Virus record (IMG/VR): IMGVR_UViG_3300015076_000001
Coordinates: 1 to 58,162 of that record
Reading direction: 5' to 3' (one strand)
Length of the DNA stretch: 58,162 nt
From: a virus
In this document: one piece after another, positions 1 to 58,162 of the stretch
Layout of the letters: each line of letters starts with the position of its first letter
Position numbering within the stretch: the first letter of the stretch is position 1
Made by a program: the position numbers and the translations under genes
The notes under the pieces: model-generated
Seen by the model: only the letters and a program-made list of their open reading frames with translations
What the model was told of the DNA's origin: nothing
Databases searched by the model: none

Positions 1-2224
1 TCGTGATCAGTGAGCCCACCGCGGCGATGGCACCCCACACGGCCTGGGTGAACCCGGCGACCTTGCTGGCAACCCACACCGTGGCCATGGTCAGGAGCAG
101 GTCTTTGACGACGGTGGCGTGATCGGCGAGGAACCCGGTGACGTCCTTCAGTGTGCCGAGGAAGCCCTTGCCCTGGTCGCCCGATCCTTCGAACATGGTG
201 GCGAACATGCGGCCGATGTTGCCGCCGATGTCCATGATGTCGTGCAGGGCCTGCAAGCCGTCCTTGAGGAACCCGCGGATCTTGTCCGGGTTCTGCGTCA
301 CCCAGTCTTTGAAGTCCCGGGCGATGTCCGACAACCATGTTCCGATCTGGGGCAGGTAGTCCGACCCGATCGAAGAGATCCCGAGGAAGCCGGTGAGGAA
401 GTCGCCCACCGCCGTCTTCGCGTTGTCGAAAAACTTTGACGTGTTCTCGAGGACGTTGGCGACAGCGGCCACGTTTTCCGGCTTCATCAGCGCGTCCGCG
501 GCGTACTTGGCCATGCCGTTCATTGACGTGGCGATGTCACCCAGTCCGGTCTGTAGGACGGGGAAGTAGGTTTGGGCGAGGGCTTTGACGTCGTCGGCGA
601 GACCCCGGAACAGGTTGTCCTGGATGACGGAGGCAACGTCGTTCCACGCCGGACGCAAGGCGAGGACGGTCTGTACGAACTTCTGCGCCTCGGGCGACAG
701 CAGCGCGAGGTCCTGTCGGTACTTGTTCACCCCAGCACTCGCCGCACCCGCTGCGGCGGCCTGCTGGGCGAGGGTGTCCGACAGGTTCTGCACTGCCTCG
801 TCGGCCTTGTGTTGGGCGTCCACTACGTTCTGCTGTGCGTCCACCAGCCGTAGCTGCGCGTCTGCGACCCCTTGGTTGGCGTCGATCACGCCCTGCTGGG
901 CGTCGGCCACGCCCTGCTGTGCCTGCTGCATGGCGTAAGCAGACGAGGCGACGGCCTCTTGGCTGGAGTGCAGGGCGTCGTTGGCGGACACCACTTGGTC
1001 GGCGTGGTCGATCCCCTTGGCCTGCGCCTCGGTGTTGTCCTGCTGCGCCCTGGTCGCCGTGGTGGCGGCGTCGGTGACGCCGTCCTGAGCCACCTGCACC
1101 TGATACTGGGCATCCCGCAGATCCAAGGTGGTGGACTTGACGTTGCGCTGCACGTCGATCAAGTTCTGCTGCGCCCGCGCGAGGGCGATGTCCGCGCCGA
1201 TCTGACCTAGGGCAGCGTCCTTGACGGCCTCGATGGAGTCCTGGAGTTGACGTGCCGCGGCGGCACGGGCCTGCTGCACCGCCTGCTGTGCTTCAGCTTC
1301 GGCGTGCAGGCTGTCCTGGTAGGACTGGCTCGCTACGACAACCTGATGCTTCGCGTCGACCACGGCGCGCTCGGCGGTGGCGACCGCGCGTTCGGCTGTG
1401 GCGACGCCGCGGTTGGCCGCTTCGACCTGCTGATTCGCCTTGACCAACGCCTGGTTGCTGCTGACGATTTGATCTTGCGCGGAGCGGATGGCCTTGGCGT
1501 TCGCGATCCGTGTTGCTGCTCCGCCCCCCCCACCACCACCGCCACCGCCGGAGGGGTGGTCCTGCTGGGCGACACCCGCACCGATGGCGTCCATGACCCC
1601 ACCGGTACCGATGGAGAACGCAGCAGCGGCAGCCGCAGCCATGGAGAACGCGCCCGGCAACAGCAGGGCGACGTTGGCCAGGTTGGTCATCGCCCCGACC
1701 GCGCCGGACACGGCGCCGGGGATGCCTGCGAAGGTGGCGAGCAGACCCCCGACAGAGCCGACGGTGGAGGACAGCGCGTCTCCCACGCCGGACACGGCAG
1801 CGCCGATACCCGACCCCGATAGTGCCGCCCCGATACCGGACAGGCCCCCCGTCAATCCTTGAGAGAAGCCTTGACCGGCGCCCTCGCCCTCCCTGACGAA
1901 CCGGCCGCGAACATCGCGGAGACGCCCGTCGACATCCCGGGTGAAACCGCTCAGCCCAGAGCGGCCGGAGACGCCGAGGCCTTGCGAGTACGACTGCCCA
2001 GCGGCTGTGCCTTCGGCGACGAACCGGCCACGTGAGTCGCGGAGACGATCGCCGACCTGCTGGCCGAGGCCACCGGTTCCGGACATGCCGGTGCTGAGGC
2101 CTTGCGTGAACGACCGCCCGGCCGCTTCGCCTTCGCGTCCCGCAGCTGTCCGGGCGCTGCGGAGACCGTCAGCGGACTGATCGACGACTTTGATGCGGAT
2201 GACGACGTCGTTCTCACCGGCCAT
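1..2224 (-). CDS. tail tape measure protein, N-terminal part (runs off left edge)
   Basis: 741 codons are visible from an ATG at 2224, with no stop before the window edge. The N-terminus has two imperfect repeats (about residues 35-100) of the form GRSFTQGL/GQSYSQGL plus RLRDxRGRFV. A Gly/Ala hydrophobic stretch (about 110-195), a poly-Gly linker near 225, and a long Ala/Gln/Asp heptad-like coiled coil (about 240-490) rich in the unit QQxVxDAxxG follow. Size, coiled coil and position right after the frameshifted chaperone genes are classic for a tape measure, which sets tail length and is packed inside the tail tube. The ATG overlaps the end of the chaperone extension by 11 bases, implying coupled translation. 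The C-terminal part, often carrying a peptidase, is not in the window. Confidence 0.93.
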   Translation of the reverse strand, partial: MAGENDVVIRIKVVDQSADGLRSARTAAGREGEAAGRSFTQGLSTGMSGTGGLGQQVGDRLRDSRGRFVAEGTAAGQSYSQGLGVSGRSGLSGFTRDVDGRLRDVRGRFVREGEGAGQGFSQGLTGGLSGIGAALSGSGIGAAVSGVGDALSSTVGSVGGLLATFAGIPGAVSGAVGAMTNLANVALLLPGAFSMAAAAAAAFSIGTGGVMDAIGAGVAQQDHPSGGGGGGGGGGAATRIANAKAIRSAQDQIVSSNQALVKANQQVEAANRGVATAERAVATAERAVVDAKHQVVVASQSYQDSLHAEAEAQQAVQQARAAAARQLQDSIEAVKDAALGQIGADIALARAQQNLIDVQRNVKSTTLDLRDAQYQVQVAQDGVTDAATTATRAQQDNTEAQAKGIDHADQVVSANDALHSSQEAVASSAYAMQQAQQGVADAQQGVIDANQGVADAQLRLVDAQQNVVDAQHKADEAVQNLSDTLAQQAAAAGAASAGVNKYRQDLALLSPEAQKFVQTVLALRPAWNDVASVIQDNLFRGLADDVKALAQTYFPVLQTGLGDIATSMNGMAKYAADALMKPENVAAVANVLENTSKFFDNAKTAVGDFLTGFLGISSIGSDYLPQIGTWLSDIARDFKDWVTQNPDKIRGFLKDGLQALHDIMDIGGNIGRMFATMFEGSGDQGKGFLGTLKDVTGFLADHATVVKDLLLTMATVWVASKVAGFTQAVWGAIAAVGSLIT

Positions 2225-2468
2225 CGTCGTCCGCCTCCTTCCCCCACTTTTCGATCTGGATCATGCGGAGAAGGGAGGCGTCCTCAGCTAACAACGCCGA
2301 CGGCAAACACGAGAACCGTTCGCAGGTGGAGAGGACGAACTCGGCGTCGGTCAGCTCGCCAGGCTTGGTGACAACGGCTCCATAGGCATCGACCCCGCCA
2401 GGGACGGCGAGCCAGCGGTCGATGCGACCTGCAAAGGGGCAGGCACCGCAGCAACCGCGCGCTGCCAC
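2214..2468 (-). CDS. tail assembly chaperone extension, -1 frame (T-like)
   Basis: 84 codons are open in the frame -1 to the 2351..2773 gene. The region is probably translated only as a fusion: slippage at 2432-2438 joins 114 residues of the upstream frame to 72 residues of this one, giving about 186 aa. The extension contains WLAVPGG and a Cys pair (CERFSCLPSALL) and ends in acidic residues just inside the tape measure start. An independent GTG start at 2468 is possible, but no ribosome-binding site was seen. The position before the tape measure matches the GT product of other long-tailed phages. Confidence 0.8.
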   Translation of the reverse strand: MAARGCCGACPFAGRIDRWLAVPGGVDAYGAVVTKPGELTDAEFVLSTCERFSCLPSALLAEDASLLRMIQIEKWGKEADDDGR

Positions 2469-2773
2469 GCCCCCACGATCAACATGACGTGCGCGGGGTC
2501 CAACGTGAGCATGCCTGCGGAGGTGGCGGGGACACGCTCACCGGCCTCGTCGTCGAGGTCCCATTCGATGAGTACTTCGTCGAACAGGTCCAACATCTCG
2601 GTGATGGCGGCCATCTCGTCGGACGCGGTCTCGGCCTGGCCTGCCCTGTCGGCGAGTTGTCCGAGGCTGAGGAACCGGCCGAGGCTGGCACCGCGGGCTT
2701 TGACGGTGAGGCCGTCGAGTTCGGTGCCTTCGAAGTCGAGCTCGTAGATCCTGCGCGGAGGCGAATACCCCAT
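2351..2773 (-). CDS. tail assembly chaperone, upstream (G-like) frame
   Basis: 140 aa, ATG at 2773. It sits between the tail tube gene and the tape measure and overlaps a second frame, the arrangement of lambda G/GT-type chaperones that hold the tape measure during tail assembly and are absent from the mature virion. The protein has a beta-rich start (YELDFEGTELDGLTVKARG) and an acidic helix around 55-80 (MLDLFDEVLIEWDLDDE). No close family is recognisable by eye, so the call rests on position, size and the frameshift signal at 2432-2438. Confidence 0.85.
   Translation of the reverse strand: MGYSPPRRIYELDFEGTELDGLTVKARGASLGRFLSLGQLADRAGQAETASDEMAAITEMLDLFDEVLIEWDLDDEAGERVPATSAGMLTLDPAHVMLIVGAWQRAVAAVPAPLQVASTAGSPSLAGSMPMEPLSPSLAS
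2432..2438 (-). other. -1 ribosomal frameshift slippery heptamer C CCT TTG
   Basis: On the minus strand, in the frame of the chaperone gene, the codons read GCC CCT TTG. The heptamer C-CCT-TTG therefore fits the X-XXY-YYZ rule, and after slippage both tRNAs re-pair as CCC TTT. It lies 81 bases before the stop of the upstream frame and inside the overlap with the -1 frame. The GC-rich sequence downstream may form a stimulatory structure; this was not computed. Confidence 0.75.
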
Positions 2774-2807
2774 CGTGATACGTCCTTCGGCCTAGTTGAT
2801 TAGACCG

Positions 2808-3197
2808 TCAGGCCCACGTCGGGACTGTGCCATCTGCCAACACCGCAGGAATGGAGTAAGTGAGCTCGCCGCTGCTCGAACGCTTCAACGGGTAGTCCGT
2901 CAGCAGCACCTCGTTGTTCAGGCTCACCCCGTTGACCGTGAGGCTCAGGGTGCGCAGCACCGACGTCGACGGGATCGTCTTGAAGACGTCGTGGCCCGCG
3001 TTGGTCGTCGGGTTGAACACCCCATTCAGCGTCGCGCTGAAGTCGGCGAGGTTCAGGATGCGCTCCATCGCCGACTTGTCCACACCCGTCACGTCCTGAA
3101 CGGCGCGAGGCGTGGCGAAGTCGAGATCGGTGATGTCGTTCTTGATTGCTCGGGGGGTGCCGCCAGCATCGTCGACCGAAAGTGCCGACCAGCCCAA
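2808..3197 (-). CDS. major tail tube protein (first copy)
   Basis: 129 aa from the TTG at 3197. The protein has the composition and motifs of a small siphovirus tail tube subunit: TDLDFATPRAVQDVTGVD, KSAMERILNLADFS, a FNPTTNAGHDVF segment and a C-terminal LKRSSSGELTYSIP strand. It precedes the chaperone genes, as tail tube genes usually do. The TTG lacks a Shine-Dalgarno. An AAGGAG sits 10 bases before an in-frame ATC at 3215, and the next upstream in-frame codons run into a stop, so ATC may be the true start and would add AKSNGL before GWSALS. The second tube-like protein (3725..4528) shares its core motifs. Confidence 0.88.
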   Translation of the reverse strand: MGWSALSVDDAGGTPRAIKNDITDLDFATPRAVQDVTGVDKSAMERILNLADFSATLNGVFNPTTNAGHDVFKTIPSTSVLRTLSLTVNGVSLNNEVLLTDYPLKRSSSGELTYSIPAVLADGTVPTWA

Positions 3198-3279
3198 ACC
3201 GTTGGATTTCGCGATGTCTGCTGCGCTCCTTAATCAGGCCTCTGACGTGGCCGTTTGCCGATGTCCAGCCGAAGCCGGT

Positions 3280-3297
3280 TGAGCGCAACAGCGCTCA
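3280..3297 (-). terminator. small hairpin between tail genes
   Basis: Perfect 7-bp inverted repeat TGAGCGC-AACA-GCGCTCA in the roughly 105-base gap between the 3321..3725 gene and the tail tube gene. No T-run follows. It may partly terminate transcription or stabilise the 5' end of the abundant tail tube message. Confidence 0.4.
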
Positions 3298-3320
3298 GAG
3301 GGGTGGTGCGAGGGCGGGCT

Positions 3321-3725
3321 TTAGCCCTGTGCCCGCTGCTGGGCGGCGAGACGGTCTTGGTTGTCTTGGAACTGGTCCAGCCACGGATCCGGGCCGCTGT
3401 GCTTCTGCCACGGCACACCCGCCGCCTCACCCTTGCGATGCCCGCGCACGACGTAGAGCACCGTCTTCTCGGTCCAGTGCTCGGCGAAGCACTGCTGCCC
3501 CGGGGGGAACGTGAACTCCACGAACTCGCCGTCCACCTTCTCCGTGTAGTGCCGACCGCAGGACGCGACCAGCGCGAGGCGGGCGGTGTCGGTGACGGCG
3601 AGGCGGGTGCGCCAGCCGTGGATGTGCTGCGGGCACTCCACCTCTTCACACCTCGCCAGGCGGGTGCGGGGCATCTGGCGTTGGCGGAGCCCGAACGTCT
3701 GCATCTGCGGCGGTGGCGTACCCAT
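3321..3725 (-). CDS. conserved phage protein between two tail tube genes
   Basis: 134 aa, ATG at 3725 in a TGATG overlap with the upstream gene stop, so translation is probably coupled. The N-terminus has a Cys pair near a His (CEEVECPQHIHGW) followed by a third Cys (SCGRHY), suggesting a metal site. The middle is beta-rich with an aromatic tract (VEFTFPPGQQCFAEHW). The C-terminus is a charged helix (DPWLDQFQDNQDRLAAQQ). No known function is recognised. Its place in the tail gene series suggests a tail-associated or assembly role. Confidence 0.75.
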   Translation of the reverse strand: MGTPPPQMQTFGLRQRQMPRTRLARCEEVECPQHIHGWRTRLAVTDTARLALVASCGRHYTEKVDGEFVEFTFPPGQQCFAEHWTEKTVLYVVRGHRKGEAAGVPWQKHSGPDPWLDQFQDNQDRLAAQQRAQG

Positions 3726-4528
3726 CAGAACGCGGGAGCCACGTAGTCGTTGACGACCACAACCACGGCGAACACGCAACTCGTGAACGTGCCGCTTGTG
3801 ACGACGCGCAGGTAGCGCCGCACCGTCTGCGTGGCGGTGGTCGCGATCCGCTGCGCGGTCGGCCCGGTGGCTGCCGTGAAGGCTGCCCCGGTGAGGTCGG
3901 CGAACGTGGAGTTGTCCGCCGAGTCCTGCAATTTCACCGTGCACGACGTGCCGGTCAGAGAGAACACCTCGAGGTACGCCTGCGCCCCGAACGCGGTAGA
4001 CGCCAGAGTCGACCCTCGGTCGATGCTGGCACCGTTGGTGGCAGTGGTGTCGGTGCGCTTCCCGGGGGTGGCCTGCACCCCCCACTCCAACCCGAAGCCG
4101 TTCGCGACCGTGGAGATGTTGAACGTCATCTCGCCGCTGCTGGACCGCTTGCCCGGGTAGTCCAACTGCTTACCCACCATCACCGCGGCGGGTGAGCCGA
4201 GGCCCTGCCCGCGCAGATAGGTGATGATCAGGTCGGTGGCGGGCAAGGGGGCGAAGCGGAGGTGGGCGGCGTTCGCGGCCGGGCCCGGGTTGAAGAACGC
4301 GTCGAAGTCGATGCCGCCGTCACGCATCCCACCGATGCGCTCATGGGCGGACTTGTCGATACCGGTGACGTCGATGGTGGCGACCGACCCGGAGATCTTC
4401 GACAGGGCGCCGATGTCACCGGACACGTCGTAGCCGTGGACGAAAAGTGCGTCGCCGAGGCCCGATTGCTTCACAGGAACCGCCGGTCCGTCGCCCGGGT
4501 ATCCACCCGGATAGTCACCTGGCCACAC
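3725..4528 (-). CDS. second tail tube-like protein
   Basis: 267 aa, GTG at 4528 preceded by AGGAGG with 6-base spacing. The core repeats the signature of the 2808..3197 protein: IDVTGIDKSAHERI, FFNPGPAANAAHLRF and LDYPGKRSSSGEMTFNIS. The N-terminus carries a Pro-Gly-Asp-Tyr motif (PGDYPGGYPGDG). The C-terminal half (about 165-267) is an extra beta domain (AYLEVFSLTGTSCTVKLQDS) ending VNDYVAPAF, which resembles a carbohydrate-binding or Ig-like decoration of the tube. Two tube-type proteins suggest either a mixed tube or one copy specialised as a terminator or base-plate ring. Confidence 0.82.
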   Translation of the reverse strand: MWPGDYPGGYPGDGPAVPVKQSGLGDALFVHGYDVSGDIGALSKISGSVATIDVTGIDKSAHERIGGMRDGGIDFDAFFNPGPAANAAHLRFAPLPATDLIITYLRGQGLGSPAAVMVGKQLDYPGKRSSSGEMTFNISTVANGFGLEWGVQATPGKRTDTTATNGASIDRGSTLASTAFGAQAYLEVFSLTGTSCTVKLQDSADNSTFADLTGAAFTAATGPTAQRIATTATQTVRRYLRVVTSGTFTSCVFAVVVVVNDYVAPAF

Positions 4529-4643
4529 ACGGAGCCTCCTGATTGAAGATGGGACCGAGCCGCTATGCGGGTCCAGCGGCGCAAGAGTTGGGCCCTCTGA
4601 GGACCGTCAGATTCTGGATACAGCAACGCAGGATGGCGGCTGC

Positions 4644-6404
4644 TCAGAACGTCGAGAGAGCTGCGCGCTTCCACCCGGCCGAGGTCTTCGCGTAGACGTA
4701 GGAGTCGTCGGAGGCGATGTCCCCCACCGCGCCTTGGGAGTCCGCGGTGCTGCTGGGGGTGCGTGGGGCAACGGTGAGCCGTCCGGTGATCTTGACGAGG
4801 TGGTTGGCGGTGCCGAGCGCGACCACGTTGGCCGACGCCGCCGAGGCAGAGCCGCCCGAACTGTCCCGGCCGATGGCAACAGCGCCGTCCGCGGACGCGG
4901 TCGCGGACATACCGAGCGCAGTGGCGCCGTTTCCGCTGGCAGTGGCGCCGTTTCCGAGCGCGGTGGAGGAGTCGCCGATGACGGCGTTGTGGCCGATCGC
5001 GGTACCCGAGTTTTGATCACCGGAAGCGTTGCCGGACTGGTAGCCGATGAAGACATTGCCGCCGCCCGTGATCGACTTGGCGGAGCTGGACCCGTTGGGG
5101 TTGGTGCCCGCGTTGTAGCCGATGATCGTATTGCGGGATCCTGTGGTGACGTACTGGCCAGCGAACGCGCCGACGGCGGTGTTGGTGGATCCCGTGGTGG
5201 CCGAGGCGAGTGCGTTCGATCCGACAGCGGTTCCGGAGCCTTGGGTGGTGACTGCGGCCAAGGCGTTGTACCCGACGGCGGTGAGGTCGGTCGCTGAGGG
5301 GTTGGACGACAGGGCCCGCGAGCCTACCGCGGTGATCGTCTCCGACCGGCCTGCGGTGCCGATGATGTAGTGCCCGAACAACTGCGAGCTGTAGCCGAAA
5401 CGGACCGGGTTGGATGTCGATTCCAGGTCGGGTGCGATCACGATGATCCGCTGCGGCACCCCGACGCCGGACAGGTCATCCCACATGTACTGGGTGCCCG
5501 CGGTCGCGGCTGCCCCACCGAATTCTGCCTGCGGCCTGATGTAGGTGATCAGGTTGAGAACGCCACCGTTGCCCCCGGACGTGGCCGCGACGTGCAGGAA
5601 CCCGGCTGCGGAGCCAGAGTTGTTGACCGCGAAGTAGGGGTTGATGTGGACGTGGTTGCCACAGTTGATGGTGTTGTGGCTGCCGACGGTTTTGATCCCT
5701 CCGCCGCCGTAGCCGCGCAGGTTTCGGGTGGTCCCGTACAGACCGTTGGTGATGACGAAGGCGTAGTGGTTGCCGTCGTGCCCGGCGACGTGAATGTCGT
5801 CCCAGGTGAAGCTCATGGGGCCGAGGTCGGGGGCGCTGTTGTACGTGGCGGTCGTGGTGGCGTTGACGCCGTGGCCGGTGTTCCCGGCGATGCCCGTCGC
5901 GAACCGCAAGCCCAGCCGGTAGAGGTTGACCGCCACCCCGGACCCGGTGATCTTGAGGATGTCAGTGGCGGCAGTCCCCTGCTCGATGACTGTTCCGGCC
6001 AGGAACGTCCCCGACGGGGTCGATGAGTCACCGCTGGCCGAGATGCCCCTGAACGTGTCGATGACCGACGTGCCCATGATCGTCATATGCTTGTTTACGG
6101 TGAGCACCGCGTTGGTGGCGTACGCGGTCGTTGAGGAAGGAATGTGCAGCACGCCCGCAGTGGGGGTGGCGTCGATCGCAGCCTGCAATGCGGCGGTGTC
6201 GGTGGCCGCGACACCGGTCGGGTAGGGCGCGACCACGTCCGCGGCGGAGCCACGCTCCAACGTCTTCACCCTGCCACCAGCGGCGGCTACATCAACCAGT
6301 GCGGCCTCAGCACCGTTGAGCCACTCCGCGGTGACCTTCGTGGCCGTGGACGGCAGGTTCTGGAAGGGCAGGGTCTGCGCGCCGGGAGCGACGTAGTCAG
6401 TCAC
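4644..6404 (-). CDS. tail fibre / receptor-binding protein with beta-helix and YadA-like repeats
   Basis: 586 aa, GTG at 6404. The short N-terminal module (residues 1-50, MTDYVAP...ALVDVAAAGGRVKTLE) resembles that of the 9297..10109 protein and is likely the virion anchor. Residues 60-340 look like a right-handed parallel beta-helix of the pectate-lyase kind (ALQAAIDATPTAGVLHIPSS near the start). Residues 355-540 hold repeats such as TAVGSNALASATTGS, TAIGHNAVI and TALGNGATASG, typical of the head domain of trimeric autotransporter adhesins. The tail GDIASDDSYVYAKTSAGWKRA is a common phage fibre end. It probably forms a trimer that binds the host surface; glycan cleavage by the helix domain is possible but no catalytic residues can be assigned. 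Confidence 0.85.
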   Translation of the reverse strand: MTDYVAPGAQTLPFQNLPSTATKVTAEWLNGAEAALVDVAAAGGRVKTLERGSAADVVAPYPTGVAATDTAALQAAIDATPTAGVLHIPSSTTAYATNAVLTVNKHMTIMGTSVIDTFRGISASGDSSTPSGTFLAGTVIEQGTAATDILKITGSGVAVNLYRLGLRFATGIAGNTGHGVNATTTATYNSAPDLGPMSFTWDDIHVAGHDGNHYAFVITNGLYGTTRNLRGYGGGGIKTVGSHNTINCGNHVHINPYFAVNNSGSAAGFLHVAATSGGNGGVLNLITYIRPQAEFGGAAATAGTQYMWDDLSGVGVPQRIIVIAPDLESTSNPVRFGYSSQLFGHYIIGTAGRSETITAVGSRALSSNPSATDLTAVGYNALAAVTTQGSGTAVGSNALASATTGSTNTAVGAFAGQYVTTGSRNTIIGYNAGTNPNGSSSAKSITGGGNVFIGYQSGNASGDQNSGTAIGHNAVIGDSSTALGNGATASGNGATALGMSATASADGAVAIGRDSSGGSASAASANVVALGTANHLVKITGRLTVAPRTPSSTADSQGAVGDIASDDSYVYAKTSAGWKRAALSTF

Positions 6405-6441
6405 AGGTATGCCCCCACTTTGTCAAAGTTCCAGTTGGACA

Positions 6442-6879
6442 TCAGGACTCCCGTTTGGGGACGACGACGGTGGTGCAGCGCAGCGATGCGTAGGCGGCGT
6501 TGATGCCCTGCGGACTCAGGAACGCGGCGTCGTACTTCTCCCGGGGCGACCCCTTGTAGGAGCCGTCAGGGTTGAGCGGCCGGGTGCTGGGGTCGTAGGA
6601 GCCGACGAACAGCGCATACACCGGACACAGAGCGTTGTTGATCACCGCGTCGAGGCGGGCCGCGGTCTGGAATTCGGCGTAGGTGGACCACCCGAGCAGA
6701 GCCACCACGACGAGCAGGATCACGGCGGCGAACATGGTGCGGAAGCTGGCGCGTTCGGCGCGGCAGGTGCGTTCGGTGAGCTGTTCAACCGCCAACTTGA
6801 GGCCGGCCACTTCCTCTTTGAGCTCGGCTGCGGCGGCGGCCAACTCGTCACGGCGGGCGGCGGCGTCATCATTGGGCAC
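6442..6879 (-). CDS. membrane protein with N-terminal coiled coil
   Basis: 145 aa, GTG at 6879, overlapping the 6869..7054 gene by 11 bases. Residues 5-45 form an Ala/Glu-rich coiled coil (DELAAAAAELKEEVAGLKLAVEQL). Residues 49-66 form one membrane helix (MFAAVILLVVVALLGWS). The C-terminal 75 residues contain two Cys (NALCPVY, SLRCTTV) that could form a disulfide outside the membrane. It belongs to a three-gene coiled-coil/membrane cassette. It could assist lysis (spanin- or holin-accessory-like) or act in DNA entry; no family was identified. Confidence 0.7.
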   Translation of the reverse strand: MPNDDAAARRDELAAAAAELKEEVAGLKLAVEQLTERTCRAERASFRTMFAAVILLVVVALLGWSTYAEFQTAARLDAVINNALCPVYALFVGSYDPSTRPLNPDGSYKGSPREKYDAAFLSPQGINAAYASLRCTTVVVPKRES

Positions 6880-7054
6880 TGGGTGTGTCCTCGTCTCGTG
6901 CGTGCTGCTGCCAGTACGTGACCTCGGTGAGGAGGTCCGCGGTGTACTGCTCGGCCCGATCCACGGCGGCGAGTAGCCGCGCCCGTAGTTCTGCGTGCTC
7001 TTTCGCGAGTGCAGCCGCTTCTTGACTGCGTCGTTCCCGCTCCGCCCGCCTCAT
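6869..7054 (-). CDS. small charged coiled-coil protein
   Basis: 61 aa, start ATGA overlapping the stop of the upstream gene. It is almost entirely helical and charged (ERRSQEAAALAKEHAELRARLLAAVDRAEQ), without a membrane segment. It lies between two membrane proteins and probably works with them. Function unknown. Confidence 0.65.
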   Translation of the reverse strand: MRRAERERRSQEAAALAKEHAELRARLLAAVDRAEQYTADLLTEVTYWQQHARDEDTPSAQ

Positions 7055-7341
7055 CGGCGGTCCCTTCGCTCATCACGCATGGCTTCGATGGCGACGGTGA
7101 GGACGTTCTGCATGTTGGCCAGGGCGGGCATGACCTTGTCCACGAGATCGGTGTGGGATTGCCGTTCGCGTTCCTCAGCGCGTTCGCGGGCGTCCCGGTC
7201 GGCTTTCGCGTTGGCCGTGATCTGGCGGTACATGACCGCGACAGCGATGAGGGCGAGGACGGCGACACCGCCGACGGCTCCGACTTGGAGGATGGAGCTG
7301 GTGGCGGCCGTGGTGTCTACGGCGGCTTGCGCGAGGATCAC
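7051..7341 (-). CDS. holin-like small membrane protein
   Basis: 96 aa, start in a GTGA overlap. One hydrophobic helix (about residues 17-38, ILQVGAVGGVAVLALIAVAVMY) is followed by a strongly charged coiled-coil tail (ANAKADRDARERAEERERQSHTDLV) ending in RRDRR. A single N-terminal membrane span with a charged cytoplasmic tail fits class III-type holins or phage membrane scaffolds. The location among neck genes rather than beside a lysin makes the holin call uncertain. Confidence 0.6.
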   Translation of the reverse strand: MILAQAAVDTTAATSSILQVGAVGGVAVLALIAVAVMYRQITANAKADRDARERAEERERQSHTDLVDKVMPALANMQNVLTVAIEAMRDERRDRR

Positions 7342-7796
7342 GGCGCCTGCGGGAAACAGTCGTCGATCACCACGGGCAGGGTGATCGTCATGACCCGGTA
7401 GGCGATCTGGTCCTGCGTCAGATACCCCGCCTGCGCCCCCAGCGGTGAGCCGTAAGCACCGAGCAGGTCAACCTCTTCCACCAGGCCCCCCAGGGTGAAG
7501 TCACCGGAGTAGGCGGTGAGGAGGGCGTCAACGGCGGACAGCAGGGTGGGGTCGATCTCGTCCTGGGGTTCGTGCAGCATCGGCATCGACACCCGCACCG
7601 ACAACTCGATCCGGGCGGAGGTGACGGCGAGGCCGGAGCGCCCGGAAATCGGGGCGACCGCCTGTAGCCACACCGCCGCCGACAAGCCCTTACCGGGCGC
7701 GTTCTTGGGTTCGTGGCCGTTGGCCCTGTCGAACCAGCCCGACGCCGAGACGTGGGACAGGACGGCATCCGTGATCGGGGCCAGGTTCAGGGGCAT
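7338..7796 (-). CDS. tail terminator / neck protein
   Basis: 152 aa, ATG at 7796, one base after the stop of the upstream neck gene. The alpha/beta layout (AVLSHVSASGWFDRAN..., ARIELSVRVSMPM..., YRVMTITLPVVIDD) and place next to the HK97 gp10-like gene fit a tail terminator (gpU-like) that caps the tail tube and joins it to the head. The prediction rests mainly on synteny. Confidence 0.72.
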   Translation of the reverse strand: MPLNLAPITDAVLSHVSASGWFDRANGHEPKNAPGKGLSAAVWLQAVAPISGRSGLAVTSARIELSVRVSMPMLHEPQDEIDPTLLSAVDALLTAYSGDFTLGGLVEEVDLLGAYGSPLGAQAGYLTQDQIAYRVMTITLPVVIDDCFPQAP

Positions 7797-7797
7797 G

Positions 7798-8184
7798 TCA
7801 GCCGCCCATCCGGTTGACGCAGCGGTCTACCGAGTAGCGGACGAGCGCGGGCACCTTCGCGGCCAAGGCTTGGATGGCGCGACGGCGGGAGGCGTAGCCC
7901 TTGAATCTGGTGGTTTGATTGCGCCTGGAAGTACCTTCCAGCCACGGACCATATATTATGCCGCGGTCGTTTACGATTGCTGAGTCATCGCCAATACGAC
8001 TTACGGTGATCTGCGTTTCATAGTACGGTGTCGGATGGCGGATAGAAGCATTGAGCCGCTGCATCCATTCGCTGTAGCCCTGTGCGGCGAGGTCGCTGAT
8101 GATGTCCCGCTTGAGTTCGCGGATCGCCTGATCGGCTCTGCCGTCGAACACGGGCCCACTGAAGTCGACGTTGATGTCGGCCAT
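7798..8184 (-). CDS. HK97 gp10-like neck / tail completion protein
   Basis: 128 aa from the ATG at 8184 in a TGATG overlap with the connector gene; a GTG one codon upstream is the alternative. Small, basic in its C-terminal half (SRRNQTTRFKGYASRRRAIQALAAKV), with a predicted helix-strand order typical of the HK97 gp10 family that completes the head-tail joint. The positions of its neighbours on both sides agree. Confidence 0.72.
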   Translation of the reverse strand: MADINVDFSGPVFDGRADQAIRELKRDIISDLAAQGYSEWMQRLNASIRHPTPYYETQITVSRIGDDSAIVNDRGIIYGPWLEGTSRRNQTTRFKGYASRRRAIQALAAKVPALVRYSVDRCVNRMGG

Positions 8185-9239
8185 CACACGCTCCGGTTCC
8201 GCGCCTGGCGCCCGTACGCCTTGAAGGCTTCTTCGCGCAGGTCGGTGATGGGTGTGGGGATCTTCGGCTGGCCGGTGCCGGTGTTCCCCAGGGACCTGCC
8301 GGTGCGGGCGTAAGCGCCCTGCTCGGCGTCCAGGGCGACGAGGGTTTCGGCGATCGCCAGCTCACGGATGGGTGCGGGGACGCGGTGCACGGCGACCGGC
8401 GCGGCCGAGGAGTGCGCGGCTGCGGTGGTGCCGAGCACGCCGCGTGTGACCGTCAACAGTCGTGAGGCGTAGAGGGTGGCGCCGGTGGTGTGTGCTGCCA
8501 GGGTGGTGCCGTTCTGGCCGCGGGCGACGATGAGGCTGTTGCCCGCAATGTCGGTGATCAGGACCCGCTCTGCGTCGACCAGCAGGGACTCCCCCGGGTT
8601 GAACGCGGCCCCGGATGCGACGGGGAAGACGTTGTCGGCCTTGCCTGCGGTCACACCCGACCCGCCCAGGGTTTGACCGCTGGTGGTCCAGGCCCGGTCG
8701 GTGACGGTCAGGCGTTCGGTGTCGATGCGGATGGTGTCGAGCACGTCGACGGCGGCGCCGTTGGCCACGGTGATCTGCGTGTCCCCCGACCCTGCGAGGG
8801 AGGCGAGGGTGGTGGCCGCGGTGTCCTCGTCGGCGCAGGCCCCGTAGACGCCGGTGATGGCGACGTCGCGCTGCCACGTCCCACCGGACGAGAAGCTCCC
8901 GACGCTTGCCTGGTCGATCTCCAAGCGGGTGTAGGGGGGCCCGCTGCTCTGGGGTTCGAGGAAGTACGACGTGATCGTCCTACCCCCGGACACGATGGAG
9001 GTGACGGAGATCAACTCATGGGTGCCGTCGAGATAGAGCCGGTACGCGGTACCCAGCTGGTCATCAGGCCAGTCGAGGTAGCGGGTGTCGAGCTCGGGGT
9101 AGAAGCGGCGGTGCATCTGCTGCTCCACCCGGCGGGACGCCGCATAGATGAGCCGGTCCACCTGGGCGTAGGCGCGCAGGCTCTCGTTCGTGTCTGCTGC
9201 GGTGAGGACGTCCTCACGTGAGCAGTAGGCGGGGCCCAT
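8184..9239 (-). CDS. head-tail connector (adaptor) with inserted beta domain
   Basis: 351 aa, ATG at 9239 with AGGAG upstream. The N-terminus (YCSREDVLTAADTNESLRAYAQVDRLIYAASRRVEQQMHRRFYP) and C-terminus (PAPIRELAIAETLVALDAE...DLREEAFKAYGRQARNRSV) are the helical halves of a gp6/gp15-type connector that docks under the portal. Between them about 200 residues of Gly/Thr/Val-rich beta sequence (SLAGSGDTQITVANGAAVDVLDTIRID, then a second similar unit GESLLVDAERVLITDIAGNSL) make the protein far longer than the usual 100-150 aa. The insert probably projects from the neck. Confidence 0.78.
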   Translation of the reverse strand: MGPAYCSREDVLTAADTNESLRAYAQVDRLIYAASRRVEQQMHRRFYPELDTRYLDWPDDQLGTAYRLYLDGTHELISVTSIVSGGRTITSYFLEPQSSGPPYTRLEIDQASVGSFSSGGTWQRDVAITGVYGACADEDTAATTLASLAGSGDTQITVANGAAVDVLDTIRIDTERLTVTDRAWTTSGQTLGGSGVTAGKADNVFPVASGAAFNPGESLLVDAERVLITDIAGNSLIVARGQNGTTLAAHTTGATLYASRLLTVTRGVLGTTAAAHSSAAPVAVHRVPAPIRELAIAETLVALDAEQGAYARTGRSLGNTGTGQPKIPTPITDLREEAFKAYGRQARNRSV

Positions 9240-9296
9240 GGCGCGCTCCTAGGTGATCGAGGGGCGACAGGGCTGGGGCGCGGTGGTCTGGCGGGG

Positions 9297-10109
9297 CTAC
9301 TTGAGGGCGACGAAGAACGCCGTGCCGGTAGTCCCGGAGACACCACTGAGCGTCACCGTCGACGGCGTAGCGGTCAGACCGGTACCCGACGTGCCGAACC
9401 GCAGGCCGGGGGCGGTCAGGCCCGCGTTGATGGCGTTTGAGGTCGACGTCCGCGACAACGCCGGGACGGTCGTGGCCGAGCCGACGAGGATCCCGACGTA
9501 GTAGACCCCGGCCGCCGCCGAATACGGGGTGACCAGGGCCGGGGTGTACACGCCCGCCGTCGTCCACGACGAGGACTGATCAGCGGTCACACCCTGTCGG
9601 GTGCCGGTGCTGTCATACAACGCCAAGTAGGAGTTGGTGAGGGTGTTGCCCGCCGTCGACACGACGATGCCGATGTTGCTGATCGTGGCCGCTACGGGCA
9701 GCTTGACCTTGACCAGTTGCAGCACGCCCGCGGTGAACACGCTCGACGAGGACGCGAGCGCCGGGTCCAACGACCAGGTAAGGAAGCCGTGATCGGACGG
9801 TGTGAACCCGGCACCGCCGCCTGTCACCGCAACGGTGATGGTGTCGGCGCCGTCGTTGACGGTGATGGTGATGCCGCTGCCTGCGACTAGCGCGGTTCCG
9901 ATCGCGTCCCGGGCTGCCTCGTCGGTGTAGGCGGTGGCGCCGGAGGCGATCGTGGCGAGCTTCGTTTCGATCACCGGCACCCGTCCGCCGGTGGCCGCGA
10001 GGTCGACGAGGGTGGCGATGACGGGGTTGTAGTCAGCCACCCGCAGCGGCGTCGACGTGCTCGGGCTGTCGACGTACGGATAGTAGGCGGGGGCGGTGTA
10101 GTCGGCCAT
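9297..10109 (-). CDS. head- or neck-associated fibre candidate
   Basis: 270 aa, ATG at 10109 in a TGATG overlap with the zinc-ribbon gene. Residues 1-55 (MADYTAPAYYPYV...ATLVDLAATGGRVPVIETKLA) resemble the N-terminus of the tail fibre at 4644..6404. A short helix and Gly-rich strand (GSGITITVNDGADTITVAVTGGG) follow. Residues 105-270 form a beta-sandwich-like domain (LTWSLDPALASSSSVFTAGVLQLVKVKLPV). Its place between capsid and connector genes suggests a minor head or neck fibre with host-surface or glycan affinity. Confidence 0.7.
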   Translation of the reverse strand: MADYTAPAYYPYVDSPSTSTPLRVADYNPVIATLVDLAATGGRVPVIETKLATIASGATAYTDEAARDAIGTALVAGSGITITVNDGADTITVAVTGGGAGFTPSDHGFLTWSLDPALASSSSVFTAGVLQLVKVKLPVAATISNIGIVVSTAGNTLTNSYLALYDSTGTRQGVTADQSSSWTTAGVYTPALVTPYSAAAGVYYVGILVGSATTVPALSRTSTSNAINAGLTAPGLRFGTSGTGLTATPSTVTLSGVSGTTGTAFFVALK

Positions 10110-10267
10110 CAGCTCTTGCCAGCGCCCTTACGCGGTGCCGGGGCCTCGTCCTCGACGGGCGCGGGAGTCTCGACCGCCTCGTCCTGGTGGCCGGTACCGC
10201 AGTGCGGGCAGGCGGGAGCGCCGACGGAGTAGGCGGCGGTACATGCGAGGCAATGCAGGAGGGCCAC
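10109..10267 (-). CDS. small zinc-ribbon protein
   Basis: 52 aa, GTG at 10267 with AAGGA 8-9 bases upstream; its stop overlaps the next ATG (TGATG). Two Cys pairs (LHCLACT and ACPHCG) make a zinc ribbon in the first 25 residues, followed by an acidic/Pro tail (PAPVEDEAPAPRKGAGKS). Role unknown; similar tiny zinc ribbons sit among head genes of other actinophages. Confidence 0.7.
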   Translation of the reverse strand: MALLHCLACTAAYSVGAPACPHCGTGHQDEAVETPAPVEDEAPAPRKGAGKS

Positions 10268-10307
10268 AGCGGGCGTCCTTACGATCGAGGGCCGATGTCA
10301 GCCGTTG

Positions 10308-10526
10308 TCAGAAACGTTCGCCGCCGAAGCGGCAGAACCGCACACCACCCGGCCCGGAGATCAGGGGTTCGCCGTGGTTGGGGCAGGCCACCAGCAGCCC
10401 AGCCCTGCGGAACGCAGGGTCACGGGCCTCGCGGGTGATGGCGCGCAGGTCACCCCAGCCGCCGCCGATGTCGCCATCGCCGGGGTAGTTGCCGGGGTAG
10501 TCGCCCGGGTAGAAGCCTGCGTGCAT
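10308..10526 (-). CDS. small structural-region protein with PGDYPG motif
   Basis: 72 aa, ATG at 10526 in a TGATG overlap with the upstream gene. It begins MHAGFYPGDYPGNYPGDG, nearly the same Tyr-Pro-Gly-Asp repeat as the start of the second tail tube protein (4528). It continues with a helix (WGDLRAITREARDPAFRRAG) and a Cys pair (ACPNHGEPL, RFCRFGGERF) that could bind metal. Function unknown. Confidence 0.7.
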   Translation of the reverse strand: MHAGFYPGDYPGNYPGDGDIGGGWGDLRAITREARDPAFRRAGLLVACPNHGEPLISGPGGVRFCRFGGERF

Positions 10527-10816
10527 CAGGCGAGTTCGGTGGTGCGGGCGTTTCCGTTCGCGCTCGCCCAAAGCCCGTCGACCTGCCCCGACCAGAACGG
10601 GGTGTCGGGGAAGACGAAGTTGGCGGCCGGGGCGATCTGCGCGGTGAACGACGTCGCCGATGCGGTGGCCCCGTACTTGATGAACAGGATCGCGGTGGAG
10701 TCGTTGGCGATGATCCGACCGCGCGCCGCAGGGTTGGCCGCGAACAAGGTCACGTTCGTCGCAGACGACGCCACGTTGGCCAGGGTGGGGGTGAGGCTCA
10801 GCGGCTTGGTGCTCAC
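10526..10816 (-). CDS. small beta-rich structural protein
   Basis: 96 aa. Beta-rich and Ala/Thr-rich throughout (TPTLANVASSATNVTLFAAN, FIKYGATASATSFTAQIAP) with FVFPDTPFWSGQVDGLWAS near the end. Composition and position among capsid-adjacent genes suggest a capsid decoration or minor head protein. The start lies in an ATG overlap with the 10813..11010 stop. Confidence 0.68.
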   Translation of the reverse strand: MSTKPLSLTPTLANVASSATNVTLFAANPAARGRIIANDSTAILFIKYGATASATSFTAQIAPAANFVFPDTPFWSGQVDGLWASANGNARTTELA

Positions 10817-11010
10817 CGGGTCGCCTTGCGCGGTGTCGGCCGCTTGTCCTGGCTGGGCTTCGCCTGAGGCTTGGGTTCAGATTCCGGCTGGGGCTCGGCC
10901 GGGGCTTCGACCTCGGACTCGGCCACCCACTCGGGCTCGGCAGTGTCGGGGCTGGACACGTCGACATGCCCGGCGTAGGTGGCGTCGCCGATCGCGTGAG
11001 CCTTCGGCAT
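10813..11010 (-). CDS. small Pro/Glu-rich protein
   Basis: 65 aa, ATG at 11010. The first 20 residues look folded (MPKAHAIGDATYAGHVDVSS). The rest is disordered, acidic then basic (EWVAESEVEAPAEPQPE..., KPSQDKRPTPRKATR). It may be an assembly adaptor. Function unknown. Confidence 0.6.
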   Translation of the reverse strand: MPKAHAIGDATYAGHVDVSSPDTAEPEWVAESEVEAPAEPQPESEPKPQAKPSQDKRPTPRKATR

Positions 11011-11089
11011 GGTGTCCTCCCGGGGGTGTGCAAGTTGGGGTGCGGCAGGCGCCCCGGCTGGGGTCCGAGACGCCTGCCGCAGAATCAGG

Positions 11090-11551
11090 TCAGGCCGCGA
11101 CGACGACAGCGCCGAGGTCGTACGGCATCCACGTCAGCGCCCAAGGGATAGAGCCCGTGCTCGATGCCGCCGTGTTGAGACCGATTGCGCCGATCGCGAC
11201 GATGATCGGGTTACGCTGCGCCGAGATACCGCCGCCGGTGGACTTCACCAGGGCGTCACCAGCGAGGCCGGTCGTGGCCAGCAGGCCACCGACAACGAGA
11301 GCGTTGATGTCAACCGTGGTCGACAGGTCGTTGACCGTGCCCGTGGTGGGAGTGGCGACGAGCTTGACCGCGTTGGCCTGCGCCTGAATCACCGTTGTGA
11401 CCGTGCCGACGAGGCTGGTCACGATGATCCTGCCGCCGGTGACGGTGAACAGGGTGCCGGTCGCGGTCTGCGGCAGGGCGGCCGTGGCACGGTCGACCTT
11501 GTCGCCGAACGCGATCTGCCGAAGCCTGATCGCCTTGGGGGTAGAAGACAT
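11090..11551 (-). CDS. capsid-adjacent structural protein (decoration candidate)
   Basis: 153 aa, ATG at 11551, starting one base downstream of the stop of the 11553..11975 gene. The sequence is beta-rich with little charge (TGTLFTVTGGRIIVTSLVGTVTTVIQAQ, VKLVATPTTGTVNDLSTTVDI), the pattern of head decoration or minor structural proteins. Its neighbours are capsid genes. Confidence 0.68.
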   Translation of the reverse strand: MSSTPKAIRLRQIAFGDKVDRATAALPQTATGTLFTVTGGRIIVTSLVGTVTTVIQAQANAVKLVATPTTGTVNDLSTTVDINALVVGGLLATTGLAGDALVKSTGGGISAQRNPIIVAIGAIGLNTAASSTGSIPWALTWMPYDLGAVVVAA

Positions 11552-11552
11552 T

Positions 11553-11975
11553 TCAGACCCCCAGCGCCGGGAGGTTGGCGGGGGTGCGTGCCATCTTCAG
11601 GTCGTGCACGATCGGGACAACCAGACCGGCGCCGGTGGAGGTGCACTTGATGTACTTGTAGCCATCGCTGAGCTGCGGGCCGTTGATCGTGAAGATCGCG
11701 AGACCCTGCGTGGTGGCGGTGGTGGTGATCGTCGCCGCTGCGGCCTGGGTGTTCTTCGCCCACACCACCGACCCGTCGACCTTCGTCGAGTACCACTGGG
11801 TGATCTTGACGAGGTTCTGCGCACCCGTACCGGCGGCGTCCTGCGCTTCCTGGATGGTGTAGGTGTCGCCTGCGGCGAGGATGCAGACGAAGCTGACCGC
11901 GTCGGCGTTGATCAGCGAGACGTAGACGCCGTCGCCGGTGCCCAGGACATTGAAGAGCTTGCCCAAGCCTTCCAT
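11553..11975 (-). CDS. capsid-adjacent structural protein
   Basis: 140 aa, ATG at 11975 with a strong AAGGAG 7 bases upstream. It starts MEGLGKLFNVLGTGDGVYVSL and includes FVCILAAGDTYTIQEAQDAAGT and a C-terminal YKYIKCTSTGAGLVV. It is the first gene after the capsid gene, beyond a block of hairpins, and the good ribosome site suggests high expression. It may be a decoration protein or head stabiliser. Confidence 0.7.
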   Translation of the reverse strand: MEGLGKLFNVLGTGDGVYVSLINADAVSFVCILAAGDTYTIQEAQDAAGTGAQNLVKITQWYSTKVDGSVVWAKNTQAAAATITTTATTQGLAIFTINGPQLSDGYKYIKCTSTGAGLVVPIVHDLKMARTPANLPALGV

Positions 11976-11992
11976 GGTGGATCTCCTTCTGT

Positions 11993-12105
11993 CCCTGCCC
12001 GGGGTTGAGTGCGGGCAGGGTGGCGGCCGGTCCGGGGGTTGAGTGCCGGACCGGCCGGGGAAGCGACCGCCCCGAATAGGGCGGTGCGGGTGGCGCCTAG
12101 GCGCC
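11993..12105 (-). terminator. cluster of four hairpins after the major capsid gene
   Basis: Four inverted repeats fill the gap downstream of the capsid stop: 12092-12105 (GGCGCC-TA-GGCGCC), 12066-12085 (7-bp arms ACCGCCC/GGGCGGT), 12025-12056 (11-bp arms GGCCGGTCCGG/CCGGACCGGCC) and 11993-12020 (9-bp arms CCCTGCCCG/CGGGCAGGG). The last two share the same 10-base loop GGGTTGAGTG on the + strand. They probably reduce transcription beyond the capsid gene or protect its 3' end. No T-tract is present. Confidence 0.65.
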
Positions 12106-12117
12106 GGGAGGGCAGGG

Positions 12118-13497
12118 TCAGCGCGTCGCGACCTGGACAAACGGGCTGAGTTGATTGGTTCCTCGGTTTGGCGTAACCGCCGACTGGAGCCACGGCCGAC
12201 CATCGACGCGCTCGATGAACCTGATCGCCGTCTGATCGTTTGCGAATTTGTAATGAGGGCTGGTGTCGGCCTGAATGGCCATGCGGTCGCCGATCAAGTA
12301 GTACCCAAAATCGACGAAGTTCACATCACCCGCAGTACCCGTGGTTTCCGCCTTCTCGGTAAAGATGACGGGCCTCCCAAGAATTGACATGGGGGGGCCG
12401 TCGACACCGGAGTTGAGCCAGATCGCGCTACCACCCGTACCCACGCTGAGGGCCATGGTGGCGAGCTCCGGGAAGGTGTCGATGTGACACACCCACACCG
12501 CCCGCGCCAGGCTCGACGGGAGCATGCGGCTGTAGGCCTTGACGATGTTCTCCCACAGGATCGTCGCCGCAGCCTGCCCGGTCTCCTTCGCCACCTGCAC
12601 CTGGGCGTTCGCCTTGAACACACCCAGGGGCTCGCCGACACCACTGCCACGGAGGAAGGCGATGTCCTCGAACCACGCGATGGCCTCGGGGAAGGCCTGG
12701 TTGATGAACGCCTCCAGCGACACCAGCGAGTCGGTGAAGAGCTCGTTGGGGACTTCGCTGTAGGCGGTGAGCTTCTTCGCCTCCAGCTTGACCCGGCCGA
12801 AGCTGGCCGAGGAGGAGGTGAGCGCGCCGGCCTCTTCCGTCCAGTACGCGGTCACGCCGCCGTAGACGTTGCTGGCGTTCGACGTGGAGTCGATCGTCGG
12901 GAACGGGACCGTCAGGGTCTCCATCGGGATCACCCGAGCGCGCGGCCGAACCACAGCGGTTTCGAGCGCGACCCGCAGGAGCTCCGAACGCAGCGTCTCC
13001 GGGATGAGGAACCCGCCATCCGCGGGAACCGTGGACCCGAAGGCGGCGCGGATCTCGTGGAGCTGGTTCTTCACCGTGTCGTGCTCGCTGCCACGGGCGC
13101 GGTGCCAGGTGTTGCGGAGGAACCGTCCGGCGATGCCGTACACGTCGGCGTCGTCGCCACCCTTGGCGGCGTTCTCGAACAGCTCATCAACCTTCACACC
13201 GGGCGCGGTCTTGCAGTAGTGCTGCCCACGGTTCTTCGGCTGCGCGTCGGCGGGTGCGAGGTTGGGCCGGATCAGAGCGTCCGGGTTTTCCTGGATGAAG
13301 GCCTGAAGGACCCGCTGGGTTTCCTCCCGCACCTGCGTGGCGAGGGTGGTGTCCTTGTTGTGGACGGCGCGGGCGTAGTTGGTGACGAACTCACCGAACT
13401 TGGCCTGGTCGCCGAAGAGTGCCTGCATGCGGCCGGAGTCGCCGAGCATCTCCTCGAGCTCGACGGCATCCGTGGGGATGACTGTGGGTGCGGTCAC
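12118..13497 (-). CDS. major capsid protein, HK97 fold
   Basis: 459 aa, GTG at 13497 overlapping the protease stop (GTGA). Residues 1-140 are helical and charged, a delta-domain scaffold likely removed by the protease. The mature part begins near 150 (GSTVPADGGFLIPETLRSELL) and carries HK97 landmarks: TVPFPTIDSTSNASNVYGGVTAYWTEEAGALTSS, the EAFINQAFPEAIAWFEDIAFLRGSG E-loop/spine region, GEPLGVF, and a C-terminal YLIGDRMAIQADTSPHYKF. It forms the icosahedral shell. Confidence 0.95.
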   Translation of the reverse strand: MTAPTVIPTDAVELEEMLGDSGRMQALFGDQAKFGEFVTNYARAVHNKDTTLATQVREETQRVLQAFIQENPDALIRPNLAPADAQPKNRGQHYCKTAPGVKVDELFENAAKGGDDADVYGIAGRFLRNTWHRARGSEHDTVKNQLHEIRAAFGSTVPADGGFLIPETLRSELLRVALETAVVRPRARVIPMETLTVPFPTIDSTSNASNVYGGVTAYWTEEAGALTSSSASFGRVKLEAKKLTAYSEVPNELFTDSLVSLEAFINQAFPEAIAWFEDIAFLRGSGVGEPLGVFKANAQVQVAKETGQAAATILWENIVKAYSRMLPSSLARAVWVCHIDTFPELATMALSVGTGGSAIWLNSGVDGPPMSILGRPVIFTEKAETTGTAGDVNFVDFGYYLIGDRMAIQADTSPHYKFANDQTAIRFIERVDGRPWLQSAVTPNRGTNQLSPFVQVATR

Positions 13498-14546
13498 GAT
13501 GCCGCCGCCTTTCGGATTGATTGCCTGAAGAGATGCGGATCCCAGGCCGCGTACGGACCTGGGGTTGGTGACCCGGCCATGGGGAGCGCGGCCGGGGTTG
13601 GTGCGTCCGCGGTCTCGACCGCAGATGTCTCGGGTGGAACAGGCGCCTCTGCCTCGGGGGCGGGCGACTCGGGGGTGCGCTGCGCGAGCCGTTCGGCGAC
13701 GGCTTCGGCGATGCGGGCTACGGCGTCGTCGTCCAGCAGCGGCGCCGTGAGGGGCGTCGGCTCGACAGGCGGGGTGTCCTCGACAGCGACGGGCTCGGGC
13801 TGCTCGACGGGCTCAACCGGGTCGTCGGTGGTGGCAGTGACCGGGGTGGGCGCCGGGGCTTCGTCGCGCCCGGCATACCGCCAGGCCGCAAGAACCCACC
13901 GGTTCGCGGCTGCTGCGACGGCCACGCCGTCGTCCCGGTTACGCGCCGGGTCTGCGGCCACCTCGTCGACCAGCCCGGCCGCGACCGCCTCGTCAGCGGT
14001 CATCCATGTCTCAACGGACATGGCTTCCAACCAGGAGTCGAGGTCGCCCTGCCCGGATCGGTCAAGGTAGAACTGGGCGATATCCCGGTCCACCTTGTCG
14101 AGGAGGTCTGCCTGGGCGCGCATATCTTCGGAGTTGCCTATAGCGAGGCTGCTCGCTTTGTGAATCATTACCTGTGATCCACGAGCCGCAATAACCCTGT
14201 CGCCGACGGTGGCGAGCACAGACGCAGCCGATGCGGCAAGGCCGTCGATATAGACGAACACTGAGGCAGGGTGCGCAGCCAATGCGGCGCGCATTCCGAT
14301 TGCCTGAAAGAAGTCCCCGCCGGGCGAGTTGATATGCAATTCAAGCCGTGATGCTTGAATGCCATTCAGCGCGGCGACGAACTCGGCGCAGCTGACGCCG
14401 AACTCCCCGCCCCACTCGTCGATGGCGTCGTAGAGGTAGATCGACGCGGCGCCACCGTCGGTGCCCAGCGCGTTGGTGACGCGGAGCGGGGTGGCGGGCG
14501 GGGTGAAGTTGGCGGGGCGCCACCGGTTTCGGGCACGTTCGGGCAT
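13494..14546 (-). CDS. prohead protease, ClpP-like
   Basis: 350 aa, ATG at 14546. Residues 33-195 are a ClpP-fold serine protease: LELHINSPGGDFFQAIGM (oxyanion loop), DGLAASAAS with the nucleophile Ser near 106, and QVMIHKASS with His near 129. It matures the capsid by cutting the capsid scaffold domain. Residues 210-350 are Pro/Glu-rich and low in complexity (VEPVEQPEPVAVEDTPPVEP), with a short helical segment (DDDAVARIAEAVAERLAQR) that could act as scaffold. The stop overlaps the capsid start. Confidence 0.92.
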   Translation of the reverse strand: MPERARNRWRPANFTPPATPLRVTNALGTDGGAASIYLYDAIDEWGGEFGVSCAEFVAALNGIQASRLELHINSPGGDFFQAIGMRAALAAHPASVFVYIDGLAASAASVLATVGDRVIAARGSQVMIHKASSLAIGNSEDMRAQADLLDKVDRDIAQFYLDRSGQGDLDSWLEAMSVETWMTADEAVAAGLVDEVAADPARNRDDGVAVAAAANRWVLAAWRYAGRDEAPAPTPVTATTDDPVEPVEQPEPVAVEDTPPVEPTPLTAPLLDDDAVARIAEAVAERLAQRTPESPAPEAEAPVPPETSAVETADAPTPAALPMAGSPTPGPYAAWDPHLFRQSIRKAAAS

Positions 14547-14606
14547 GACTGCGCGCCTCCCTTTCGGTCAGGGTTGGTCGGCGCAGTGCCGAACGATCAG
14601 GTGGGT

Positions 14607-15722
14607 TTAGTCGTCGTGGTAACGCCGCCGCTGCTGGGTCCGCTCGAAGTGGCAGTTAGCGCAGACGACGTCGCACTTTTCGATCTCCGCGTAGAGCCGC
14701 TCACGACTCGTTTGCGGCCCGGTTAAGGCGATAGTGAATAGCTTCTTCGTGCCAGGCCTGTGATCGAACTGCATCACGTAGGTCGGGTACGACACTTTGC
14801 AGTCCATGCAGGGAACGGACTTAGCCGCCTGCATAATCTCGCGGTTAGTGCGGATGTACCGGTGCTTCGCGGCGCGAGCCTTGACGGGGCTGTTCTCTCG
14901 GTACCTCGCGGACTCGGCGCGGTTAGCCTCGCGGCGCCGCTCCCGCTCCCGCTCGGTCAGGTTCGCCCATGCCTCGCGCCCCTTGACGAGCGTCGTCTCG
15001 TAGCACCTCTTGCAGGGCTTCTCGCCGATCCGCAGGTGGGCCTGATAGCCCGCTACGGTTCCGACTCGTCCTGACGGGTGGGCGTGGGTTGGGTAGTAGC
15101 AGATCGGCAAGCCTGGCAGTAGGACGTCAATTTCGGGCACGCGGCGGTCCGCGTTGCGCGCTTCCCTGCATGGGGGGCACAACGGCTGCCCGGCCAGCTG
15201 GTGGGCTCCCGCTCCTGCGACAGTGCCGGTACGGCCCGTCGGGTACCGCTCGGTTGGACGGGTGCATGCCAGTTCGGCAAGAGCCTGACCCTCGCGGAGC
15301 GCCTTCTCCTTGTAGCGCGCCTCTGCCAGGCGTGCAGCCGGGCGACGGCGCTCTTTCACATCTGCCGGTAGGGCAGCGTGACGAGCGCGGGCCGCAGCCC
15401 TGTTCCCCTCAACGCACTCGGGGCACGGTTCCTGGCCAGCAGTCACGTGCGCCCGGTAACCCGCAAAGGTGCCAGTCCTGCCCTGCGGAAAGCGGGGGGT
15501 CGCCACCTGACATGCGACTTCGCCCGGCTGGTACTGGATGCGGCGGGCGCACCCGCAACTGGTGATCGGGCGGCGCTTGGATCGGAGGTCGGTCGAGGCT
15601 GTCTCGCGGGTGTTCCCGCAGTCACACCGGCAGAGCCAATACGCCTTGCCGTCTCGGCTAGCGACGCGTTCCACGATGACGAGTCGCCCGAAGCGCTGCC
15701 CGTTGAGGTCGACGAGCTTCAC
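14607..15722 (-). CDS. modular HNH homing endonuclease with three Cys repeats
   Basis: 371 aa, GTG at 15722. Domain order: an N-terminal zinc domain (about 5-60, FGRLVIVERVASRDGKAYWLCRCDCG...SCGC) found in free-standing phage homing enzymes; three copies (about 71-103, 153-185, 208-240) of a unit C-x(8-10)-GRxGTxAGxxAHxxxGxxxCxxC; a basic linker; and an HNH domain (305-360) with CMDC, FDH and CANCHFERTQQRR. It lies between the portal and protease genes, a site often invaded by such nucleases. It probably cuts phage-related DNA and promotes its own spread. Confidence 0.85.
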   Translation of the reverse strand: MKLVDLNGQRFGRLVIVERVASRDGKAYWLCRCDCGNTRETASTDLRSKRRPITSCGCARRIQYQPGEVACQVATPRFPQGRTGTFAGYRAHVTAGQEPCPECVEGNRAAARARHAALPADVKERRRPAARLAEARYKEKALREGQALAELACTRPTERYPTGRTGTVAGAGAHQLAGQPLCPPCREARNADRRVPEIDVLLPGLPICYYPTHAHPSGRVGTVAGYQAHLRIGEKPCKRCYETTLVKGREAWANLTERERERRREANRAESARYRENSPVKARAAKHRYIRTNREIMQAAKSVPCMDCKVSYPTYVMQFDHRPGTKKLFTIALTGPQTSRERLYAEIEKCDVVCANCHFERTQQRRRYHDD

Positions 15723-15936
15723 GCGGCCGCCGGCCTTGAGCAGGCGACGGCGGGTAGGGCATAGTTCGGCACAGCCTCGGCTCCTGTGGTGAGAGACAGG
15801 GGTTCAGGTCAGGGCCGGTGCGGGATCGCGAGTCCCGTATCGGCCTGCTTTGATCTTACCGGATTGATCTATCCGATGATCGGCATTTGGTGCCCGTTCA
15901 CCGATCCTGACCTGCGGCCTAGCGATCGGGGCAGGA
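15723..15936. other. intergenic region upstream of the HNH gene
   Basis: 214 bases without a convincing gene. On the minus strand it holds a two-part hairpin (GGCCG and CGGGA arms closing on CTCGCGA, + strand about 15810-15850) and an AT-rich stretch with TAAGAT that could be a -10 box for the homing endonuclease. No clear -35 was seen. Confidence 0.35.
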
Positions 15937-18159
15937 TCACCCGGACTCGCCGATGCCGATGCCTACCCGCTGATCTTCGGGCACCTGATCTGGGCGCCAC
16001 ACACCCGTGACCGAGCATCGACAGCGAATTCCACCACTGCAATCCCGATAACCACCGGTCTTGGTGAAGATCCGGTCGTAAGGGCTGAGGTCTTCGGTGG
16101 TGCAGATGAACCGACCGTCAGCGACCCGGCAGGGCTCGCATTGGTTCTTGTCGAGGATGCCGGTCTGATAGATCGACCCGACCGGTCCGGACGCGAACGT
16201 CTTGACCCTGGCTTCCGTAGTGGAGGCGTGGAGCGCCCCGCCCACCTGCGCTTGCGTGGCCGCGGTGGACCGCTGGGTGAGGGTGACGTCGACCTGTGCG
16301 GCGACCTGCTCCCCCGACGTTCCGGGGGTGGCGATGCGGGTGGCTTCCCGGCCTGCGGCGAGGGCGAGATCAGCACCGAGATGGGCGGCCACGATCTCGG
16401 CCGTTGTGTCCAGCCCGAGGTCTGCCGCCGCCGAAGCGGTGAGGGTGACCCCGGAGGCGACGCCTTCCTTCACGGCCTGCGCGGCGGCGATGGTGGCCAA
16501 TGCGAGCATGGCGTCACGGAGGACATGGGCGCCCTGATCGGTGTCCACCGTAAGACTGGTGAGCGCGGCCAGGTCGTCGGCGTTGACAGCGTCGATGATC
16601 TGCTGACGTAGCTGAACCCGTTGAGCGGCGGTGATGTCCTGCCACCGCCTCATGAGCGCGTCTACGGCTTGCTGCCATGCCTCGTCGAGCGCGGACAGGT
16701 CCGGCTGGTCGGGGGTGTCGTCGGCTGCCGCGCGGATCTGGGTGTGGTCGTGGTCCTTCGGGGCAGCCTTGGCCTGGGCTTGCGCGGGTGCCTGCTGTGC
16801 CTGGGCTTGCGCCTTCTCGTTGTCGCTGGTCATGAAGCGGTGACCGTTCCACGCATCCAACGCTTCCTGCGGGATCTCGATACCCAGCAGGGGCAGGATC
16901 AGCGGTGCCAGAGACGGGGCACCCATCACGATCTTCGTGAGGAGTCCGCGGTTGGCGTCGTCGGATCCGTCGCCGAACTCGATGGCGGGGAGGCCGTACA
17001 ACTGGGCGGCCATGGTGGGGTTGAACCCTGCCGAGGCCAACCGGACCACAGCATCGACCTTCGATGCTCGGTCGGCGTTCTCCTCTTCCGCATCCGTCGG
17101 GACCGGGGACTCGAAGTCGAAGACGACACCCTTGCCTGTCGCCCCGAACATGGGGAGGAGGCGGCCGTTGAGGGCTTGCTTCCACCGTTCGAGGCGGGGC
17201 GCGGTGAGCATCTCCGCCATCTGCGACCTGGCAGCCTTGGCGGCGGCGAAGTTGACGCCGTCGGTGAGGCCCATGGTGGCGCGGGAGATGCCCCAGGCCT
17301 CGAAGATCTGATCGCGGGACAGGTTCCGCAGCGCGGACATGTCCAGGTCCTTCATGCTGAAGGACCGGTCGACCCATTTGCCGTGCTCGAGGATGGCAAC
17401 GCGGTGGGCGTTGCGGACGCCGCGGTGCTGTTCCTGCCACCGCTGACGGAGGGTGTCGAATTCGTCGTCGGTGAGGCCTTGTTCGACTTCGATGATGCCG
17501 CCGGGCTGGGCGGAGTTGGCGAAAAAGGCGCCCGTGTAGTCCGCTGCCGCGACCGCGCCTTGCAGGTCACGCATCAGGGCCTGGACCCGGCCCAGGCCGC
17601 GGTAGGGGTTGTTGGGGTTGGGGGTGCCCTTGACCTGGATGACGTCCTCGACGTCGAGGGGGATCTTGTCGCCGTCGGGGCTCTTGTAGATCCAGCCTTT
17701 GAGGTAGTTCTTGGGGTCGGGGACTTCGATCATGCGGTCGGGGCGTACCGGCCACAGCTCGACCGGGATCTTCCCGACCTTCACCACCACGAGGAACCCG
17801 TCACCGGTGGCGGAGAGTTCGATGTGCTGCTGCACCATCTCGATCAGCGCAGCCTGCGTCATGTGCGGGTTCGGGTTCGCCCACAAATTCGCCGCGGCGT
17901 GGCGTTCCGGGGGGATGACCTCACGGTCCCCCGTAGCCCCTGCTTTGGGGATGCGGTAGAGGTCCCAGTCGGGGTTGGCGACGGCGGTGCAAACCCGGTC
18001 GACCACGGCGAACAAGGTCGGGACCATGCTCATCTGGCCCATGGGCCCGCCGTTGTCGGCGCTGAAGCCGCTCATGGTGGAAGAGCGCGTGCTCGAGTAC
18101 GGCACCGGGGCTTCGTTGCGGACGGCGGGGCGCAGAGCCTTGCCGAGGAGAGAGGCCAC
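15937..18159 (-). CDS. portal protein fused to MuF-type minor head protein
   Basis: 740 aa, GTG at 18159. Residues 1-430 are an HK97/SPP1-type portal (VPTLFAVVDRVCTAVANPDWDLYRI, QHIELSATGDGFLVVVKVG, EDVIQVKGTPNPNNPYRGLGRVQAL, LRNLSRDQIFEAWGISRATMG). After a Gln/Ala linker (about 450-475) comes a helical region and a MuF-like end (about 600-740) with NQCEPCRVADGRF and GGYRDCSGGIRCRCSV. The portal forms the DNA-entry ring, and MuF domains are packaged with it and may enter the host. Most phages encode these as two genes; here they are one reading frame. Confidence 0.93.
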   Translation of the reverse strand: MASLLGKALRPAVRNEAPVPYSSTRSSTMSGFSADNGGPMGQMSMVPTLFAVVDRVCTAVANPDWDLYRIPKAGATGDREVIPPERHAAANLWANPNPHMTQAALIEMVQQHIELSATGDGFLVVVKVGKIPVELWPVRPDRMIEVPDPKNYLKGWIYKSPDGDKIPLDVEDVIQVKGTPNPNNPYRGLGRVQALMRDLQGAVAAADYTGAFFANSAQPGGIIEVEQGLTDDEFDTLRQRWQEQHRGVRNAHRVAILEHGKWVDRSFSMKDLDMSALRNLSRDQIFEAWGISRATMGLTDGVNFAAAKAARSQMAEMLTAPRLERWKQALNGRLLPMFGATGKGVVFDFESPVPTDAEEENADRASKVDAVVRLASAGFNPTMAAQLYGLPAIEFGDGSDDANRGLLTKIVMGAPSLAPLILPLLGIEIPQEALDAWNGHRFMTSDNEKAQAQAQQAPAQAQAKAAPKDHDHTQIRAAADDTPDQPDLSALDEAWQQAVDALMRRWQDITAAQRVQLRQQIIDAVNADDLAALTSLTVDTDQGAHVLRDAMLALATIAAAQAVKEGVASGVTLTASAAADLGLDTTAEIVAAHLGADLALAAGREATRIATPGTSGEQVAAQVDVTLTQRSTAATQAQVGGALHASTTEARVKTFASGPVGSIYQTGILDKNQCEPCRVADGRFICTTEDLSPYDRIFTKTGGYRDCSGGIRCRCSVTGVWRPDQVPEDQRVGIGIGESG

Positions 18160-18205
18160 GAGTACGCCCCTCCCGGGATAGGTTCAGTGGATCAAGCCGG
18201 GTCGG

Positions 18206-18385
18206 TCACCGTGACGATCGGGCGCGCCTTCGGTCACGGCGGTTAGCGACAATCGCCTTCGGTTCCGGTGGCCAGTCGATGCCGTAGGCGGCATGCAATG
18301 CCCGCTGAGACTCCAACTCGGCGCCCAGCGGTCGGGTACTCATCCGCTCGGGCATGTAGGCGCCGGGAGCGTAGGTGACCTTCAC
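18206..18385 (-). CDS. small basic protein upstream of portal
   Basis: 59 aa from GTG at 18385. VKVTYAPGAYMPERMSTRPLGAELESQRALHAAYGIDWPPEPK then a basic tail (NRRDRRRARSSR). Not recognised. It ends about 46 bases before the portal start and probably shares its message. Confidence 0.55.
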   Translation of the reverse strand: MKVTYAPGAYMPERMSTRPLGAELESQRALHAAYGIDWPPEPKAIVANRRDRRRARSSR

Positions 18386-18395
18386 GCGTCGCCCC

Positions 18396-18614
18396 TCACT
18401 TCGAGTCGTCGCACCGCGCGACGAACAACAGGACGGCAACACCGGCCGCGATCAGCCCGGCCCTGACGTCCCACATCCAGCATCCGGCGACCATGAGGCT
18501 GAGGCCCAGAGCGTCACCGACGAAGCGGAGCCCGGCTGGGGTGACTCGTCCCGTGAGGCTCTGCGTCCTCGCCGCGAGTTGGCGAACCAGGCTCTTGCTG
18601 TTCGTGGCGTACAC
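18396..18614 (-). CDS. small two-span membrane protein
   Basis: 72 aa from GTG at 18614, with GGAAGG upstream. An N-terminal basic region (SLVRQLAARTQSLTGRV) precedes two closely spaced hydrophobic helices (LGLSLMVAGCWMWDV and GLIAAGVAVLLFVA), ending ARCDDSK. First gene of the portal transcript. Function unknown; a membrane moron is possible. Confidence 0.6.
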   Translation of the reverse strand: MYATNSKSLVRQLAARTQSLTGRVTPAGLRFVGDALGLSLMVAGCWMWDVRAGLIAAGVAVLLFVARCDDSK

Positions 18615-18802
18615 GGGCTGCCTTCCGGGCGAATCGGACAAGATCAAAGTATCGACCTGCGAAAACGTGGCACCTGATCGAGCGCCGTCCCGAGTAGGAC
18701 TACTGTCGCCCCCGTCGCTCCCCCAGACCCCGGGCGCGCCGTCGAACCATGACGGGCGCCCGGGTTGGCGCTGGGGAGCGGCCAACCTAAGTGCCCTGCG
18801 TC

Positions 18803-18843
18803 GGCCCCGACACCGTGTGACCCCTCGCCGCGGTGTCGGGGCC
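18803..18843 (-). terminator. strong 13-bp hairpin between opposing gene sets
   Basis: Perfect inverted repeat GGCCCCGACACCG / CGGTGTCGGGGCC with a 15-base loop, followed on the + strand by TGTCTTCG. It lies between the start of the leftward membrane gene and the start of the rightward cassette, so it could stop leftward read-through from the terminase genes. A promoter for the portal operon must then lie at about 18620-18800; none was firmly identified. Confidence 0.7.
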
Positions 18844-18868
18844 TGTCTTCGCCCTAACCACTGCAACG

Positions 18869-19153
18869 ATGGGCGGCGTGATCGATCGCATCGACTTCCG
18901 AGACATGCCGCCCAAACCCATCCGCGAACACTGGTGCGCGTGGCTGCGCTGGCACGGCATCGAACCCAACGAGGTCATCGTTGCCGGGACCGACAGCTAC
19001 GGATGGATCGAACGGGACGAGGAGCGACGCCAGATCCGCTACCTCGGGAGCACGTTCGACGAGGCAGGTCGTCGGAGGCGTGAGCTCGTCGAGATCGTGC
19101 ACCAGTTGGAGGCCGTGCCGTCGCCGTTCCCTGCTGCCACGATGACACCGTGA
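18869..19153 (+). CDS. small acidic/basic protein, first of rightward cassette
   Basis: 94 aa from ATG at 18869; GTG at 18878 is the alternative. It contains IDRIDFRDMPPKPIREHWCAWLRWHGIEPNEVIVAGTDSYGWIERDEE, then a charged helix. No ribosome site is obvious, so the message may be leaderless. The stop overlaps the next start (GTGA at 19150), giving a coupled cassette transcribed against the structural operon. Function unknown; it looks like an accessory (moron) gene. Confidence 0.65.
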   Translation: MGGVIDRIDFRDMPPKPIREHWCAWLRWHGIEPNEVIVAGTDSYGWIERDEERRQIRYLGSTFDEAGRRRRELVEIVHQLEAVPSPFPAATMTP

Positions 19154-19410
19154 TCAACGACTTCCGGGTGGCTGTAGCCACCGACCTCGCCGACCTGCCC
19201 GACCACCAACGCCGTGACGTCATCGCCAAACTCCGGCAGTGGAAGCCACGCCTGGCGTCTACGCAGGGTCTGCTCGTCATCGGGTTGACCGTGCGAGCCA
19301 ACGGGGTAAGCGCGGCGGAGAAGCAGGCACGGGCCACAGTCGGGGACGTGCTGCCGTCAGGGAAGGTGACCGGGGTAGAGGTGCGGGCATCAGCGGGAGC
19401 GGCGAACTAG
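19150..19410 (+). CDS. small hypothetical protein, second of rightward cassette
   Basis: 86 aa, GTG at 19150. Helix-rich start (NDFRVAVATDLADLPDHQRRDVIAKLRQWKPRL) followed by LVIGLTVRANGVSAAEKQARATVGDVL and an Ala/Gly end. Its TAG shares a base with the next GTG. Not recognised. Confidence 0.65.
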   Translation: MINDFRVAVATDLADLPDHQRRDVIAKLRQWKPRLASTQGLLVIGLTVRANGVSAAEKQARATVGDVLPSGKVTGVEVRASAGAAN

Positions 19411-19637
19411 TGGCCATCCCCGTCGTCCTCATTGGAGGTGCTCAAGATGGTCGCCGTTTCGTCTACGACGCAGACCATCCGCCAGCGATGCTGGTTTTTC
19501 CGACGCCGCCAGATCTCGGCGCGCTGACCCGCATTGACGCCGAGGCCGTGCTCCCGGTCGAGTTCGGCACGATCATCTACGTTCCCGATGGGGCACGGGA
19601 CCGTTCCGGTGATCATCGCTACCTGATCCGCCGCTAG
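19410..19637 (+). CDS. small hypothetical protein, third of rightward cassette
   Basis: 75 aa from GTG at 19410, overlapping the previous stop by one base. It begins VAIPVVLIGGAQDGRRFVYDADHPPAMLVF and ends RDRSGDHRYLIRR. It ends 22 bases before the terminase stop on the other strand, with no obvious terminator between. Not recognised. Confidence 0.65.
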   Translation: MAIPVVLIGGAQDGRRFVYDADHPPAMLVFPTPPDLGALTRIDAEAVLPVEFGTIIYVPDGARDRSGDHRYLIRR

Positions 19638-19659
19638 CTCCGATGGCTGGCATCCCCGC

Positions 19660-21237
19660 TCACATGTGACGGATGCCGGGCCGCGCCATGTTCGCCAGGG
19701 CCGCAGCGTGCGTCATCGCGTCGACCCGGTCAGGACTGTCTTGACCGGGCTGCCACGTCGCAGCCTCATGTTCTAGCTTGGGGTGCGTGCCGACCATGCA
19801 GGCGCGGCCGGTCTCGAACATCGGCGCAACCCACAGCATGCGTTCCTGCTTCGTGCCCTTCGCAGTGATCGCGCGCAGGCTCGGGCCGGACGGATGGGCC
19901 AGCACCGCGTCGACGTCCTCGACGGTGAGCTCGGCCAGTTGTTGCGTGACGAGTTCGCGGCGTTCGGTGGAGGCGTCGGGGCCGACGATCCGCGATAGCG
20001 CCTGACCGTGGTCGTGCTCGGTTTCAGCGAGCGCAGTGGCCTGTTCGACGAGGTTGGCCTGCGCGTCCTTGATGCGTTTCGGCAGCTGTGACAGCGACTT
20101 CTCGTAGGCGAGCGTGGGGGCGTTGCGCCGGACGCAGGTGAGCAACGCCATCCGCGCCCACCTGGCAACGGTCATCGGCGCGGAGAGGTCGTCCATGATG
20201 TAGATCTTGCCGGTGGCGCGATGCCAACCGGCGAGGATCATCCCGGCCTCGTCGCCGTCGCCTTCGTTGTCGGCTGGGTCCACAACCAGAGTGAGGTCGC
20301 AGCCATCGGGTAGCTGGGTGAGCCGCCAGGTGTCGAACCACTTGGACTTGAAGACGCCGCCCTCGAGTGGGGCCGGTCGTCCCTGGTAGAGCGCGGCGAA
20401 CGTTCTCTCGCCGACGTCCTTACGGGTCTGCTCCCAGTCCTCCACCGTGCGACCACGAGCGGAGACCAGCCACTCCCCCGCCGGGCGGTCGAGAGCGTCC
20501 TCGGTCTTACCGTCCGCCAACGCTGGGATGTTGACGCTCGGCCAGCCTTCGGCGATGCGCCTGCCCGCGAGGTCGTCCTCCACCCAGCGGGTCTGCACCA
20601 CGATGACGGGTGCGCCGGGGGCGAGGCGGGTGCGGGCGACCGATGACCACCAGTCGTGCAGGGTGTCCCGCACCGTCTCGGAGTCGGCGTCCTTCTGGTT
20701 ACGCAGAGGGTCGTCGATGAACAGGACATCCGCGGGCTTGCCGGTCAGTGAACCGCCGACGCCGACGGTGACCATGCCGCCGACGTGGCCGTCGAGCTGC
20801 CAGTCCGAGGCGTCCGCGTGGTCGCGCGACACCGACAGCCCAAGCTCGCGGCCGTGGGTTTGGACGTAGCCGCGGACCATCCGACCTGACGAGCGGGCCA
20901 GCGATGCAGCGTACGACGCGTAGACGATGCGCCGGTCAGGGTCGTCGGCGAGCAGCCACGTGCACAGCCAGCGTGCGATCGAGGTCTTGCCCTCTTGTGG
21001 GGGCACCGAGACGACCAGCCGGCCGTCTCGGGTCCGCGCGACCTCACGCAGCCGGTCCGCCAGCAACTCGAGCGCGGGAGTGCGGACAGTGGTCTGGTCG
21101 AACCGGGACGCCAAATCCAGCGGGGTTGGGCATTCGCGAGTGATGCGGAGCCGTGCCGCATGGGCTCGGGTTCGTGCCGCGAGCGCGGCCTGCTCTTCTG
21201 GTGACAGGTCGCGGACGAGTTCGGCGACCGCCGTCAT
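19660..21237 (-). CDS. terminase large subunit
   Basis: 525 aa from ATG at 21237, which overlaps the small-subunit stop (ATGA). The packaging ATPase has an atypical Walker A (VSVPPQEGKTS, about 77-86), Walker B with catalytic acid (VLFIDDP, about 171-177) and a coupling motif (VIVVQTRW). The nuclease domain begins near 320 (LTLVVDPADNEGDGDEAG) with a further acidic cluster (YEKSLSQ, DSPDRVDAMTHA). It drives DNA into the prohead and cuts the concatemer. Confidence 0.93.
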   Translation of the reverse strand: MTAVAELVRDLSPEEQAALAARTRAHAARLRITRECPTPLDLASRFDQTTVRTPALELLADRLREVARTRDGRLVVSVPPQEGKTSIARWLCTWLLADDPDRRIVYASYAASLARSSGRMVRGYVQTHGRELGLSVSRDHADASDWQLDGHVGGMVTVGVGGSLTGKPADVLFIDDPLRNQKDADSETVRDTLHDWWSSVARTRLAPGAPVIVVQTRWVEDDLAGRRIAEGWPSVNIPALADGKTEDALDRPAGEWLVSARGRTVEDWEQTRKDVGERTFAALYQGRPAPLEGGVFKSKWFDTWRLTQLPDGCDLTLVVDPADNEGDGDEAGMILAGWHRATGKIYIMDDLSAPMTVARWARMALLTCVRRNAPTLAYEKSLSQLPKRIKDAQANLVEQATALAETEHDHGQALSRIVGPDASTERRELVTQQLAELTVEDVDAVLAHPSGPSLRAITAKGTKQERMLWVAPMFETGRACMVGTHPKLEHEAATWQPGQDSPDRVDAMTHAAALANMARPGIRHM

Positions 21238-21662
21238 GGCTTCGCGCGCAGCGCCATCTCCGCCGCCAGTTCGGCGACAGCGGCGTCGACATCGGCGGAA
21301 GCGTGGGTGACGGTGGCGGAGATCTTCTCCGGCGCGTCCAAGCCGTGGAGCTTCGCGCGGCGTTCCATCAGCCGGATCACGGTCTCCGCGGAGCGGACGT
21401 GACCCTTCATCGCCTGCGGCCACAGGGCCAACAGCAGCTGGTCGAGGCGTTCGAGTTCGAGGGCGAACACGACCTCGGCCTCATCCTTCGGCACCTCGGC
21501 CAGGGCTTGCTTGACGGCGCGTTGCGCGGAGCCGCGGTTGGTGTAGCCGACACGGTCTGCGATGGCGTCGTAGGTGGCTCCCGCCTTGCGGAGCTTCAAC
21601 GCTTCGCGGCGCTTCTCGGCGGCTTCGATGCGGCGGGGGGATGCCATGTCCTCAGCCATCAT
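21234..21662 (-). CDS. terminase small subunit
   Basis: 142 aa, ATG at 21662 overlapping the methylase stop. Residues 10-55 carry a helix-turn-helix (EKRREALKLRKAGATYDAIADRVGYTNRGSAQRAV), then helical oligomerisation segments (ELERLDQLLLALWPQAMKG, AETVIRLMERRAKLHGLD). It recognises the packaging site and recruits the large subunit encoded next. Confidence 0.82.
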   Translation of the reverse strand: MMAEDMASPRRIEAAEKRREALKLRKAGATYDAIADRVGYTNRGSAQRAVKQALAEVPKDEAEVVFALELERLDQLLLALWPQAMKGHVRSAETVIRLMERRAKLHGLDAPEKISATVTHASADVDAAVAELAAEMALRAKP

Positions 21663-23245
21663 TCCCCCGTGAAGTCGTGTGGGATGCCGTCACGGGTGGG
21701 CTTAACACCCGTGTGTTCCTGGTAGCGACGGCAGATGACGTCGACATAACCCGGGTCGAGCTCGCAAGCAACGACCGTCCGGTTCAGATGGTGGGCGGCG
21801 ATGAACTCGGGGCCGCTGCCACCGAAGGGGACGCCGATGACGTCGCCAGCCTCGCTGCTCGACTTGAAGGCCCGCTCAACCATCGCGACCGGCTTGGGGG
21901 TGGCGTGGCCCTGGCGCTCTTCGCCTGTGACCCGGGGGAACTCCCAGACGTCGCGCATGACGTCGTGGGCGTTATCGAAGAACGTGCGTGACTCGCGGAG
22001 TTGCGCGGACAGTTCCCGACGGTGGGCGTTGCCGCCGCCCTTCACCTCAGGGAACATCTCCGCGAACAGCTCGTCGTAGTCCTTGGTGAACGCGCGACCG
22101 GCCGCGGCCTGCTGCAGCGTCCAGTAGTGCTGCGCGGAGATAGGCGCGAACTGTGAGCGGCTGAACCAGTGCCCGGCCATCTGGGTGGCGGTGAGGCCGT
22201 TGACGTCCCGGTTGGTCCAGCCAACCTTGTCGCGCTCGACTTCTAACCACGCGCGCAGCGGCTCGTAGCCTTCCCAGAAGTCGTCCTTGTTCTGGTTGCC
22301 GAGGAACTGCTCGCCGCGCATGAGGAACAGGCATCGCTCGGTTGCGGTCGGGAATGAGTGCTCGAGCGCGGAGCGCATCCCGGGCGTGCTGCCTTTGTCC
22401 CAGACGATCTCGTTGCGGACGAGAAGCTCGTCGGAGGCGAGACCACCCACCCACCAGAGCCGCCACAGGTCGGGGGCGTTACCCCAGATGTAGGCGGAGC
22501 CATTCTCGGCGAGCGTGGGGAGCCATGCCTTCCACCAGCGCATCTGGAACTCGTCGAGCTTGGGGCCGTACAGGTTGTCGTTGAGGACCCCGTCGGCTTC
22601 CTTGCCCATGCCGTAGGGCGGGTCGGCGTGGATGAGGGTCAGCGTGGCCTCGCCGACGACGCGTTTGACGTCTGCCGGGTTGGTGCTGTCGCCGCAGAGC
22701 AGACGGTGGGGGCCGAGTTCCCACAGGTCGCCGAGCGCACTGACGGGCTCCGCGGGGGGGTCGGGTGTGGCGTCGTCCGGGGTGAGGCCTGCGCCGGCAC
22801 CGCCGTTGTCGTCTTCCAGCCCGTCTAAGGCCGCTTCGAGCGCTGCGAGGTCGCCTGCGTCGTAGCCGGTGCCGTCGAGGTCGGGCAGGTCGGCGAGCAG
22901 TTCAAGCAAGAGCCGGTCGTCGTACTCACCCAAGTCCGAAGACCGGTTATCAGCTGCCACAATGCGTGCGGCCTGGTCGTCGTCCACGTCCACCGTGACC
23001 GCTGCGACGGTTTCCCAGCCGAGATCACGGGCGGCCATGAGGGTGTGGTTCCCGGCCAACACCTCGTTGGGGCGGCCGGTGTAAGTACCCGCGTTGATCA
23101 GGATGGGCTTGAACTGCCCGTTGACCCGGAGCGACTGTGCGATGACTGCGGTGTTGCCACGTCGTGGGTTGCGGTGATACGTGCGCAGTTCGGCGACGGG
23201 GACGGTGGTGGTTTCGAGGTTGTGCACCCGGTTGGTTGTGGTCAC
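21659..23245 (-). CDS. ParB-like nuclease domain fused to DNA methyltransferase
   Basis: 528 aa, GTG at 23245. Residues 12-110 are a ParB/sulfiredoxin-like domain (PVAELRTYHRNPRRGN, IAQSLRVNGQFKPILIN, GNHTLMAARDLGW). Residues 165-520 are an amino-methyltransferase of the beta order: DPPYGMG at about 208 (catalytic motif IV), and GDVIGVPFGGSGPEFIAAHHLNRTVVACELDPGYVDVICRR (SAM-binding motif I) near the end. It probably makes N6-methyladenine or N4-methylcytosine, protecting phage DNA from restriction or marking packaging. It sits directly upstream of the terminase genes. Confidence 0.9.
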   Translation of the reverse strand: MTTTNRVHNLETTTVPVAELRTYHRNPRRGNTAVIAQSLRVNGQFKPILINAGTYTGRPNEVLAGNHTLMAARDLGWETVAAVTVDVDDDQAARIVAADNRSSDLGEYDDRLLLELLADLPDLDGTGYDAGDLAALEAALDGLEDDNGGAGAGLTPDDATPDPPAEPVSALGDLWELGPHRLLCGDSTNPADVKRVVGEATLTLIHADPPYGMGKEADGVLNDNLYGPKLDEFQMRWWKAWLPTLAENGSAYIWGNAPDLWRLWWVGGLASDELLVRNEIVWDKGSTPGMRSALEHSFPTATERCLFLMRGEQFLGNQNKDDFWEGYEPLRAWLEVERDKVGWTNRDVNGLTATQMAGHWFSRSQFAPISAQHYWTLQQAAAGRAFTKDYDELFAEMFPEVKGGGNAHRRELSAQLRESRTFFDNAHDVMRDVWEFPRVTGEERQGHATPKPVAMVERAFKSSSEAGDVIGVPFGGSGPEFIAAHHLNRTVVACELDPGYVDVICRRYQEHTGVKPTRDGIPHDFTGE

Positions 23246-23352
23246 GGGCGGTCACCTGTCGCGTGGTCGGTGATGGCCAGCCATGCCCGGAGTGCGGTGT
23301 CGGTGGCGACGATCAGGCAGGCCCGTACAGCGTCAAACAGGAGGCTGGTCAC
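23242..23352 (-). CDS. 36-aa small protein
   Basis: GTG at 23352 overlaps the stop of the nuclease-like gene (GTGA), and its own TGA overlaps the methylase GTG. One hydrophobic helix (TSLLFDAVRACLIVATDTALRAWLAI) then DHATGDRP. The double stop-start overlap argues for translation. Function unknown. Confidence 0.55.
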   Translation of the reverse strand: MTSLLFDAVRACLIVATDTALRAWLAITDHATGDRP

Positions 23353-23735
23353 GGTCTGACCGTAACCGGGGCGGTGGCTGGGATCGGCCACGGTGGTACC
23401 GGGGCGACACCGTGCCCATCCCAGACGGCTGCGTAGCCGTCAGCCACCATCTGCTGGGCGAGGTCGACGCCTGCCGTGGTGTCGATTTGGCAGTCCCAAC
23501 GGGCGTACTTGTCCGGGCCGAAGCAGGTCACCGTGACCGGCGTCCCGACCGGGGCAAGGGTGGCGAGGTGGACGAGCGCGGCCTTGCCTGCGGGGGTCGC
23601 GAGTTCGGCGGCGTTGATTCCCGACAACCTCACGTCGACGAGCACTGACACGTTCATGCCGAGGGAGACTGTCACCCGCAGGGTGTCGCCGTCGTGGAGG
23701 GATGCGACCGTGCCGGGATACACGCGGGCAGTCAC
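23349..23735 (-). CDS. staphylococcal nuclease-like (SNase/TNase fold) protein
   Basis: 128 aa. It shows the OB-type SNase pattern: VYPGTVASLHDGDTLRVTVSLG (metal-site Asp in HDGDT), VDVRLSGINAAEL (active-site Arg and Glu region), GKAALVHLATL, then DLAQQMVADGYAAVWDGHG. The last is equivalent to the LVxxGxAxV end of the family. It is shorter than thermonuclease and may keep or lack full activity. In this module it could trim DNA or RNA around packaging. Confidence 0.75.
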   Translation of the reverse strand: MTARVYPGTVASLHDGDTLRVTVSLGMNVSVLVDVRLSGINAAELATPAGKAALVHLATLAPVGTPVTVTCFGPDKYARWDCQIDTTAGVDLAQQMVADGYAAVWDGHGVAPVPPWPIPATAPVTVRP

Positions 23736-23944
23736 TGCGGCGACGGCCCGATCGCGGAAACGATCTGGATCACCTGCGGTAGCACGATGCCGCGGGCCTG
23801 CTCATCAGTCCAGCCCATCGCCTTTGTGCGGGACACGATGCCTTCGGCGAGGTCGAGGATGACTTGCCAGCCCTCCATGACGGGGCCCATCTGCTCGAGC
23901 ACGAGGCGGCGCATGTCGTCGGGGGTGGCTGCGGGGTCGCTCAT
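23732..23944 (-). CDS. small helical protein
   Basis: 70 aa, ATG start and stop both in 4-base overlaps with neighbours. All-helical: PDDMRRLVLEQMGPVMEGWQVILDLAEGIVSRTKAMGWTDEQARGIVLPQVIQIV. Not recognised. Confidence 0.6.
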   Translation of the reverse strand: MSDPAATPDDMRRLVLEQMGPVMEGWQVILDLAEGIVSRTKAMGWTDEQARGIVLPQVIQIVSAIGPSPQ

Positions 23945-24180
23945 GCGTCGCTCCCGTAGGCAGCGTCACGGGCCCGGCGCAACGACCGGATGAGCCGGTT
24001 GATCTGCGCCCGGTCCAAGTCCATCCACAGGCCGGGGTCTGCCACGACACCATCGATAGCGATCTCGGATTGTGGTCCGTTGACGACGCCGATTTGGACG
24101 GTGGTGTCTCGGCCCCAGCCGACGGCGACGTGGCTGATCAGGCCGGTCGTGCCGTTGCCGTAGACGACTTCTTTCGGCAT
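23941..24180 (-). CDS. small hypothetical protein
   Basis: 79 aa, starting at ATG 24180 because GGAGG lies 5 bases upstream; a GTG at 24195 lies before that site. It contains KEVVYGNGTTGLISHVAVGWGRDTTVQIGVVNGP and a C-terminal helix (DRAQINRLIRSLRRARDAAYG). First gene of the leftward packaging operon. Its upstream region is shared with the divergent lsr2 gene. Confidence 0.65.
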   Translation of the reverse strand: MPKEVVYGNGTTGLISHVAVGWGRDTTVQIGVVNGPQSEIAIDGVVADPGLWMDLDRAQINRLIRSLRRARDAAYGSDA

Positions 24181-24284
24181 TCTTTCCTCCGTCACGGAGA
24201 GCCCATCACGGGCTTATTGGTGGGCATGAGAGGATCGGCGTTCCGCCCGAATGTCGGGCCCAATCAATCTGGGGAGATGCACGT

Positions 24285-31237: not shown

Positions 31238-31437
31238 TCGGCGCCTCCGGTCTGCAACGGGATGATCTTCTCGACGAACCAGGCCTCGTCGCGGGCGGGA
31301 TCCCAGCCGTCGCCGTGGCAGCGGGTGCAGGTCTCCCGGTGCACGCTCGACCACCAGCCACCGCGGCCTCCGCAGAGCAGGCATTGGCCGGGCTGCGGCT
31401 CCCATTGGCCGGTTCCCCACGGCTTCATGGCGTCCAC
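31234..31437 (-). CDS. small DnaJ-type zinc ribbon protein
   Basis: 67 aa, ATG at 31437. Two CxxCxGxG-type units (QCLLCGGRGGWW and TCTRCHGDGWDP) form one zinc site like the DnaJ Cys-rich repeat, then an acidic end (DEAWFVEKIIPLQTGGAE). First of a run of tiny Cys-rich proteins. Confidence 0.68.
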   Translation of the reverse strand: MDAMKPWGTGQWEPQPGQCLLCGGRGGWWSSVHRETCTRCHGDGWDPARDEAWFVEKIIPLQTGGAE

Positions 31438-31513
31438 TCCTTCCCGGCGACGGCACCGGATTGCCGTCTGAGCGCCACGGTGGCGGGTGTAGACGTCTCA
31501 ACGGTGGGTCGGT

Positions 31514-32023
31514 TCACCCCTGCCCACCGCCGACCGTCTCAGCGGCCAGTCGTGCCAGCACCTCGGGCTGCTCCAGCAGAGCCCACACCGCGCACGACGC
31601 AGCCTCCTCCGCGGTCGCGTTCGGATGGTCGAGATGGCGCAGAGCGTCAGCGACAGCCTCGACAGCCACCGCATGGGCGTTGGATGTCGGCACCGCGCAC
31701 GAGTACGGGTGAACGGCGTCAGGGACGGTGGTGCAGTACATGCACCATCCCTCTACTGTCAGCGCCTCGCCACAACAACTGGAGCGCTTCCGGGGCCGGT
31801 GATCAACGGGAGCATGTGCGGCGTGTTCCGCCCCCGGGGCCACGACTAGGGCGGCAGCGGCCTGACCCCATACCGGTCGGGACTCGTCAAGGAACTGTTC
31901 GGCCCACAGGCGTGCGACCGGCGCCAGGCTCCATCCGGGCAGATCGAACACCTTGGCCACCCGGACCATCGCGGCGGAAGCCTGCTGCCTCAGGTCGGCG
32001 GATGGGTCGCGCGGCGGGTTCAC
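31514..32023 (-). CDS. hypothetical protein with central Cys cluster
   Basis: 169 aa. A helical N-terminal region (SAAMVRVAKVFDLPGWSLAPVARLWAEQFLDE), a metal-binding-like centre (RKRSSCCGEALTVEGWCMYC) and a helical C-terminus (AHAVAVEAVADALRHLDHPNATAEEAASCAVWALL). ATG at 32023 overlaps the upstream stop. Not recognised. Confidence 0.65.
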   Translation of the reverse strand: MNPPRDPSADLRQQASAAMVRVAKVFDLPGWSLAPVARLWAEQFLDESRPVWGQAAAALVVAPGAEHAAHAPVDHRPRKRSSCCGEALTVEGWCMYCTTVPDAVHPYSCAVPTSNAHAVAVEAVADALRHLDHPNATAEEAASCAVWALLEQPEVLARLAAETVGGGQG

Positions 32024-32106
32024 TGCTCATCCCGAGCGTTGTTGATCATCAGGTCTGCGCAGTACCCGCAGACCCGGGCGGCAGGACCGACATGACAGGG
32101 GTTCAT
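32020..32106 (-). CDS. 28-aa Cys-pair protein
   Basis: ATG at 32106 with GGAGGAG 4 bases upstream. MNPCHVGPAARVCGYCADLMINNARDEQ; Cys at 4, 13 and 16 and His at 5 may hold a metal. TAATG overlap with the gene before it. Confidence 0.55.
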   Translation of the reverse strand: MNPCHVGPAARVCGYCADLMINNARDEQ

Positions 32107-32165
32107 TACGCTCCTCCGCACTGCTCGCAATGCCCGGTCTTCCCGTGCGGACACGTCGCGGTCAT
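32106..32165 (-). CDS. 19-aa zinc knuckle micro-protein
   Basis: ATG at 32165, stop TAA overlapping the next ATG. MTATCPHGKTGHCEQCGGA has a C-x2-H...C-x2-C pattern. It overlaps the upstream stop (ATGA), so it fits the chain of coupled genes. It is very short, so confidence is limited. Confidence 0.42.
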   Translation of the reverse strand: MTATCPHGKTGHCEQCGGA

Positions 32166-32299
32166 GACGCCACCTCGGCGACCGGTTCCCACCAGTCGCA
32201 TGCGCACTGGCCGCGGCCTTGCGGGGTGACGACTTCGGCCCAGCACTCCCCCGCGTCATGATCGTCCGCGGGATGAGTGCACCAACAGATCTCATCCAT
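32162..32299 (-). CDS. 45-aa Cys/Trp-rich protein
   Basis: ATG at 32299. It contains ICWCTHPADDHDAGECWAEV and GQCACDWWEPV: five Cys and two His that suggest a zinc fold. Overlaps both neighbours. Confidence 0.58.
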   Translation of the reverse strand: MDEICWCTHPADDHDAGECWAEVVTPQGRGQCACDWWEPVAEVAS

Positions 32300-32675
32300 G
32301 CGGGTTCTCCTCGTCAGTGTTGAGCTCGGCCTCCATGCGCATCGCCAACAGGTCGAGATCGATGCCGACGCTGGGGTTGCGCAGTGGCCGCGCCCACGAC
32401 ATCGGATGACCACGATCGGGATGGGCGTGCTCGGCGAGGAACCGCTCCCGCTCCGCATGCCGACCGGACTCCGGTTCCGGCACCTCACCGAAGCGGGGGA
32501 TGGGCAGCGATACGACCTCGGTGTGACCGCAGACGCAGCACTCCAGGCCGATCCTTGCGCGGCCGAGTACGCGGGTGGAGTTCCAGAACGGCCACCAGTT
32601 GTCGTGGGTGCGGCCGTAGGTGTAGATCACCCACGGCTGGGAGGTCTCGGCGGTCTCTTTCCAAGCGCTGCTCAT
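32292..32675 (-). CDS. hypothetical phage protein with Cys pair
   Basis: 127 aa, ATG at 32675. The start SQPWVIYTYGRTHDNWWPFWNSTRVLGRARIGLECCVCGHTEVVSLP gives an aromatic region and a CCVC metal-like site, followed by a charged part (HAERERFLAEHAHPDRGH) and a C-terminal helix (GIDLDLLAMRMEAELNTDEEN). Not recognised. Confidence 0.65.
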   Translation of the reverse strand: MSSAWKETAETSQPWVIYTYGRTHDNWWPFWNSTRVLGRARIGLECCVCGHTEVVSLPIPRFGEVPEPESGRHAERERFLAEHAHPDRGHPMSWARPLRNPSVGIDLDLLAMRMEAELNTDEENPHG

Positions 32676-32926
32676 GCGGCTTCCTTGGCTTCGGGGGTGC
32701 AGGGGATCGGATCAGTGAGATGCCAGCGCTGCCGGGCGGTCGCCCACCACGTGACGTCAGGGGTGCTGTCAGACCAGAGGACCGGCCGGAAAAAGCACTG
32801 GGTGCAGGTGGCCCTGCCCGGCGCTGGGTTCCGCACGCCGCACCCGAGCACAAACCGCTGGGGTGCGGCGTGCGGGCTTGGACGTCGGCGGGGGTGAGAG
32901 ACCTCATGACGCCACCCCTGGCGCAT
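32672..32926 (-). CDS. hypothetical Cys-containing protein (start uncertain)
   Basis: Up to 84 aa from ATG 32926. The convincing part is the second half (LGCGVRNPAPGRATCTQCFFRPVLWSDSTPDVTWWATARQRWH). The stop overlaps the next ATG (ATGA). The first 25 residues are Pro/Arg/His-rich and overlap the upstream gene, so the true start may be the GTG near 32853. A competing frame begins with ATGA at 32907 but then conflicts with the next gene. Confidence 0.5.
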   Translation of the reverse strand: MRQGWRHEVSHPRRRPSPHAAPQRFVLGCGVRNPAPGRATCTQCFFRPVLWSDSTPDVTWWATARQRWHLTDPIPCTPEAKEAA

Positions 32927-33122
32927 CGGCTAGCGCGTCCAGGTAGGCCAGGCAGCGCTGCGCGTCCGGCGCCGTGCGGAAGTAGGCGAGCACGTGCATC
33001 ACCGCTCCCCCGCCCGGAGGGCGTTCGACGGTGTAGAGGCAGATGGACTTGCGGCCGGGGAGGTTGCCGACGTGGATGTCGCCGTGTCGGGTGGACCAGC
33101 CGTGCCAGTCGGGCGCGCTCAC
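32904..33122 (-). CDS. small hypothetical protein
   Basis: 72 aa from GTG at 33122 (GTGA overlap). SAPDWHGWSTRHGDIHVGNLPGRKSICLYTVERPPGGGAVMHVLAYFRTAPDAQRCLAYLDAL, an alpha/beta small domain. Not recognised. Confidence 0.62.
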   Translation of the reverse strand: MSAPDWHGWSTRHGDIHVGNLPGRKSICLYTVERPPGGGAVMHVLAYFRTAPDAQRCLAYLDALADAPGVAS

Positions 33123-33331
33123 CAGCCTTCGCCCTTCTCCCAGCCGTACAGCCCACACTTGCGGCACAGCTTGTTTTTCCATCCGGCGCGGGGTTGCAGA
33201 CGTCGGCTTGCCTCCGCTGCCGCGTCCCCATATCCGGATGGGAGCGGGTGGTCGTGAAGCGGGCTCGGGCATTCCGTGCCGCGCGGGCCGGGTGTGTCGT
33301 CGCCGCCGCAGATGAAGATCACGCCGCTCAT
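33119..33331 (-). CDS. small zinc-site protein
   Basis: 70 aa, ATG at 33331. N-terminal GVIFICGGDDTPGPRGTECPSPLHDH and C-terminal NKLCRKCGLYGWEKGEGW supply four Cys for a metal site. Coupled at both ends. Confidence 0.62.
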   Translation of the reverse strand: MSGVIFICGGDDTPGPRGTECPSPLHDHPLPSGYGDAAAEASRRLQPRAGWKNKLCRKCGLYGWEKGEGW

Positions 33332-33558
33332 GCCGCACCGCCGGGCTGCTCACGCCTAGCAGCAAGATCAGCGGCCACGTCCGGGAGGAGATCGCCCAAC
33401 CGCTCCGGGTCGCGCGCGTCCAACCGGTAAGAGCCGTCCACCCAGCCCGCGAACGCGAACGCGTCCTTGCAGAGAGCGCAGTGGGTGCGGCCGGGGACGA
33501 TGAGCAGGAGAGGCTGGCCGCACTTAGCGCATGTCTGAGCGGCGTCGGGGGCGGTCAT
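33328..33558 (-). CDS. small zinc ribbon protein
   Basis: 76 aa from ATG at 33558. CAKCGQPLLLIVPGRTHCALC is a clear four-Cys ribbon. The rest is an acidic helical tail (DARDPERLGDLLPDVAADLAARRE). Function unknown. Confidence 0.65.
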   Translation of the reverse strand: MTAPDAAQTCAKCGQPLLLIVPGRTHCALCKDAFAFAGWVDGSYRLDARDPERLGDLLPDVAADLAARREQPGGAA

Positions 33559-33815
33559 CGCGTCCTGCCCTGCGAGAGGTTCATGCAGCGGATGCACAGG
33601 GGCATACGCCGCGCCTTATCGATCTCGGTCTGGTTGCCGGTGCCCAGCCATGACTCGCCCCACTTCAGCTCGCGGCCACACAGGGCGTCGGGGTACGCGG
33701 GCCGGTTGATCCACGGCAGGACATGCGTGACACCGCCGCGCCGCAGGTAGACGAAATCAGCCCATGCAGCGATCCGGATCCGGTTGCCGTCGGCCGGGTG
33801 GACAGGGGTGGTCAT
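33555..33815 (-). CDS. hypothetical protein with Cys pair
   Basis: 86 aa from ATG at 33815 with GGAGA upstream. NRIRIAAWADFVYLRRGGVTHVLPWINRPAYPDALCGRELKWGE is beta-rich; MPLCIRCMNLSQGRTR carries a Cys pair. Not recognised. Confidence 0.62.
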   Translation of the reverse strand: MTTPVHPADGNRIRIAAWADFVYLRRGGVTHVLPWINRPAYPDALCGRELKWGESWLGTGNQTEIDKARRMPLCIRCMNLSQGRTR

Positions 33816-33890
33816 GCTGCGTCTCCAAGATCGAATCGGGGGCTCATGCGGCACCGCCGGGCTGCTCACGCTTCGCAGCAGCCACGTCGG

Positions 33891-34190
33891 TCACGCCGCA
33901 CCGTCGATCGCGAGGTCGTCAGTCCAAGCCAGCAGGTCTGACACGGGCCGGTCCACAGGCACCATCGCGGCGAGGGCGGCCACAGCGGCGACGAGGCGGG
34001 GCAGGTCGTCCTGCGCGCGGAGTGCGACGTCGCCGAACACGAGCTCGGGGTCGTGGCTGCGGACGTCGACAGCGATCTCGACGGCGTCTTTGACGGCTTG
34101 TGCGGCGACCCAGCGGGTTTGGTTGGCGGCCCAGCGTGGGGCGGCTGCGCGCACGGTGTCGGCGTGGTCGCAGAGGTGGGTGCTCTTCAC
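33891..34190 (-). CDS. small helical protein
   Basis: 99 aa from GTG at 34190 (GTGA overlap). VKSTHLCDHADTVRAAAPRWAANQTRWVAAQAVKDAVEIAVDVRSHDPELVFGD then an Ala/Val helix (LPRLVAAVAALAAMV). Not recognised. Confidence 0.6.
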   Translation of the reverse strand: MKSTHLCDHADTVRAAAPRWAANQTRWVAAQAVKDAVEIAVDVRSHDPELVFGDVALRAQDDLPRLVAAVAALAAMVPVDRPVSDLLAWTDDLAIDGAA

Positions 34191-34357
34191 GCCGCACCCC
34201 GCAGCTCGACAAGCGCTTCGACACGGGCGGGGTGGCAGCCTGACATCACGAGGCGGCGGCCGGATGAGGGGACGACACAGGCTGCGCCGATCTGCGCCTT
34301 GCAGTGTGGGCAGCGGACGGCGTTGCGGGCTTGGCGGGCGGTGGCGGGGTCGTTCAC
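34187..34357 (-). CDS. stand-alone zinc-finger module
   Basis: 56 aa from GTG at 34357, with GTGA overlaps on both sides. RCPHCKAQIGAACVVPSSGRRL and SGCHPARVEALVEL give a C-x2-C-x7-C...C-H fold. The same pattern forms the C-terminus of the protein encoded just upstream (34354..35013), so this looks like a detached copy of that module. Confidence 0.65.
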   Translation of the reverse strand: MNDPATARQARNAVRCPHCKAQIGAACVVPSSGRRLVMSGCHPARVEALVELRGAA

Positions 34358-35013
34358 GATGCTTCCTCGGTGGCTGCGTGGCCCAGACGGGCCGGGTGTG
34401 GCTTGGAGATCCGGACACGCCCGCCCGCGCTGGAGCGGGTGCAGGGCTCGCCGGGACGGGCGGAGCAGTACGGGCAGGGCAGGGCGAAGGCGGAGCTACG
34501 GGCCTGCATCCCGTCGGCGGTCGGGGGTTGCCCGTTGACGTCGGCGGCGGAAGGGATGGCCTGGAAGGCGCCCGCGGTGAGCTCTGCGATGCGGCGCTGC
34601 CCGAGTTGGTTCGGGGGTGGCCCGGGCGGGAGCTGCGCGGGCGGCTCCTCCCCCGTCGCAGCCCACGCGTCGACGAGCGCGGCGACATGCCGGTCACGCT
34701 GGGACCGCAGCCACGCCGGGTACTCGGCATCCGAGACGTGCTCCGGGATGCGCGGCAGGTCAGCCTCGAACGTTTCGGCCGCCCGCTTGCGGATAGCCCG
34801 GATGCGGTCGGTGATCGCGGGGGCTTCGAGGCGGGGCCGGTCTGAGCCCTGGCCGTAGTGCTCCCGCGCCACACGGAACGCCGCATCCCACGTCCAGCCG
34901 AAATCGTTGGCCACGACGAGCCACGCGTCGACGTCGTTGCTGTCGCCCTTGCGCTTGTCGTGCAGCGCGCAGAAACCGAGCAGATCAGCCACCTGGTCGA
35001 AGGTCATGCTCAT
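34354..35013 (-). CDS. replication-associated protein with C-terminal zinc module
   Basis: 219 aa, ATG at 35013 overlapping the initiator stop. The N-terminal helical domain (MTFDQVADLLGFCALHDKRK, WLVVANDFGWTWDAAFRVAREHYGQGS, ITDRIRAIRKRAAETF) is of a kind often found next to phage initiators, possibly a helicase loader. Residues 180-210 form a zinc module (PCPYCSARPGEPCTRSSAGGRV...HPARL). The loader role is inferred from context. Confidence 0.62.
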   Translation of the reverse strand: MSMTFDQVADLLGFCALHDKRKGDSNDVDAWLVVANDFGWTWDAAFRVAREHYGQGSDRPRLEAPAITDRIRAIRKRAAETFEADLPRIPEHVSDAEYPAWLRSQRDRHVAALVDAWAATGEEPPAQLPPGPPPNQLGQRRIAELTAGAFQAIPSAADVNGQPPTADGMQARSSAFALPCPYCSARPGEPCTRSSAGGRVRISKPHPARLGHAATEEAS

Positions 35014-36083
35014 GCGGGGTTCCCCCTTTTGAGGTCCAGGAACGCCCTGGCGCGTTGGGTGCCGGTGCCTTCCGGCGGCTGAGCCACGGGCCGGTGGTGG
35101 CCGTTGCTGTCCACGACCCGCAGCGCGGGCACGTTGGCCGAGGCGTTCATGACCTCGTTCACCACGGCTGGCAGCGCGGATGGGTGCAGGCCCTTCGCCG
35201 ACCAGACATCGAGCCCGGCGCGAATGTCCGACTCGTCGATGCCCTCAGCAAGCATCGCGGCGATCGCCTTCCCGGCTTGCCCGATCACGGTTCCCGGGGG
35301 GCGCTTGCGGCAACGCTCCACCCACTGGGCTACCAGGATCTGGCCGGGCGTCCGGTTGTCGGGCTGCGGCGATTCTTCGCCCGCCGTAGGCGGTTCTGTA
35401 GAAGTTGAGTTCTCGTCAACGGAAGAGACACCACTACCCCTACCCCCTCCCCTACCCCCGGGGGTTCCGTCGATCCCATCGGGCGAGCCATCCGCGGAAG
35501 GCATCGCCGGAAGGGTTCCCTGGAAGGGTTCCAGCGAAGGGTTCCCGGGATGGTTCTCCCAAGGGTCCTGAACCCTCTCCGAACCCTCCAGAACGGTTCC
35601 GTTCGTACCCCTCGGCGGAGGCGGAGGCGGGTCCAGCTCATCCGCGACCGCGTGCGGGTCAGGGTGAGAAAACGACTTGCCGCCACTCACCGTGTCCGGG
35701 CGTTTCGGCGGGAGCTTCCGCAGTTCCGCCGCGAGCGTCTTCCTGATCTTCTGGGAGTGAACTTGCTGAGCCTCCCGCAGCGCCGCCTTCAGCACGTTGG
35801 GTTGATCCGCCACTCCGTCGTTGCGGATCATGGTGCGGATCAGGAAGCTGAAGCCGTCGACAACAATCCAGTCCTGAGCAACCAGCTCCCCAAGCGACTT
35901 CTCGATCCGGTCGAGCGGCATCTCGGCGTTCTGCGCCCACAACTCGGGGCAGTAGCGGCCGACCCCTGCGTAGTTCACCGAGTCGTCGGTGAGGAGCACG
36001 CAGTACAGGAGCTTCGCCGGAGCCGAGGCGCCACGAAGACCGCGCCAGATCCCGAACTTCAGTCGGGCTTCGCTGCGGGCCAT
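35010..36083 (-). CDS. replication initiator-like winged-helix protein
   Basis: 357 aa from ATG at 36083 (TGATG overlap). Residues 1-110 are a winged-helix initiator domain (KFGIWRGLRGASAPAKLLYCVLLTD, RIEKSLGELVAQDWIVVDGFSFLI). Residues 150-260 are a long disordered Pro/Gly/Ser linker. Residues 270-340 form a helical DnaD-like or primase-associated tail (GQILVAQWVERCRKRPPGTVIGQAGKAIAAML). It probably binds the phage origin and recruits host replication proteins. Confidence 0.75.
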   Translation of the reverse strand: MARSEARLKFGIWRGLRGASAPAKLLYCVLLTDDSVNYAGVGRYCPELWAQNAEMPLDRIEKSLGELVAQDWIVVDGFSFLIRTMIRNDGVADQPNVLKAALREAQQVHSQKIRKTLAAELRKLPPKRPDTVSGGKSFSHPDPHAVADELDPPPPPPRGTNGTVLEGSERVQDPWENHPGNPSLEPFQGTLPAMPSADGSPDGIDGTPGGRGGGRGSGVSSVDENSTSTEPPTAGEESPQPDNRTPGQILVAQWVERCRKRPPGTVIGQAGKAIAAMLAEGIDESDIRAGLDVWSAKGLHPSALPAVVNEVMNASANVPALRVVDSNGHHRPVAQPPEGTGTQRARAFLDLKRGNPA

Positions 36084-36802
36084 CAGCCCTTCGCTCCCTT
36101 TTGGTTGTTGCAGTGGGAGCAGAGGACTTGATAGTTCTCGTACGCGTTGGGTCCGCCCATCGCGAGCGAGATCCTGTGGTCGACCTGAAGGAATCGGGTC
36201 CGGCCATCGATGACGTCTCGATCTGCGACGCCGCAGTGAGCGCAGACGTGTATGCCAGCGTCGATCTCTGCGCGTAGCCGCCGCCTGCCGGGGCAATTGC
36301 TGAACTGGCGACGGAGGGCTTTGAGCTCCTCCCGCGGCAGCTGCGACACGCGGCGGCCTTCGGGAACGGGTAGCCCCTGCTCCATGCAGTCGGCGGCTAG
36401 AACGCTTCGCGGTAGGCCGAGCTTGCGGAACTCGATGGCGATGAGGCTGCGCAGCAGCGCGGAGGAGACTGCCTCGGCGTCGCGGATGGCGCGCTCCAAG
36501 ACGTTGCCGCCGTTGCGTGCCTCGTCGCGGATGCAGTCCGGGATGAAGACCTCGCGGTGCCAGCGGTCAACGACGACAAAGCCGGTTCGATAGAGCGTCT
36601 CGACGGACTTCTCGACCGCGGGAGCCGTTGACTCATGCGACGTCATCCACAGCGTGGGATCAAGAATGCTGATGCCCGCGCGGTTCGTCGTGGGGATTGA
36701 GCGCATCGCGAAGTAGACGAGTTGGGCCTGCCTGTCCAGCTCGATGAAACGGGCATCGCTCCAGATGCCCGTGGAGATGACGGCGTAGCTGCGTTGCGGC
36801 AT
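36083..36802 (-). CDS. winged-helix protein fused to HNH nuclease
   Basis: 239 aa from ATG at 36802, chosen because AGGTGG lies 7 bases upstream. A TTG at 36895 would add 31 disordered residues. Residues 1-110 resemble the neighbouring initiator (SYAVISTGIWSDARFIELDRQAQLVYFAMRSIPTT, VEKSVETLYRTGFVVVDRWHREVFI). The C-terminus is an HNH domain (HVCAHCGVADRDV, FLQVDHRISLAMGG, ENYQVLCSHCNNQKGAKG). A nicking role at the origin or a domesticated homing nuclease are both possible. Confidence 0.8.
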   Translation of the reverse strand: MPQRSYAVISTGIWSDARFIELDRQAQLVYFAMRSIPTTNRAGISILDPTLWMTSHESTAPAVEKSVETLYRTGFVVVDRWHREVFIPDCIRDEARNGGNVLERAIRDAEAVSSALLRSLIAIEFRKLGLPRSVLAADCMEQGLPVPEGRRVSQLPREELKALRRQFSNCPGRRRLRAEIDAGIHVCAHCGVADRDVIDGRTRFLQVDHRISLAMGGPNAYENYQVLCSHCNNQKGAKG

Positions 36803-36911
36803 CAGGTGCCCACCTGACGGGCTGCCGTGCGGCATGAGGGGGGAGCTTGCACGGTCGGCCTCCTGTTCTGTCGTGCTGACGTTCTGACTGTTCAAGGTGG
36901 GACTTATGGCC

Positions 36912-36939
36912 TACACTGTGTGGCATAAGAGTGCCACAC
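36912..36939 (+). promoter_or_regulatory. promoter with palindromic operator for the rightward cassette
   Basis: TACACT (36912-36917) is a likely -10 box. Overlapping the expected start of transcription is GTGTGGCA-TAAGAG-TGCCACAC (36918-36939), perfect 8-bp arms with a 6-base spacer. It lies upstream of the HTH gene at 36970 and close to the start of the leftward initiator genes. Autoregulation by that HTH protein is the simplest reading. No good -35 was seen. Confidence 0.65.
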
Positions 36940-36969
36940 GTTGGTGGCCGAATCAAGGTGGCGGATCAG

Positions 36970-37254
36970 ATGACACATGCTCTTGGCCTTGCCGAGTGGC
37001 CTACGCTCTACCCCGTGGGAGCGACGGAAGACGAGCGCGAGGTCAGGGCCGTAATGGGCCGACTGAAGCGCGCTGAGGCCCACGTCAAGGCCGTCCGTGC
37101 CGAGGCCGCGGAAGTCATCGCCGCCAAGGCTGCTCTCGGCAGGCGTCAAGTGGATCTCGTCCGCTGGTCCGGTTACACCCGCGAGCACATCCGCCGCATC
37201 GTCAGGGACGCGAACGGCGACGCGACGGAAGACACTGCCGCCGACTCGGCCTGA
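36970..37254 (+). CDS. small HTH regulator of the rightward cassette
   Basis: 94 aa from ATG at 36970 with AAGGTGG 8 bases upstream; a GTG slightly upstream is possible. A helical region (EDEREVRAVMGRLKRAEAHVKAVRAEAAEVIAAKAAL) is followed by an HTH (GRRQVDLVRWSGYTREHIRRIVRDAN). Same plan as the 29437..29649 protein. It probably binds the palindrome at 36918-36939. Confidence 0.7.
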   Translation: MTHALGLAEWPTLYPVGATEDEREVRAVMGRLKRAEAHVKAVRAEAAEVIAAKAALGRRQVDLVRWSGYTREHIRRIVRDANGDATEDTAADSA

Positions 37255-37296
37255 TCCGGTGTCCGCCACACCAAAACATGATCGTGAGGAGCCGAC

Positions 37297-37521
37297 GTGA
37301 GCGAGCCGGTATTTCCTGGACCCAAGCTTGACGTGCTGGTCACGGTCGACGGCTACGTCCAACTCCAGATCAGCCACGGCGACGGGCGGCAAGCCTCGAC
37401 CATCAACCTGAACCCCGACCACGCAAAGTGGGTGGCGGAGCAGATCCGAGACGGCGCCCGACTCGCGGAGAAGCACCCGCGCTGGACTCCCTCCCCTGCT
37501 AGCCGAGAGGACGAGAGATAA
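37297..37521 (+). CDS. small hypothetical protein
   Basis: 74 aa, GTG at 37297 with GAGGAG upstream. A beta-hairpin-like start (KLDVLVTVDGYVQLQISHGDGRQASTINLNPDHAKWVAEQIRDGARLA) and a basic Pro-rich end. Second gene of the rightward cassette. Not recognised. Confidence 0.65.
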   Translation: MSEPVFPGPKLDVLVTVDGYVQLQISHGDGRQASTINLNPDHAKWVAEQIRDGARLAEKHPRWTPSPASREDER

Positions 37522-37782
37522 GTGAGCGACAACTGGCAAGCCACCTACGGCGAACGCTTCCTCGCCCGCGCCATCCAGCGCCCGCAACCGGAGCCCATCT
37601 ACGTCCCGCCAACCGACGAGCAGATCGCGCTGCTCCCCGAAGGTCAGCGCCGATTCGCCCTGACCGTGCGCGCTTGGCACTACGCGATGGCCGAGGCGGG
37701 CAAAACCCTCAGCGAAGCGTTCCGTCAGACGGCGCTGACCGCCCTCGTTTCGCCTGCTGCTGATCGGGAACACCGGGAGTAA
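37522..37782 (+). CDS. small hypothetical protein
   Basis: 86 aa, GTG at 37522 directly after the previous stop. NWQATYGERFLARAIQRPQPEPIYVPPTDEQIALLPEGQRRFALTVRAWHYAMAEAGKTLSEAF, largely helical. Last gene of the cassette; the terminator follows. Confidence 0.65.
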   Translation: MSDNWQATYGERFLARAIQRPQPEPIYVPPTDEQIALLPEGQRRFALTVRAWHYAMAEAGKTLSEAFRQTALTALVSPAADREHRE

Positions 37783-37819
37783 TCCCTCCAAAATCTGGGC
37801 GCTGGGGAGCGGCTCGGGG

Positions 37820-37858
37820 GTCAGGGGCCCGCAGGATTCGTCCATGCGGGCCCCTGAC
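37820..37858. terminator. bidirectional 14-bp terminator
   Basis: Perfect arms GTCAGGGGCCCGCA / TGCGGGCCCCTGAC around an 11-base loop, between convergent genes ending at 37782 (+) and 37864 (-). It ends both the rightward cassette and the leftward early operon arriving from the right. Confidence 0.82.
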
Positions 37859-37863
37859 GCGTC

Positions 37864-38415
37864 TCATCCGTAGCTGCAGTTCATGTGCCAGCCGGGCGCC
37901 TTGCCCAGAGTCGGGAGTTCCATCAGCTCCATGAACGCGGCGAGCTTCTGGTCCCAGTCGTCAACCGCAATAAGCTTGATGGGGTCGATCAGCGTCGAAC
38001 CCCAGTCGTACGCGCGCTGATGTGAAGCGTCGATGCGGACGAACCAGTGCGTCTCGCCTTCGCCGTAACCGTAGGTGTCGAGCGTGACGCCGTAGGAATC
38101 GTTCAGCCGCTGCTTCTCGTCCCGGTTCGACGACCAGGCTTTCCACTCGGGGGTTTCCCACTGCTCCTGCCGGAGACGCTTCTTCTCCTCGTAGGGCAGG
38201 TCGTAGGGGATCTCCGGGAGGTCGGGGAACGGCTCCTCGATCCACCCGAGCTTGCGCGCGAGGTGCTCGTCGGCCTCCTCGGAGTCGATCTCCCCGCCGT
38301 CCTCATCTTCACTCCGCAGCCATTCCGGTCGCAGGTCTTCCCAGTCAGGGCTGCCTGTCTCCATCGTGCCGAGGTCGTAGCCGTAGAACAGGTCGGCGCT
38401 GGGGCTCTGGCCCAT
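37864..38415 (-). CDS. acidic hypothetical phage protein
   Basis: 183 aa, ATG at 38415. MGQSPSADLFYGYDLGTMETGSPDW is followed by a very acidic stretch (SEDEDGGEIDSEEADEHLARKLGW) and a folded C-terminus (GETHWFVRIDASHQRAYDWGSTLIDPIKLIAVDDWDQKLAAF). It resembles a conserved family of early actinophage proteins without known role. A DNA-mimic function can be imagined from the acidity but is not supported otherwise. Confidence 0.7.
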   Translation of the reverse strand: MGQSPSADLFYGYDLGTMETGSPDWEDLRPEWLRSEDEDGGEIDSEEADEHLARKLGWIEEPFPDLPEIPYDLPYEEKKRLRQEQWETPEWKAWSSNRDEKQRLNDSYGVTLDTYGYGEGETHWFVRIDASHQRAYDWGSTLIDPIKLIAVDDWDQKLAAFMELMELPTLGKAPGWHMNCSYG

Positions 38416-38454
38416 CGTCTGGTCCTCTCGAAATCAGGTTTCGGGGGCTCGGGG

Positions 38455-38532
38455 TCAGGGGCGCTGTGGGAACGGGTTCAGCCGGATGACGTAGACGTCG
38501 GAGCCGTCGCATCCGAAGCGGGCGTAGCTCAT
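38455..38532 (-). CDS. 25-aa small protein
   Basis: ATG at 38532 in a TGATG overlap with the SSB stop. [25 protein letters not shown]. Longer actinophage relatives start the same way and continue into a Cys-rich part, so this may be a shortened version. Confidence 0.5.
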   Translation of the reverse strand: MSYARFGCDGSDVYVIRLNPFPQRP

Positions 38533-38981
38533 CAGAACGGCGCCTGGTCTGAGTCGGCCGAACTCGTCCACGGATCTGATTCGGCAGGGGCGGAACGGCC
38601 GCCACCCTCCGAACCGGCCGAGACTTTCGTGACCTTGACCGTGGCGCTCTTCACGCTCACGCCGAACTCGTCGACCTCGAGCTCGACAACGGTCCGCTTC
38701 TGACCGTCGACCTCAAACGAACGCTGCTTGAGCCGCCCCGACACGAGGACGCGGGCGCCCTTCTGGAGGTCGGACTCGGCCAGATTCTCGGCGGGCTTCT
38801 TCCAAAGCGCGCACCTCATAAACAGCGTGTCACCGTCCTTCCATTCGCCGCTCTGCCGATCAAAGTTGCGCGGCGTGGAAGCGATTGTAAAATTGGCCAC
38901 CGCAGCGCCGCTTGGGGTGAAACGCAACTCGGGCGGTGCGACCAAATTGCCGCATACGGTGATCAGAGTTTCGCCTGCCAT
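38532..38981 (-). CDS. ssb: single-stranded DNA-binding protein
   Basis: 149 aa, ATG at 38981. The OB fold covers residues 1-115 ([77 protein letters not shown]). A Gly/Ser/Pro linker leads to the acidic tip DSDQAPF, close to the canonical D-x-x-P-F that docks partner proteins. It protects ssDNA during phage replication. Confidence 0.94.
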
Positions 38982-38982
38982 G

Positions 38983-39531
38983 TCAGACTCCTGCCTTCTC
39001 AGAAAGCGCTTTGAGGGCGAGCCCCGTCACCGTCACGCCGTTCTCGGCGGTGTGCACCTCAGGCTCAGGGTCGATACCGAGTCGGACGCAGATGTCCGAC
39101 AGGCCAGGCGCATCCGACAAGCGCAGGCCCAACACGCCGGCCGCGTATGGGCCGATCTCGCCGAGCCGGTAGTTCCACGGCTCCGGGTGCAGTCCGGCCT
39201 GGCGGAACGCCTTGACCAGCCATGCGCAGTCAGCGCGGCCGATGTTCGCCCCCGCGATGCACTGCCCGCGCAACACGTGATGCAGGCGCCGCGTCTCGGT
39301 GCCGTCGTCCTGCGGTTTCCCTGCGAGCCGGTCCAGGTAGCCGTTGATCCGCAGCGCATCCGGGTGGCCGTGCTTGCGCACCCAGCCCTCGTCGTGGAAA
39401 GGGATGAAAGATCCCCGTTCGTCCGTGTCGAGGTCCCACCACGCGATCTCGACTGCGATGTCCTGATCCGTGAGCCCAGTACTTTCACAATCCACCACGA
39501 CCGTGCGCCGCTTCGGGGTCTCGCCGCTCAT
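38983..39531 (-). CDS. DnaQ-like 3'-5' exonuclease
   Basis: 182 aa from ATG at 39531. [23 protein letters not shown] holds the first two DEDD acids; [21 protein letters not shown] the next motif; the C-terminal [11 protein letters not shown] region would hold the last helix, though the final His-x4-Asp is not clear. It could proofread host polymerase or process DNA ends. It sits between ssb and nucleotide genes. Confidence 0.8.
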
Positions 39532-39959
39532 GCCGACACCCCCGCCAGGAACGCCGGAGAGAAGGCCAGGACAAACCGCTTCCAGTCCGGGTACCACTCC
39601 ACCTGCGGCAACGTCTGGAAGATGTTCTCCCTCGCGCCGACGACGATGACCCGCTTGCCCGCGGCGAGAGCCATGCCCAGCTCGACATGACGCCCACCCG
39701 TTGTGGACGGCCCGTACTGCGTGAACACGATCACCGTGTCCGCAGCAAGCAGATCCGCCATGTCGTGCAGGGCGTACGGGGCGCAGCGCTCCGGGTCGGC
39801 GTTCATCACGTCCGGGGTGAGGCCATCCACCCCGATCTCACCGGAGACGTCGGTGTCGATCCACGACGAGGTGATCTCATGCCCGAACGCCGTGAGCACG
39901 TCGCGGACACCGAGCATTTCCTGCTGGGCACTGAAACGGGCAGCAAGGTAGATCTTCAT
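39528..39959 (-). CDS. nucleoside 2-deoxyribosyltransferase-like protein
   Basis: 143 aa from ATG at 39959. It begins MKIYLAARFSAQQEMLGVRDVLTAFGHEITSSW, then HDMADLLAADTVIVFTQYGPSTTGGRHVELGMALAAGKRVIVVG, where Asp and the GGRHVE motif mark the active site of this Rossmann-like family. It may salvage or exchange bases in deoxynucleosides for phage DNA. Directly beside MazG. Confidence 0.83.
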   Translation of the reverse strand: MKIYLAARFSAQQEMLGVRDVLTAFGHEITSSWIDTDVSGEIGVDGLTPDVMNADPERCAPYALHDMADLLAADTVIVFTQYGPSTTGGRHVELGMALAAGKRVIVVGARENIFQTLPQVEWYPDWKRFVLAFSPAFLAGVSA

Positions 39960-40291
39960 GCCGCGTCCCCGATCCCGTGTCCCTGCGGGTTGGCCTTCCA
40001 GTCCCGGGCCGACACCACCGCCCACCGTTCGGTCACCGCGTCCGCGAGCTCGAAGCCGTAGAACGAGGCGACGTCGCAGAGCTTGATGAACACGTCCGCG
40101 GTTTCCTTGCGGAGTTCCGCATCCCATTCGGCGCGGGTGCCGCGGATGCCCTGACTGCGCTTCACCGCTGCCCGCATGACCTCGCCGACCTCTTCGGCGA
40201 GACCGCCGACGGTGGCCAGCTCATTGCCGTGCCCGAAGTTGTGTTCCACCCAGGCGTTGACTTCGCCCTGTAGATCTCGAATGTCGGTCAT
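39956..40291 (-). CDS. mazG: MazG-like nucleotide pyrophosphohydrolase
   Basis: 111 aa. Helices carry the Mg-binding set GLAEEVGEVMRAAVKR and ELRKETADVFIKLCDVASFYG (E-x2-E and E-x2-D). MazG proteins hydrolyse NTP/dNTPs or lower ppGpp, easing host starvation signalling during infection. Confidence 0.85.
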   Translation of the reverse strand: MTDIRDLQGEVNAWVEHNFGHGNELATVGGLAEEVGEVMRAAVKRSQGIRGTRAEWDAELRKETADVFIKLCDVASFYGFELADAVTERWAVVSARDWKANPQGHGIGDAA

Positions 40292-40758
40292 GCCGCTTTC
40301 CTTTCAAGAGGGGTGGTCCCGCCATCGGCGGTGAGGTAGTGCCAGCCCCGATTCGCGAGCCACACGGGCACGTCGGCGGGGTCGGCGTAGGCAGACACCG
40401 ACCAGCCGCGTTCTTTCGCGAGGGCCGGGTTGATCGTGATCAGGCCATGGCATCCGGTGCTTCCGGTGCCGCAGCAGTGCAGGCCGTTCGCTGCGTCCCA
40501 GGCGCCGCCCTGGCCTTTGTTCTTGCGGTGGTGCCAGTTCGTAGCCGGGGCACGACCGCACACTTCGCAGCGGCCCTCTGAGCGTGCGGCTACAAGGGCG
40601 CGGGCTCGAGCTTCGGCGGGGTCACGCTTCGCAGGCTTCGGCTTTGGCTTCGCAGCTGCGCGCGAAAGTTCAGCCCCTCGTCTCAGCGCCCCGGTTGCCT
40701 TGAGACGAGAGGAGCGGGGCTTGAAACCCTTGCCGCGAGAGATGCTGGAGCGCTTCAT
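40288..40758 (-). CDS. HNH endonuclease
   Basis: 156 aa, ATG at 40758. A long basic Lys/Ala N-terminus (KRSSISRGKGFKPRSSRLKATG, AAKPKPKPAKRDPAEARARAL) is followed by GRCEVCGRAPATNWHHRKNKGQGGAWDAANGLHCCGTGSTGCHGLI, a His-Me finger with two zinc Cys pairs, and a C-terminal small domain (YADPADVPVWLANRGWHYLTADGG). It probably acts in recombination near the Sak4-like gene. Confidence 0.83.
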   Translation of the reverse strand: MKRSSISRGKGFKPRSSRLKATGALRRGAELSRAAAKPKPKPAKRDPAEARARALVAARSEGRCEVCGRAPATNWHHRKNKGQGGAWDAANGLHCCGTGSTGCHGLITINPALAKERGWSVSAYADPADVPVWLANRGWHYLTADGGTTPLERKAA

Positions 40759-40952
40759 GACGACTCCCCCGGAGTAGACTCGTCAGCAGCATCCGAGGGG
40801 GCGCAGGCCGGGCAGGTATCCCGGCGGTGGCCGTCCTCGTCGCGCTCAGTCCGCCATCCACGCCGAGCGCGCACTGCGGCAGGGTGATCCGCCGTGTAGA
40901 CCCAGTGTCCGCACTGGTCGCAGTGAACGGTGACGATCGTCGTGAGGCTCAC
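40755..40952 (-). CDS. small zinc ribbon protein
   Basis: 65 aa. VHCDQCGHWVYTADHP and RRDTCPACAPSDAADE give a four-Cys ribbon separated by a basic loop. Coupled to neighbours by 4-base overlaps. Confidence 0.65.
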   Translation of the reverse strand: MSLTTIVTVHCDQCGHWVYTADHPAAVRARRGWRTERDEDGHRRDTCPACAPSDAADESTPGESS

Positions 40953-41302
40953 GGCGTCGCCCCCGAACCGGCAAGGCTGGTCTCAGCCCGCAGTGCAGCC
41001 CCGAGTGAGCGGCCCACGTCGACCCGCAACTTCACGGACTCGATCTGCCTGCGCAGCCCCCGCACCGTCGCTTCCGCGAGCTCCGCGGCAAGACGCTGCG
41101 CGTGGGTGGATTCGATGCTGACGTGCTTGCGGATGTCCATCGCACCCTCGGCCCTGAGGAACGCCTTGGACAGGGCGAGCGTGTAGTCCTCGCGGGCGTT
41201 GACAGCCGTGATCTCAGCCCGGCCGATCTCCTGCACGAGTTCGTCGAGCTGTCGGGAGAGCTTCGCCAGTTGGGCGGCGACGTCGTTGGACGTGATCGTC
41301 AC
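40949..41302 (-). CDS. helical protein paired with the Sak4-like ATPase
   Basis: 117 aa. Helical with coiled-coil tendency (AAQLAKLSRQLDELVQEIGRAEITAVNAREDYTLALSKAFLRAEG), ending GAALRAETSLAGSGATP. Its stop-start coupling to the ATPase gene suggests a partner in recombination. Not recognised. Confidence 0.65.
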   Translation of the reverse strand: MTITSNDVAAQLAKLSRQLDELVQEIGRAEITAVNAREDYTLALSKAFLRAEGAMDIRKHVSIESTHAQRLAAELAEATVRGLRRQIESVKLRVDVGRSLGAALRAETSLAGSGATP

Positions 41303-42222
41303 GGCTGCGCACCATTCGTGGCCGCCGACAGAGCCCGGCCGCGGGAGACGACCAGCGCCTCCAGGACGGTCGGGTTGCCCTGCCCGTCGGTCACGGGGGC
41401 GTTGCCGAGGCCCGCGGTCTTCACGGTGGCCAGCAGGTCCCGCAAGGTGGCAACGGTGGCGTCCGGGTCGAGCGCGTCAGCCCGGTAGGCCAGCGGCCCG
41501 GCGACCTCTTCGCCGTCGGCCAGCCAGTCCCGGATCGTGACTGCCAACTCTTCGCCCGGCTTCACGATCACCGCGCCGTTGAGCATCGGGATACGGGTCT
41601 TCGACACCGACAGCGTGTTCTCGTGGTCCAGGTCGCCCACCAGGTCGAACTCGTACTCCAGACCCTCGCGCTGCTGCGGCTTCATGCCGACCTTCACCGG
41701 CTTGGACTTGCCGCGGTCGTCCTTCTCGATGACGTACTCGGTCTTCACCCGCAGCGTCGCGATGACGTGGCCGGGGTAGGAGACGATGGCGTCGACCATG
41801 CGGCGCTCGACCGGCGCCATCTCCTTCCACCCGGAGGAGTACGAGGAGTTGGAGCGCGACGCCGCGGTGCGCTTGTCGACCTGCTCCAACATGCCGTCGA
41901 CACCCATCCAGTAGTGGCTCCAGGAGTCGATGAGGACCGCCGGGAACCCCGCGCCCGCAGCAACGCCGAGCGCCTCAATGAGGGCGTCAGGCGCGAAGGA
42001 CTGGGGGCTGGCGTGCTTGAACCGCCACCCGTTCTCTCCCGCGTACTTGGCGGCCGAACCGCGCTCGGTGTCGATGACGGCGAGCTGCCCGCCTTCGGCC
42101 TGCGCGAGGTAGCAGCCCAGCAGGAGACCCGTCCAGGTCTTGCCTGAGCCGGAAGGACCGGCCAGAGCGATGCGCGCCTTGGCCGCTCGCTTCGTGGCGT
42201 CTTCGAACAGGATCGTGCTCAC
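41299..42222 (-). CDS. Sak4-like RecA-fold recombination ATPase
   Basis: 307 aa, GTG at 42222. Walker A GPSGSGKT at 22-29; LAVIDTERGSAAKYA; Walker B FPAVLIDSWSHYW; MIATLRVKTEY-type strand; EYEFDLVGDLDHENTLSVSKTRIP. The layout is that of phage Sak4 single-strand annealing/strand-exchange helpers, which work with SSB (also encoded here). C-terminal extension about 240-307 is variable. Confidence 0.88.
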   Translation of the reverse strand: MSTILFEDATKRAAKARIALAGPSGSGKTWTGLLLGCYLAQAEGGQLAVIDTERGSAAKYAGENGWRFKHASPQSFAPDALIEALGVAAGAGFPAVLIDSWSHYWMGVDGMLEQVDKRTAASRSNSSYSSGWKEMAPVERRMVDAIVSYPGHVIATLRVKTEYVIEKDDRGKSKPVKVGMKPQQREGLEYEFDLVGDLDHENTLSVSKTRIPMLNGAVIVKPGEELAVTIRDWLADGEEVAGPLAYRADALDPDATVATLRDLLATVKTAGLGNAPVTDGQGNPTVLEALVVSRGRALSAATNGAQP

Positions 42223-42455
42223 GCTGCGTCCTTCGGCTTATCGGTTCGGGTCGCGAGGATGACGAGAGGGATCGGGTCCTGGCCCTCTTCAGGCCGACAA
42301 TGTGGGCAGCGCACACGGCCCACTGCGGGGCCGGTGACGATGCGAACCAAACCCACAGGGCGGCCGTCGCAGAGCGCGCAAAATCCGGGGGCAGACCAGC
42401 GGATCGCTACGGACTGGTAGCGGTCGATCGGGACGGAGCGGAGATGGCGGGTCAT
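42219..42455 (-). CDS. small zinc ribbon protein
   Basis: 78 aa from ATG at 42455. CALCDGRPVGLVRIVTGPAVGRVRCPHCRPEEGQD is a four-Cys site in a basic protein. Function unknown. Confidence 0.62.
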   Translation of the reverse strand: MTRHLRSVPIDRYQSVAIRWSAPGFCALCDGRPVGLVRIVTGPAVGRVRCPHCRPEEGQDPIPLVILATRTDKPKDAA

Positions 42456-43039
42456 GACGCCTCGCTCTCGGCGGCTGGGAGGACGGGCTGCCCGTCCCAC
42501 GTGATCACCCGGGCATCGACCAGGCGAGTGATCGCCGCGGCGGCGTTCTTGTCCGGCACTACCCGCAACACCCCGCCAGGGCGAACCCGCGTGATACCCG
42601 GAGCGGCTGCCTCGCCGGTGGCCTTGGACTGCTCCACCGCGGCGGCGATGGCCTCCCGTGTCACCTGCTCCTCAGAGCAGGTCAGGTGCGGGGCGTGCTC
42701 GTGCAGGACAACGAACACCTCGTCGAGCTGATCCACCTCATGCCAACCAATGCCGGGAAGCAGGACGAACGCCACCGCCGTCACACACCCCGGGAACGTG
42801 GCCAGGTGCGCGCGCAGGGCGGACTCGTCGGTCACCCTCCACTCAGGCGCCGGGTCTGTGCGTTGGACATATCCGAGGGCGGCGTCGTCGACGGGGCTGC
42901 GGAACGTCTGCTTCGACCCCGCGATGTAGCCGACGCCGATGATGGCCTTGGCCTTGTCCTGCTCAGCCTTGATGCGTTGGGCAAGGGAGGCCAGGACGAG
43001 GGCGCGGATCTCCGGGGCGAGCGGAGCGGGGGCGGTCAC
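42452..43039 (-). CDS. hypothetical early protein
   Basis: 195 aa from GTG at 43039 (GTGA overlap). Helical start (PEIRALVLASLAQRIKAEQDKAKAIIGVGYIAGSKQTFRSPVDD), middle ALGYVQRTDPAPEWRVTDESALRAHL, and a C-terminal region with GGVLRVVPDKNAAAAITRLVDARVITWDG. It is similar in style to conserved actinophage early proteins; no function assigned. Confidence 0.68.
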   Translation of the reverse strand: MTAPAPLAPEIRALVLASLAQRIKAEQDKAKAIIGVGYIAGSKQTFRSPVDDAALGYVQRTDPAPEWRVTDESALRAHLATFPGCVTAVAFVLLPGIGWHEVDQLDEVFVVLHEHAPHLTCSEEQVTREAIAAAVEQSKATGEAAAPGITRVRPGGVLRVVPDKNAAAAITRLVDARVITWDGQPVLPAAESEAS

Positions 43040-43248
43040 TTGTCGACCTCCGCGACGATCCGCCGCACCGTGCCCGAACCGTCGACAATCCAACTGATCA
43101 GGAACGCCACCAGGTAGCTCGCCCAGTACCCGAGCGGGACGATGGGCCAGCCGTAGTCGTGCAGGAACGCTGTCAGCCACATGACCGGCAGCGCCAGCAG
43201 CAGGCAGTAGGCCAGGCCGAGAACGATCTCCAGTACAGCCTTCATCAC
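43036..43248 (-). CDS. small two-span membrane protein
   Basis: 70 aa. Helices VLEIVLGLAYCLLLALPVMWLTAFL and WPIVPLGYWASYLVAFLISWIV, then a polar tail. Possible superinfection-exclusion or membrane-stress role; no evidence beyond topology. Confidence 0.62.
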   Translation of the reverse strand: MMKAVLEIVLGLAYCLLLALPVMWLTAFLHDYGWPIVPLGYWASYLVAFLISWIVDGSGTVRRIVAEVDK

Positions 43249-43598
43249 GCGCTCGCCTTCTCGTCGATGTCGTGCAGCAAGCCGGGCATGGGTCCGTAAC
43301 GGAGGTCAGCCCAGTCGGCCTGCTCCCGTCGGATGGCCGGGTCGTGAAAAGTCAGCAGCCAGGCCCCGCGGAAAGACCGGTCAGAACGCATCGACCAGGC
43401 GCGGGCCTTCTCGGCGTCGCGGAAGGCGTTGCGGAACTCCAACTCCACCGACCAGTCATCCGAGCCATCACACTTCGGGCAGCTTTGAGGTCCGGCGCAG
43501 CCGCAGCGCAGCCCCGAATAGGAGTGACCCCAACCCTGCGGCTCGTAACGGGAGCCGTACACGGGCAACGGCTCGTCGTCGTAACGGAGGTCGCTCAC
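43245..43598 (-). CDS. hypothetical protein with Cys cluster
   Basis: 117 aa from the GTG at 43598 that overlaps the upstream TGA; a GTG one codon earlier is possible. SGLRCGCAGPQSCPKCDGSDDW is a metal-like site, followed by a charged helix (FRNAFRDAEKARAWSMRSDRS) and PAIRREQADWADLRYG. Not recognised. Confidence 0.62.
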   Translation of the reverse strand: MSDLRYDDEPLPVYGSRYEPQGWGHSYSGLRCGCAGPQSCPKCDGSDDWSVELEFRNAFRDAEKARAWSMRSDRSFRGAWLLTFHDPAIRREQADWADLRYGPMPGLLHDIDEKASA

Positions 43599-43798
43599 CA
43601 CTTCCCCCTTCTCAACGGGGTGGGCAGGTACGGCTGGAAGGGATGAGGCTCAGCGGCATACAAATCCGCCAACGTGTCGCCGACGTGAGATGTGCAGCTG
43701 CGGGTGTCCGGTCCGACCTGCCACGTTGCGGGCGCTTCGCAGATGACGCAGGAAGACGCCGAGAAGATCGAAACCGGCGCGACAGGCGTGGCGGTCAT
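43595..43798 (-). CDS. small Cys-containing protein
   Basis: 67 aa, ATG at 43798. SASSCVICEAPATWQVGPDTRSCTSHVGDTLADLY has Cys-x2-Cys and Cys-x2-His, a compact zinc finger. Coupled at both ends. Confidence 0.6.
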   Translation of the reverse strand: MTATPVAPVSIFSASSCVICEAPATWQVGPDTRSCTSHVGDTLADLYAAEPHPFQPYLPTPLRRGKW

Positions 43799-44070
43799 GT
43801 CTGGTCTCCCCCGTCCCCAGAAGAGAGACGGGCGGCAGAGACGCGCTCACCCTCATTGACCTGGCGTTGTAGTACGCGGTTCGCGGCGGCGAGGGCCGTC
43901 TTGTCGCAGAGCTTCTGCAAGCGATCACGGTCGGAGCGGAGCTGCTCAACCTCGCCCAGCGCGTCGGCCACGAGAGCGGCAGTCGCTCCCGAGAGGGTGA
44001 CGCTGCCGTCAGTGGCACTGACGAGGCGGAGCAGGGCGCGCGTCTTCTCTAGGTCGGTGCGCTCAGTCAT
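43795..44070 (-). CDS. small coiled-coil protein
   Basis: 91 aa from ATG at 44070. LEKTRALLRLVSATDGSVTLSGATAALVADALGEVEQLRSDRDRLQKLCDKTALAAANRVLQRQV is helical with a leucine-rich heptad stretch. Not recognised. Confidence 0.6.
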   Translation of the reverse strand: MTERTDLEKTRALLRLVSATDGSVTLSGATAALVADALGEVEQLRSDRDRLQKLCDKTALAAANRVLQRQVNEGERVSAARLSSGDGGDQT

Positions 44071-44320
44071 TGCGGGTCCCCCGCTCCGACGTGGAAGCCG
44101 GGACGGAGGGCGCATCAAACGTGTCCCGCCACCGCGAAGTCGCCTCGTCAAGCCACGGGACGGACATCGCCTGAACGGCAGCCAGGGCCAACGTTGCGTG
44201 CACCTGGGCGCGCAGGAGGAGCGCGGGTTCTTCGTCGGCGGGAAGATCCCTGGTGCCAATGTCGCGAGCGGTGTTGCCAAGAATCCGCTCGGCCTCGCGG
44301 TAGTGCTGCGCGGCGTTCAC
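44063..44320 (-). CDS. small helical protein
   Basis: 85 aa from GTG at 44320 (GTGA overlap). VNAAQHYREAERILGNTARDIGTRD and EEPALLLRAQVHATLALAAVQAM. The first helix resembles a segment (EILGNTARELVAAKAQV) of the antirepressor encoded upstream, perhaps by chance. Function unknown. Confidence 0.58.
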   Translation of the reverse strand: MNAAQHYREAERILGNTARDIGTRDLPADEEPALLLRAQVHATLALAAVQAMSVPWLDEATSRWRDTFDAPSVPASTSERGTRND

Positions 44321-44496
44321 TTGCCTCGCCCCGATCCAATAGAGAAGGCCGCGACGATCAGCGCAACCCCGATGTAAGGGGCAAGGGAGAGCCCGACCAT
44401 CGGCCACGTCGTGTCCTGCGACGGGCCGGTGCTCTCGCCGCACGCAGCGCAGAAGGTGAGGACCAAGAGCGCCGCAGCGAGTAGGCGAGTGGTCAT
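44317..44496 (-). CDS. small secreted or membrane protein
   Basis: 59 aa from ATG at 44496. A signal-like start (MTTRLLAAALLVLTFCAACGES) has a weak lipobox (CAAC). A second hydrophobic helix (MVGLSLAPYIGVALIVAAFSIG) anchors the C-terminus. Could be a membrane-exposed accessory protein. Confidence 0.58.
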   Translation of the reverse strand: MTTRLLAAALLVLTFCAACGESTGPSQDTTWPMVGLSLAPYIGVALIVAAFSIGSGRGK

Positions 44497-44759
44497 GATT
44501 CGTGCTCCCAATCCTCGGAGGCGGGCAGCGCGATAGATGCCCAGAAGTCGACGGGGATTCCCCCGGCCTGCATGTGGTTCGCGGCGTAACGGGCGCAGAT
44601 GATCGCGACCTTCTCCGGTCGCACACCCTGGTCGTCGGCAGCGGCTTGAAGCGCCGCCAAAGCGTCGGACGTGGCCGTGTTCGTCTCGCGGGACATGTGC
44701 CGTACCAGGGCGATCGCTGTGCGGATTTCGGCGTGAGTGCCGACGGGGGGCTGTGTCAT
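44493..44759 (-). CDS. small helical protein
   Basis: 88 aa. THAEIRTAIALVRHMSRETNTATSDALAALQAAADDQGVRPEKVAIICARYAANHMQAGG, all-helical, ends DWEHES. Directly downstream of the antirepressor in the operon. Not recognised. Confidence 0.6.
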   Translation of the reverse strand: MTQPPVGTHAEIRTAIALVRHMSRETNTATSDALAALQAAADDQGVRPEKVAIICARYAANHMQAGGIPVDFWASIALPASEDWEHES

Positions 44760-45565
44760 GAGGCCACGTCCTCAACCCGCAGGTGGTTGTGCAGCCACTC
44801 CAAGCCCTTGACCGTCACCCGGATCTGCGGCGGATCAAAGATCAGCTCAGCGGTACGCGGGTGGTAGTGGGACTGCGGAAGCTCCATCAGCCGACCTGAC
44901 TCGATCGCGGTCTGGTAGGCGCGCCACCGCTGGTCGGCGCGGCCCCGGAAGATCCAGCCGAGATCCGACAGAACGGTGAACAGGCGCCGCTCCCCGATCT
45001 TGATGTTGGGGTCGCGAGACAGCAGCTTCGCCGCGTCAGCCACGGACAAGTCACCGGCAGCAGTAGCGAGGGTGTTCCACGACTCGGCCGCCGGAGCCAG
45101 TGCCTTGACCTGCGCCTTAGCGGCGACCAATTCACGGGCGGTGTTGCCCAGGATCTCGACGACAGCGAGGACGCCCTCAGGGGTGGAGATGTCCGGGACC
45201 GCGACGGATGCAGCCGCGACGGCGGCGACTTCGCCACGGCGGTAGCGGGGCAGCAGGTCGGACGTCACCCAGCGCTTGAACTCCCGCGCTTCAGGCTTCG
45301 GCGACTGGAACACCAGGTCGTAGAGGCCGGACTCGTTGACGACCGTGACCTCTTGGACCTGCGGAGCGATACCCCGGAAGTACTGCGGAGTATCTGACCT
45401 GCGCAGACGGCGGACGTCCCGATCATCGACCCGGCGCAGCGCCGACGTGGTGTCCTTGAGGGCGCAGATCGCACAGACGTCGACCGCTAGGAACCACGGC
45501 TCGCCGTCCAGGATGAGGGTCCGGACCTCGTGGTCGCGGAAGGTGAACAGTTCGATCTCGCTCAT
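44756..45565 (-). CDS. phage antirepressor (Bro-N plus KilAC domains)
   Basis: 269 aa, ATG at 45565. Bro-N domain at 1-110 (LFTFRDHEVRTLILDGEPWFLAVDVCAICALKDTTSALRRV, VNESGLYDLVFQSPKPEAREFKRWVTSDLLPRYRRG). KilAC/ANT domain at about 150-265 (DLSVADAAKLLSRDPNIKIGERRLFTVLSDLGWIFRG, IRVTVKGLEWLHNHL). Antirepressors release phage repressors or host regulators. Its place early in the leftward operon, after the divergent promoter, fits a switch role. Confidence 0.9.
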   Translation of the reverse strand: MSEIELFTFRDHEVRTLILDGEPWFLAVDVCAICALKDTTSALRRVDDRDVRRLRRSDTPQYFRGIAPQVQEVTVVNESGLYDLVFQSPKPEAREFKRWVTSDLLPRYRRGEVAAVAAASVAVPDISTPEGVLAVVEILGNTARELVAAKAQVKALAPAAESWNTLATAAGDLSVADAAKLLSRDPNIKIGERRLFTVLSDLGWIFRGRADQRWRAYQTAIESGRLMELPQSHYHPRTAELIFDPPQIRVTVKGLEWLHNHLRVEDVAS

Positions 45566-45849
45566 CGGGTCGCCTCCGCGTTCTTGCTGGCCAGCGCGAA
45601 CTCAGCAAGCCGTTGGATCGCGTCAGCAGCCGCGTACATCGACTTCACGGTGTCGTAGGCCATGTCGGCCGCACGGCTGTCGCGTTGGCCATCGGCCCAC
45701 CGCTCCCGCGTCCGCGCCTTCTTTCGGAGTTCACTGGCGGCGTCGGCTACGCATCGGATGGCGAACGCGTCCAAGTCGACGTCACGGAGCGCTTCGGGCG
45801 GTGATCCGGGGTTCGGGTTGCCCTCTCCGGGGCGGATGAGCTCGCTCAC
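45562..45849 (-). CDS. small helical protein
   Basis: 95 aa, GTG at 45849. VDLDAFAIRCVADAASELRKKARTRERWADGQRDSRAADMAYDTVKSMYAAADAIQRLAEFAL is helical and charged. Not recognised. Confidence 0.6.
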   Translation of the reverse strand: MSELIRPGEGNPNPGSPPEALRDVDLDAFAIRCVADAASELRKKARTRERWADGQRDSRAADMAYDTVKSMYAAADAIQRLAEFALASKNAEATR

Positions 45850-46217
45850 ACCGCACCGCCGCGCAGGATCGCCAGAGCCGACTCAGGCCAGTACGTGCCC
45901 GCGTCCCACGCGTCGTCCGCGGTCTCGTACCGCCAGCACTCCTCTACCTCTCCGTCAACGAGCAGGCCAGGAGCGGCCCAGACGGAGGCGAGGAAGACGT
46001 AGGTGTCGTCGGCCGGGACCGGTTCGCCATCGGCGAGGATCGGACCGCCGGTCGAACCCCAGTCCGACATCAGCCCGGCGTCGGCGTCGGTTATGCCGCG
46101 CTCGACGATGCGGCGGGCGGCGTCGTCCCAGTCGAACACACGCATGCGGGCGTGCTGGTTGGCCTCCGCGCGGACGAACGCGGCCATGGTGCCGATGTCG
46201 GCAGGAAGGTTGTTCAT
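45846..46217 (-). CDS. hypothetical early protein
   Basis: 123 aa, ATG at 46217 in a TGATG overlap. NNLPADIGTMAAFVRAEANQHARMRVFDWDDAARRIVERGITDADAGL then an acidic beta part (GEPVPADDTYVFLASVWAAPGLLVDGEVEECWRYETADDAW). Acidic overall. Not recognised. Confidence 0.62.
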   Translation of the reverse strand: MNNLPADIGTMAAFVRAEANQHARMRVFDWDDAARRIVERGITDADAGLMSDWGSTGGPILADGEPVPADDTYVFLASVWAAPGLLVDGEVEECWRYETADDAWDAGTYWPESALAILRGGAV

Positions 46218-46456
46218 CAGAAGCTGTCCTCATCTGAGTTGGCGCGGAGCATCGCGCTGGTCATGCCGCCGGTGACGTCACGGCGGGCCTGGAAGTTGAT
46301 GGCGCCGATGGCGCGGTCGACCTGAGCGGCCCACCCATGGCCAACGGAGCCACAAGAACAGCGGCACGTGGCCGGGTGGGAGGTGGCGAGACGGCAGCTC
46401 GCGTCGTCGCAGATGTCCGGCAGGACCGTGGTGTCCTGGGTAAGTACGCTGGTCAA
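46217..46456 (-). CDS. small Cys-rich protein, first gene of the leftward operon
   Basis: 79 aa from TTG at 46456 with GGAAGG 6 bases upstream. DICDDASCRLATSHPATCRCSCGSVGHGWAAQVDRAI contains five Cys and two His; the RCSCGSVGHG motif recurs in small actinophage proteins. It is the first gene behind the leftward promoter, so it is probably made very early. Confidence 0.65.
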   Translation of the reverse strand: MTSVLTQDTTVLPDICDDASCRLATSHPATCRCSCGSVGHGWAAQVDRAIGAINFQARRDVTGGMTSAMLRANSDEDSF

Positions 46457-46531
46457 CGTGACCCTTCCGTAGCGGTTGGTGTTGCCGCGGATCCCCGTCG
46501 TGTCTTGGCGGATGAGGCGGGGATCCGTGCT

Positions 46532-46629
46532 TGTTTCTGTCGCCACAGAATAGGCCCGAACGGGCCGGTTGCGCAAGTTGATCCGGCGTGTTTCTGTCGC
46601 TACACTTATGGCCATGGCCGTAGCGACAG
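46532..46629. promoter_or_regulatory. divergent promoters with three operator boxes
   Basis: Rightward promoter: TTGATC (46578-46583), 17-base spacer, TACACT (46601-46606), start near the ATG at 46614 (leaderless). Leftward promoter: TTGCGC (46576-46571), 17 bases, TATTCT (46553-46548). Boxes: TGTTTCTGTCGCCACA (46532-46547), TGTTTCTGTCGCTACA (46589-46604) and the inverse GTAGCGACAG (46620-46629). Each -10 touches a box, so one repressor could close both. A TTGCGCAA octamer (46569-46576) lies on the leftward -35. Confidence 0.75.
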
Positions 46630-46994
46630 GACATTGCCCTGACCAGGGCGAACCGTCTACGGTCGCGACCATGGTGGGGCGGCCGAAGACAGGAGTCACC
46701 TTCATCGCCCGCGTCCGCATCCCGAAACCGGAGTGGGACGCGATGGAGGCGGACGCCGAAGTCATTGGGCCCGACCGATCCAAGCTGATCAACGAGTTCG
46801 TCGACATGATCCGACGCGACCCCATCGCCTGGCGCGACGCCCGACGGGTCGCCACAGCACGCGGCGAGACCATCGTCGGCGTCGTCCTCAAGGCCCTGCG
46901 CTCGTACGTCGCCCGCAACCGTGAGCTGCTCATGCCGCCACCAACGGAGACCCGGCCGCCCGAGCAAGCCGCTCCCGAACTGCCCTCGTCCTGA
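46614..46994 (+). CDS. putative ribbon-helix-helix regulator of the divergent promoters
   Basis: 126 aa from ATG at 46614 (second of two in-frame ATGs; the promoter geometry implies a leaderless start). Residues 25-75 (GVTFIARVRIPKPEWDAMEADAEVIGPDRSKLINEFVDMIRRD) look like a ribbon-helix-helix: a strand then two helices. A second helical segment (ARGETIVGVVLKALRSYVARN) and a Pro-rich tail follow. Being under the repeated boxes, it is the natural candidate to bind them. Its 3' end overlaps the LuxR gene on the other strand by 65 bases. Confidence 0.65.
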   Translation: MAVATGHCPDQGEPSTVATMVGRPKTGVTFIARVRIPKPEWDAMEADAEVIGPDRSKLINEFVDMIRRDPIAWRDARRVATARGETIVGVVLKALRSYVARNRELLMPPPTETRPPEQAAPELPSS

Positions 46995-47262
46995 GCAGCT
47001 CTTGCTCGTACGCAATCGCCACCGCGTGCGCCCGATCCGTCGCACCGATCTGGCGCAACGTGCGCGCGACGTGACCCTTCACGGTGGCGAACGCGACGCC
47101 CAGATGGGCCGCGATCTGCTCATTCGTCCAGCCCTGCGCCACCCCGCACAGCACGTCGCACTGCCGAGATGTCAGCCCGAGAGCACGCGCTACCTGCTCG
47201 TCAACCCATCGCTCTCTTCCCTTTCCCTCTTCTTCTGGGGGGCGGGAACCGTCGGCGCTCAC
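46930..47262 (-). CDS. LuxR-type HTH regulator
   Basis: 110 aa, GTG at 47262. A GerE-type domain fills residues 18-85: VDEQVARALGLTSRQCDVLCGVAQGWTNEQIAAHLGVAFATVKGHVARTLRQIGATDRAHAVAIA. There is no receiver or sensor domain. Last gene of the leftward transcript from 53 kb. It could control late genes. Confidence 0.82.
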   Translation of the reverse strand: MSADGSRPPEEEGKGRERWVDEQVARALGLTSRQCDVLCGVAQGWTNEQIAAHLGVAFATVKGHVARTLRQIGATDRAHAVAIAYEQELLRTRAVRERLARAAGSPLVAA

Positions 47263-47519
47263 GACGCCACCGCCCGACGATCGCGTTCACGCTGCGTCCG
47301 AGCAGTCGTGCACGGCACGCACCGGCACGAATAGTTGACATACGTGGAGTAGTCGCCGTGACGGACGTAAGCGCCCGGAGCGACAAGGCGGCCACCGACC
47401 ATCACCCGCGCGGCGCGCCTCTTGCGCTTGGCCTCACCCTGGTAGGCGTTGGCCGCCGCCCGGCACATGCCACAGCGGCATCTGTAGTTCACATAGGTGG
47501 AGTAGCTGCCGTGTTTCAC
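47259..47519 (-). CDS. tandem Cys-repeat protein
   Basis: 86 aa. Two copies of HGxYSTYVNYxCRCxxC (residues 3-19 and 54-70) joined by a basic linker. The unit resembles the GRxGTxAGYxAHxxxGxxPCxxC repeats of the homing endonuclease at 14607..15722 and probably binds zinc and nucleic acid. Confidence 0.68.
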   Translation of the reverse strand: MKHGSYSTYVNYRCRCGMCRAAANAYQGEAKRKRRAARVMVGGRLVAPGAYVRHGDYSTYVNYSCRCVPCTTARTQRERDRRAVAS

Positions 47520-47791
47520 AACCGACCCCTGTAATCGACGTGGACGTCATCGACAGGCAGCCGCGGGTTCCCCCACGACGTCGACGGCCGCGGCGGAGGA
47601 CCCCCAAGAGTCGTGAGCCGAGCCCGGTCCGCCACATCGGCCCGCAACCGTTCGATCTCTTTGCCCCGCCGGTCGTACTCGGCCATGACCGCTTGCGCGT
47701 CTACTCCGAGTGGTGACTGCTCACTGGCGAGGATGCGGAGCGCGTTCTCGTGGGCTCGCAGGAAACCGGCGGCCTGCTCGTCGGCGGTCAC
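47516..47791 (-). CDS. small helical protein
   Basis: 91 aa. TADEQAAGFLRAHENALRILASEQSPLGVDAQAVMAEYDRRGKEIERLRADVADRARLTTLG is helical, with a Pro-rich end. Coupled to the glycosyltransferase gene. Not recognised. Confidence 0.6.
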   Translation of the reverse strand: MTADEQAAGFLRAHENALRILASEQSPLGVDAQAVMAEYDRRGKEIERLRADVADRARLTTLGGPPPRPSTSWGNPRLPVDDVHVDYRGRL

Positions 47792-49116
47792 GCGGCCACC
47801 TCGAGCTCGACAACCTCAGCGCCGGTGGCGCGGGTTCCCCAGTTGGTGGAGCGCAGCGTGCACAGCGACCAGATCCGCAGCGGCAGCAACACGAGGACGT
47901 GCAACATCCCGTACAAGGGGGCGAGCAGGAACACCGCCAACTGCTGGACGCGGGGATAGTCGGGGCGGCGCACCGAGAACACGTGGACGGATCGGGCGTA
48001 GCCACCCAACGTGACCCACACGAGGTAGTCCACGACATGCACCTCGCCGGTGATGGCGGGCAACACGAACAGGGTGAAGAACAGTCCACCGGTGAAGCCT
48101 GCCCACGACACGGTCTCCACCAATGCAAGCCACCAGGCGGGACGACGCGGGGACAGATGAGTCAGCGACCACAGGGACTCGCGGAAGAACGACCGGCCCC
48201 AGCGAATCTGTTGACGGATCAGATGCCCGCCCTTCTCCGGGACGGCGGTGCGCGCGACCGCCGAGTGGGCGAGCACAACCCGCCCGTGCAGCAGCGACAG
48301 GTTGGTGAGGTGGCGGTCGTCGCCGTACGTGGCGGGCTGGCCCAGGAAGGTTTGCCCCAGGAAGTCCTCGAGGTGAGCCTTGACGATGTCGGCCCGCCAA
48401 AACGCCAACGACCCGCACACGCACAGCACCGCACCCAACCTCGAGTAGGCGGCCCGCTCGTACAGGAACGCGTTCACATACCGCAGGTCCAACAGCCGCG
48501 GCAGCAGCCCGGAAGCATGGTTGAGCGCGACAACGGTTCCGGTGACAGCGGCGGTACGCGGGTCGGTGAACGGCGCCAACCCCTCCCGGATCGCGCCGGG
48601 CTCGAGCACGGTGTCGGAGTCGACACACACGAACACATCCACCAGGTCGGCGAGCTCGGCGAACGCCCGCCCCATCGCGGCCCGCTTGCCCGCGTTGTGC
48701 TGCCACACCACCGTCGCCCCTCGAACCCTCGAGGCCCAATCGGTGGCGACCCCATAGGCAGCGGGATCAGTGGAACCGTCATCGACGATCCGCACGAACA
48801 CGGGCTGATGCGTTTGACGACCGATCGACTTGAGGCAGCGGGCCAGCGTGGCGGGATCCTCGTTGAAGATCGGCACCACCACGCACACCCGCGTCGTCGA
48901 CAGCGCGGGCGACCACTGCTGCGGCGGCGCCAGTGACAGCCCCAGCTTCACCGCCAGCAGCACACCCACCGTTGCGCCATAAACGCCCCACACGTGGGCG
49001 CTGTGCGCCAGCCACACGACGGCCACTGAGGTGATGAGGGTGGCGACGGCGAGGGTTGCGGCAGGGTTGGGGCGGGTGGTGATCTCGACCAGCCGCAACC
49101 GGTGACGGCCGCTCAC
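47788..49116 (-). CDS. hyaluronan-synthase-like membrane glycosyltransferase (GT2)
   Basis: 442 aa from GTG at 49116. Two N-terminal membrane helices (about 18-38, 44-62), then the GT2 catalytic domain: VCVVVPIFNEDPATLARCLKSI, VDDGSTD (112), VCVDSDTVLEPGA (DxD near 166), YGDDRHLTN (265) and QQIRWGRS (302-309), the set of processive synthases. Three or four C-terminal helices follow (about 330-420). It probably builds or modifies a surface glycan using UDP-sugar, more likely changing the host envelope than phage DNA. Confidence 0.9.
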   Translation of the reverse strand: MSGRHRLRLVEITTRPNPAATLAVATLITSVAVVWLAHSAHVWGVYGATVGVLLAVKLGLSLAPPQQWSPALSTTRVCVVVPIFNEDPATLARCLKSIGRQTHQPVFVRIVDDGSTDPAAYGVATDWASRVRGATVVWQHNAGKRAAMGRAFAELADLVDVFVCVDSDTVLEPGAIREGLAPFTDPRTAAVTGTVVALNHASGLLPRLLDLRYVNAFLYERAAYSRLGAVLCVCGSLAFWRADIVKAHLEDFLGQTFLGQPATYGDDRHLTNLSLLHGRVVLAHSAVARTAVPEKGGHLIRQQIRWGRSFFRESLWSLTHLSPRRPAWWLALVETVSWAGFTGGLFFTLFVLPAITGEVHVVDYLVWVTLGGYARSVHVFSVRRPDYPRVQQLAVFLLAPLYGMLHVLVLLPLRIWSLCTLRSTNWGTRATGAEVVELEVAA

Positions 49117-49229
49117 GTCTCGCCCCCTGCGCAGTCCATGTCGCATTCGTCGTCGGAATGCCAGACGGCGCAGTCCGCACGATGAATCGGGCCTGGGGTG
49201 TCGTCGTCCTCGACGGCCAGGGCGGTCAT
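49113..49229 (-). CDS. 38-aa acidic Cys protein
   Basis: ATG at 49229, stop overlapping the glycosyltransferase GTG. TALAVEDDDTPGPIHRADCAVWHSDDECDMDCAGGET is acidic with three Cys and two His. Coupled on both sides, so probably real. Confidence 0.55.
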   Translation of the reverse strand: MTALAVEDDDTPGPIHRADCAVWHSDDECDMDCAGGET

Positions 49230-49450
49230 GACACACCGCCCGTGCTGTAGCCGTCCACCGCGTCGACCAGGGCCTGCAAGGTGGGGTCGTCGAGGGCGTC
49301 GAGCCTGCGGGCGGTCGTCGTCACATACACCGCTGCGGCGTCCGCTATGGGGCGCAGCTGCTGCACCTCACGCGCTAGCAGGTAGGCGGAACTACCCGGT
49401 CGGGCCTGGGTCAGGCCGTAATGCAGGGCAGCCTCAAGAGGAGTGGTCAC
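49226..49450 (-). CDS. small helical protein
   Basis: 74 aa. TPLEAALHYGLTQARPGSSAYLLAREVQQLRPIADAAAVYVTTTARRLDALDDPTLQALVDAVDG, all-helical. Not recognised. Confidence 0.6.
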   Translation of the reverse strand: MTTPLEAALHYGLTQARPGSSAYLLAREVQQLRPIADAAAVYVTTTARRLDALDDPTLQALVDAVDGYSTGGVS

Positions 49451-49656
49451 GACGCCACCGCCTTGGTGGGCCTCACGTACCAGGTGCGGTCGTTCTCCGC
49501 GAGCGCCCAGCCGTCACCGGCGGGGCGCATGCGAACGCCCTGGAGGTAGACGGTGTCGCCCTCCATGGTGGCGTCGACGGGCACAAACCCGGGCCAGCGA
49601 CTCCCAACCCTGATGAAGATGGCGGCGTAGGCATGGGCGCGTTCCAGAGCGGTCAT
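49447..49656 (-). CDS. small hypothetical protein
   Basis: 69 aa. RAHAYAAIFIRVGSRWPGFVPVDATMEGDTVYLQGVRMRPAGDGWALAENDRTWYVRP, beta-rich. Not recognised. Confidence 0.6.
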   Translation of the reverse strand: MTALERAHAYAAIFIRVGSRWPGFVPVDATMEGDTVYLQGVRMRPAGDGWALAENDRTWYVRPTKAVAS

Positions 49657-49940
49657 GAGGTCACCGCGTCGAGCTCGAGCCCCGTGATCTCGCGCGCCTC
49701 ACCCAAAGTGGGACGCCGGGTATCAGCGTGGACACCGACGGATTCCGCCCACACCGACGACAGCGACAGGCACACCCGCATGTCGCAGCACAACCGGTAG
49801 TGCGGCTCCACGTCCCAACCGTCAGAGCCGTCGACGGCGACGATGGCCTCGATCAGCCAGGCGATAGGCCGGTCGCCGCATACCCAGCAGGTGGCGACGC
49901 GAGGTGCGATACGGCGCCAGAGGCGCAGGAGGGCGCTCAT
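49653..49940 (-). CDS. small protein with two Cys pairs
   Basis: 95 aa, ATG at 49940. VATCWVCGDRPIAWLIEA and YRLCCDMRVCLSLSSVWAE suggest a zinc site around a helix. Directly downstream of the WhiB gene. Not recognised. Confidence 0.62.
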   Translation of the reverse strand: MSALLRLWRRIAPRVATCWVCGDRPIAWLIEAIVAVDGSDGWDVEPHYRLCCDMRVCLSLSSVWAESVGVHADTRRPTLGEAREITGLELDAVTS

Positions 49941-50377
49941 GCCGACACCGCGCTCTTCCGGGCGTTACGCCGCTTCAAGGACCGTCGCTCGTCTTCGCTC
50001 AGGCCGCCGAAGACGCCCGCGTCGAGACCGTTCGCCATCGCGTAGTCAAGACATTCGCTGACCACCGGGCACCGAGCACAGACCGCCTTGGCGTCGGCGA
50101 GCTCCAAGAGAGCGGGCCCGGACGTCCCCACTGGGAAGAAGCGGTCCGGGTAGACCTCGCCACGACATGCCGCGCGGTGGCGCCAGTCGTCACCTCCGCC
50201 GCTCCGGCGCTCCCCCGCAGGCTGCTTGGCGACCTTCCCGGCCCGGCGATCCTTGGCGCAGTCCACGGAGCAGGTGATCTGCGGCGCCCACTTCGACGGG
50301 GAACAGGAACGCGGCCGGTAGAAACGGTCCCCGCAGGCGGGGCAGGTTTTGAACTCGGCGAAGAAGTCGGCCATCAC
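49937..50377 (-). CDS. WhiB-family Fe-S regulator with N-terminal zinc finger
   Basis: 146 aa, GTG at 50377 in a GTGA overlap; ATG follows. Residues 10-42 are a zinc finger (KTCPACGDRFYRPRSC...ITCSVDCAKDRR). Residues 62-142 are a WhiB domain: DDWRHRAACRGEV (Cys71), CARCPVVSEC (Cys100, 103, 109) for the 4Fe-4S cluster, GVFGGLSEDERRSL as the G-[VI]-[WF]-G-G turn, and a basic end (KRRNARKSAV). WhiB proteins bind sigma factor SigA in actinobacteria; phage copies interfere with host WhiB function. Confidence 0.92.
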   Translation of the reverse strand: MMADFFAEFKTCPACGDRFYRPRSCSPSKWAPQITCSVDCAKDRRAGKVAKQPAGERRSGGGDDWRHRAACRGEVYPDRFFPVGTSGPALLELADAKAVCARCPVVSECLDYAMANGLDAGVFGGLSEDERRSLKRRNARKSAVSA

Positions 50378-50979
50378 GATCCGACCTCGACAGGCACCGG
50401 GTCGACAAAACGGACCGGCTTACCCAGGGTTGCCGCATACGACACTTCCAGCAGCGACCACCGACCCAGGGTTCCGTCCGGGCGGGGGACCACCACGATC
50501 TCATCCGCCGTAGCCAGGTAGGGCTTGTAAGCCTCCACCGCAGCGGGCTCGTCTGTGTCGGCAGCGAAACGGGGGATGGCGATGACGTCGCGGCCCGCCC
50601 TGGTCTCAGCGGCGGCGACAGCGTGAAGCAGCCCCGGGTGAAACAGCGACCCGATGATCGCCACCTTTACCCGCCGGTCCCCGTCCAGAACCCGACGCAC
50701 CGCGTGAATCGCCCAGACAAACGGGGCATCCAGGGTTTGCACCTCGACGCTCAGATCGTCGAACGCGATGAGGCTGCGATGTTCCGGACGGTCCACGGTG
50801 GTCGCCAAGGACCAGGCGTCGTGAACATCCTCCAACGTGGTCGCGGCACCCTTTGTCAGGACGAGGAGGGCGTACAGCCGCCCCATCTCACCGGGGAGGG
50901 GCGAATGGCCGTGCCGTGTCAGTTCCTCGTTGAGGAGGTCAACAACCCGGTCGACGTAGTTGGTTTCGGTGGCGGTCAC
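50374..50979 (-). CDS. two-domain protein with deoxyribosyltransferase-like C-terminus
   Basis: 201 aa, GTG at 50979. The helical N-terminus (YVDRVVDLLNEELTRHGHSPLPGEMGRLYALLVLTKGAATTLEDVHDAW) is typical of a small actinophage domain. The C-terminal half is Rossmann-like (VKVAIIGSLFHPGLLHAVAAAETRAGRDVIAIPRF, ATADEIVVVPRPDGTLGRWSLLEVSYAATLGKPVRFV), like nucleoside deoxyribosyltransferases or sugar-nucleotide binders. Catalytic residues are not certain. Confidence 0.7.
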   Translation of the reverse strand: MTATETNYVDRVVDLLNEELTRHGHSPLPGEMGRLYALLVLTKGAATTLEDVHDAWSLATTVDRPEHRSLIAFDDLSVEVQTLDAPFVWAIHAVRRVLDGDRRVKVAIIGSLFHPGLLHAVAAAETRAGRDVIAIPRFAADTDEPAAVEAYKPYLATADEIVVVPRPDGTLGRWSLLEVSYAATLGKPVRFVDPVPVEVGS

Positions 50980-51521
50980 GACGAGGTCTCCTTGACGAGG
51001 CGGGGGCGATAGGACGGGAGAGCGGTGGTGCGCTCCACGCCGTCATGGCCGGGTGAGGGCTGGTGGTGACGCCCGCTGTCCGGCAGGGAAAGGACGGGCG
51101 CGGGAGTGCGAATCACCTGCTGCTCGACGCTCGGGCGCACGGGAGGGGCGGGCAGGGGCCAGACCGACGGAGAACGGTTGCCCAGGTCCGGGGCGAGCGG
51201 TGCCGAGACGGGCGTGGGCATGGGTTGGAACACCTGCGGCCCAGCGGCGTCGACAGCGGGCGGGGAGAACTCGCCCGTTGCCACCCGTTCCGCCATCTCC
51301 TGACGGGTCGACTGCACGGGATGGGCCCGGGTGGCGCTCTCCGCGGTCGCGACCCGACGCACTTCGGCTTCGGTGAGCGCGGCGGTGACGGACTCGGCGC
51401 GACCCGAACGGCGCCCGGCCCAGTGGCCCAGAGCGAAGAAGACGGCGAGGACCACACCCGCCACGGTGAGCAGGATTGTCAAGGCTGGGTCGGTGTTGAG
51501 GGGGGTGATGAGGTCGTTCAC
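50976..51521 (-). CDS. single-span membrane protein with Pro-rich tail
   Basis: 181 aa. One membrane helix near 15-34 (ILLTVAGVVLAVFFALGHWAG), a charged helix (ESVTAALTEAEVRRVATAES), and a long disordered Pro/Ser-rich tail. Not recognised. It resembles phage membrane anchors of unknown role. Confidence 0.62.
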   Translation of the reverse strand: MNDLITPLNTDPALTILLTVAGVVLAVFFALGHWAGRRSGRAESVTAALTEAEVRRVATAESATRAHPVQSTRQEMAERVATGEFSPPAVDAAGPQVFQPMPTPVSAPLAPDLGNRSPSVWPLPAPPVRPSVEQQVIRTPAPVLSLPDSGRHHQPSPGHDGVERTTALPSYRPRLVKETSS

Positions 51522-51754
51522 GAAACGTCTCCAGGTGAAGGCGGGGTTTCCCCGCCGAGATGGGGGGCGGCGGCGGCACGCAGGGCCGCGAGAGAACCCG
51601 GCGCCAGCCGCAGCACAAGGTGCGTGGTGCCGTCCTGGTCACCGATAGAGACGGTGTGACGGCCATCCCCGCGGGCGGCGATACGGACCGGGTGGGAGGC
51701 GAAATCAGCGGTGACGTAGATGGTGCAATCGGTGATCGTCGGCGGGGCGGTCAC
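51518..51754 (-). CDS. small beta-rich protein
   Basis: 78 aa. TITDCTIYVTADFASHPVRIAARGDGRHTVSIGDQDGTTHLVLRLAPGSLAALRAAAAPHL, a beta-sheet with one helix. Not recognised. Confidence 0.6.
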   Translation of the reverse strand: MTAPPTITDCTIYVTADFASHPVRIAARGDGRHTVSIGDQDGTTHLVLRLAPGSLAALRAAAAPHLGGETPPSPGDVS

Positions 51755-52308
51755 GGCGTCGCCTCGGGGGCGTCAGTCCACGGGCCAGTGCGGATCTCGC
51801 GGCGGACGGCCACACCGGAATCGGTCGGGTCCGCCGCTACGACGCGCGCCGCCTCCTCGTCCTCGTAGTAGTCGTCGACGTCGTCTTCGCGATAGCGGAC
51901 ACCCCACTCGACGCGCACCTGGCCCGCGTCCAACTCGGCGACCCGGGAGCGGAGGTAGGCCAGCTCCTGTCGCATGCCCACCACGCCGAGGTAGCCGAGG
52001 AACGAGCGGGCGATGTGTTCGGAGTCGGCTACGCCGCCGTTCATCAGGTTGCGAAGGTGCCGGGCCAGCGCCCCCACCTCGACGTCGGCGGGCTGCGACG
52101 GTGCGTCGCGGTGTGCGGCAGTCAGCCACACCGCGTCAGCAGGCAGCTCACGGATGATCGCCCAGCCGTCACCGTCGGCCGACCACGCCAGCGGGACAGT
52201 GGCGACGGTGGCGTCGATGAGGCCGTGCTGGGAGTGCTCATCACCGGCGGCGGCGTTGAGGTGCTCGGCCAGCGACGGGGACCAATAAAGAACCGGCGGC
52301 AGGGTCAT
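51751..52308 (-). CDS. acidic hypothetical protein
   Basis: 185 aa from ATG at 52308. PPVLYWSPSLAEHLNAAAGDEH, a central helix (VGALARHLRNLMNGGVADSEHIARSFLGYLGVVGMRQELAYLRSRVAEL) and an acidic segment (YREDDVDDYYEDEEAARVV). Not recognised. Confidence 0.62.
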   Translation of the reverse strand: MTLPPVLYWSPSLAEHLNAAAGDEHSQHGLIDATVATVPLAWSADGDGWAIIRELPADAVWLTAAHRDAPSQPADVEVGALARHLRNLMNGGVADSEHIARSFLGYLGVVGMRQELAYLRSRVAELDAGQVRVEWGVRYREDDVDDYYEDEEAARVVAADPTDSGVAVRREIRTGPWTDAPEATP

Positions 52309-52505
52309 GTCCGGTCCTCGACGGGAACCAGACGCCACGACGCCGCGCTCACGGAGGGGCCACCGTCGGGCGTGTAGCTGACGCTGAGCACATCTCCGTC
52401 AATGGACCACCCGAAGTAGCCCATGACGTCGTCGCCGTCGTTGTAGTCGGAGCTGGCGTCTTCTCCGTACTCGGAGAGGATCGCGAGCATCTGCTGCGCG
52501 TTCAC
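52305..52505 (-). CDS. small acidic protein
   Basis: 66 aa from GTG at 52505 (GTGA overlap). NAQQMLAILSEYGEDASSDYNDGDDVMGYFGWSIDGDVLSVSYTPDGGP, acidic with a beta-hairpin. Not recognised. Confidence 0.6.
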   Translation of the reverse strand: MNAQQMLAILSEYGEDASSDYNDGDDVMGYFGWSIDGDVLSVSYTPDGGPSVSAASWRLVPVEDRT

Positions 52506-52615
52506 GAGACACCCCCGATGGTGTTGAACGCGCAACCGGGGTTGTGCGGGCTGCCGTAAGGGGCTCCGCAGCTGATGCAGGTAATGGCGGACAGGAGCCG
52601 CAGCAGGCGCCTCAT
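52502..52615 (-). CDS. 37-aa protein with Cys pair
   Basis: ATG at 52615 overlapping the upstream stop; its TGA overlaps the next GTG. MRRLLRLLSAITCISCGAPYGSPHNPGCAFNTIGGVS: a hydrophobic start and C-x2-C...C. Similar CxxCGxPYGxxHxPGC proteins occur in other actinophages, from memory. Confidence 0.58.
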   Translation of the reverse strand: MRRLLRLLSAITCISCGAPYGSPHNPGCAFNTIGGVS

Positions 52616-53010
52616 GCCACCACCGCCACGTGTGCCGGGTTGGTGCAGCCCCGGACGGAGCAGGCGGAGAAGGTGCCGACCCAGGTGCAGCGGGGCAGGG
52701 CGTCCAACGCCTGCTGACGGTCCAGTTCCGCGAGAGCACCGGACGCGGTGAACGCGCGCGCCTTCGGCAGGGACACCTCACCGCGGAGCTCGCGGCCGGT
52801 GGGCGTGTGCCGCACCGTCCATGTGGAGCCCGCGTTCTCGGCGCGGAAGTACAGCCACACGCCATCGGCGGAGCGGCAGGAGGCGATCTCCTCACGCTGC
52901 TTGCGGAGGTCGATCAGGGTCATGATCGTGGTCTGGTCGATGTCGGTGAGACCGACTCGGGGGGCCGCCGCAGTGAAGCGGGGGCGGGTGGGGCAGGCCG
53001 TTTGGTGCAT
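52612..53010 (-). CDS. hypothetical protein, first gene of a leftward operon
   Basis: 132 aa from ATG at 53010; MTLIDLRKQREEI further inside is an alternative start. TLIDLRKQREEIASCRSADGVWLYFRAENAGSTWTVRHTPTGRELRG, then a helix (LAELDRQQALDAL) and a C-terminal Cys cluster (RCTWVGTFSACSVRGCTNPAHVAV). It lies directly behind the operator boxes at 53031-53069, so it heads the early accessory operon down to 46930. TATGCT about 11 bases before the ATG may be its -10. Confidence 0.62.
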   Translation of the reverse strand: MHQTACPTRPRFTAAAPRVGLTDIDQTTIMTLIDLRKQREEIASCRSADGVWLYFRAENAGSTWTVRHTPTGRELRGEVSLPKARAFTASGALAELDRQQALDALPRCTWVGTFSACSVRGCTNPAHVAVVA

Positions 53011-53030
53011 GACGCAATCAGAGCATAAGT

Positions 53031-53069
53031 CTGCGCATATTGCTAGTGATTCTTGCGCGTGTTGCGCAA
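53031..53069 (-). promoter_or_regulatory. operator boxes (TTGCGCAA-like) for the accessory operon
   Basis: CTGCGCAT (53031-53038), TTGCGCGT (53053-53060) and TTGCGCAA (53062-53069). The last two, 9 bases apart, match the pair at 55035-55051 in 15 of 17 positions (TTGCGCGTGTTGCGCAA versus TTGCGCATGTTGCGCAG). An AGAGCA element flanks both sites. One repressor probably controls both promoters. Confidence 0.72.
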
Positions 53070-53128
53070 CTGAGATCCACTCTTACCTGTAGACGTGCAG
53101 CGCGTCCCACGGTTGCCTGGACAGCGAA

Positions 53129-53167
53129 GAACCCCCGCTGCCTGTGCACCTCAGGCGGCGGGGGTTC
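53129..53167 (-). terminator. 16-bp hairpin terminator
   Basis: Arms GAACCCCCGCTGCCTG / CAGGCGGCGGGGGTTC pair over 16 bp with one G-U, loop TGCACCT. A second weaker hairpin (CCCGACAG ... CTGTCGGG) lies just beyond at about 53174-53210. It separates the operon ending at 53330 from the promoter at 53 kb. Confidence 0.75.
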
Positions 53168-53217
53168 GTGGCACCCGACAGACCCCGGAGGGGGCCGGAC
53201 CTGTCGGGGGGTTCTAT

Positions 53218-53323
53218 GTCATGGTGGGCGGTGGCAGCGACGTCCCCAGTCCATGTCGGGCCTAACCGTCCTTCGGCCCTCCCGCAAAATGCCACCCTCA
53301 CCGGGCGAGCGGCCCACCATGAC
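53218..53323 (-). ncRNA. highly structured noncoding element
   Basis: The ends pair perfectly over 12 bp (53218-53229 with 53312-53323, GTCATGGTGGGC/GCCCACCATGAC). A second 7-bp helix (53230-53236 with 53290-53296, GGTGGCA/TGCCACC) stacks next to it, offset only by a 15-base bulge. An inner hairpin (GGGCC/GGCCC) caps the fold. It begins 7 bases after the stop of the 53330..53560 gene and precedes a terminator. It could be a stable small RNA or a protected 3' UTR. Strand is inferred from the flanking genes. Confidence 0.5.
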
Positions 53324-53329
53324 AAGCTC

Positions 53330-53560
53330 TTAGGCGATCCGGCTCAGCCGGGGCACAGCGATCGGACCAGGCGCCCGGTTCCACAGCCACGGCGCCCAAC
53401 GCCGCCGGAACGCCTCCCGCCCGACGGCATCATCATCGCCCGGCAGGTCAGCCGCCTCCCTGAGAAGGAGAGCCGCTACGGCTTGATCGTGCGGGTCGAA
53501 CACGATGGACCTGATAGGTAGGGTCGACATAACTCGGTCATCTTTCGTGAGGTTGGACAT
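53330..53560 (-). CDS. small hypothetical protein
   Basis: 76 aa from ATG at 53560; ATG 53530 is an alternative that avoids overlap. STLPIRSIVFDPHDQAVAALLLREAADLPGDDDAVGREAFRRRWAPWLWNRAPGPIAVPRL. Last gene of the operon starting at 54430. Not recognised. Confidence 0.58.
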   Translation of the reverse strand: MSNLTKDDRVMSTLPIRSIVFDPHDQAVAALLLREAADLPGDDDAVGREAFRRRWAPWLWNRAPGPIAVPRLSRIA

Positions 53561-53759
53561 GATGGGGCCGAGCGCGGAACCGGTAACTGCCGCGCTCAGC
53601 ACGCAGGATGGCGTTCTCCGCGGCCAGGTAGGCAGTCAACTGCCGCTCATCCTCCAACGCGCGCTCGGTGGCGCACAGCCCCACGTGCAGCCGGCGCATC
53701 CGCGCCCGCAGCCACGCTTCCGCCTCGTCGTAGGTCAGGGTCAACTCGGTGGCCGTCAT
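53538..53759 (-). CDS. small helical protein
   Basis: 73 aa. TATELTLTYDEAEAWLRARMRRLHVGLCATERALEDERQLTAYLAAENAILRAERGSYRFR, helical and charged. ATG overlaps the upstream stop. Not recognised. Confidence 0.6.
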   Translation of the reverse strand: MTATELTLTYDEAEAWLRARMRRLHVGLCATERALEDERQLTAYLAAENAILRAERGSYRFRARPHHVQPHER

Positions 53760-54109
53760 CGGGGAAGCTCCGCCGCACGACGGTCAAGGTAGGGCCGGGT
53801 GCGGGGGACCGGGTCCGGACACTCACCGGATGACCGGTTCGCAGCCAGGTGCCGGACACGTTCCCGTTCCAGTTCGGCCGCGTGCACGGCGTCCAGGGCC
53901 GCGGTCAGCCGGTCCCGGTCGCGGCGAACCTCCTCTAACTGGGCGGCCCACAACTGTTCGGCCCGACCGAACGCGCGGATGCGTTCGTGTAGTTCGAGGA
54001 TGTAGAGCCGGACGGCTTCCACGTGCGGCACCCGGACGGGGCGGATGGCAGGCCCGGCGAGGAGTTCCAGGTGATGTTCGAGTTGGCGGACGGCGAGCTC
54101 ATCAGACAC
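53756..54109 (-). CDS. coiled-coil protein
   Basis: 117 aa from GTG at 54109, about 9 bases after GGAGGAG. SDELAVRQLEHHLELLAGPAIRPVRVPHVEAVRLYILELHERIRAFGRAEQLWAAQLEEVRRDRDRLTAALDAVHAAELERERVRHL, long helices. Not recognised. Confidence 0.62.
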   Translation of the reverse strand: MSDELAVRQLEHHLELLAGPAIRPVRVPHVEAVRLYILELHERIRAFGRAEQLWAAQLEEVRRDRDRLTAALDAVHAAELERERVRHLAANRSSGECPDPVPRTRPYLDRRAAELPR

Positions 54110-54251
54110 GGGCAAGCTCCTCCTTCCACAACGCGAAGTGCTCGGCCTCGGTCAAGACCTGGTCCGCGTGGCCGATGACGGCGCCCACAACCCGGCCGAT
54201 GACGGCGGCGATAACGAGCCATCCGGCGCCGATCCATACGAGCACGGTCAC
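54102..54251 (-). CDS. 49-aa membrane protein
   Basis: GTG at 54251 in a GTGA overlap. A single membrane helix (VTVLVWIGAGWLVIAAVIGRVVGAVIG) then an amphipathic tail (HADQVLTEAEHFALWKEELARV). Function unknown. Confidence 0.6.
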   Translation of the reverse strand: MTVLVWIGAGWLVIAAVIGRVVGAVIGHADQVLTEAEHFALWKEELARV

Positions 54252-54430
54252 AGCCACGCTCCTTGAAGGCCGGCCAGGATGATGCGGGTGAACAGGTCAG
54301 GGCCAACGGCGTTGCGGTGCGCCGGCATGCGGGTCAGGGTGGCCGGGCCGCGCAAGGGGAGGGCGCGGTGGCGGGGCAGGCGGGCTTTACGGTGTCGTCC
54401 GCTGCGGGGTCTAGGCTGCGGGAGACTCAT
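54248..54430 (-). CDS. small basic protein
   Basis: 60 aa, ATG at 54430. SLPQPRPRSGRHRKARLPRHRALPLRGPATLTRMPAHRNAVGPDLFTRIILAGLQGAWL; Arg-rich. May bind nucleic acid. First gene after the terminator at 54462-54501. Confidence 0.55.
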   Translation of the reverse strand: MSLPQPRPRSGRHRKARLPRHRALPLRGPATLTRMPAHRNAVGPDLFTRIILAGLQGAWL

Positions 54431-54461
54431 GATTCGGGCAGGCCGCCTTTCCGTGGGTTAC

Positions 54462-54501
54462 TGATGCGGGGCTCTCTGTGATGTCGGGGGGTCCCGCATC
54501 A
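54462..54501 (-). terminator. hairpin terminator downstream of the HTH gene pair
   Basis: Arms TGATGCGGG / CCCGCATCA separated by 22 bases, placed after the stop at 54516 and before the ATG at 54430. It likely limits read-through from the regulatory genes. Confidence 0.6.
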
Positions 54502-54515
54502 CCACGTTCGCACAC

Positions 54516-54686
54516 CTATGCGGCTGCGTTAACTTCTGGCTGCGCGCAGGTGAACACTCTGCGTAACACTTCGATCTGTTCCGGGGTGGGGTCGGGGGCG
54601 TCGTCGGCGAGAGCTCTGGCGTGGGCCGCAAGATCAGGACCTAGCGCGGCCGCGGACTCGGCGACGGTCGGGAGCCGGGTGTTCAT
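54516..54686 (-). CDS. small helical protein downstream of Cro-like gene
   Basis: 56 aa from ATG at 54686, overlapping the upstream stop. NTRLPTVAESAAALGPDLAAHARALADDAPDPTPEQIEVLRRVFTCAQPEVNAAA. Not recognised. Confidence 0.58.
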   Translation of the reverse strand: MNTRLPTVAESAAALGPDLAAHARALADDAPDPTPEQIEVLRRVFTCAQPEVNAAA

Positions 54687-54985
54687 GCGGCGCGGTTTTC
54701 GGTGCGCGATTCGGCGGCTGCGCGTTCGGCGCAGACGGGGCAGCCGGCGACGGTGACAAGATCGTCGATGGTGAGCGGGCGCCCGTCGATGAGGATGCCG
54801 AGCCGGTTGGCGGCGGCGACGAACCGGTGAGCCATCTCGACGGAGACGTAGGTGCTGTTGCCGGTGTCGGAGCGGACGACGGTGGAGATGTGGCAGCCGA
54901 CCTCTGTGGCGAAGCGTTTCTGGCTGATCCCCGCTGCTCGGCGGGCGTCGCGCAGCTTCTCGCGGTGGTAGGTGGCGCCGATCAT
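54683..54985 (-). CDS. XRE-type HTH regulator (Cro-like candidate)
   Basis: 100 aa, ATG at 54985. Residues 8-60 are an HTH (REKLRDARRAAGISQKRFATEVGCHISTVVRSDTGNSTYVSVEMAHRFVAAANRLG). The C-terminus has a Cys pair (VAGCPVCAERAAAES). It faces the rightward HTH gene across the box array at 55013-55064, the arrangement of a lytic regulator opposite a repressor. Confidence 0.72.
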   Translation of the reverse strand: MIGATYHREKLRDARRAAGISQKRFATEVGCHISTVVRSDTGNSTYVSVEMAHRFVAAANRLGILIDGRPLTIDDLVTVAGCPVCAERAAAESRTENRAA

Positions 54986-55012
54986 CGGGCGGTCGCCGTC
55001 TCAAGATGATCC

Positions 55013-55064
55013 ATGCGCAAATTAGAGCACACTCTTGCGCATGTTGCGCAGAAGTGTTGCGCAA
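55013..55064. promoter_or_regulatory. operator array of the immunity-like switch
   Basis: Four boxes related to TTGCGCAA: ATGCGCAA (55013-55020), TTGCGCAT (55035-55042), TTGCGCAG (55044-55051) and TTGCGCAA (55057-55064). The array separates the leftward gene at 54985 from the rightward repressor-like gene at 55179. AT-rich TCTAAT between boxes one and two may be the leftward -10. Confidence 0.72.
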
Positions 55065-55166
55065 TAGTGGCGATCATGTGCGCTACCTGCGACTCTGCCT
55101 CCCGTGACGGGGCAAATCGAACGAGTGATCATCGATCCAGGCGCGCTAGGTAAGCAGAGTCCTGCG

Positions 55167-55172
55167 TATTCT
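55167..55172 (+). promoter_or_regulatory. -10 box of a leaderless promoter for the repressor-like gene
   Basis: TATTCT lies 6 bases before the GTG at 55179, so transcription would begin at or next to the start codon. No good -35 was seen. Confidence 0.5.
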
Positions 55173-55178
55173 TCCGCC

Positions 55179-55514
55179 GTGAAGTGGACCGCGGAGGAGA
55201 TCCGCAGCCGACGCCGCGCCAAAGACTGGTCGCAAGACGACCTCGCTCAAGCGCTCGGCGTCCACAAGAGGTCGGTCACCAACTGGGAGTCGGGCGCGTC
55301 CAAGCCGCAGGCCGGGAACATCGACGCGCTGGAGCACGCGCTCGGGGACGCGCCGGTCCCGGAGGTGACTTTGTCGGGCGCGTCGAACCTGCAATTCGTG
55401 TCCGAGCTTGCGCGAAGACTGGAAGCGGGCGGGCTGGACGACAGCCTCAGATTGCCCGAAGGGGACATCGGGTGGCCGCAACGGAAGTTGACGCGGCGTA
55501 GCCGTAACGCCTGA
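55179..55514 (+). CDS. XRE-type HTH repressor candidate
   Basis: 111 aa from GTG at 55179 (leaderless). Residues 1-58 are a clear XRE domain: VKWTAEEIRSRRRAKDWSQDDLAQALGVHKRSVTNWESGASKPQAGNIDALEHALG. The C-terminal part (NLQFVSELARRLEAGGLDDSLRLPEGDIGWP) may oligomerise. It has no LexA-type peptidase, so induction would need another signal such as the antirepressor. It probably binds the TTGCGCAA boxes and maintains lysogeny. Confidence 0.78.
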   Translation: MKWTAEEIRSRRRAKDWSQDDLAQALGVHKRSVTNWESGASKPQAGNIDALEHALGDAPVPEVTLSGASNLQFVSELARRLEAGGLDDSLRLPEGDIGWPQRKLTRRSRNA

Positions 55515-55794
55515 ACAACCCCTACGTGACATGGGTCACAGCCCGCGTTTCCTGGACAGTTTCGCGCTCGTTGTACATCCGTCCATCACCCGCCGTGCCC
55601 GCCAGACCCGTTCCGCCACCCGCCGCAACGACAATCACCACAAACCAGACAAACAGCATTACCAGGCACCCACATGGGTGAGTAAACAACTCGGCAACAG
55701 GATGAAACGAAACGATGACGGCGATCGACTTTGGTGAGGATGCGCGCCCCAGACCCCCGGCGCCCGATTGACGAGATGCCAGGAGGTACCACCC
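55515..55794. other. intergenic region after the repressor-like gene
   Basis: 280 bases. It holds a short palindrome GTGAC-ATGG-GTCAC (about 55529-55542) and an 18-codon frame (55714-55770) that lacks support. It is less GC-rich than its surroundings in the 55630-55700 stretch. No convincing gene. Confidence 0.4.
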
Positions 55795-56079
55795 GTGCAG
55801 CCCGCTCAAGACCCCGGCGAAGCTCGACACCTCGCGCTCTACCGCACCCTCACCGGACACCTCGCCGCCGCGGGCGTCACCATCGAACACGCCGACCTCC
55901 CCGACGAGATCGCCCACTGGACCGCAGCCACCAAAACACTGACCCTGCACAACAGCGAAGGCCTCGCCGAGCACGTCGAGATCCTCGGCGACTTCATCAA
56001 CATGATCTCGCTTGATCAGCCCTCCCGTCTCGGCGCCCGCCCACTCCCCCCGCGGCGACACCTCCACGTCGTCGACTAG
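55795..56079 (+). CDS. small hypothetical protein
   Basis: 94 aa from GTG at 55795, AGGAGG 8 bases upstream. RHLALYRTLTGHLAAAGVTIEHADLPDEIAHWTAATKTLTLHNSEGLAEHVEILGDFINMI is an alpha/beta domain. Its TAG is palindromic with the integrase stop (CTAG), so the two genes meet tail to tail. Position between repressor and integrase suggests a lysogeny role; not recognised. Confidence 0.65.
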   Translation: MQPAQDPGEARHLALYRTLTGHLAAAGVTIEHADLPDEIAHWTAATKTLTLHNSEGLAEHVEILGDFINMISLDQPSRLGARPLPPRRHLHVVD

Positions 56080-57548
56080 GCCGCGCCCAGCCACTCCAGC
56101 CGCACCGTGTCCGGGTCAAAACCGCGCACACCTTTGCGCGTCACCGGCAACACTGTGACCGTGCACAAGGCGCGGACCACGATGCGCCGCTGCTCGATCC
56201 CCAAGGTGTCCCACACCGCCGCAGCGTCCGCACCCGCCATCTCCAGCACCGCCGTAGGAAGCACCGGCAACGGGGCGATCTCAGCCTCCAGTTCGGCAAT
56301 CCGGGACGAGATGCGGGTCGCGATACGGACGAACGTGGCCGCCGGCACCCCCGACGGGGTACCGGCCAATGCCTCATACTCGGCCAACTCGGCACGGGCA
56401 TCCGTCAACTCTTGAGCGGCCACCTCCATCCGCCCCGATGGTTTCACCGGCGCAGTGAAAGCCGCAGCCCAATCCGGGCGGGACAGCCGTTCCACGACGG
56501 CCAGGGCGACGAAGGCGTCAAGCGGTGGGGCCGCGCGGGAAACATGCCCGGTACCGGTGCCGTTGAGTCCGTTGCAGCTATAGGAGGGGCGGCCACGGTT
56601 GGAGTAGTGCCGCAACCATCCGCCGCACACCGCGCACTTGCCGATCCCCGACAACAGATGGCAGGCAGCGGTGCCGCGCTGGGTTCGCCGCCGCGGATCG
56701 TTGATGATCCGCAGCACCGCCTCATAATCGACCACCGAAACCAGCGGCTCCCACGCGATGCTGTGCCGCACGCCGCGATGGACCCGCCAGCCCGCCATCG
56801 TGGGCGAGCCCAGCAGCTTCCGCAGCTTCGGGTTGTTCCAACCGCCCCGCTGCACCCCAACGCGCTTAAGACGCCTGTCCCGAACCATCTGCGGGGTTGG
56901 CACCCCGCGCCGGTTGAGGTCCACCGAGATGCCGTGCAAGCTCTCTCCCGCCAAGACACGGGCGACTACCTCTTGCACGATTGGAGCTGTCTCCTCGTCC
57001 GGCACCTGCCGGGCGGGCTCTCCCGACGCGGGGTCGTACTCGCGGCGGAACCCGTAAGGGATTGACCCCCAAGCGCGCCCCTGCTCAGCAGCGGAGTCCG
57101 TGGCCCGCTTCACCCTCTCGGAGATCATGGCCGACTCACGGACAGCCATCGCCATGCCCAAGTCAAGGAGGAAACCGTCATCCGGCCGGCGGACGTCATG
57201 GTCTTTCCCGTTGACGGAGATCAGCACCCCGGAGCGGGCACAGGCCTTCATCAGGGCCGCCCACACCTCGCGGTCACGGGACGCCCGGGACACTTCCCAC
57301 ACCCACAGGATGTCCAACTTCTTAGCGGCGATGTCAGCCATGACCCGCTGCCAGTCAGGCCGTTGTTTGCGGGTGTCGTAGGCCGAGATGCCATCGTCGC
57401 GATACTCACCGACGATGTGATGCTGTTGCTGGTTTGCCCAGCGGCGGCCAACGCCGAGCTGGGAGTCGACTGATCTACCTTCCCGGGTGTCGATGGAAAC
57501 GCGGCCGTAGATGCCGGCGCGTTGACTGGGCTTGGCCACTGCTGACAC
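56076..57548 (-). CDS. int: large serine integrase
   Basis: 490 aa, GTG at 57548. Catalytic resolvase domain at 8-155 (AGIYGRVSIDTREGRSVDSQ with Ser18; WVWEVSRASRDREVW; GFLLDLGMAMAVRESAMISERVKRA). Recombinase domain at 160-300 (IPYGFRREYDPASGEPARQVPDEETAPIVQEVVARVLAGESLHGI, LLGSPTMAGWRVHRG). Zinc ribbon near 312-335 (CAVCGGWLRHYSNRGRPSYSC). A coiled-coil segment lies near 380-435 and a C-terminal part follows. It recombines attP with attB without host factors. attP is expected close to the gene; it was not identified. Confidence 0.95.
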   Translation of the reverse strand: MSAVAKPSQRAGIYGRVSIDTREGRSVDSQLGVGRRWANQQQHHIVGEYRDDGISAYDTRKQRPDWQRVMADIAAKKLDILWVWEVSRASRDREVWAALMKACARSGVLISVNGKDHDVRRPDDGFLLDLGMAMAVRESAMISERVKRATDSAAEQGRAWGSIPYGFRREYDPASGEPARQVPDEETAPIVQEVVARVLAGESLHGISVDLNRRGVPTPQMVRDRRLKRVGVQRGGWNNPKLRKLLGSPTMAGWRVHRGVRHSIAWEPLVSVVDYEAVLRIINDPRRRTQRGTAACHLLSGIGKCAVCGGWLRHYSNRGRPSYSCNGLNGTGTGHVSRAAPPLDAFVALAVVERLSRPDWAAAFTAPVKPSGRMEVAAQELTDARAELAEYEALAGTPSGVPAATFVRIATRISSRIAELEAEIAPLPVLPTAVLEMAGADAAAVWDTLGIEQRRIVVRALCTVTVLPVTRKGVRGFDPDTVRLEWLGAA

Positions 57549-57687
57549 AAGTCGCTAAGCTAGCATCCTTCGAACTAACTTGCCGCTAGGGGTATGTGTC
57601 GTTTTGGCTGGTCAACATAGGTATCGGCGTGCGGGGAAGCCTGCCATCCCTGCGGCGGTCCGCGACTGTCCGCCTGCCGCAAAGGAC
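57549..57687. other. region between integrase and GIY-YIG gene
   Basis: About 140 bases between divergent genes. It contains GCTAGC near 57560 and AT-rich TATGTGTCGTTTTGG. It is a likely place for integrase and rightward promoters and possibly attP, but nothing specific can be assigned. Confidence 0.35.
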
Positions 57688-58092
57688 ATGGACTGGCTGT
57701 ACGCGTACTACGACCGTGACGGCGTCCTGCTCTACGTTGGGCTTGCGTTCAACCCTGGCCAGCGGGCGGAGGGCCACCGACGCTCAAGCAGGTGGTGGCG
57801 CTTCGTGGCCTCTGTGCAAGTCGGGCTGATCCCAGCGGATAAAGCGCGCCACATCGAGCGCCGCTTCATCTCCATTGACAAGCCACTGTTCAACGTGCAG
57901 AACGCCCACTACAGCCCGCTACCGACAGTGCTGTACGCCGCCCGACGCGAAGCGTGGGACATCGTGGATGACACTCTCGACGCGATGAGTCACGGTGACG
58001 GCGACATCGGGGAACTGGTCCGGGAGACGCTCGGCGACCTCGTGTCAGGGACGCGGTACTACCCGCCCGCATCCCGGCGCGAAGCGGCATGA
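57688..58092 (+). CDS. GIY-YIG-like nuclease domain protein
   Basis: 134 aa from ATG at 57688; upstream TTG codons (57580, 57604) could extend it. DWLYAYYDRDGVLLYVGLAFNPGQRAEGHRRSSRWWRFV matches the GIY-YIG core (LYAYYD as the first strand, LLYVG as the second, then the Arg and His helix), followed by ARHIERRFISIDKPLFNVQN with the late Glu and Asn. It may be a homing-type or repair nuclease. Confidence 0.7.
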   Translation: MDWLYAYYDRDGVLLYVGLAFNPGQRAEGHRRSSRWWRFVASVQVGLIPADKARHIERRFISIDKPLFNVQNAHYSPLPTVLYAARREAWDIVDDTLDAMSHGDGDIGELVRETLGDLVSGTRYYPPASRREAA

Positions 58093-58162
58093 CCCCCGTC
58101 ATGGCTGAGCTCGCACGGCGGATCGCCGACCGGGACCGGGAGATCCAACACCTGCGCGCGGA
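58089..58162 (+). CDS. start of a truncated gene at the right edge
   Basis: ATG at 58089 overlaps the previous stop (ATGA). 24 codons are visible (MTPVMAELARRIADRDREIQ and on), a charged helix. The rest is outside the window. Confidence 0.55.
   Translation, partial: MTPVMAELARRIADRDREIQHLRA

Follow-up and report, generated by a model that had tools for sequence, protein, structure and literature searches.

In this study, we analysed a single virus record of 58,162 bp (67% G+C; its whole length is called the window here) and found that a gene matching Arc-like repressors diverges from an operon encoding an antirepressor. The promoter region between them carries three copies of a sequence box that is absent from the rest of the window, as well as an octamer that recurs in the gap we take to be the primary switch. 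On sequence grounds, the best-supported reading is that this region is a second decision switch, as an earlier note on the same DNA had proposed. The divergent gene order, the boxes at both predicted starts and the motif in common with the main XRE switch all speak for that proposal, although its promoter details were partly wrong and the leftward start codon is doubtful. Our more specific interpretation, that the region serves a temperate phage as a secondary immunity module, comparable to immI of P22 and linked to the primary repressor, is an analogy in which binding and activity are inferred, and we consider the chances of its being right to be about even.

Source virus and presumed primary switch

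The ATPase gene of the virus has ~69% DNA identity to its Mycobacterium and Gordonia phage counterparts, and within the phage set its antirepressor and serine integrase come closest to proteins of Gordonia phages. The integrase gene (57539-56076, minus strand) is at the right end of the window, together with an XRE repressor-like gene (55179-55514, plus strand) and a second XRE gene divergent from it (54985-54683, minus strand). This XRE pair was taken as the primary switch and, being ~8.5 kb from the promoter region between the ribbon-helix-helix (RHH) and antirepressor genes, it is a separate locus. Usable relatives of the XRE repressor were not found, nor was a close one in viral contigs. 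Elsewhere in the window there is a GtrB-like glycosyltransferase gene (47788-49116, minus strand; PHROG 841, E 4.5e-5), a possible surface-modifying moron, and two separate proteins (3725-4528 and 10308-10526, minus strand) have similar YPGDYPG-type repeats near their N-terminus.

The rightward RHH gene

The rightward gene (46614-46994, plus strand) encodes 126 aa from ATG 46614. It had been suggested to encode a possible RHH protein, a suggestion strengthened by a match to PHROG 6506, "Arc-like repressor" (E 3.3e-6, residues 25-63 of a 128-aa reading). A single-sequence AF2 model has a strand-helix-helix arrangement (E30-37, H38-51, H55-68) plus two helices at low confidence (pLDDT 56); the assignment to the RHH (Arc/Mnt-like) regulators, drawn from one family match and this low-confidence model, is thus putative. 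Searches of viral contigs, phages, plasmids and genome contigs returned no convincing relatives, those of 394 Actinopolyspora-class genomes gave borderline matches only (best E 1e-3), and a PDB sequence search produced nothing meaningful. The "Arc-like repressor" gp32 of phage BritBrat was rejected as a relative as it aligns with the C-terminal helices only. A GerE/LuxR-type DNA-binding gene (46930-47262, minus strand; GerE E 9e-14) is convergent with the RHH gene and overlaps it by 65 bp.

A toxin-antitoxin reading of the RHH gene was rejected because there is no toxin gene: no plus-strand gene comes after it, and the LuxR-type gene is convergent. A broader version of that idea is that the protein, whether antitoxin-like or an orphan regulator, controls itself alone, its position beside the antirepressor operon being irrelevant to lysogeny. 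A weak PSK_trans_fac (VapB-like) match in the C-terminal part of the protein, below the cut-off, agrees with it; however, besides the missing toxin gene on the plus strand, one of the boxes described below abuts the leftward -10, and we regard this explanation as improbable.

Divergent promoter-like pairs and start codons

Two promoter-like pairs face apart, the rightward one being TTGATC-17-TACACT (46578-46606, plus strand) and the leftward one TTGCGC-18-TATTCT (46576-46547, minus strand). The earlier note had described two consensus promoters with 17-bp spacers; the divergent arrangement and the rightward spacer were as described, but the leftward one has 18 bp and the pairs match the consensus at only 8/12 and 7/12 positions, respectively. 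A promoter scan of 44-50 kb at a 9-of-12 cut-off returned no promoter. Both pairs do fit the actinobacterial TANNNT form by sequence, and three of the only five TTGNNN-16/18-TANNNT sites in the window are at 46547-46663. There is no overall excess of TTGNNN/TANNNT sites (5, compared to 6.7 in shuffles), and the number of divergent pairs (2, against a shuffle mean of 0.02) overstates the case as the site had already been seen when that criterion was chosen.

The suggestion that the rightward gene is leaderless fits the spacing, although which ATG would be the start is less clear. ATG 46614 starts 7 nt past the -10 of the rightward pair, and ATG 46671, which would give 107 aa and was favoured by a codon-usage gene caller, is 7 nt downstream of an alternative promoter-like pair, TTGCCC-18-TACGGT (46634-46663, plus strand). 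For both codons, the distance from the centre of TANNNT to the ATG is 10.5 bp, and neither is preceded by a clear SD; a further in-frame ATG lies upstream at 46608. In M. tuberculosis, leaderless genes make up approximately one quarter of those with a primary start site, and TANNNT is found 7-12 bp from such genes, a range that includes the 10.5 bp of both codons (PMC3898074). The segment just before ATG 46671 (46636-46670) also contains a dyad, GCCCTG-AC-CAGGGC, and the perfect palindrome GGTCGCGACC.

CTGTCGCYAC boxes

The repeated CTGTCGCYAC boxes to which the earlier note had drawn attention are real: there are three exact copies within 93 bp, confined to 46537-46629, and none elsewhere in the 58,162 bp, whereas dinucleotide shuffles had a mean of 0.38 copies and a maximum of 2. 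The boxes had been thought to touch the -10 elements, which is the case for box 1 (CTGTCGCCAC, 46537-46546, plus strand), which abuts the leftward -10, and for box 2 (CTGTCGCTAC, 46594-46603, plus strand), which shares 3 bp with the rightward -10, but not for box 3 (CTGTCGCTAC, 46620-46629, minus strand), which is 13 bp downstream of the rightward -10 and just inside the predicted rightward transcript. Boxes 1 and 2 are held in a direct repeat (46529-46547 and 46586-46604, 17/19 identical) that is longer than had been stated. Box 3 is inverted relative to box 2, and the two make up a perfect inverted repeat with 10-bp arms, separated by 16 bp and centred at 46611-46612, at the predicted rightward start; the whole window has only 12 perfect inverted repeats with arms of at least 10 and a loop of at most 25. 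Exact TGTTTCTGTCGCYACA had 31 single matches in viral contigs, none near an RHH relative.

It is conceivable, but in our estimation quite unlikely, that the boxes belong to another regulator, such as the LuxR-type (GerE) protein encoded next door at 47262-46930, and that the RHH protein has its role elsewhere. For LuxR-type proteins, dyads with CTGT/ACAG arms are known, and box 1 is inside a perfect dyad of that kind, TTCTGT-CGCC-ACAGAA (46535-46550). However, the full dyad is present at box 1 only and its arms are closer together than those of typical lux boxes, while boxes 2 and 3 surround the RHH gene's own start, for which autoregulation by the RHH protein is a better fit.

The antirepressor operon and its predicted leader

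The leftward operon had been described as opening with a Cys-rich protein and soon reaching an antirepressor, which is what the gene content confirms. Its first ORF (46546-46217, minus strand) is Cys-rich, without relatives in our searches, and would encode 109 aa from GTG 46546 or 79 aa from TTG 46456. The GTG cannot be the start from the leftward promoter because it follows the -10 but precedes the expected start site, and TTG 46456, with the SD GGAAGG (46468-46463) 6 nt upstream, is the more likely start. The second ORF (45846-46217, minus strand) encodes a 123-aa protein that has relatives in the phage set only among Stenotrophomonas phages, at 55% identity, and the third (45562-45849, minus strand) a 95-aa protein with no family match. 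The antirepressor (45565-44756, minus strand) is the fourth gene of this long operon and has both Bro-N and KilAC domains (Pfam E 1.5e-20 and 3e-20; PHROG 130, E 8e-56). No RHH match was obtained among the three ORFs preceding it, which are orphans.

Between GTG 46546 and TTG 46456, a hairpin (46527-46488, minus strand) with a 10-bp perfect stem and a 20-nt loop is part of the predicted leftward leader (z -2.5 for the leader); Rfam had no match. A syntenic prophage locus, L053, in a MAG labelled Gemmatimonadetes, has an antirepressor 50% identical to that of the window, preceded by a leader with an 11-bp stem and an 18-nt loop and then CAACC, an SD and ATG. The stems have TCCCCG/CGGGGA in common, and at three outer pairs both sides have different bases yet pairing is kept. 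Such paired changes are only suggestive as there are two sequences and a DNA dyad would change likewise, and the core TCCCCG/CGGGGA alone arises by chance in one quarter of shuffles.

An octamer common to three promoter gaps

The octamer TTGCGCAA has three exact copies in the window, at 46569, 53062 and 55057, all of which are in gaps between called genes; shuffles had a mean of 0.59 copies, with at least three in 2.3%. The first (46569-46576) overlies the leftward -35, as had been reported, and is part of a putative primary-repressor site, TTGCGCAAGTTG (46569-46580), that adjoins the rightward -35. In the main XRE divergent gap (54986-55178), the exact copy at 55057 is accompanied by near copies at 55013, 55035 and 55044, giving four TTGCGCA-type sites in 52 bp (55013-55064), whereas shuffles never had more than two in 60 bp. 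The third promoter gap contains TTGCGCGTGTTGCGCAA (53053-53069), upstream of a leftward gene (53010-52612). The gap adjoining it has a strong, GC-rich hairpin (53129-53167; z -3.25 for its surroundings, no T run) that could be the terminator of the operon from the main switch, in which case 53.06 kb would be a separate promoter.

Alignment of the three gaps produced the extended match TTGCGCRNGTTG, of which there are four exact copies compared to 0.05 expected, a comparison that is descriptive only since three of the four sites had served to derive the pattern. Three copies are in the promoter gaps and the fourth, at 26734, is inside a gene. The motif tests were in part framed after seeing the sequence. 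Among the matches listed for the compound operator TTGCGCRYGTTGCGCA in viral contigs there were no convincing clusters, and their number was presumably near chance level, by our own rough estimate. The 9-mers present both in the L053 gap and in its likely main gaps revealed no clear common operator. The sharing of the octamer and the excess of TTGCGCRNGTTG suggest that the antirepressor promoter region is probably tied to primary immunity.

An alternative is an ordinary early promoter of the phage under the primary repressor, similar to PL and PR of lambda, with the RHH gene an unrelated passenger that has its own promoter and the boxes a local duplication. The octamer in three promoter gaps is consistent with such a promoter, and the 17/19 direct repeat holding boxes 1 and 2 is what a duplication would leave. 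However, box 3 is inverted, is outside the 19-bp repeat and, together with box 2, makes up the perfect dyad at the rightward start, and we consider this explanation unlikely.

A model for the proposed second switch

In the reading that we favour, that of a second decision switch, the phage would be temperate, with actinobacteriophage-like genes, and its leaderless rightward gene would produce an RHH repressor with the CTGTCGCYAC boxes as its binding sites. Through box 1, at the leftward start, the repressor would shut the antirepressor operon, and through boxes 2 and 3 it would limit its own synthesis. The primary XRE repressor would also bind TTGCGCAA over the leftward -35, so that the operon would be silent in a lysogen and open once one or both repressors were lost, whereupon the antirepressor would disable the primary repressor. 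The positions and rarity of the motifs, the shared octamer, the gene content and the family matches are direct observations; from these we infer promoter activity, who binds what, the direction of the effects and the action of the antirepressor on the XRE repressor.

In lambda, the centre of OR2 is ~41 bp upstream of the PRM start, as is that of 46569-46576 relative to the predicted rightward start. Accordingly placed, the primary repressor may repress the antirepressor operon and activate the RHH gene, with a conserved leader hairpin adding a layer of control, an elaboration that we put forward as speculative and rather unlikely. The repetition of an operator-like motif in several early promoter gaps of the window also recalls the CI/Cro sites at OL and OR of lambda, but, unlike in the lambda switch, the second site in the window would control an antirepressor operon together with an RHH gene.

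Comparison with other phages

The closest parallel is P22, whose Mnt and Arc proteins have the RHH fold and in which the ant operon diverges from an RHH gene. Mnt is the repressor of both arc and ant, and Arc that of mnt, with a moderating effect on ant as well (PMC11016777), a logic described in PMC8022706 and PMC11016777. As in immI, the window has a secondary region, apart from the primary switch, with an RHH gene divergent from an antirepressor operon. However, P22 has two RHH genes, with arc ahead of ant, whereas one was found in the window and the antirepressor is fourth in its operon; in addition, the window promoter is overlain by a putative primary-repressor site and its antirepressor is of the Bro-N/KilAC type. 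The weak consensus of the promoters, an RHH protein that lacks close relatives and the position of the antirepressor, not directly behind a second RHH gene, argue against the P22-like reading. If that reading is correct, RHH control of an antirepressor, textbook in P22, would also exist in a high-GC phage with actinobacteriophage-like genes, antirepressor control would be wired directly to the primary repressor through a shared operator, and the region would be a compact model of two repressors sharing one lysis-lysogeny decision.

Bro-N/KilAC-type antirepressors are also present in the cro-ant early operons of the Gordonia/Mycobacterium phages Phistory, CarolAnn, Jung and Che8. In those phages no more than a few genes separate the antirepressor from the primary repressor gap, and in BritBrat it is in the same operon, about nine genes further along, whereas in the window it is ~9.4 kb from that gap and has its own divergent regulator. 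TF-smORF modules also pair a regulator gene with a divergent repressor-inactivating gene, but their TFs activate a small orphan protein (PMC10432266), whereas we propose repression of a domain-bearing antirepressor.

A scan of 36 related antirepressor loci identified a divergent upstream gene in 27 and none in the available upstream DNA of the other nine. By eye, 23 of the 27 divergent genes are HTH/XRE-like (the exceptions being those of L200, L206, L210 and L279) and none is RHH-like. The window is therefore unusual in that, as in P22, a distant antirepressor is paired with an RHH gene. The divergent gene of L053, across a 164-bp gap, encodes a 68-aa protein that is HTH-like in appearance. 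By eye, this protein resembles the 66-aa product of a lone plus-strand gene near leftward genes of the window (37054-37254).

Follow-up and report, generated by a model that had tools for sequence, protein, structure and literature searches.

The octamer TTGCGCAA and its variants recur before three transcription units of the virus record IMGVR_UViG_3300015076_000001, which raises the question of whether one repressor governs the switch, the accessory operon and the early operon alike, as a sequence-only reading had proposed. The window, by which we mean the whole stretch of DNA analysed, is this 58-kb record (67% GC); its genes include those for a terminase, portal, capsid, serine integrase, WhiB-like protein and antirepressor, and its structural genes point leftward. 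A search for DNA similarity to phage records returned no match for the switch region. The terminase and integrase are closest to those of Mycobacterium and Gordonia phages, with less than 40% identity, and the host is therefore inferred to be actinobacterial. The large serine integrase gene (56076-57548, minus strand) adjoins the switch, and the surroundings of 55013-55073 are best explained as an immC-like immunity region belonging to a temperate phage that resembles actinophages. Elsewhere in the window, a ParB-like N-terminal part is fused to a DNA methyltransferase in one protein (21662-23245, minus strand).

Phased sites at two candidate leftward promoters

A motif scan of the window, which the earlier reading had named as a check, spoke for its octamer in the exact form and against it in the relaxed form. 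Exact TTGCGCAA occurs three times (46569, 53062 and 55057) against about 0.5-0.57 expected, whereas with up to one mismatch there are 18 occurrences against 16.6 expected; this latter count is at background, and one octamer by itself therefore says little. It is how the sites are arranged that is informative. All of the repeats that had been described are present, forming a phased array at two promoters, with the copy at 46569 standing alone.

At the first of these, the candidate leftward promoter P1, three TTGCGCA-like 8-mers begin at 55013, 55035 and 55057 with an exact spacing of 22 bp, a three-site grid expected 0.05 times per randomised window. Within the window, TGCGCA-N16-TGCGCA is confined to this array (55014-55063), and four one-mismatch copies of TTGCGCA fall inside 52 bp (55013-55063), a number that none of 200 shuffles reached. 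The features are as follows.

55013-55029, operator unit U1, ATGCGCAAATTAGAGCA, on the start side of the P1 candidate -10, first of the three sites spaced by 22 bp
55035-55051, operator unit U2, TTGCGCATGTTGCGCAG, upstream of the P1 candidate -10
55057-55073, operator unit U3, TTGCGCAATAGTGGCGA, third site of the 22-bp grid
55021-55029, minus strand, P1 candidate extended -10, TGCTCTAAT, a TGCTCTRAT 9-mer

The second leftward promoter, P2, has TTGCGCA-like 8-mers at 53031 and 53053, again 22 bp apart, together with a degenerate one at 53009, and three one-mismatch copies of TTGCGCA lie at 53031-53068.

53009-53025, degenerate unit V1, ATGACGCAATCAGAGCA, in the register of U1 (offset 2004)
53031-53047, operator unit V2, CTGCGCATATTGCTAGT, in the register of U2
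53053-53069, operator unit V3, TTGCGCGTGTTGCGCAA, with TTGCG/CGCAA arms intact, in the register of U3
53017-53025, minus strand, P2 candidate -10, TGCTCTGAT, 6 nt before the ATG at 53010
52612-53010, minus strand, first gene of the P2 operon, 132 aa, no family
49940-50377, WhiB-like gene, downstream of the first gene
47791-49236, glycosyltransferase gene, downstream of the first gene

The P2 operon runs leftward from 53010 to about 46930. Between the P1 operon and P2 lies a strong bidirectional hairpin (53124-53172; about -35 to -40 kcal/mol, z -3.3 on the minus strand and -5.7 on the plus strand), which is a probable terminator that would end the P1 operon and separate it from P2.

The two promoters share a register. 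The 9-mer TGCTCTRAT is found twice in the window, at P1 and P2 and on the minus strand in both cases (0.29 expected), and an alignment anchored on it has an offset of 2004 and pairs U1 with V1, U2 with V2, and U3 with V3. A pair of 17-mers with identical spacing had been reported for these places, and TTGCGCRTGTTGCGCAR does occur exactly only at 53053-53069 and 55035-55051 within the window; with up to three mismatches, it has four matches, which none of 100 shuffles reached. These 17-mers are, however, U2 and V3 of two three-unit grids, and pairing them, at offset 1982, shifts the register by one 22-bp period. The best ungapped 41-mer between P1 and P2 has 28/41 identities at either offset (2004 or 1982; maximum of 26 in 300 shuffles), which is the expectation for a 22-bp periodic operator beside a shared promoter. 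Over the 51 bp upstream of the 9-mer, 24/51 positions are identical at offset 2004, and 79 other 51-mers of the window do as well; the two-promoter case is thus built on the phased sites and the 9-mer and makes no use of overall similarity.

Coincidental matching in a GC-rich genome, as the background count of one-mismatch forms across the window might suggest, appears a highly improbable explanation of the octamers, since the 22-bp phasing, the clustering at two promoters and the common register with TGCTCTRAT all exceed randomised controls. A putative repressor common to 55013-55073 and 53009-53069 is well supported by this arrangement, and the proposal of one repressor for all three promoters holds to this extent, for the switch and the accessory operon; its extension to the early operon at 46569 is not supported.

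Two roles are conceivable for the 9-mer, that of an extended -10 and that of a conserved arm of the operator. A standard sigma-70 scan predicts no promoter at P1 or P2, and the second position of the conserved TCTRAT is not the A of the actinobacterial -10, TANNNT, a motif present at 73% of primary start sites in M. tuberculosis (PMC3898074). Overlapping TANNNT alternatives are available at both promoters, TAATTT (55024-55019) at P1 and TATGCT (53027-53022) at P2. The predicted start site of P1 coincides with the beginning of a 10-codon frame encoding MDHLETATAR (54982-55014, minus strand), which shares an ATGA overlap with the start of XRE1 and may encode a leader peptide, itself leaderless, that is coupled to XRE1.

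We propose that P1, which would serve the XRE1 operon, and P2 have a common operator of 8-bp TTGCGCA-like sites placed every 22 bp, which is two helical turns, such that two of the sites bracket the candidate -10 and the third lies farther upstream. If a small XRE repressor bound them cooperatively along one face of the DNA, it would occlude the promoter, and both operons would be silent in the lysogen.

Candidate proteins at the switch

The P1 array sits between two divergent XRE genes.

54683-54985, minus strand, XRE1, 100 aa, lambda-repressor-like HTH, first sizeable gene of the P1 operon
55179-55514, plus strand, XRE2, 111 aa, HTH_3, immunity-repressor candidate

XRE2 had been called the obvious ligand. 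It is indeed a good candidate by position, being oriented against the lytic direction, adjoining the integrase gene and having its candidate promoter outside the array; XRE1, which lies directly downstream of the array, had been overlooked. The sole TANNNT upstream of XRE2, TATTCT at 55167-55172, is located exactly 6 nt before the GTG in a leaderless-like arrangement, approximately 100 bp from the array and well outside it. Since the structural genes are read leftward, position marks XRE2 as the candidate repressor and XRE1 as the Cro-like candidate. The operators are probably bound by XRE2 and/or XRE1. XRE2 is the likelier immunity repressor, in which case it would act on P1 and P2, and XRE1 is a candidate Cro-like partner, which would probably use the same sites, or a candidate autorepressor.

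A more tentative possibility is that XRE1 is the main repressor, binding the array in autoregulation as well as P2, and that XRE2 has another role. The array immediately precedes XRE1 and shares sequence with its candidate promoter, the 100 aa of XRE1 approach the 99 aa of the phage P2 C protein, and the XRE1 model gave generic HTH matches only, with a weak resemblance to lambda-repressor-like and 434 Cro folds. On the other hand, XRE1 heads an operon that runs in the lytic direction, which is the position of Cro or Cox and not that of an immunity repressor, and XRE2 is the better HTH match as well as the neighbour of the integrase gene. The AlphaFold model of XRE2 was unusable (pLDDT 44). Upstream of XRE2, an 8-bp inverted pair, GACTCTGC/GCAGAGTC, occupies 55091-55098 and 55154-55161 and is a weak candidate for a separate XRE2 control site.

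A probable separate circuit at the early operon

The region around 46.5 kb differs from P1 and P2 in its sites and in its neighbouring genes.

46569-46576, lone TTGCGCAA octamer, between the Arc-like gene and the antirepressor operon
46535-46550, dyad TTCTGTcgccACAGAA, overlapping the candidate -10 TATTCT (minus strand, 46552-46547) of the antirepressor operon
46592-46604, second motif copy TTCTGTCGCTACA, overlapping the candidate -10 TACACT (46601-46606) of the Arc-like gene
46608-46994, plus strand, Arc-like ribbon-helix-helix protein (phrog_6506)
44756-45565, minus strand, Bro-N/ANT (KilAC) antirepressor, in the leftward early operon

The antirepressor (early) operon at 46217 leads into replication genes and is divergent from the Arc-like gene. 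No TTGCGCA with up to one mismatch is present 22 bp to either side of 46569, and this promoter has a different dyad set; for these reasons, the octamer probably stands outside the array, and the reading of all three sites as one operator was rejected for 46569. The TTCTGTCGCYACA motif occurs only twice in the window, at 46535, where TTCTGTCGCCACAGAA forms a perfect dyad, and at 46592, and each of the divergent transcription units has its candidate -10 overlapped by one of the copies. The Arc-like protein is the likely ligand of both sites, which would make it the early operon's own repressor and place this operon, through its own dyads, under separate control.

The claim that the early operon is a third target is not supported, given the different dyads, Arc-like gene and antirepressor operon at this promoter. 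It is unlikely that XRE2 also represses this operon through the single TTGCGCAA at 46569 in a one-repressor network. This octamer does match TTGCGCNNGTTG as well as U2 and V3 do (four matches in the window, the fourth in a coding frame at 26734), and it is situated in the divergent promoter region of the early operon, where it adjoins a TTGATC -35-like hexamer of the Arc-like gene. However, it has no second site at 22 bp while P1 and P2 have two or three, a different repeated dyad lies over both candidate -10s beside the Arc-like gene, and about 0.5 exact copies of TTGCGCAA are expected per window by chance. With moderate confidence, we favour two distinct systems, namely, a C/Cro-type operator set of immC-like character at P1 and P2 and, for the early operon, an Arc/antirepressor circuit of its own that resembles immI.

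An Arc-like regulator gene divergent from an antirepressor gene is the layout of the immI circuit of phage P22, which contains Arc, Mnt and Ant. The corresponding layout is present between 44756 and 46994, with an Arc-like ribbon-helix-helix gene divergent from the antirepressor operon and dyads between them. Differences from P22 are that the antirepressor here is of the Bro-N/KilAC type and belongs to an operon leading into replication genes; no second ribbon-helix-helix (Mnt) gene was recognised.

Relation to known switches and meaning

The nearest parallel in geometry is the C protein of phage P2, a 99-aa dimer that binds 8-bp repeats 22 bp apart from centre to centre, flanking the -10 (PMC4752584). 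The same centre-to-centre distance of 8-bp repeats is present at 55013/55035/55057 and 53031/53053, and, as with O1 and O2 at Pe, the 8-mers of U1 and U2 (55013-55020 and 55035-55042) are 22 bp apart; they lie on either side of the TGCTCTRAT 9-mer, which from its sequence is the putative -10 of P1. In contrast to the phage P2 case, there are three phased units here, the 8-mers are palindromic, the same set recurs at a second promoter, and the integrase is a serine rather than a tyrosine enzyme. P2 C had no entry among the solved-structure matches of XRE1 or XRE2 at the threshold used.

The OR regions of lambda, 434 and P22 are likewise comparable in having divergent XRE genes around three evenly spaced sites; in addition, the 17-bp unit with its TTGCG/CGCAA arms resembles a CI/Cro site, and the HTH of XRE2 is nearest to P22 C2 among solved structures (E 0.003). 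They differ in that only one unit per promoter keeps both arms here (both are intact in V3 and nearly so in U2, and U1, U3, V1 and V2 have one arm only), that XRE2, with 111 aa, lacks a C-terminal cleavage/oligomerisation domain, and that its candidate promoter is ~100 bp off the array. The array appears to share the P2 C geometry, with membership of the P2 C or lambda OR family not established. Among actinophages, the repressor of cluster A (L5-like) mycobacteriophages acts at several sites in one genome (PMC9283540), as the candidate repressor here would; L5 stoperators are asymmetric 13-mers, more than 20 in number and dispersed over the genome, whereas the full operator is found here at two promoters only.

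Relatives were sought in several collections. XRE1, P0003 and the Arc-like protein had no homologue in the phage or viral collections searched, and no relatives of XRE1, XRE2, P0003 or the terminase were found in IMG/VR. The replication initiator had one distant relative in IMG/VR, the record of which (L172) contains no comparable TTGCGCA array. A single XRE1 match in GTDB genomes was rejected as an unrelated Bacteroidales fragment. When IMG/VR was scanned for the 17-mer core and for the 22-bp triple, many stretches were retrieved, but they were unrelated and consisted for the most part of coding matches or simple repeat arrays. They encoded no significant relative of XRE1 and some weak HTH matches to XRE2; a P1/P2 consensus scan gave no match. 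Five unrelated IMG/VR contigs (L132, L138, L148, L157 and L164) carry long TGCGCA repeat arrays at an 11- or 22-bp phase. In the literature, nothing relevant was found on TTGCGCAA in connection with phage repressors.

Phased repressor operators before two neighbouring operons are likely to represent an ordinary kind of phage on/off switch. It is conceivable, and we advance this only tentatively, that the switch has two layers, namely, a P2-C-like direct-repeat operator acting on two operons in one register and an Arc/antirepressor circuit acting on the replication operon, in a phage of an actinobacterium-like host and of a lineage with no close relative in the collections searched. To our knowledge, few repressors are known that read direct repeats two helical turns apart, and the protein acting here would be a further candidate. 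The present analysis provides a precise and testable map of the candidate operators that would control lysogeny in a divergent temperate phage and separates two regulatory circuits that had previously been merged into one.

Follow-up and report, generated by a model that had tools for sequence, protein, structure and literature searches.

Background

The closest working analogue of the gene described here appears to be the early hyaluronan synthase (HAS) of the chloroviruses. The HAS of Chlorovirus PBCV-1 (A098R) was reported in 1997, and why viruses make the polymer before lysis has been an open question since then (PMC9614988). Chloroviruses transcribe HAS early and coat the infected cells with hyaluronan (PMC7019647). 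In solved HAS, the signature positions touch UDP, the GlcNAc acceptor and the channel GlcA; the motifs that matter are DxD, GDDR, R381/W382 of QxxRW and the gating WGT..R, a GlcNAc collar is formed by Y288, F292, C307, W382, S385, D342 and R343, and R287 and R296 adjoin the channel GlcA (PMC11750622). Several of the signature residues are needed for HAS activity, and enzyme changed at K218 shows no turnover (PMC11750622). Phages are known to carry family-2 glycosyltransferases (GT2) of the GtrB type (phrog_841), which act at the membrane in surface modification and are not polymerases. A limited search of the open-access literature found no paper on a phage-encoded HAS or on HAS-type enzymes in Streptomyces. 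In this study, we report a HAS-type glycosyltransferase gene (GT) on a stretch of 58,162 bp, which is a whole IMG/VR virus record and is referred to as the window, and compare the gene with these systems, with the chitooligosaccharide synthase NodC and with its relatives in actinobacteria.

The phage contig

The following phage genes were identified in the window.

2-2224, minus: tape measure protein, cut by the left contig end; the record lacks the tail tip and lysis genes
12118-13497, minus: major head protein
13494-14546, minus: maturation protease
14607-15722, minus: HNH endonuclease, between the portal and maturation protease genes
15937-18159, minus: portal
19660-21423, minus: terminase large subunit
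44756-45565, minus: Bro-N/KilAC antirepressor
56076-57548, minus: serine integrase (Resolvase and Recombinase domains), near the right end

The relatives of the terminase and portal are phages of actinobacteria (35-44% identity), and by its gene content the contig is a real phage of actinobacteria, of the temperate type. The original prediction had placed the glycosyltransferase on a phage, and the terminase, portal, capsid, tape measure, serine integrase and antirepressor genes on the same contig show this to be right. A recombinase-like ATPase family protein is also encoded in the window. No Resolvase-domain integrase was found in five viral relatives and in Streptomyces phage Kromp.

One stretch of the HNH endonuclease matches WhiB-like phrogs. 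The gene at 21659-23245, upstream of the terminase in transcription order, encodes a protein that joins a ParB-like domain at its N-terminus to an N6/N4 DNA methyltransferase. The large protein encoded at 26016-27662 belongs to phrog_850 (RNA-binding protein), is possibly, we assume, of the TROVE/Ro type, and a protein 56% identical to it is encoded some 2 kb downstream from the glycosyltransferase gene of another relative (L008).

The glycosyltransferase gene and its reading frame

The gene, the parts of its product and the short reading frame that precedes it are as follows.

47788-49116, minus: HAS-type processive GT2, 442 aa, from the open reading frame, Pfam, NCBIfam and PDB matches and the model
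aa 18-62: TMH1-2
aa 77-290: GT-A domain
aa 204-226: IFH1
aa 296-320: IFH2 with QxxRW
aa 326-419: TM and interface helices
aa 426-429: WGTR gating motif
49229-49113, minus: 38-aa ORF, joined to the preceding gene and to GT by ATGA and GTGA overlaps

On the minus strand, 47788-49116 is a single open frame of 442 codons that runs from GTG at 49116 to the stop at 47788; a plus-strand reading was ruled out by stops. The interval agrees exactly with that given in the original prediction. A longer version of 482 aa (GTG at 49236) is disfavoured, and 49116 is the better start, because the 38-aa ORF is coupled to it through the overlapping GTGA. The codon-position GC of the gene is 0.69/0.51/0.84, and dN/dS against close phage, plasmid and cell relatives (64-72% identical) is about 0.25-0.35. 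These values show a protein under selection, and together with the Pfam, NCBIfam and PDB matches given below they exclude a chance origin of the ORF.

Assignment of the enzyme class

GT2 domains were found in the protein by Pfam (Glyco_tranf_2_3 at 1e-20). The top NCBIfam match was NodC (TIGR04242) at 4e-59, yet its score of 201 bits lies under that model's own cut-off of 550 bits, and the PgaC/IcaA PNAG synthase model (TIGR03937) gave 53 bits against a cut-off of 422. Membership of the NodC and PgaC families was rejected, since the equivalog cut-offs were missed and the residues differ. Among PDB sequences, the top matches were Xenopus HAS1 and the Chlorella-virus HAS (2e-31); when a profile of 53 relatives was used, HAS reached 3e-61, with chitin, cellulose and chondroitin synthases far below.

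The motifs located in the protein were GVYG (44-47, corresponding to the GLYG motif), DSDT (166-169), GDDR (265-268), QQIRW (302-306) and WGTR (426-429). All 16 HAS positions compared are identical (K218, D242, R287, Y288, F292, R296, C307, D342, R343, Q378, R381, W382, S385, W491, G492 and T493); these include the GlcNAc collar and the IFH1 arginines (R287, Y288, F292, R296, C307, W382, S385, D342 and R343), and the Arg that follows WGT in the CvHAS-type gating motif is also present. The same letters are carried, with rare exceptions, by about 40 actinobacterial relatives. In the five rhizobial NodC proteins examined, three to four of the 16 positions carry other letters, and all five proteins have Glu for R287, Cys for F292 and WL(A/S)R for WGTR.

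An AlphaFold2 model was built from 52 aligned sequences (pLDDT 91, pTM 0.91) and has the GT-A domain, interface helices and TM helices of the HAS fold. The first 13 Foldseek matches of this model were all HAS (E 5e-25 to 1e-18), and all others were at 4e-14 or weaker. In alignments made with VIA-align, the Z score against HAS was 28.6-33.8 over about 370 residues, against 30.3 for the archaeal mannosyltransferase PcManGT and at most 26.5 for fungal chitin and bacterial cellulose synthases. TMH5-6 of the solved viral and vertebrate HAS are absent, as in NodC, since the chain has only 17 residues left from the gating Trp onwards. Bacterial class I HAS are also of about 420 aa, and short bacterial HAS likewise lack the two C-terminal helices; TMH5-6 may not define the class.

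From its sequence, its residue signature and its predicted fold, the protein is firmly assigned as a processive family-2 glycosyltransferase of the HAS type. The hyaluronan-synthase-like character proposed in the original prediction is thus strongly supported, the processive GT2 motifs and membrane helices it had named are in place, and the structural comparison with hyaluronan and chitin synthases that it had put forward as a check came out on the side of HAS (Z up to 33.8, against at most 26.5 for chitin synthase).

Comparison with known systems

The PBCV-1 HAS (PDB 7sp6-7spa, 8snc-e, 9yq2-5) and the window enzyme are both virus-encoded and of the HAS type, with the same catalytic, gating and channel-entry residues and the same fold over about 370 residues, and the early expression of the PBCV-1 HAS is probably shared by the window gene, judging from the operon layout and boxes described below. 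They differ in that identity is only about 27% and the window enzyme lacks the C-terminal TMH5-6. PBCV-1 also encodes its own UDP-glucose dehydrogenase (UGD) and GFAT, whereas no UGD was found on the window contig, which is incomplete, and no such cassette was seen there. Unlike PBCV-1, the window phage is a tailed phage with a bacterial host.

Xenopus HAS1 (PDB 8smm-p), which gave the best Z (33.8), shares all checked active-site and IFH1 residues but is longer, with six TM helices, and has WGTS in place of WGTR. NodC, the best NCBIfam match, is of similar length and 31-36% identical, but R287, F292 and the gating GT are replaced in it and the window protein scores far under its equivalog cut-off. 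GtrB (phrog_841) matched weakly and over the N-terminal GT2 part only (5e-05), and no Gtr flippase partner was seen among the families of the operon neighbours. GtrB-type conversion, or GtrABC seroconversion, was rejected on this weak match and on neighbours without flippase or third-transferase families.

Relatives and their distribution

The search for genome relatives gave 345 candidate places, and the best 80, which were kept, are nearly all from Actinomycetota. Viral relatives are the loci L003-L045. Relatives on chromosomes and plasmids of Streptomyces, Kitasatospora, Actinopolymorpha, Blastococcus, Modestobacter and a Pseudonocardia MAG are 39-72% identical and almost all have the full HAS signature; they differ from the window gene in their cellular location and are evidently the source pool of the phage gene. 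These relatives point to a large set of actinobacterial enzymes that have the full HAS signature and apparently no characterised member, and that might serve as a source of hyaluronan-type synthases from non-pathogens.

The six closest copies, that of the window included, occupy different settings, the other five being as follows.

L004: contig with a tyrosine recombinase and a terminase
L005: 104-kb contig, on which a ParA gene and a small ORF immediately precede the gene
L046: Pseudonocardia MAG, with the gene between a large transposase-like protein (read from its sequence as presumably Tn3-like) and a TrwC relaxase
L047 and L048: two Geodermatophilaceae genomes

In L005, which is possibly a phage-plasmid, an Rv2525c-like glycoside-hydrolase-like protein is encoded on the other side of the gene. 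The chromosomal HAS-signature enzyme of Modestobacter sp. VKM Ac-2977 (L048, genome G006) is 68% identical to the window protein, and a full-length NDP-sugar dehydrogenase was not found in that genome. Within the Modestobacter group, the gene was present in only 1 of 23 genomes.

In the tree, the window protein lies within a set of copies from phages, plasmids and cells that has strong support, and at least seven switches between phage and cell are required. A shared phage backbone as the cause of the shared gene was rejected, as tblastn of the window proteins against all loci gave scattered single matches only; the close relatives therefore sit in unrelated elements. A HAS-type gene carried by actinobacterial phages on several unrelated backbones would make the purpose of the polymer testable.

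A separate, diverged clade of GT2 proteins is found in phages only (L012, L016, L034-L045, Streptomyces phage Kromp gp79 as L002, and related loci) and recurs in Streptomyces-type phages. Kromp gp79 and its clade belong to the same superfamily (35-38% identity), but have SDD for GDDR and have lost R287, Y288, F292, C307, R343 and S385; in the Kromp subclade, Met replaces the Q of QxxRW. On these residues, the window enzyme has the HAS signature and the Kromp-type clade has lost it, and the clade likely makes another polymer.

In Phytoactinopolyspora endophytica (L051), the HAS-signature gene follows, by eye, a UDP-GlcNAc 2-epimerase-like gene, a neighbour that may point to a polymer with ManNAc in this species.

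Operon structure and regulatory boxes

The operon in which GT is the last gene but one runs from 53010 to 47516, with all genes co-directional and with overlapping start and stop codons. The operon and the regulatory region upstream of it comprise the features below.

47516-47791, minus: last operon gene, 91 aa, no family, overlapping the GT stop
49226-49450, 49447-49656 and 49653-49940, minus: three small overlapping genes, no Pfam family
49937-50377, minus: WhiB-type regulator
50374-50979, minus: DUF7701 protein
50976-51521, minus: Pro-rich protein with a single hydrophobic N-terminal stretch
51518-51754, 51751-52338, short ORFs and 52612-53010, minus: remaining operon genes
53032-53069: box cluster upstream of the operon, with TGCGCA at 53032 and 53063 and TCTTGCGCGTGTTGCGCA at 53051-53068
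54683-54985, minus: weak HTH protein in a Cro-like position
55014-55064: switch region of four TGCGCA boxes, flanked by the divergent HTH genes
55104-55514, plus: HTH_3 protein, candidate CI-like repressor

The original prediction had the operon controlled by TTGCGCAA boxes, and in substance this was right. The exact 8-mer was seen three times against 0.7 expected; the stronger fact is the cluster of four TGCGCA within 60 bp (55014-55064), which arose in 0 of 300 sequences of a first-order simulation and is repeated upstream of the operon. Control of the operon by the boxes is supported by the 18-bp motif TCTTGCGCGTGTTGCGCA (53051-53068), which recurs at 55033-55050 with one change (a 94% copy). 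The cluster between the divergent HTH genes looks like a CI/Cro immunity switch, and we infer a second operator at the early operon. Because the same boxes stand at the HTH switch and before the GT operon, the operon is likely repressed in the lysogen, and it is probably off there and on early in lytic growth or on induction. A search for sigma-70-like promoters found none, a result of little weight for an actinophage with GC-rich DNA. A second regulatory-looking site was noted at 46500-46650, where repeated TTTCTGTCGC(C/T)ACA, inverted CGTAGCGACAG elements and one exact TTGCGCAA occur; it lies near an ORF on the plus strand whose product weakly matches an Rv0623-like antitoxin.

Proposed product and function

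We propose that the single GT-A active site would add UDP-activated sugars of the infected cell to a growing chain, and that the enzyme would pass this chain through its own membrane helices. The sugars would be GlcNAc, most likely alternating with GlcA to give hyaluronan or something close. A phage HTH repressor would keep the operon, with GT as its distal member, silent in the lysogen, and the polymer would appear on the cell surface in early lytic growth or after induction. There it would probably limit secondary adsorption by other phages or protect the infected cell; superinfection exclusion is offered as a hypothesis. For this explanation as a whole, we estimate a probability of about 0.5. 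In wider terms, and tentatively, with the odds somewhat against it, a temperate actinophage entering lytic growth would cause its host to spin a hyaluronan or hyaluronan-like polymer from host sugar nucleotides, as an independent bacterial counterpart of the chlorovirus system, and the sister phage clade would have retuned the scaffold for another polymer.

The residue signature argues for hyaluronan as the product, to which we give slightly less than an even chance, and most of the remaining probability goes to another HAS-type polymer. An enzyme of the same class making a GlcNAc homopolymer (chitin-like) or another beta-linked polymer is rather doubtful, as the Glu, Cys and L(A/S) letters at 287, 292 and the gating motif occur in 5/5 NodC proteins and the window protein and its approximately 40 relatives have the HAS letters almost throughout, and as the score is far under the NodC cut-off (201 against 550 bits). 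It would be in keeping with NodC being the best-scoring curated family, with the NodC-like size and short C-terminus, and with motifs and an active-site plasticity that are common to HAS and chitin synthases (PMC12987647). The supply of GlcA also bears on it. No UGD was found on the window contig (no TIGR03026 match in this incomplete record) or in five viral relatives, which are mostly partial, and UDP-GlcA would therefore have to come from the host, which is possible. Of 25 cellular carrier genomes searched, a full-length NDP-sugar dehydrogenase match was missing in Modestobacter only; if that genome is complete, its copy could not easily make hyaluronan. UGD co-occurrence is a weak test of the product because UGD-family genes are nearly universal in controls, and the Modestobacter absence alone is informative; this carrier, like the phage contig, is what a chitin-like product would allow.

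The timing and use of the polymer may also be read differently. The original prediction was that the polymer coats the lysogen surface, and expression from the prophage with masking of the lysogen's receptors would fit the integrase and HTH switch on the contig. It would also fit the Haloactinopolyspora prophage (L003/L007/L050), in which the gene is encoded on the opposite strand and has an HTH gene of its own next to it, an arrangement common among morons; lysogenic conversion is plausible in that prophage, with its classical-moron layout, but is not the best reading for the window. Whereas a moron has its own promoter and stands apart from the lytic operons under repression, GT is one link of an overlapping, co-directional operon, and the boxes upstream of it are the same as those of the immunity-like switch. 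The gene of L006 likewise lies in an HTH-led operon, in which a pair of HTH genes facing away from each other is followed by a long operon with GT and then WhiB just downstream, by its layout an early region too. Coating of the lysogen is weakened as a claim by this repression-type arrangement, and we regard it as unlikely for the window. Rather than excluding other phages, a polymer made early might, for instance, clump infected cells, protect against stress or predators, or draw off energy or sugar; this is somewhat unlikely, although nothing specific counts against it and the chlorovirus hyaluronan, of unknown purpose, is dispensable for replication in the laboratory (PMC7019647, PMC9614988). 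A host-captured passenger without function for the phage would accord with the frequent occurrence of relatives on plasmids and actinobacterial chromosomes and with the phage/cell switches in the tree; set against the intact frame, the dN/dS values, the full catalytic signature and the translational coupling, it is improbable.

Another arrangement was seen in Caudovirales GX15bay (L130), in which a GT2 gene with WGTR is followed by genes annotated as endoglucanase and mannanase, with a second GT2 nearby; this is a different phage polysaccharide cassette.
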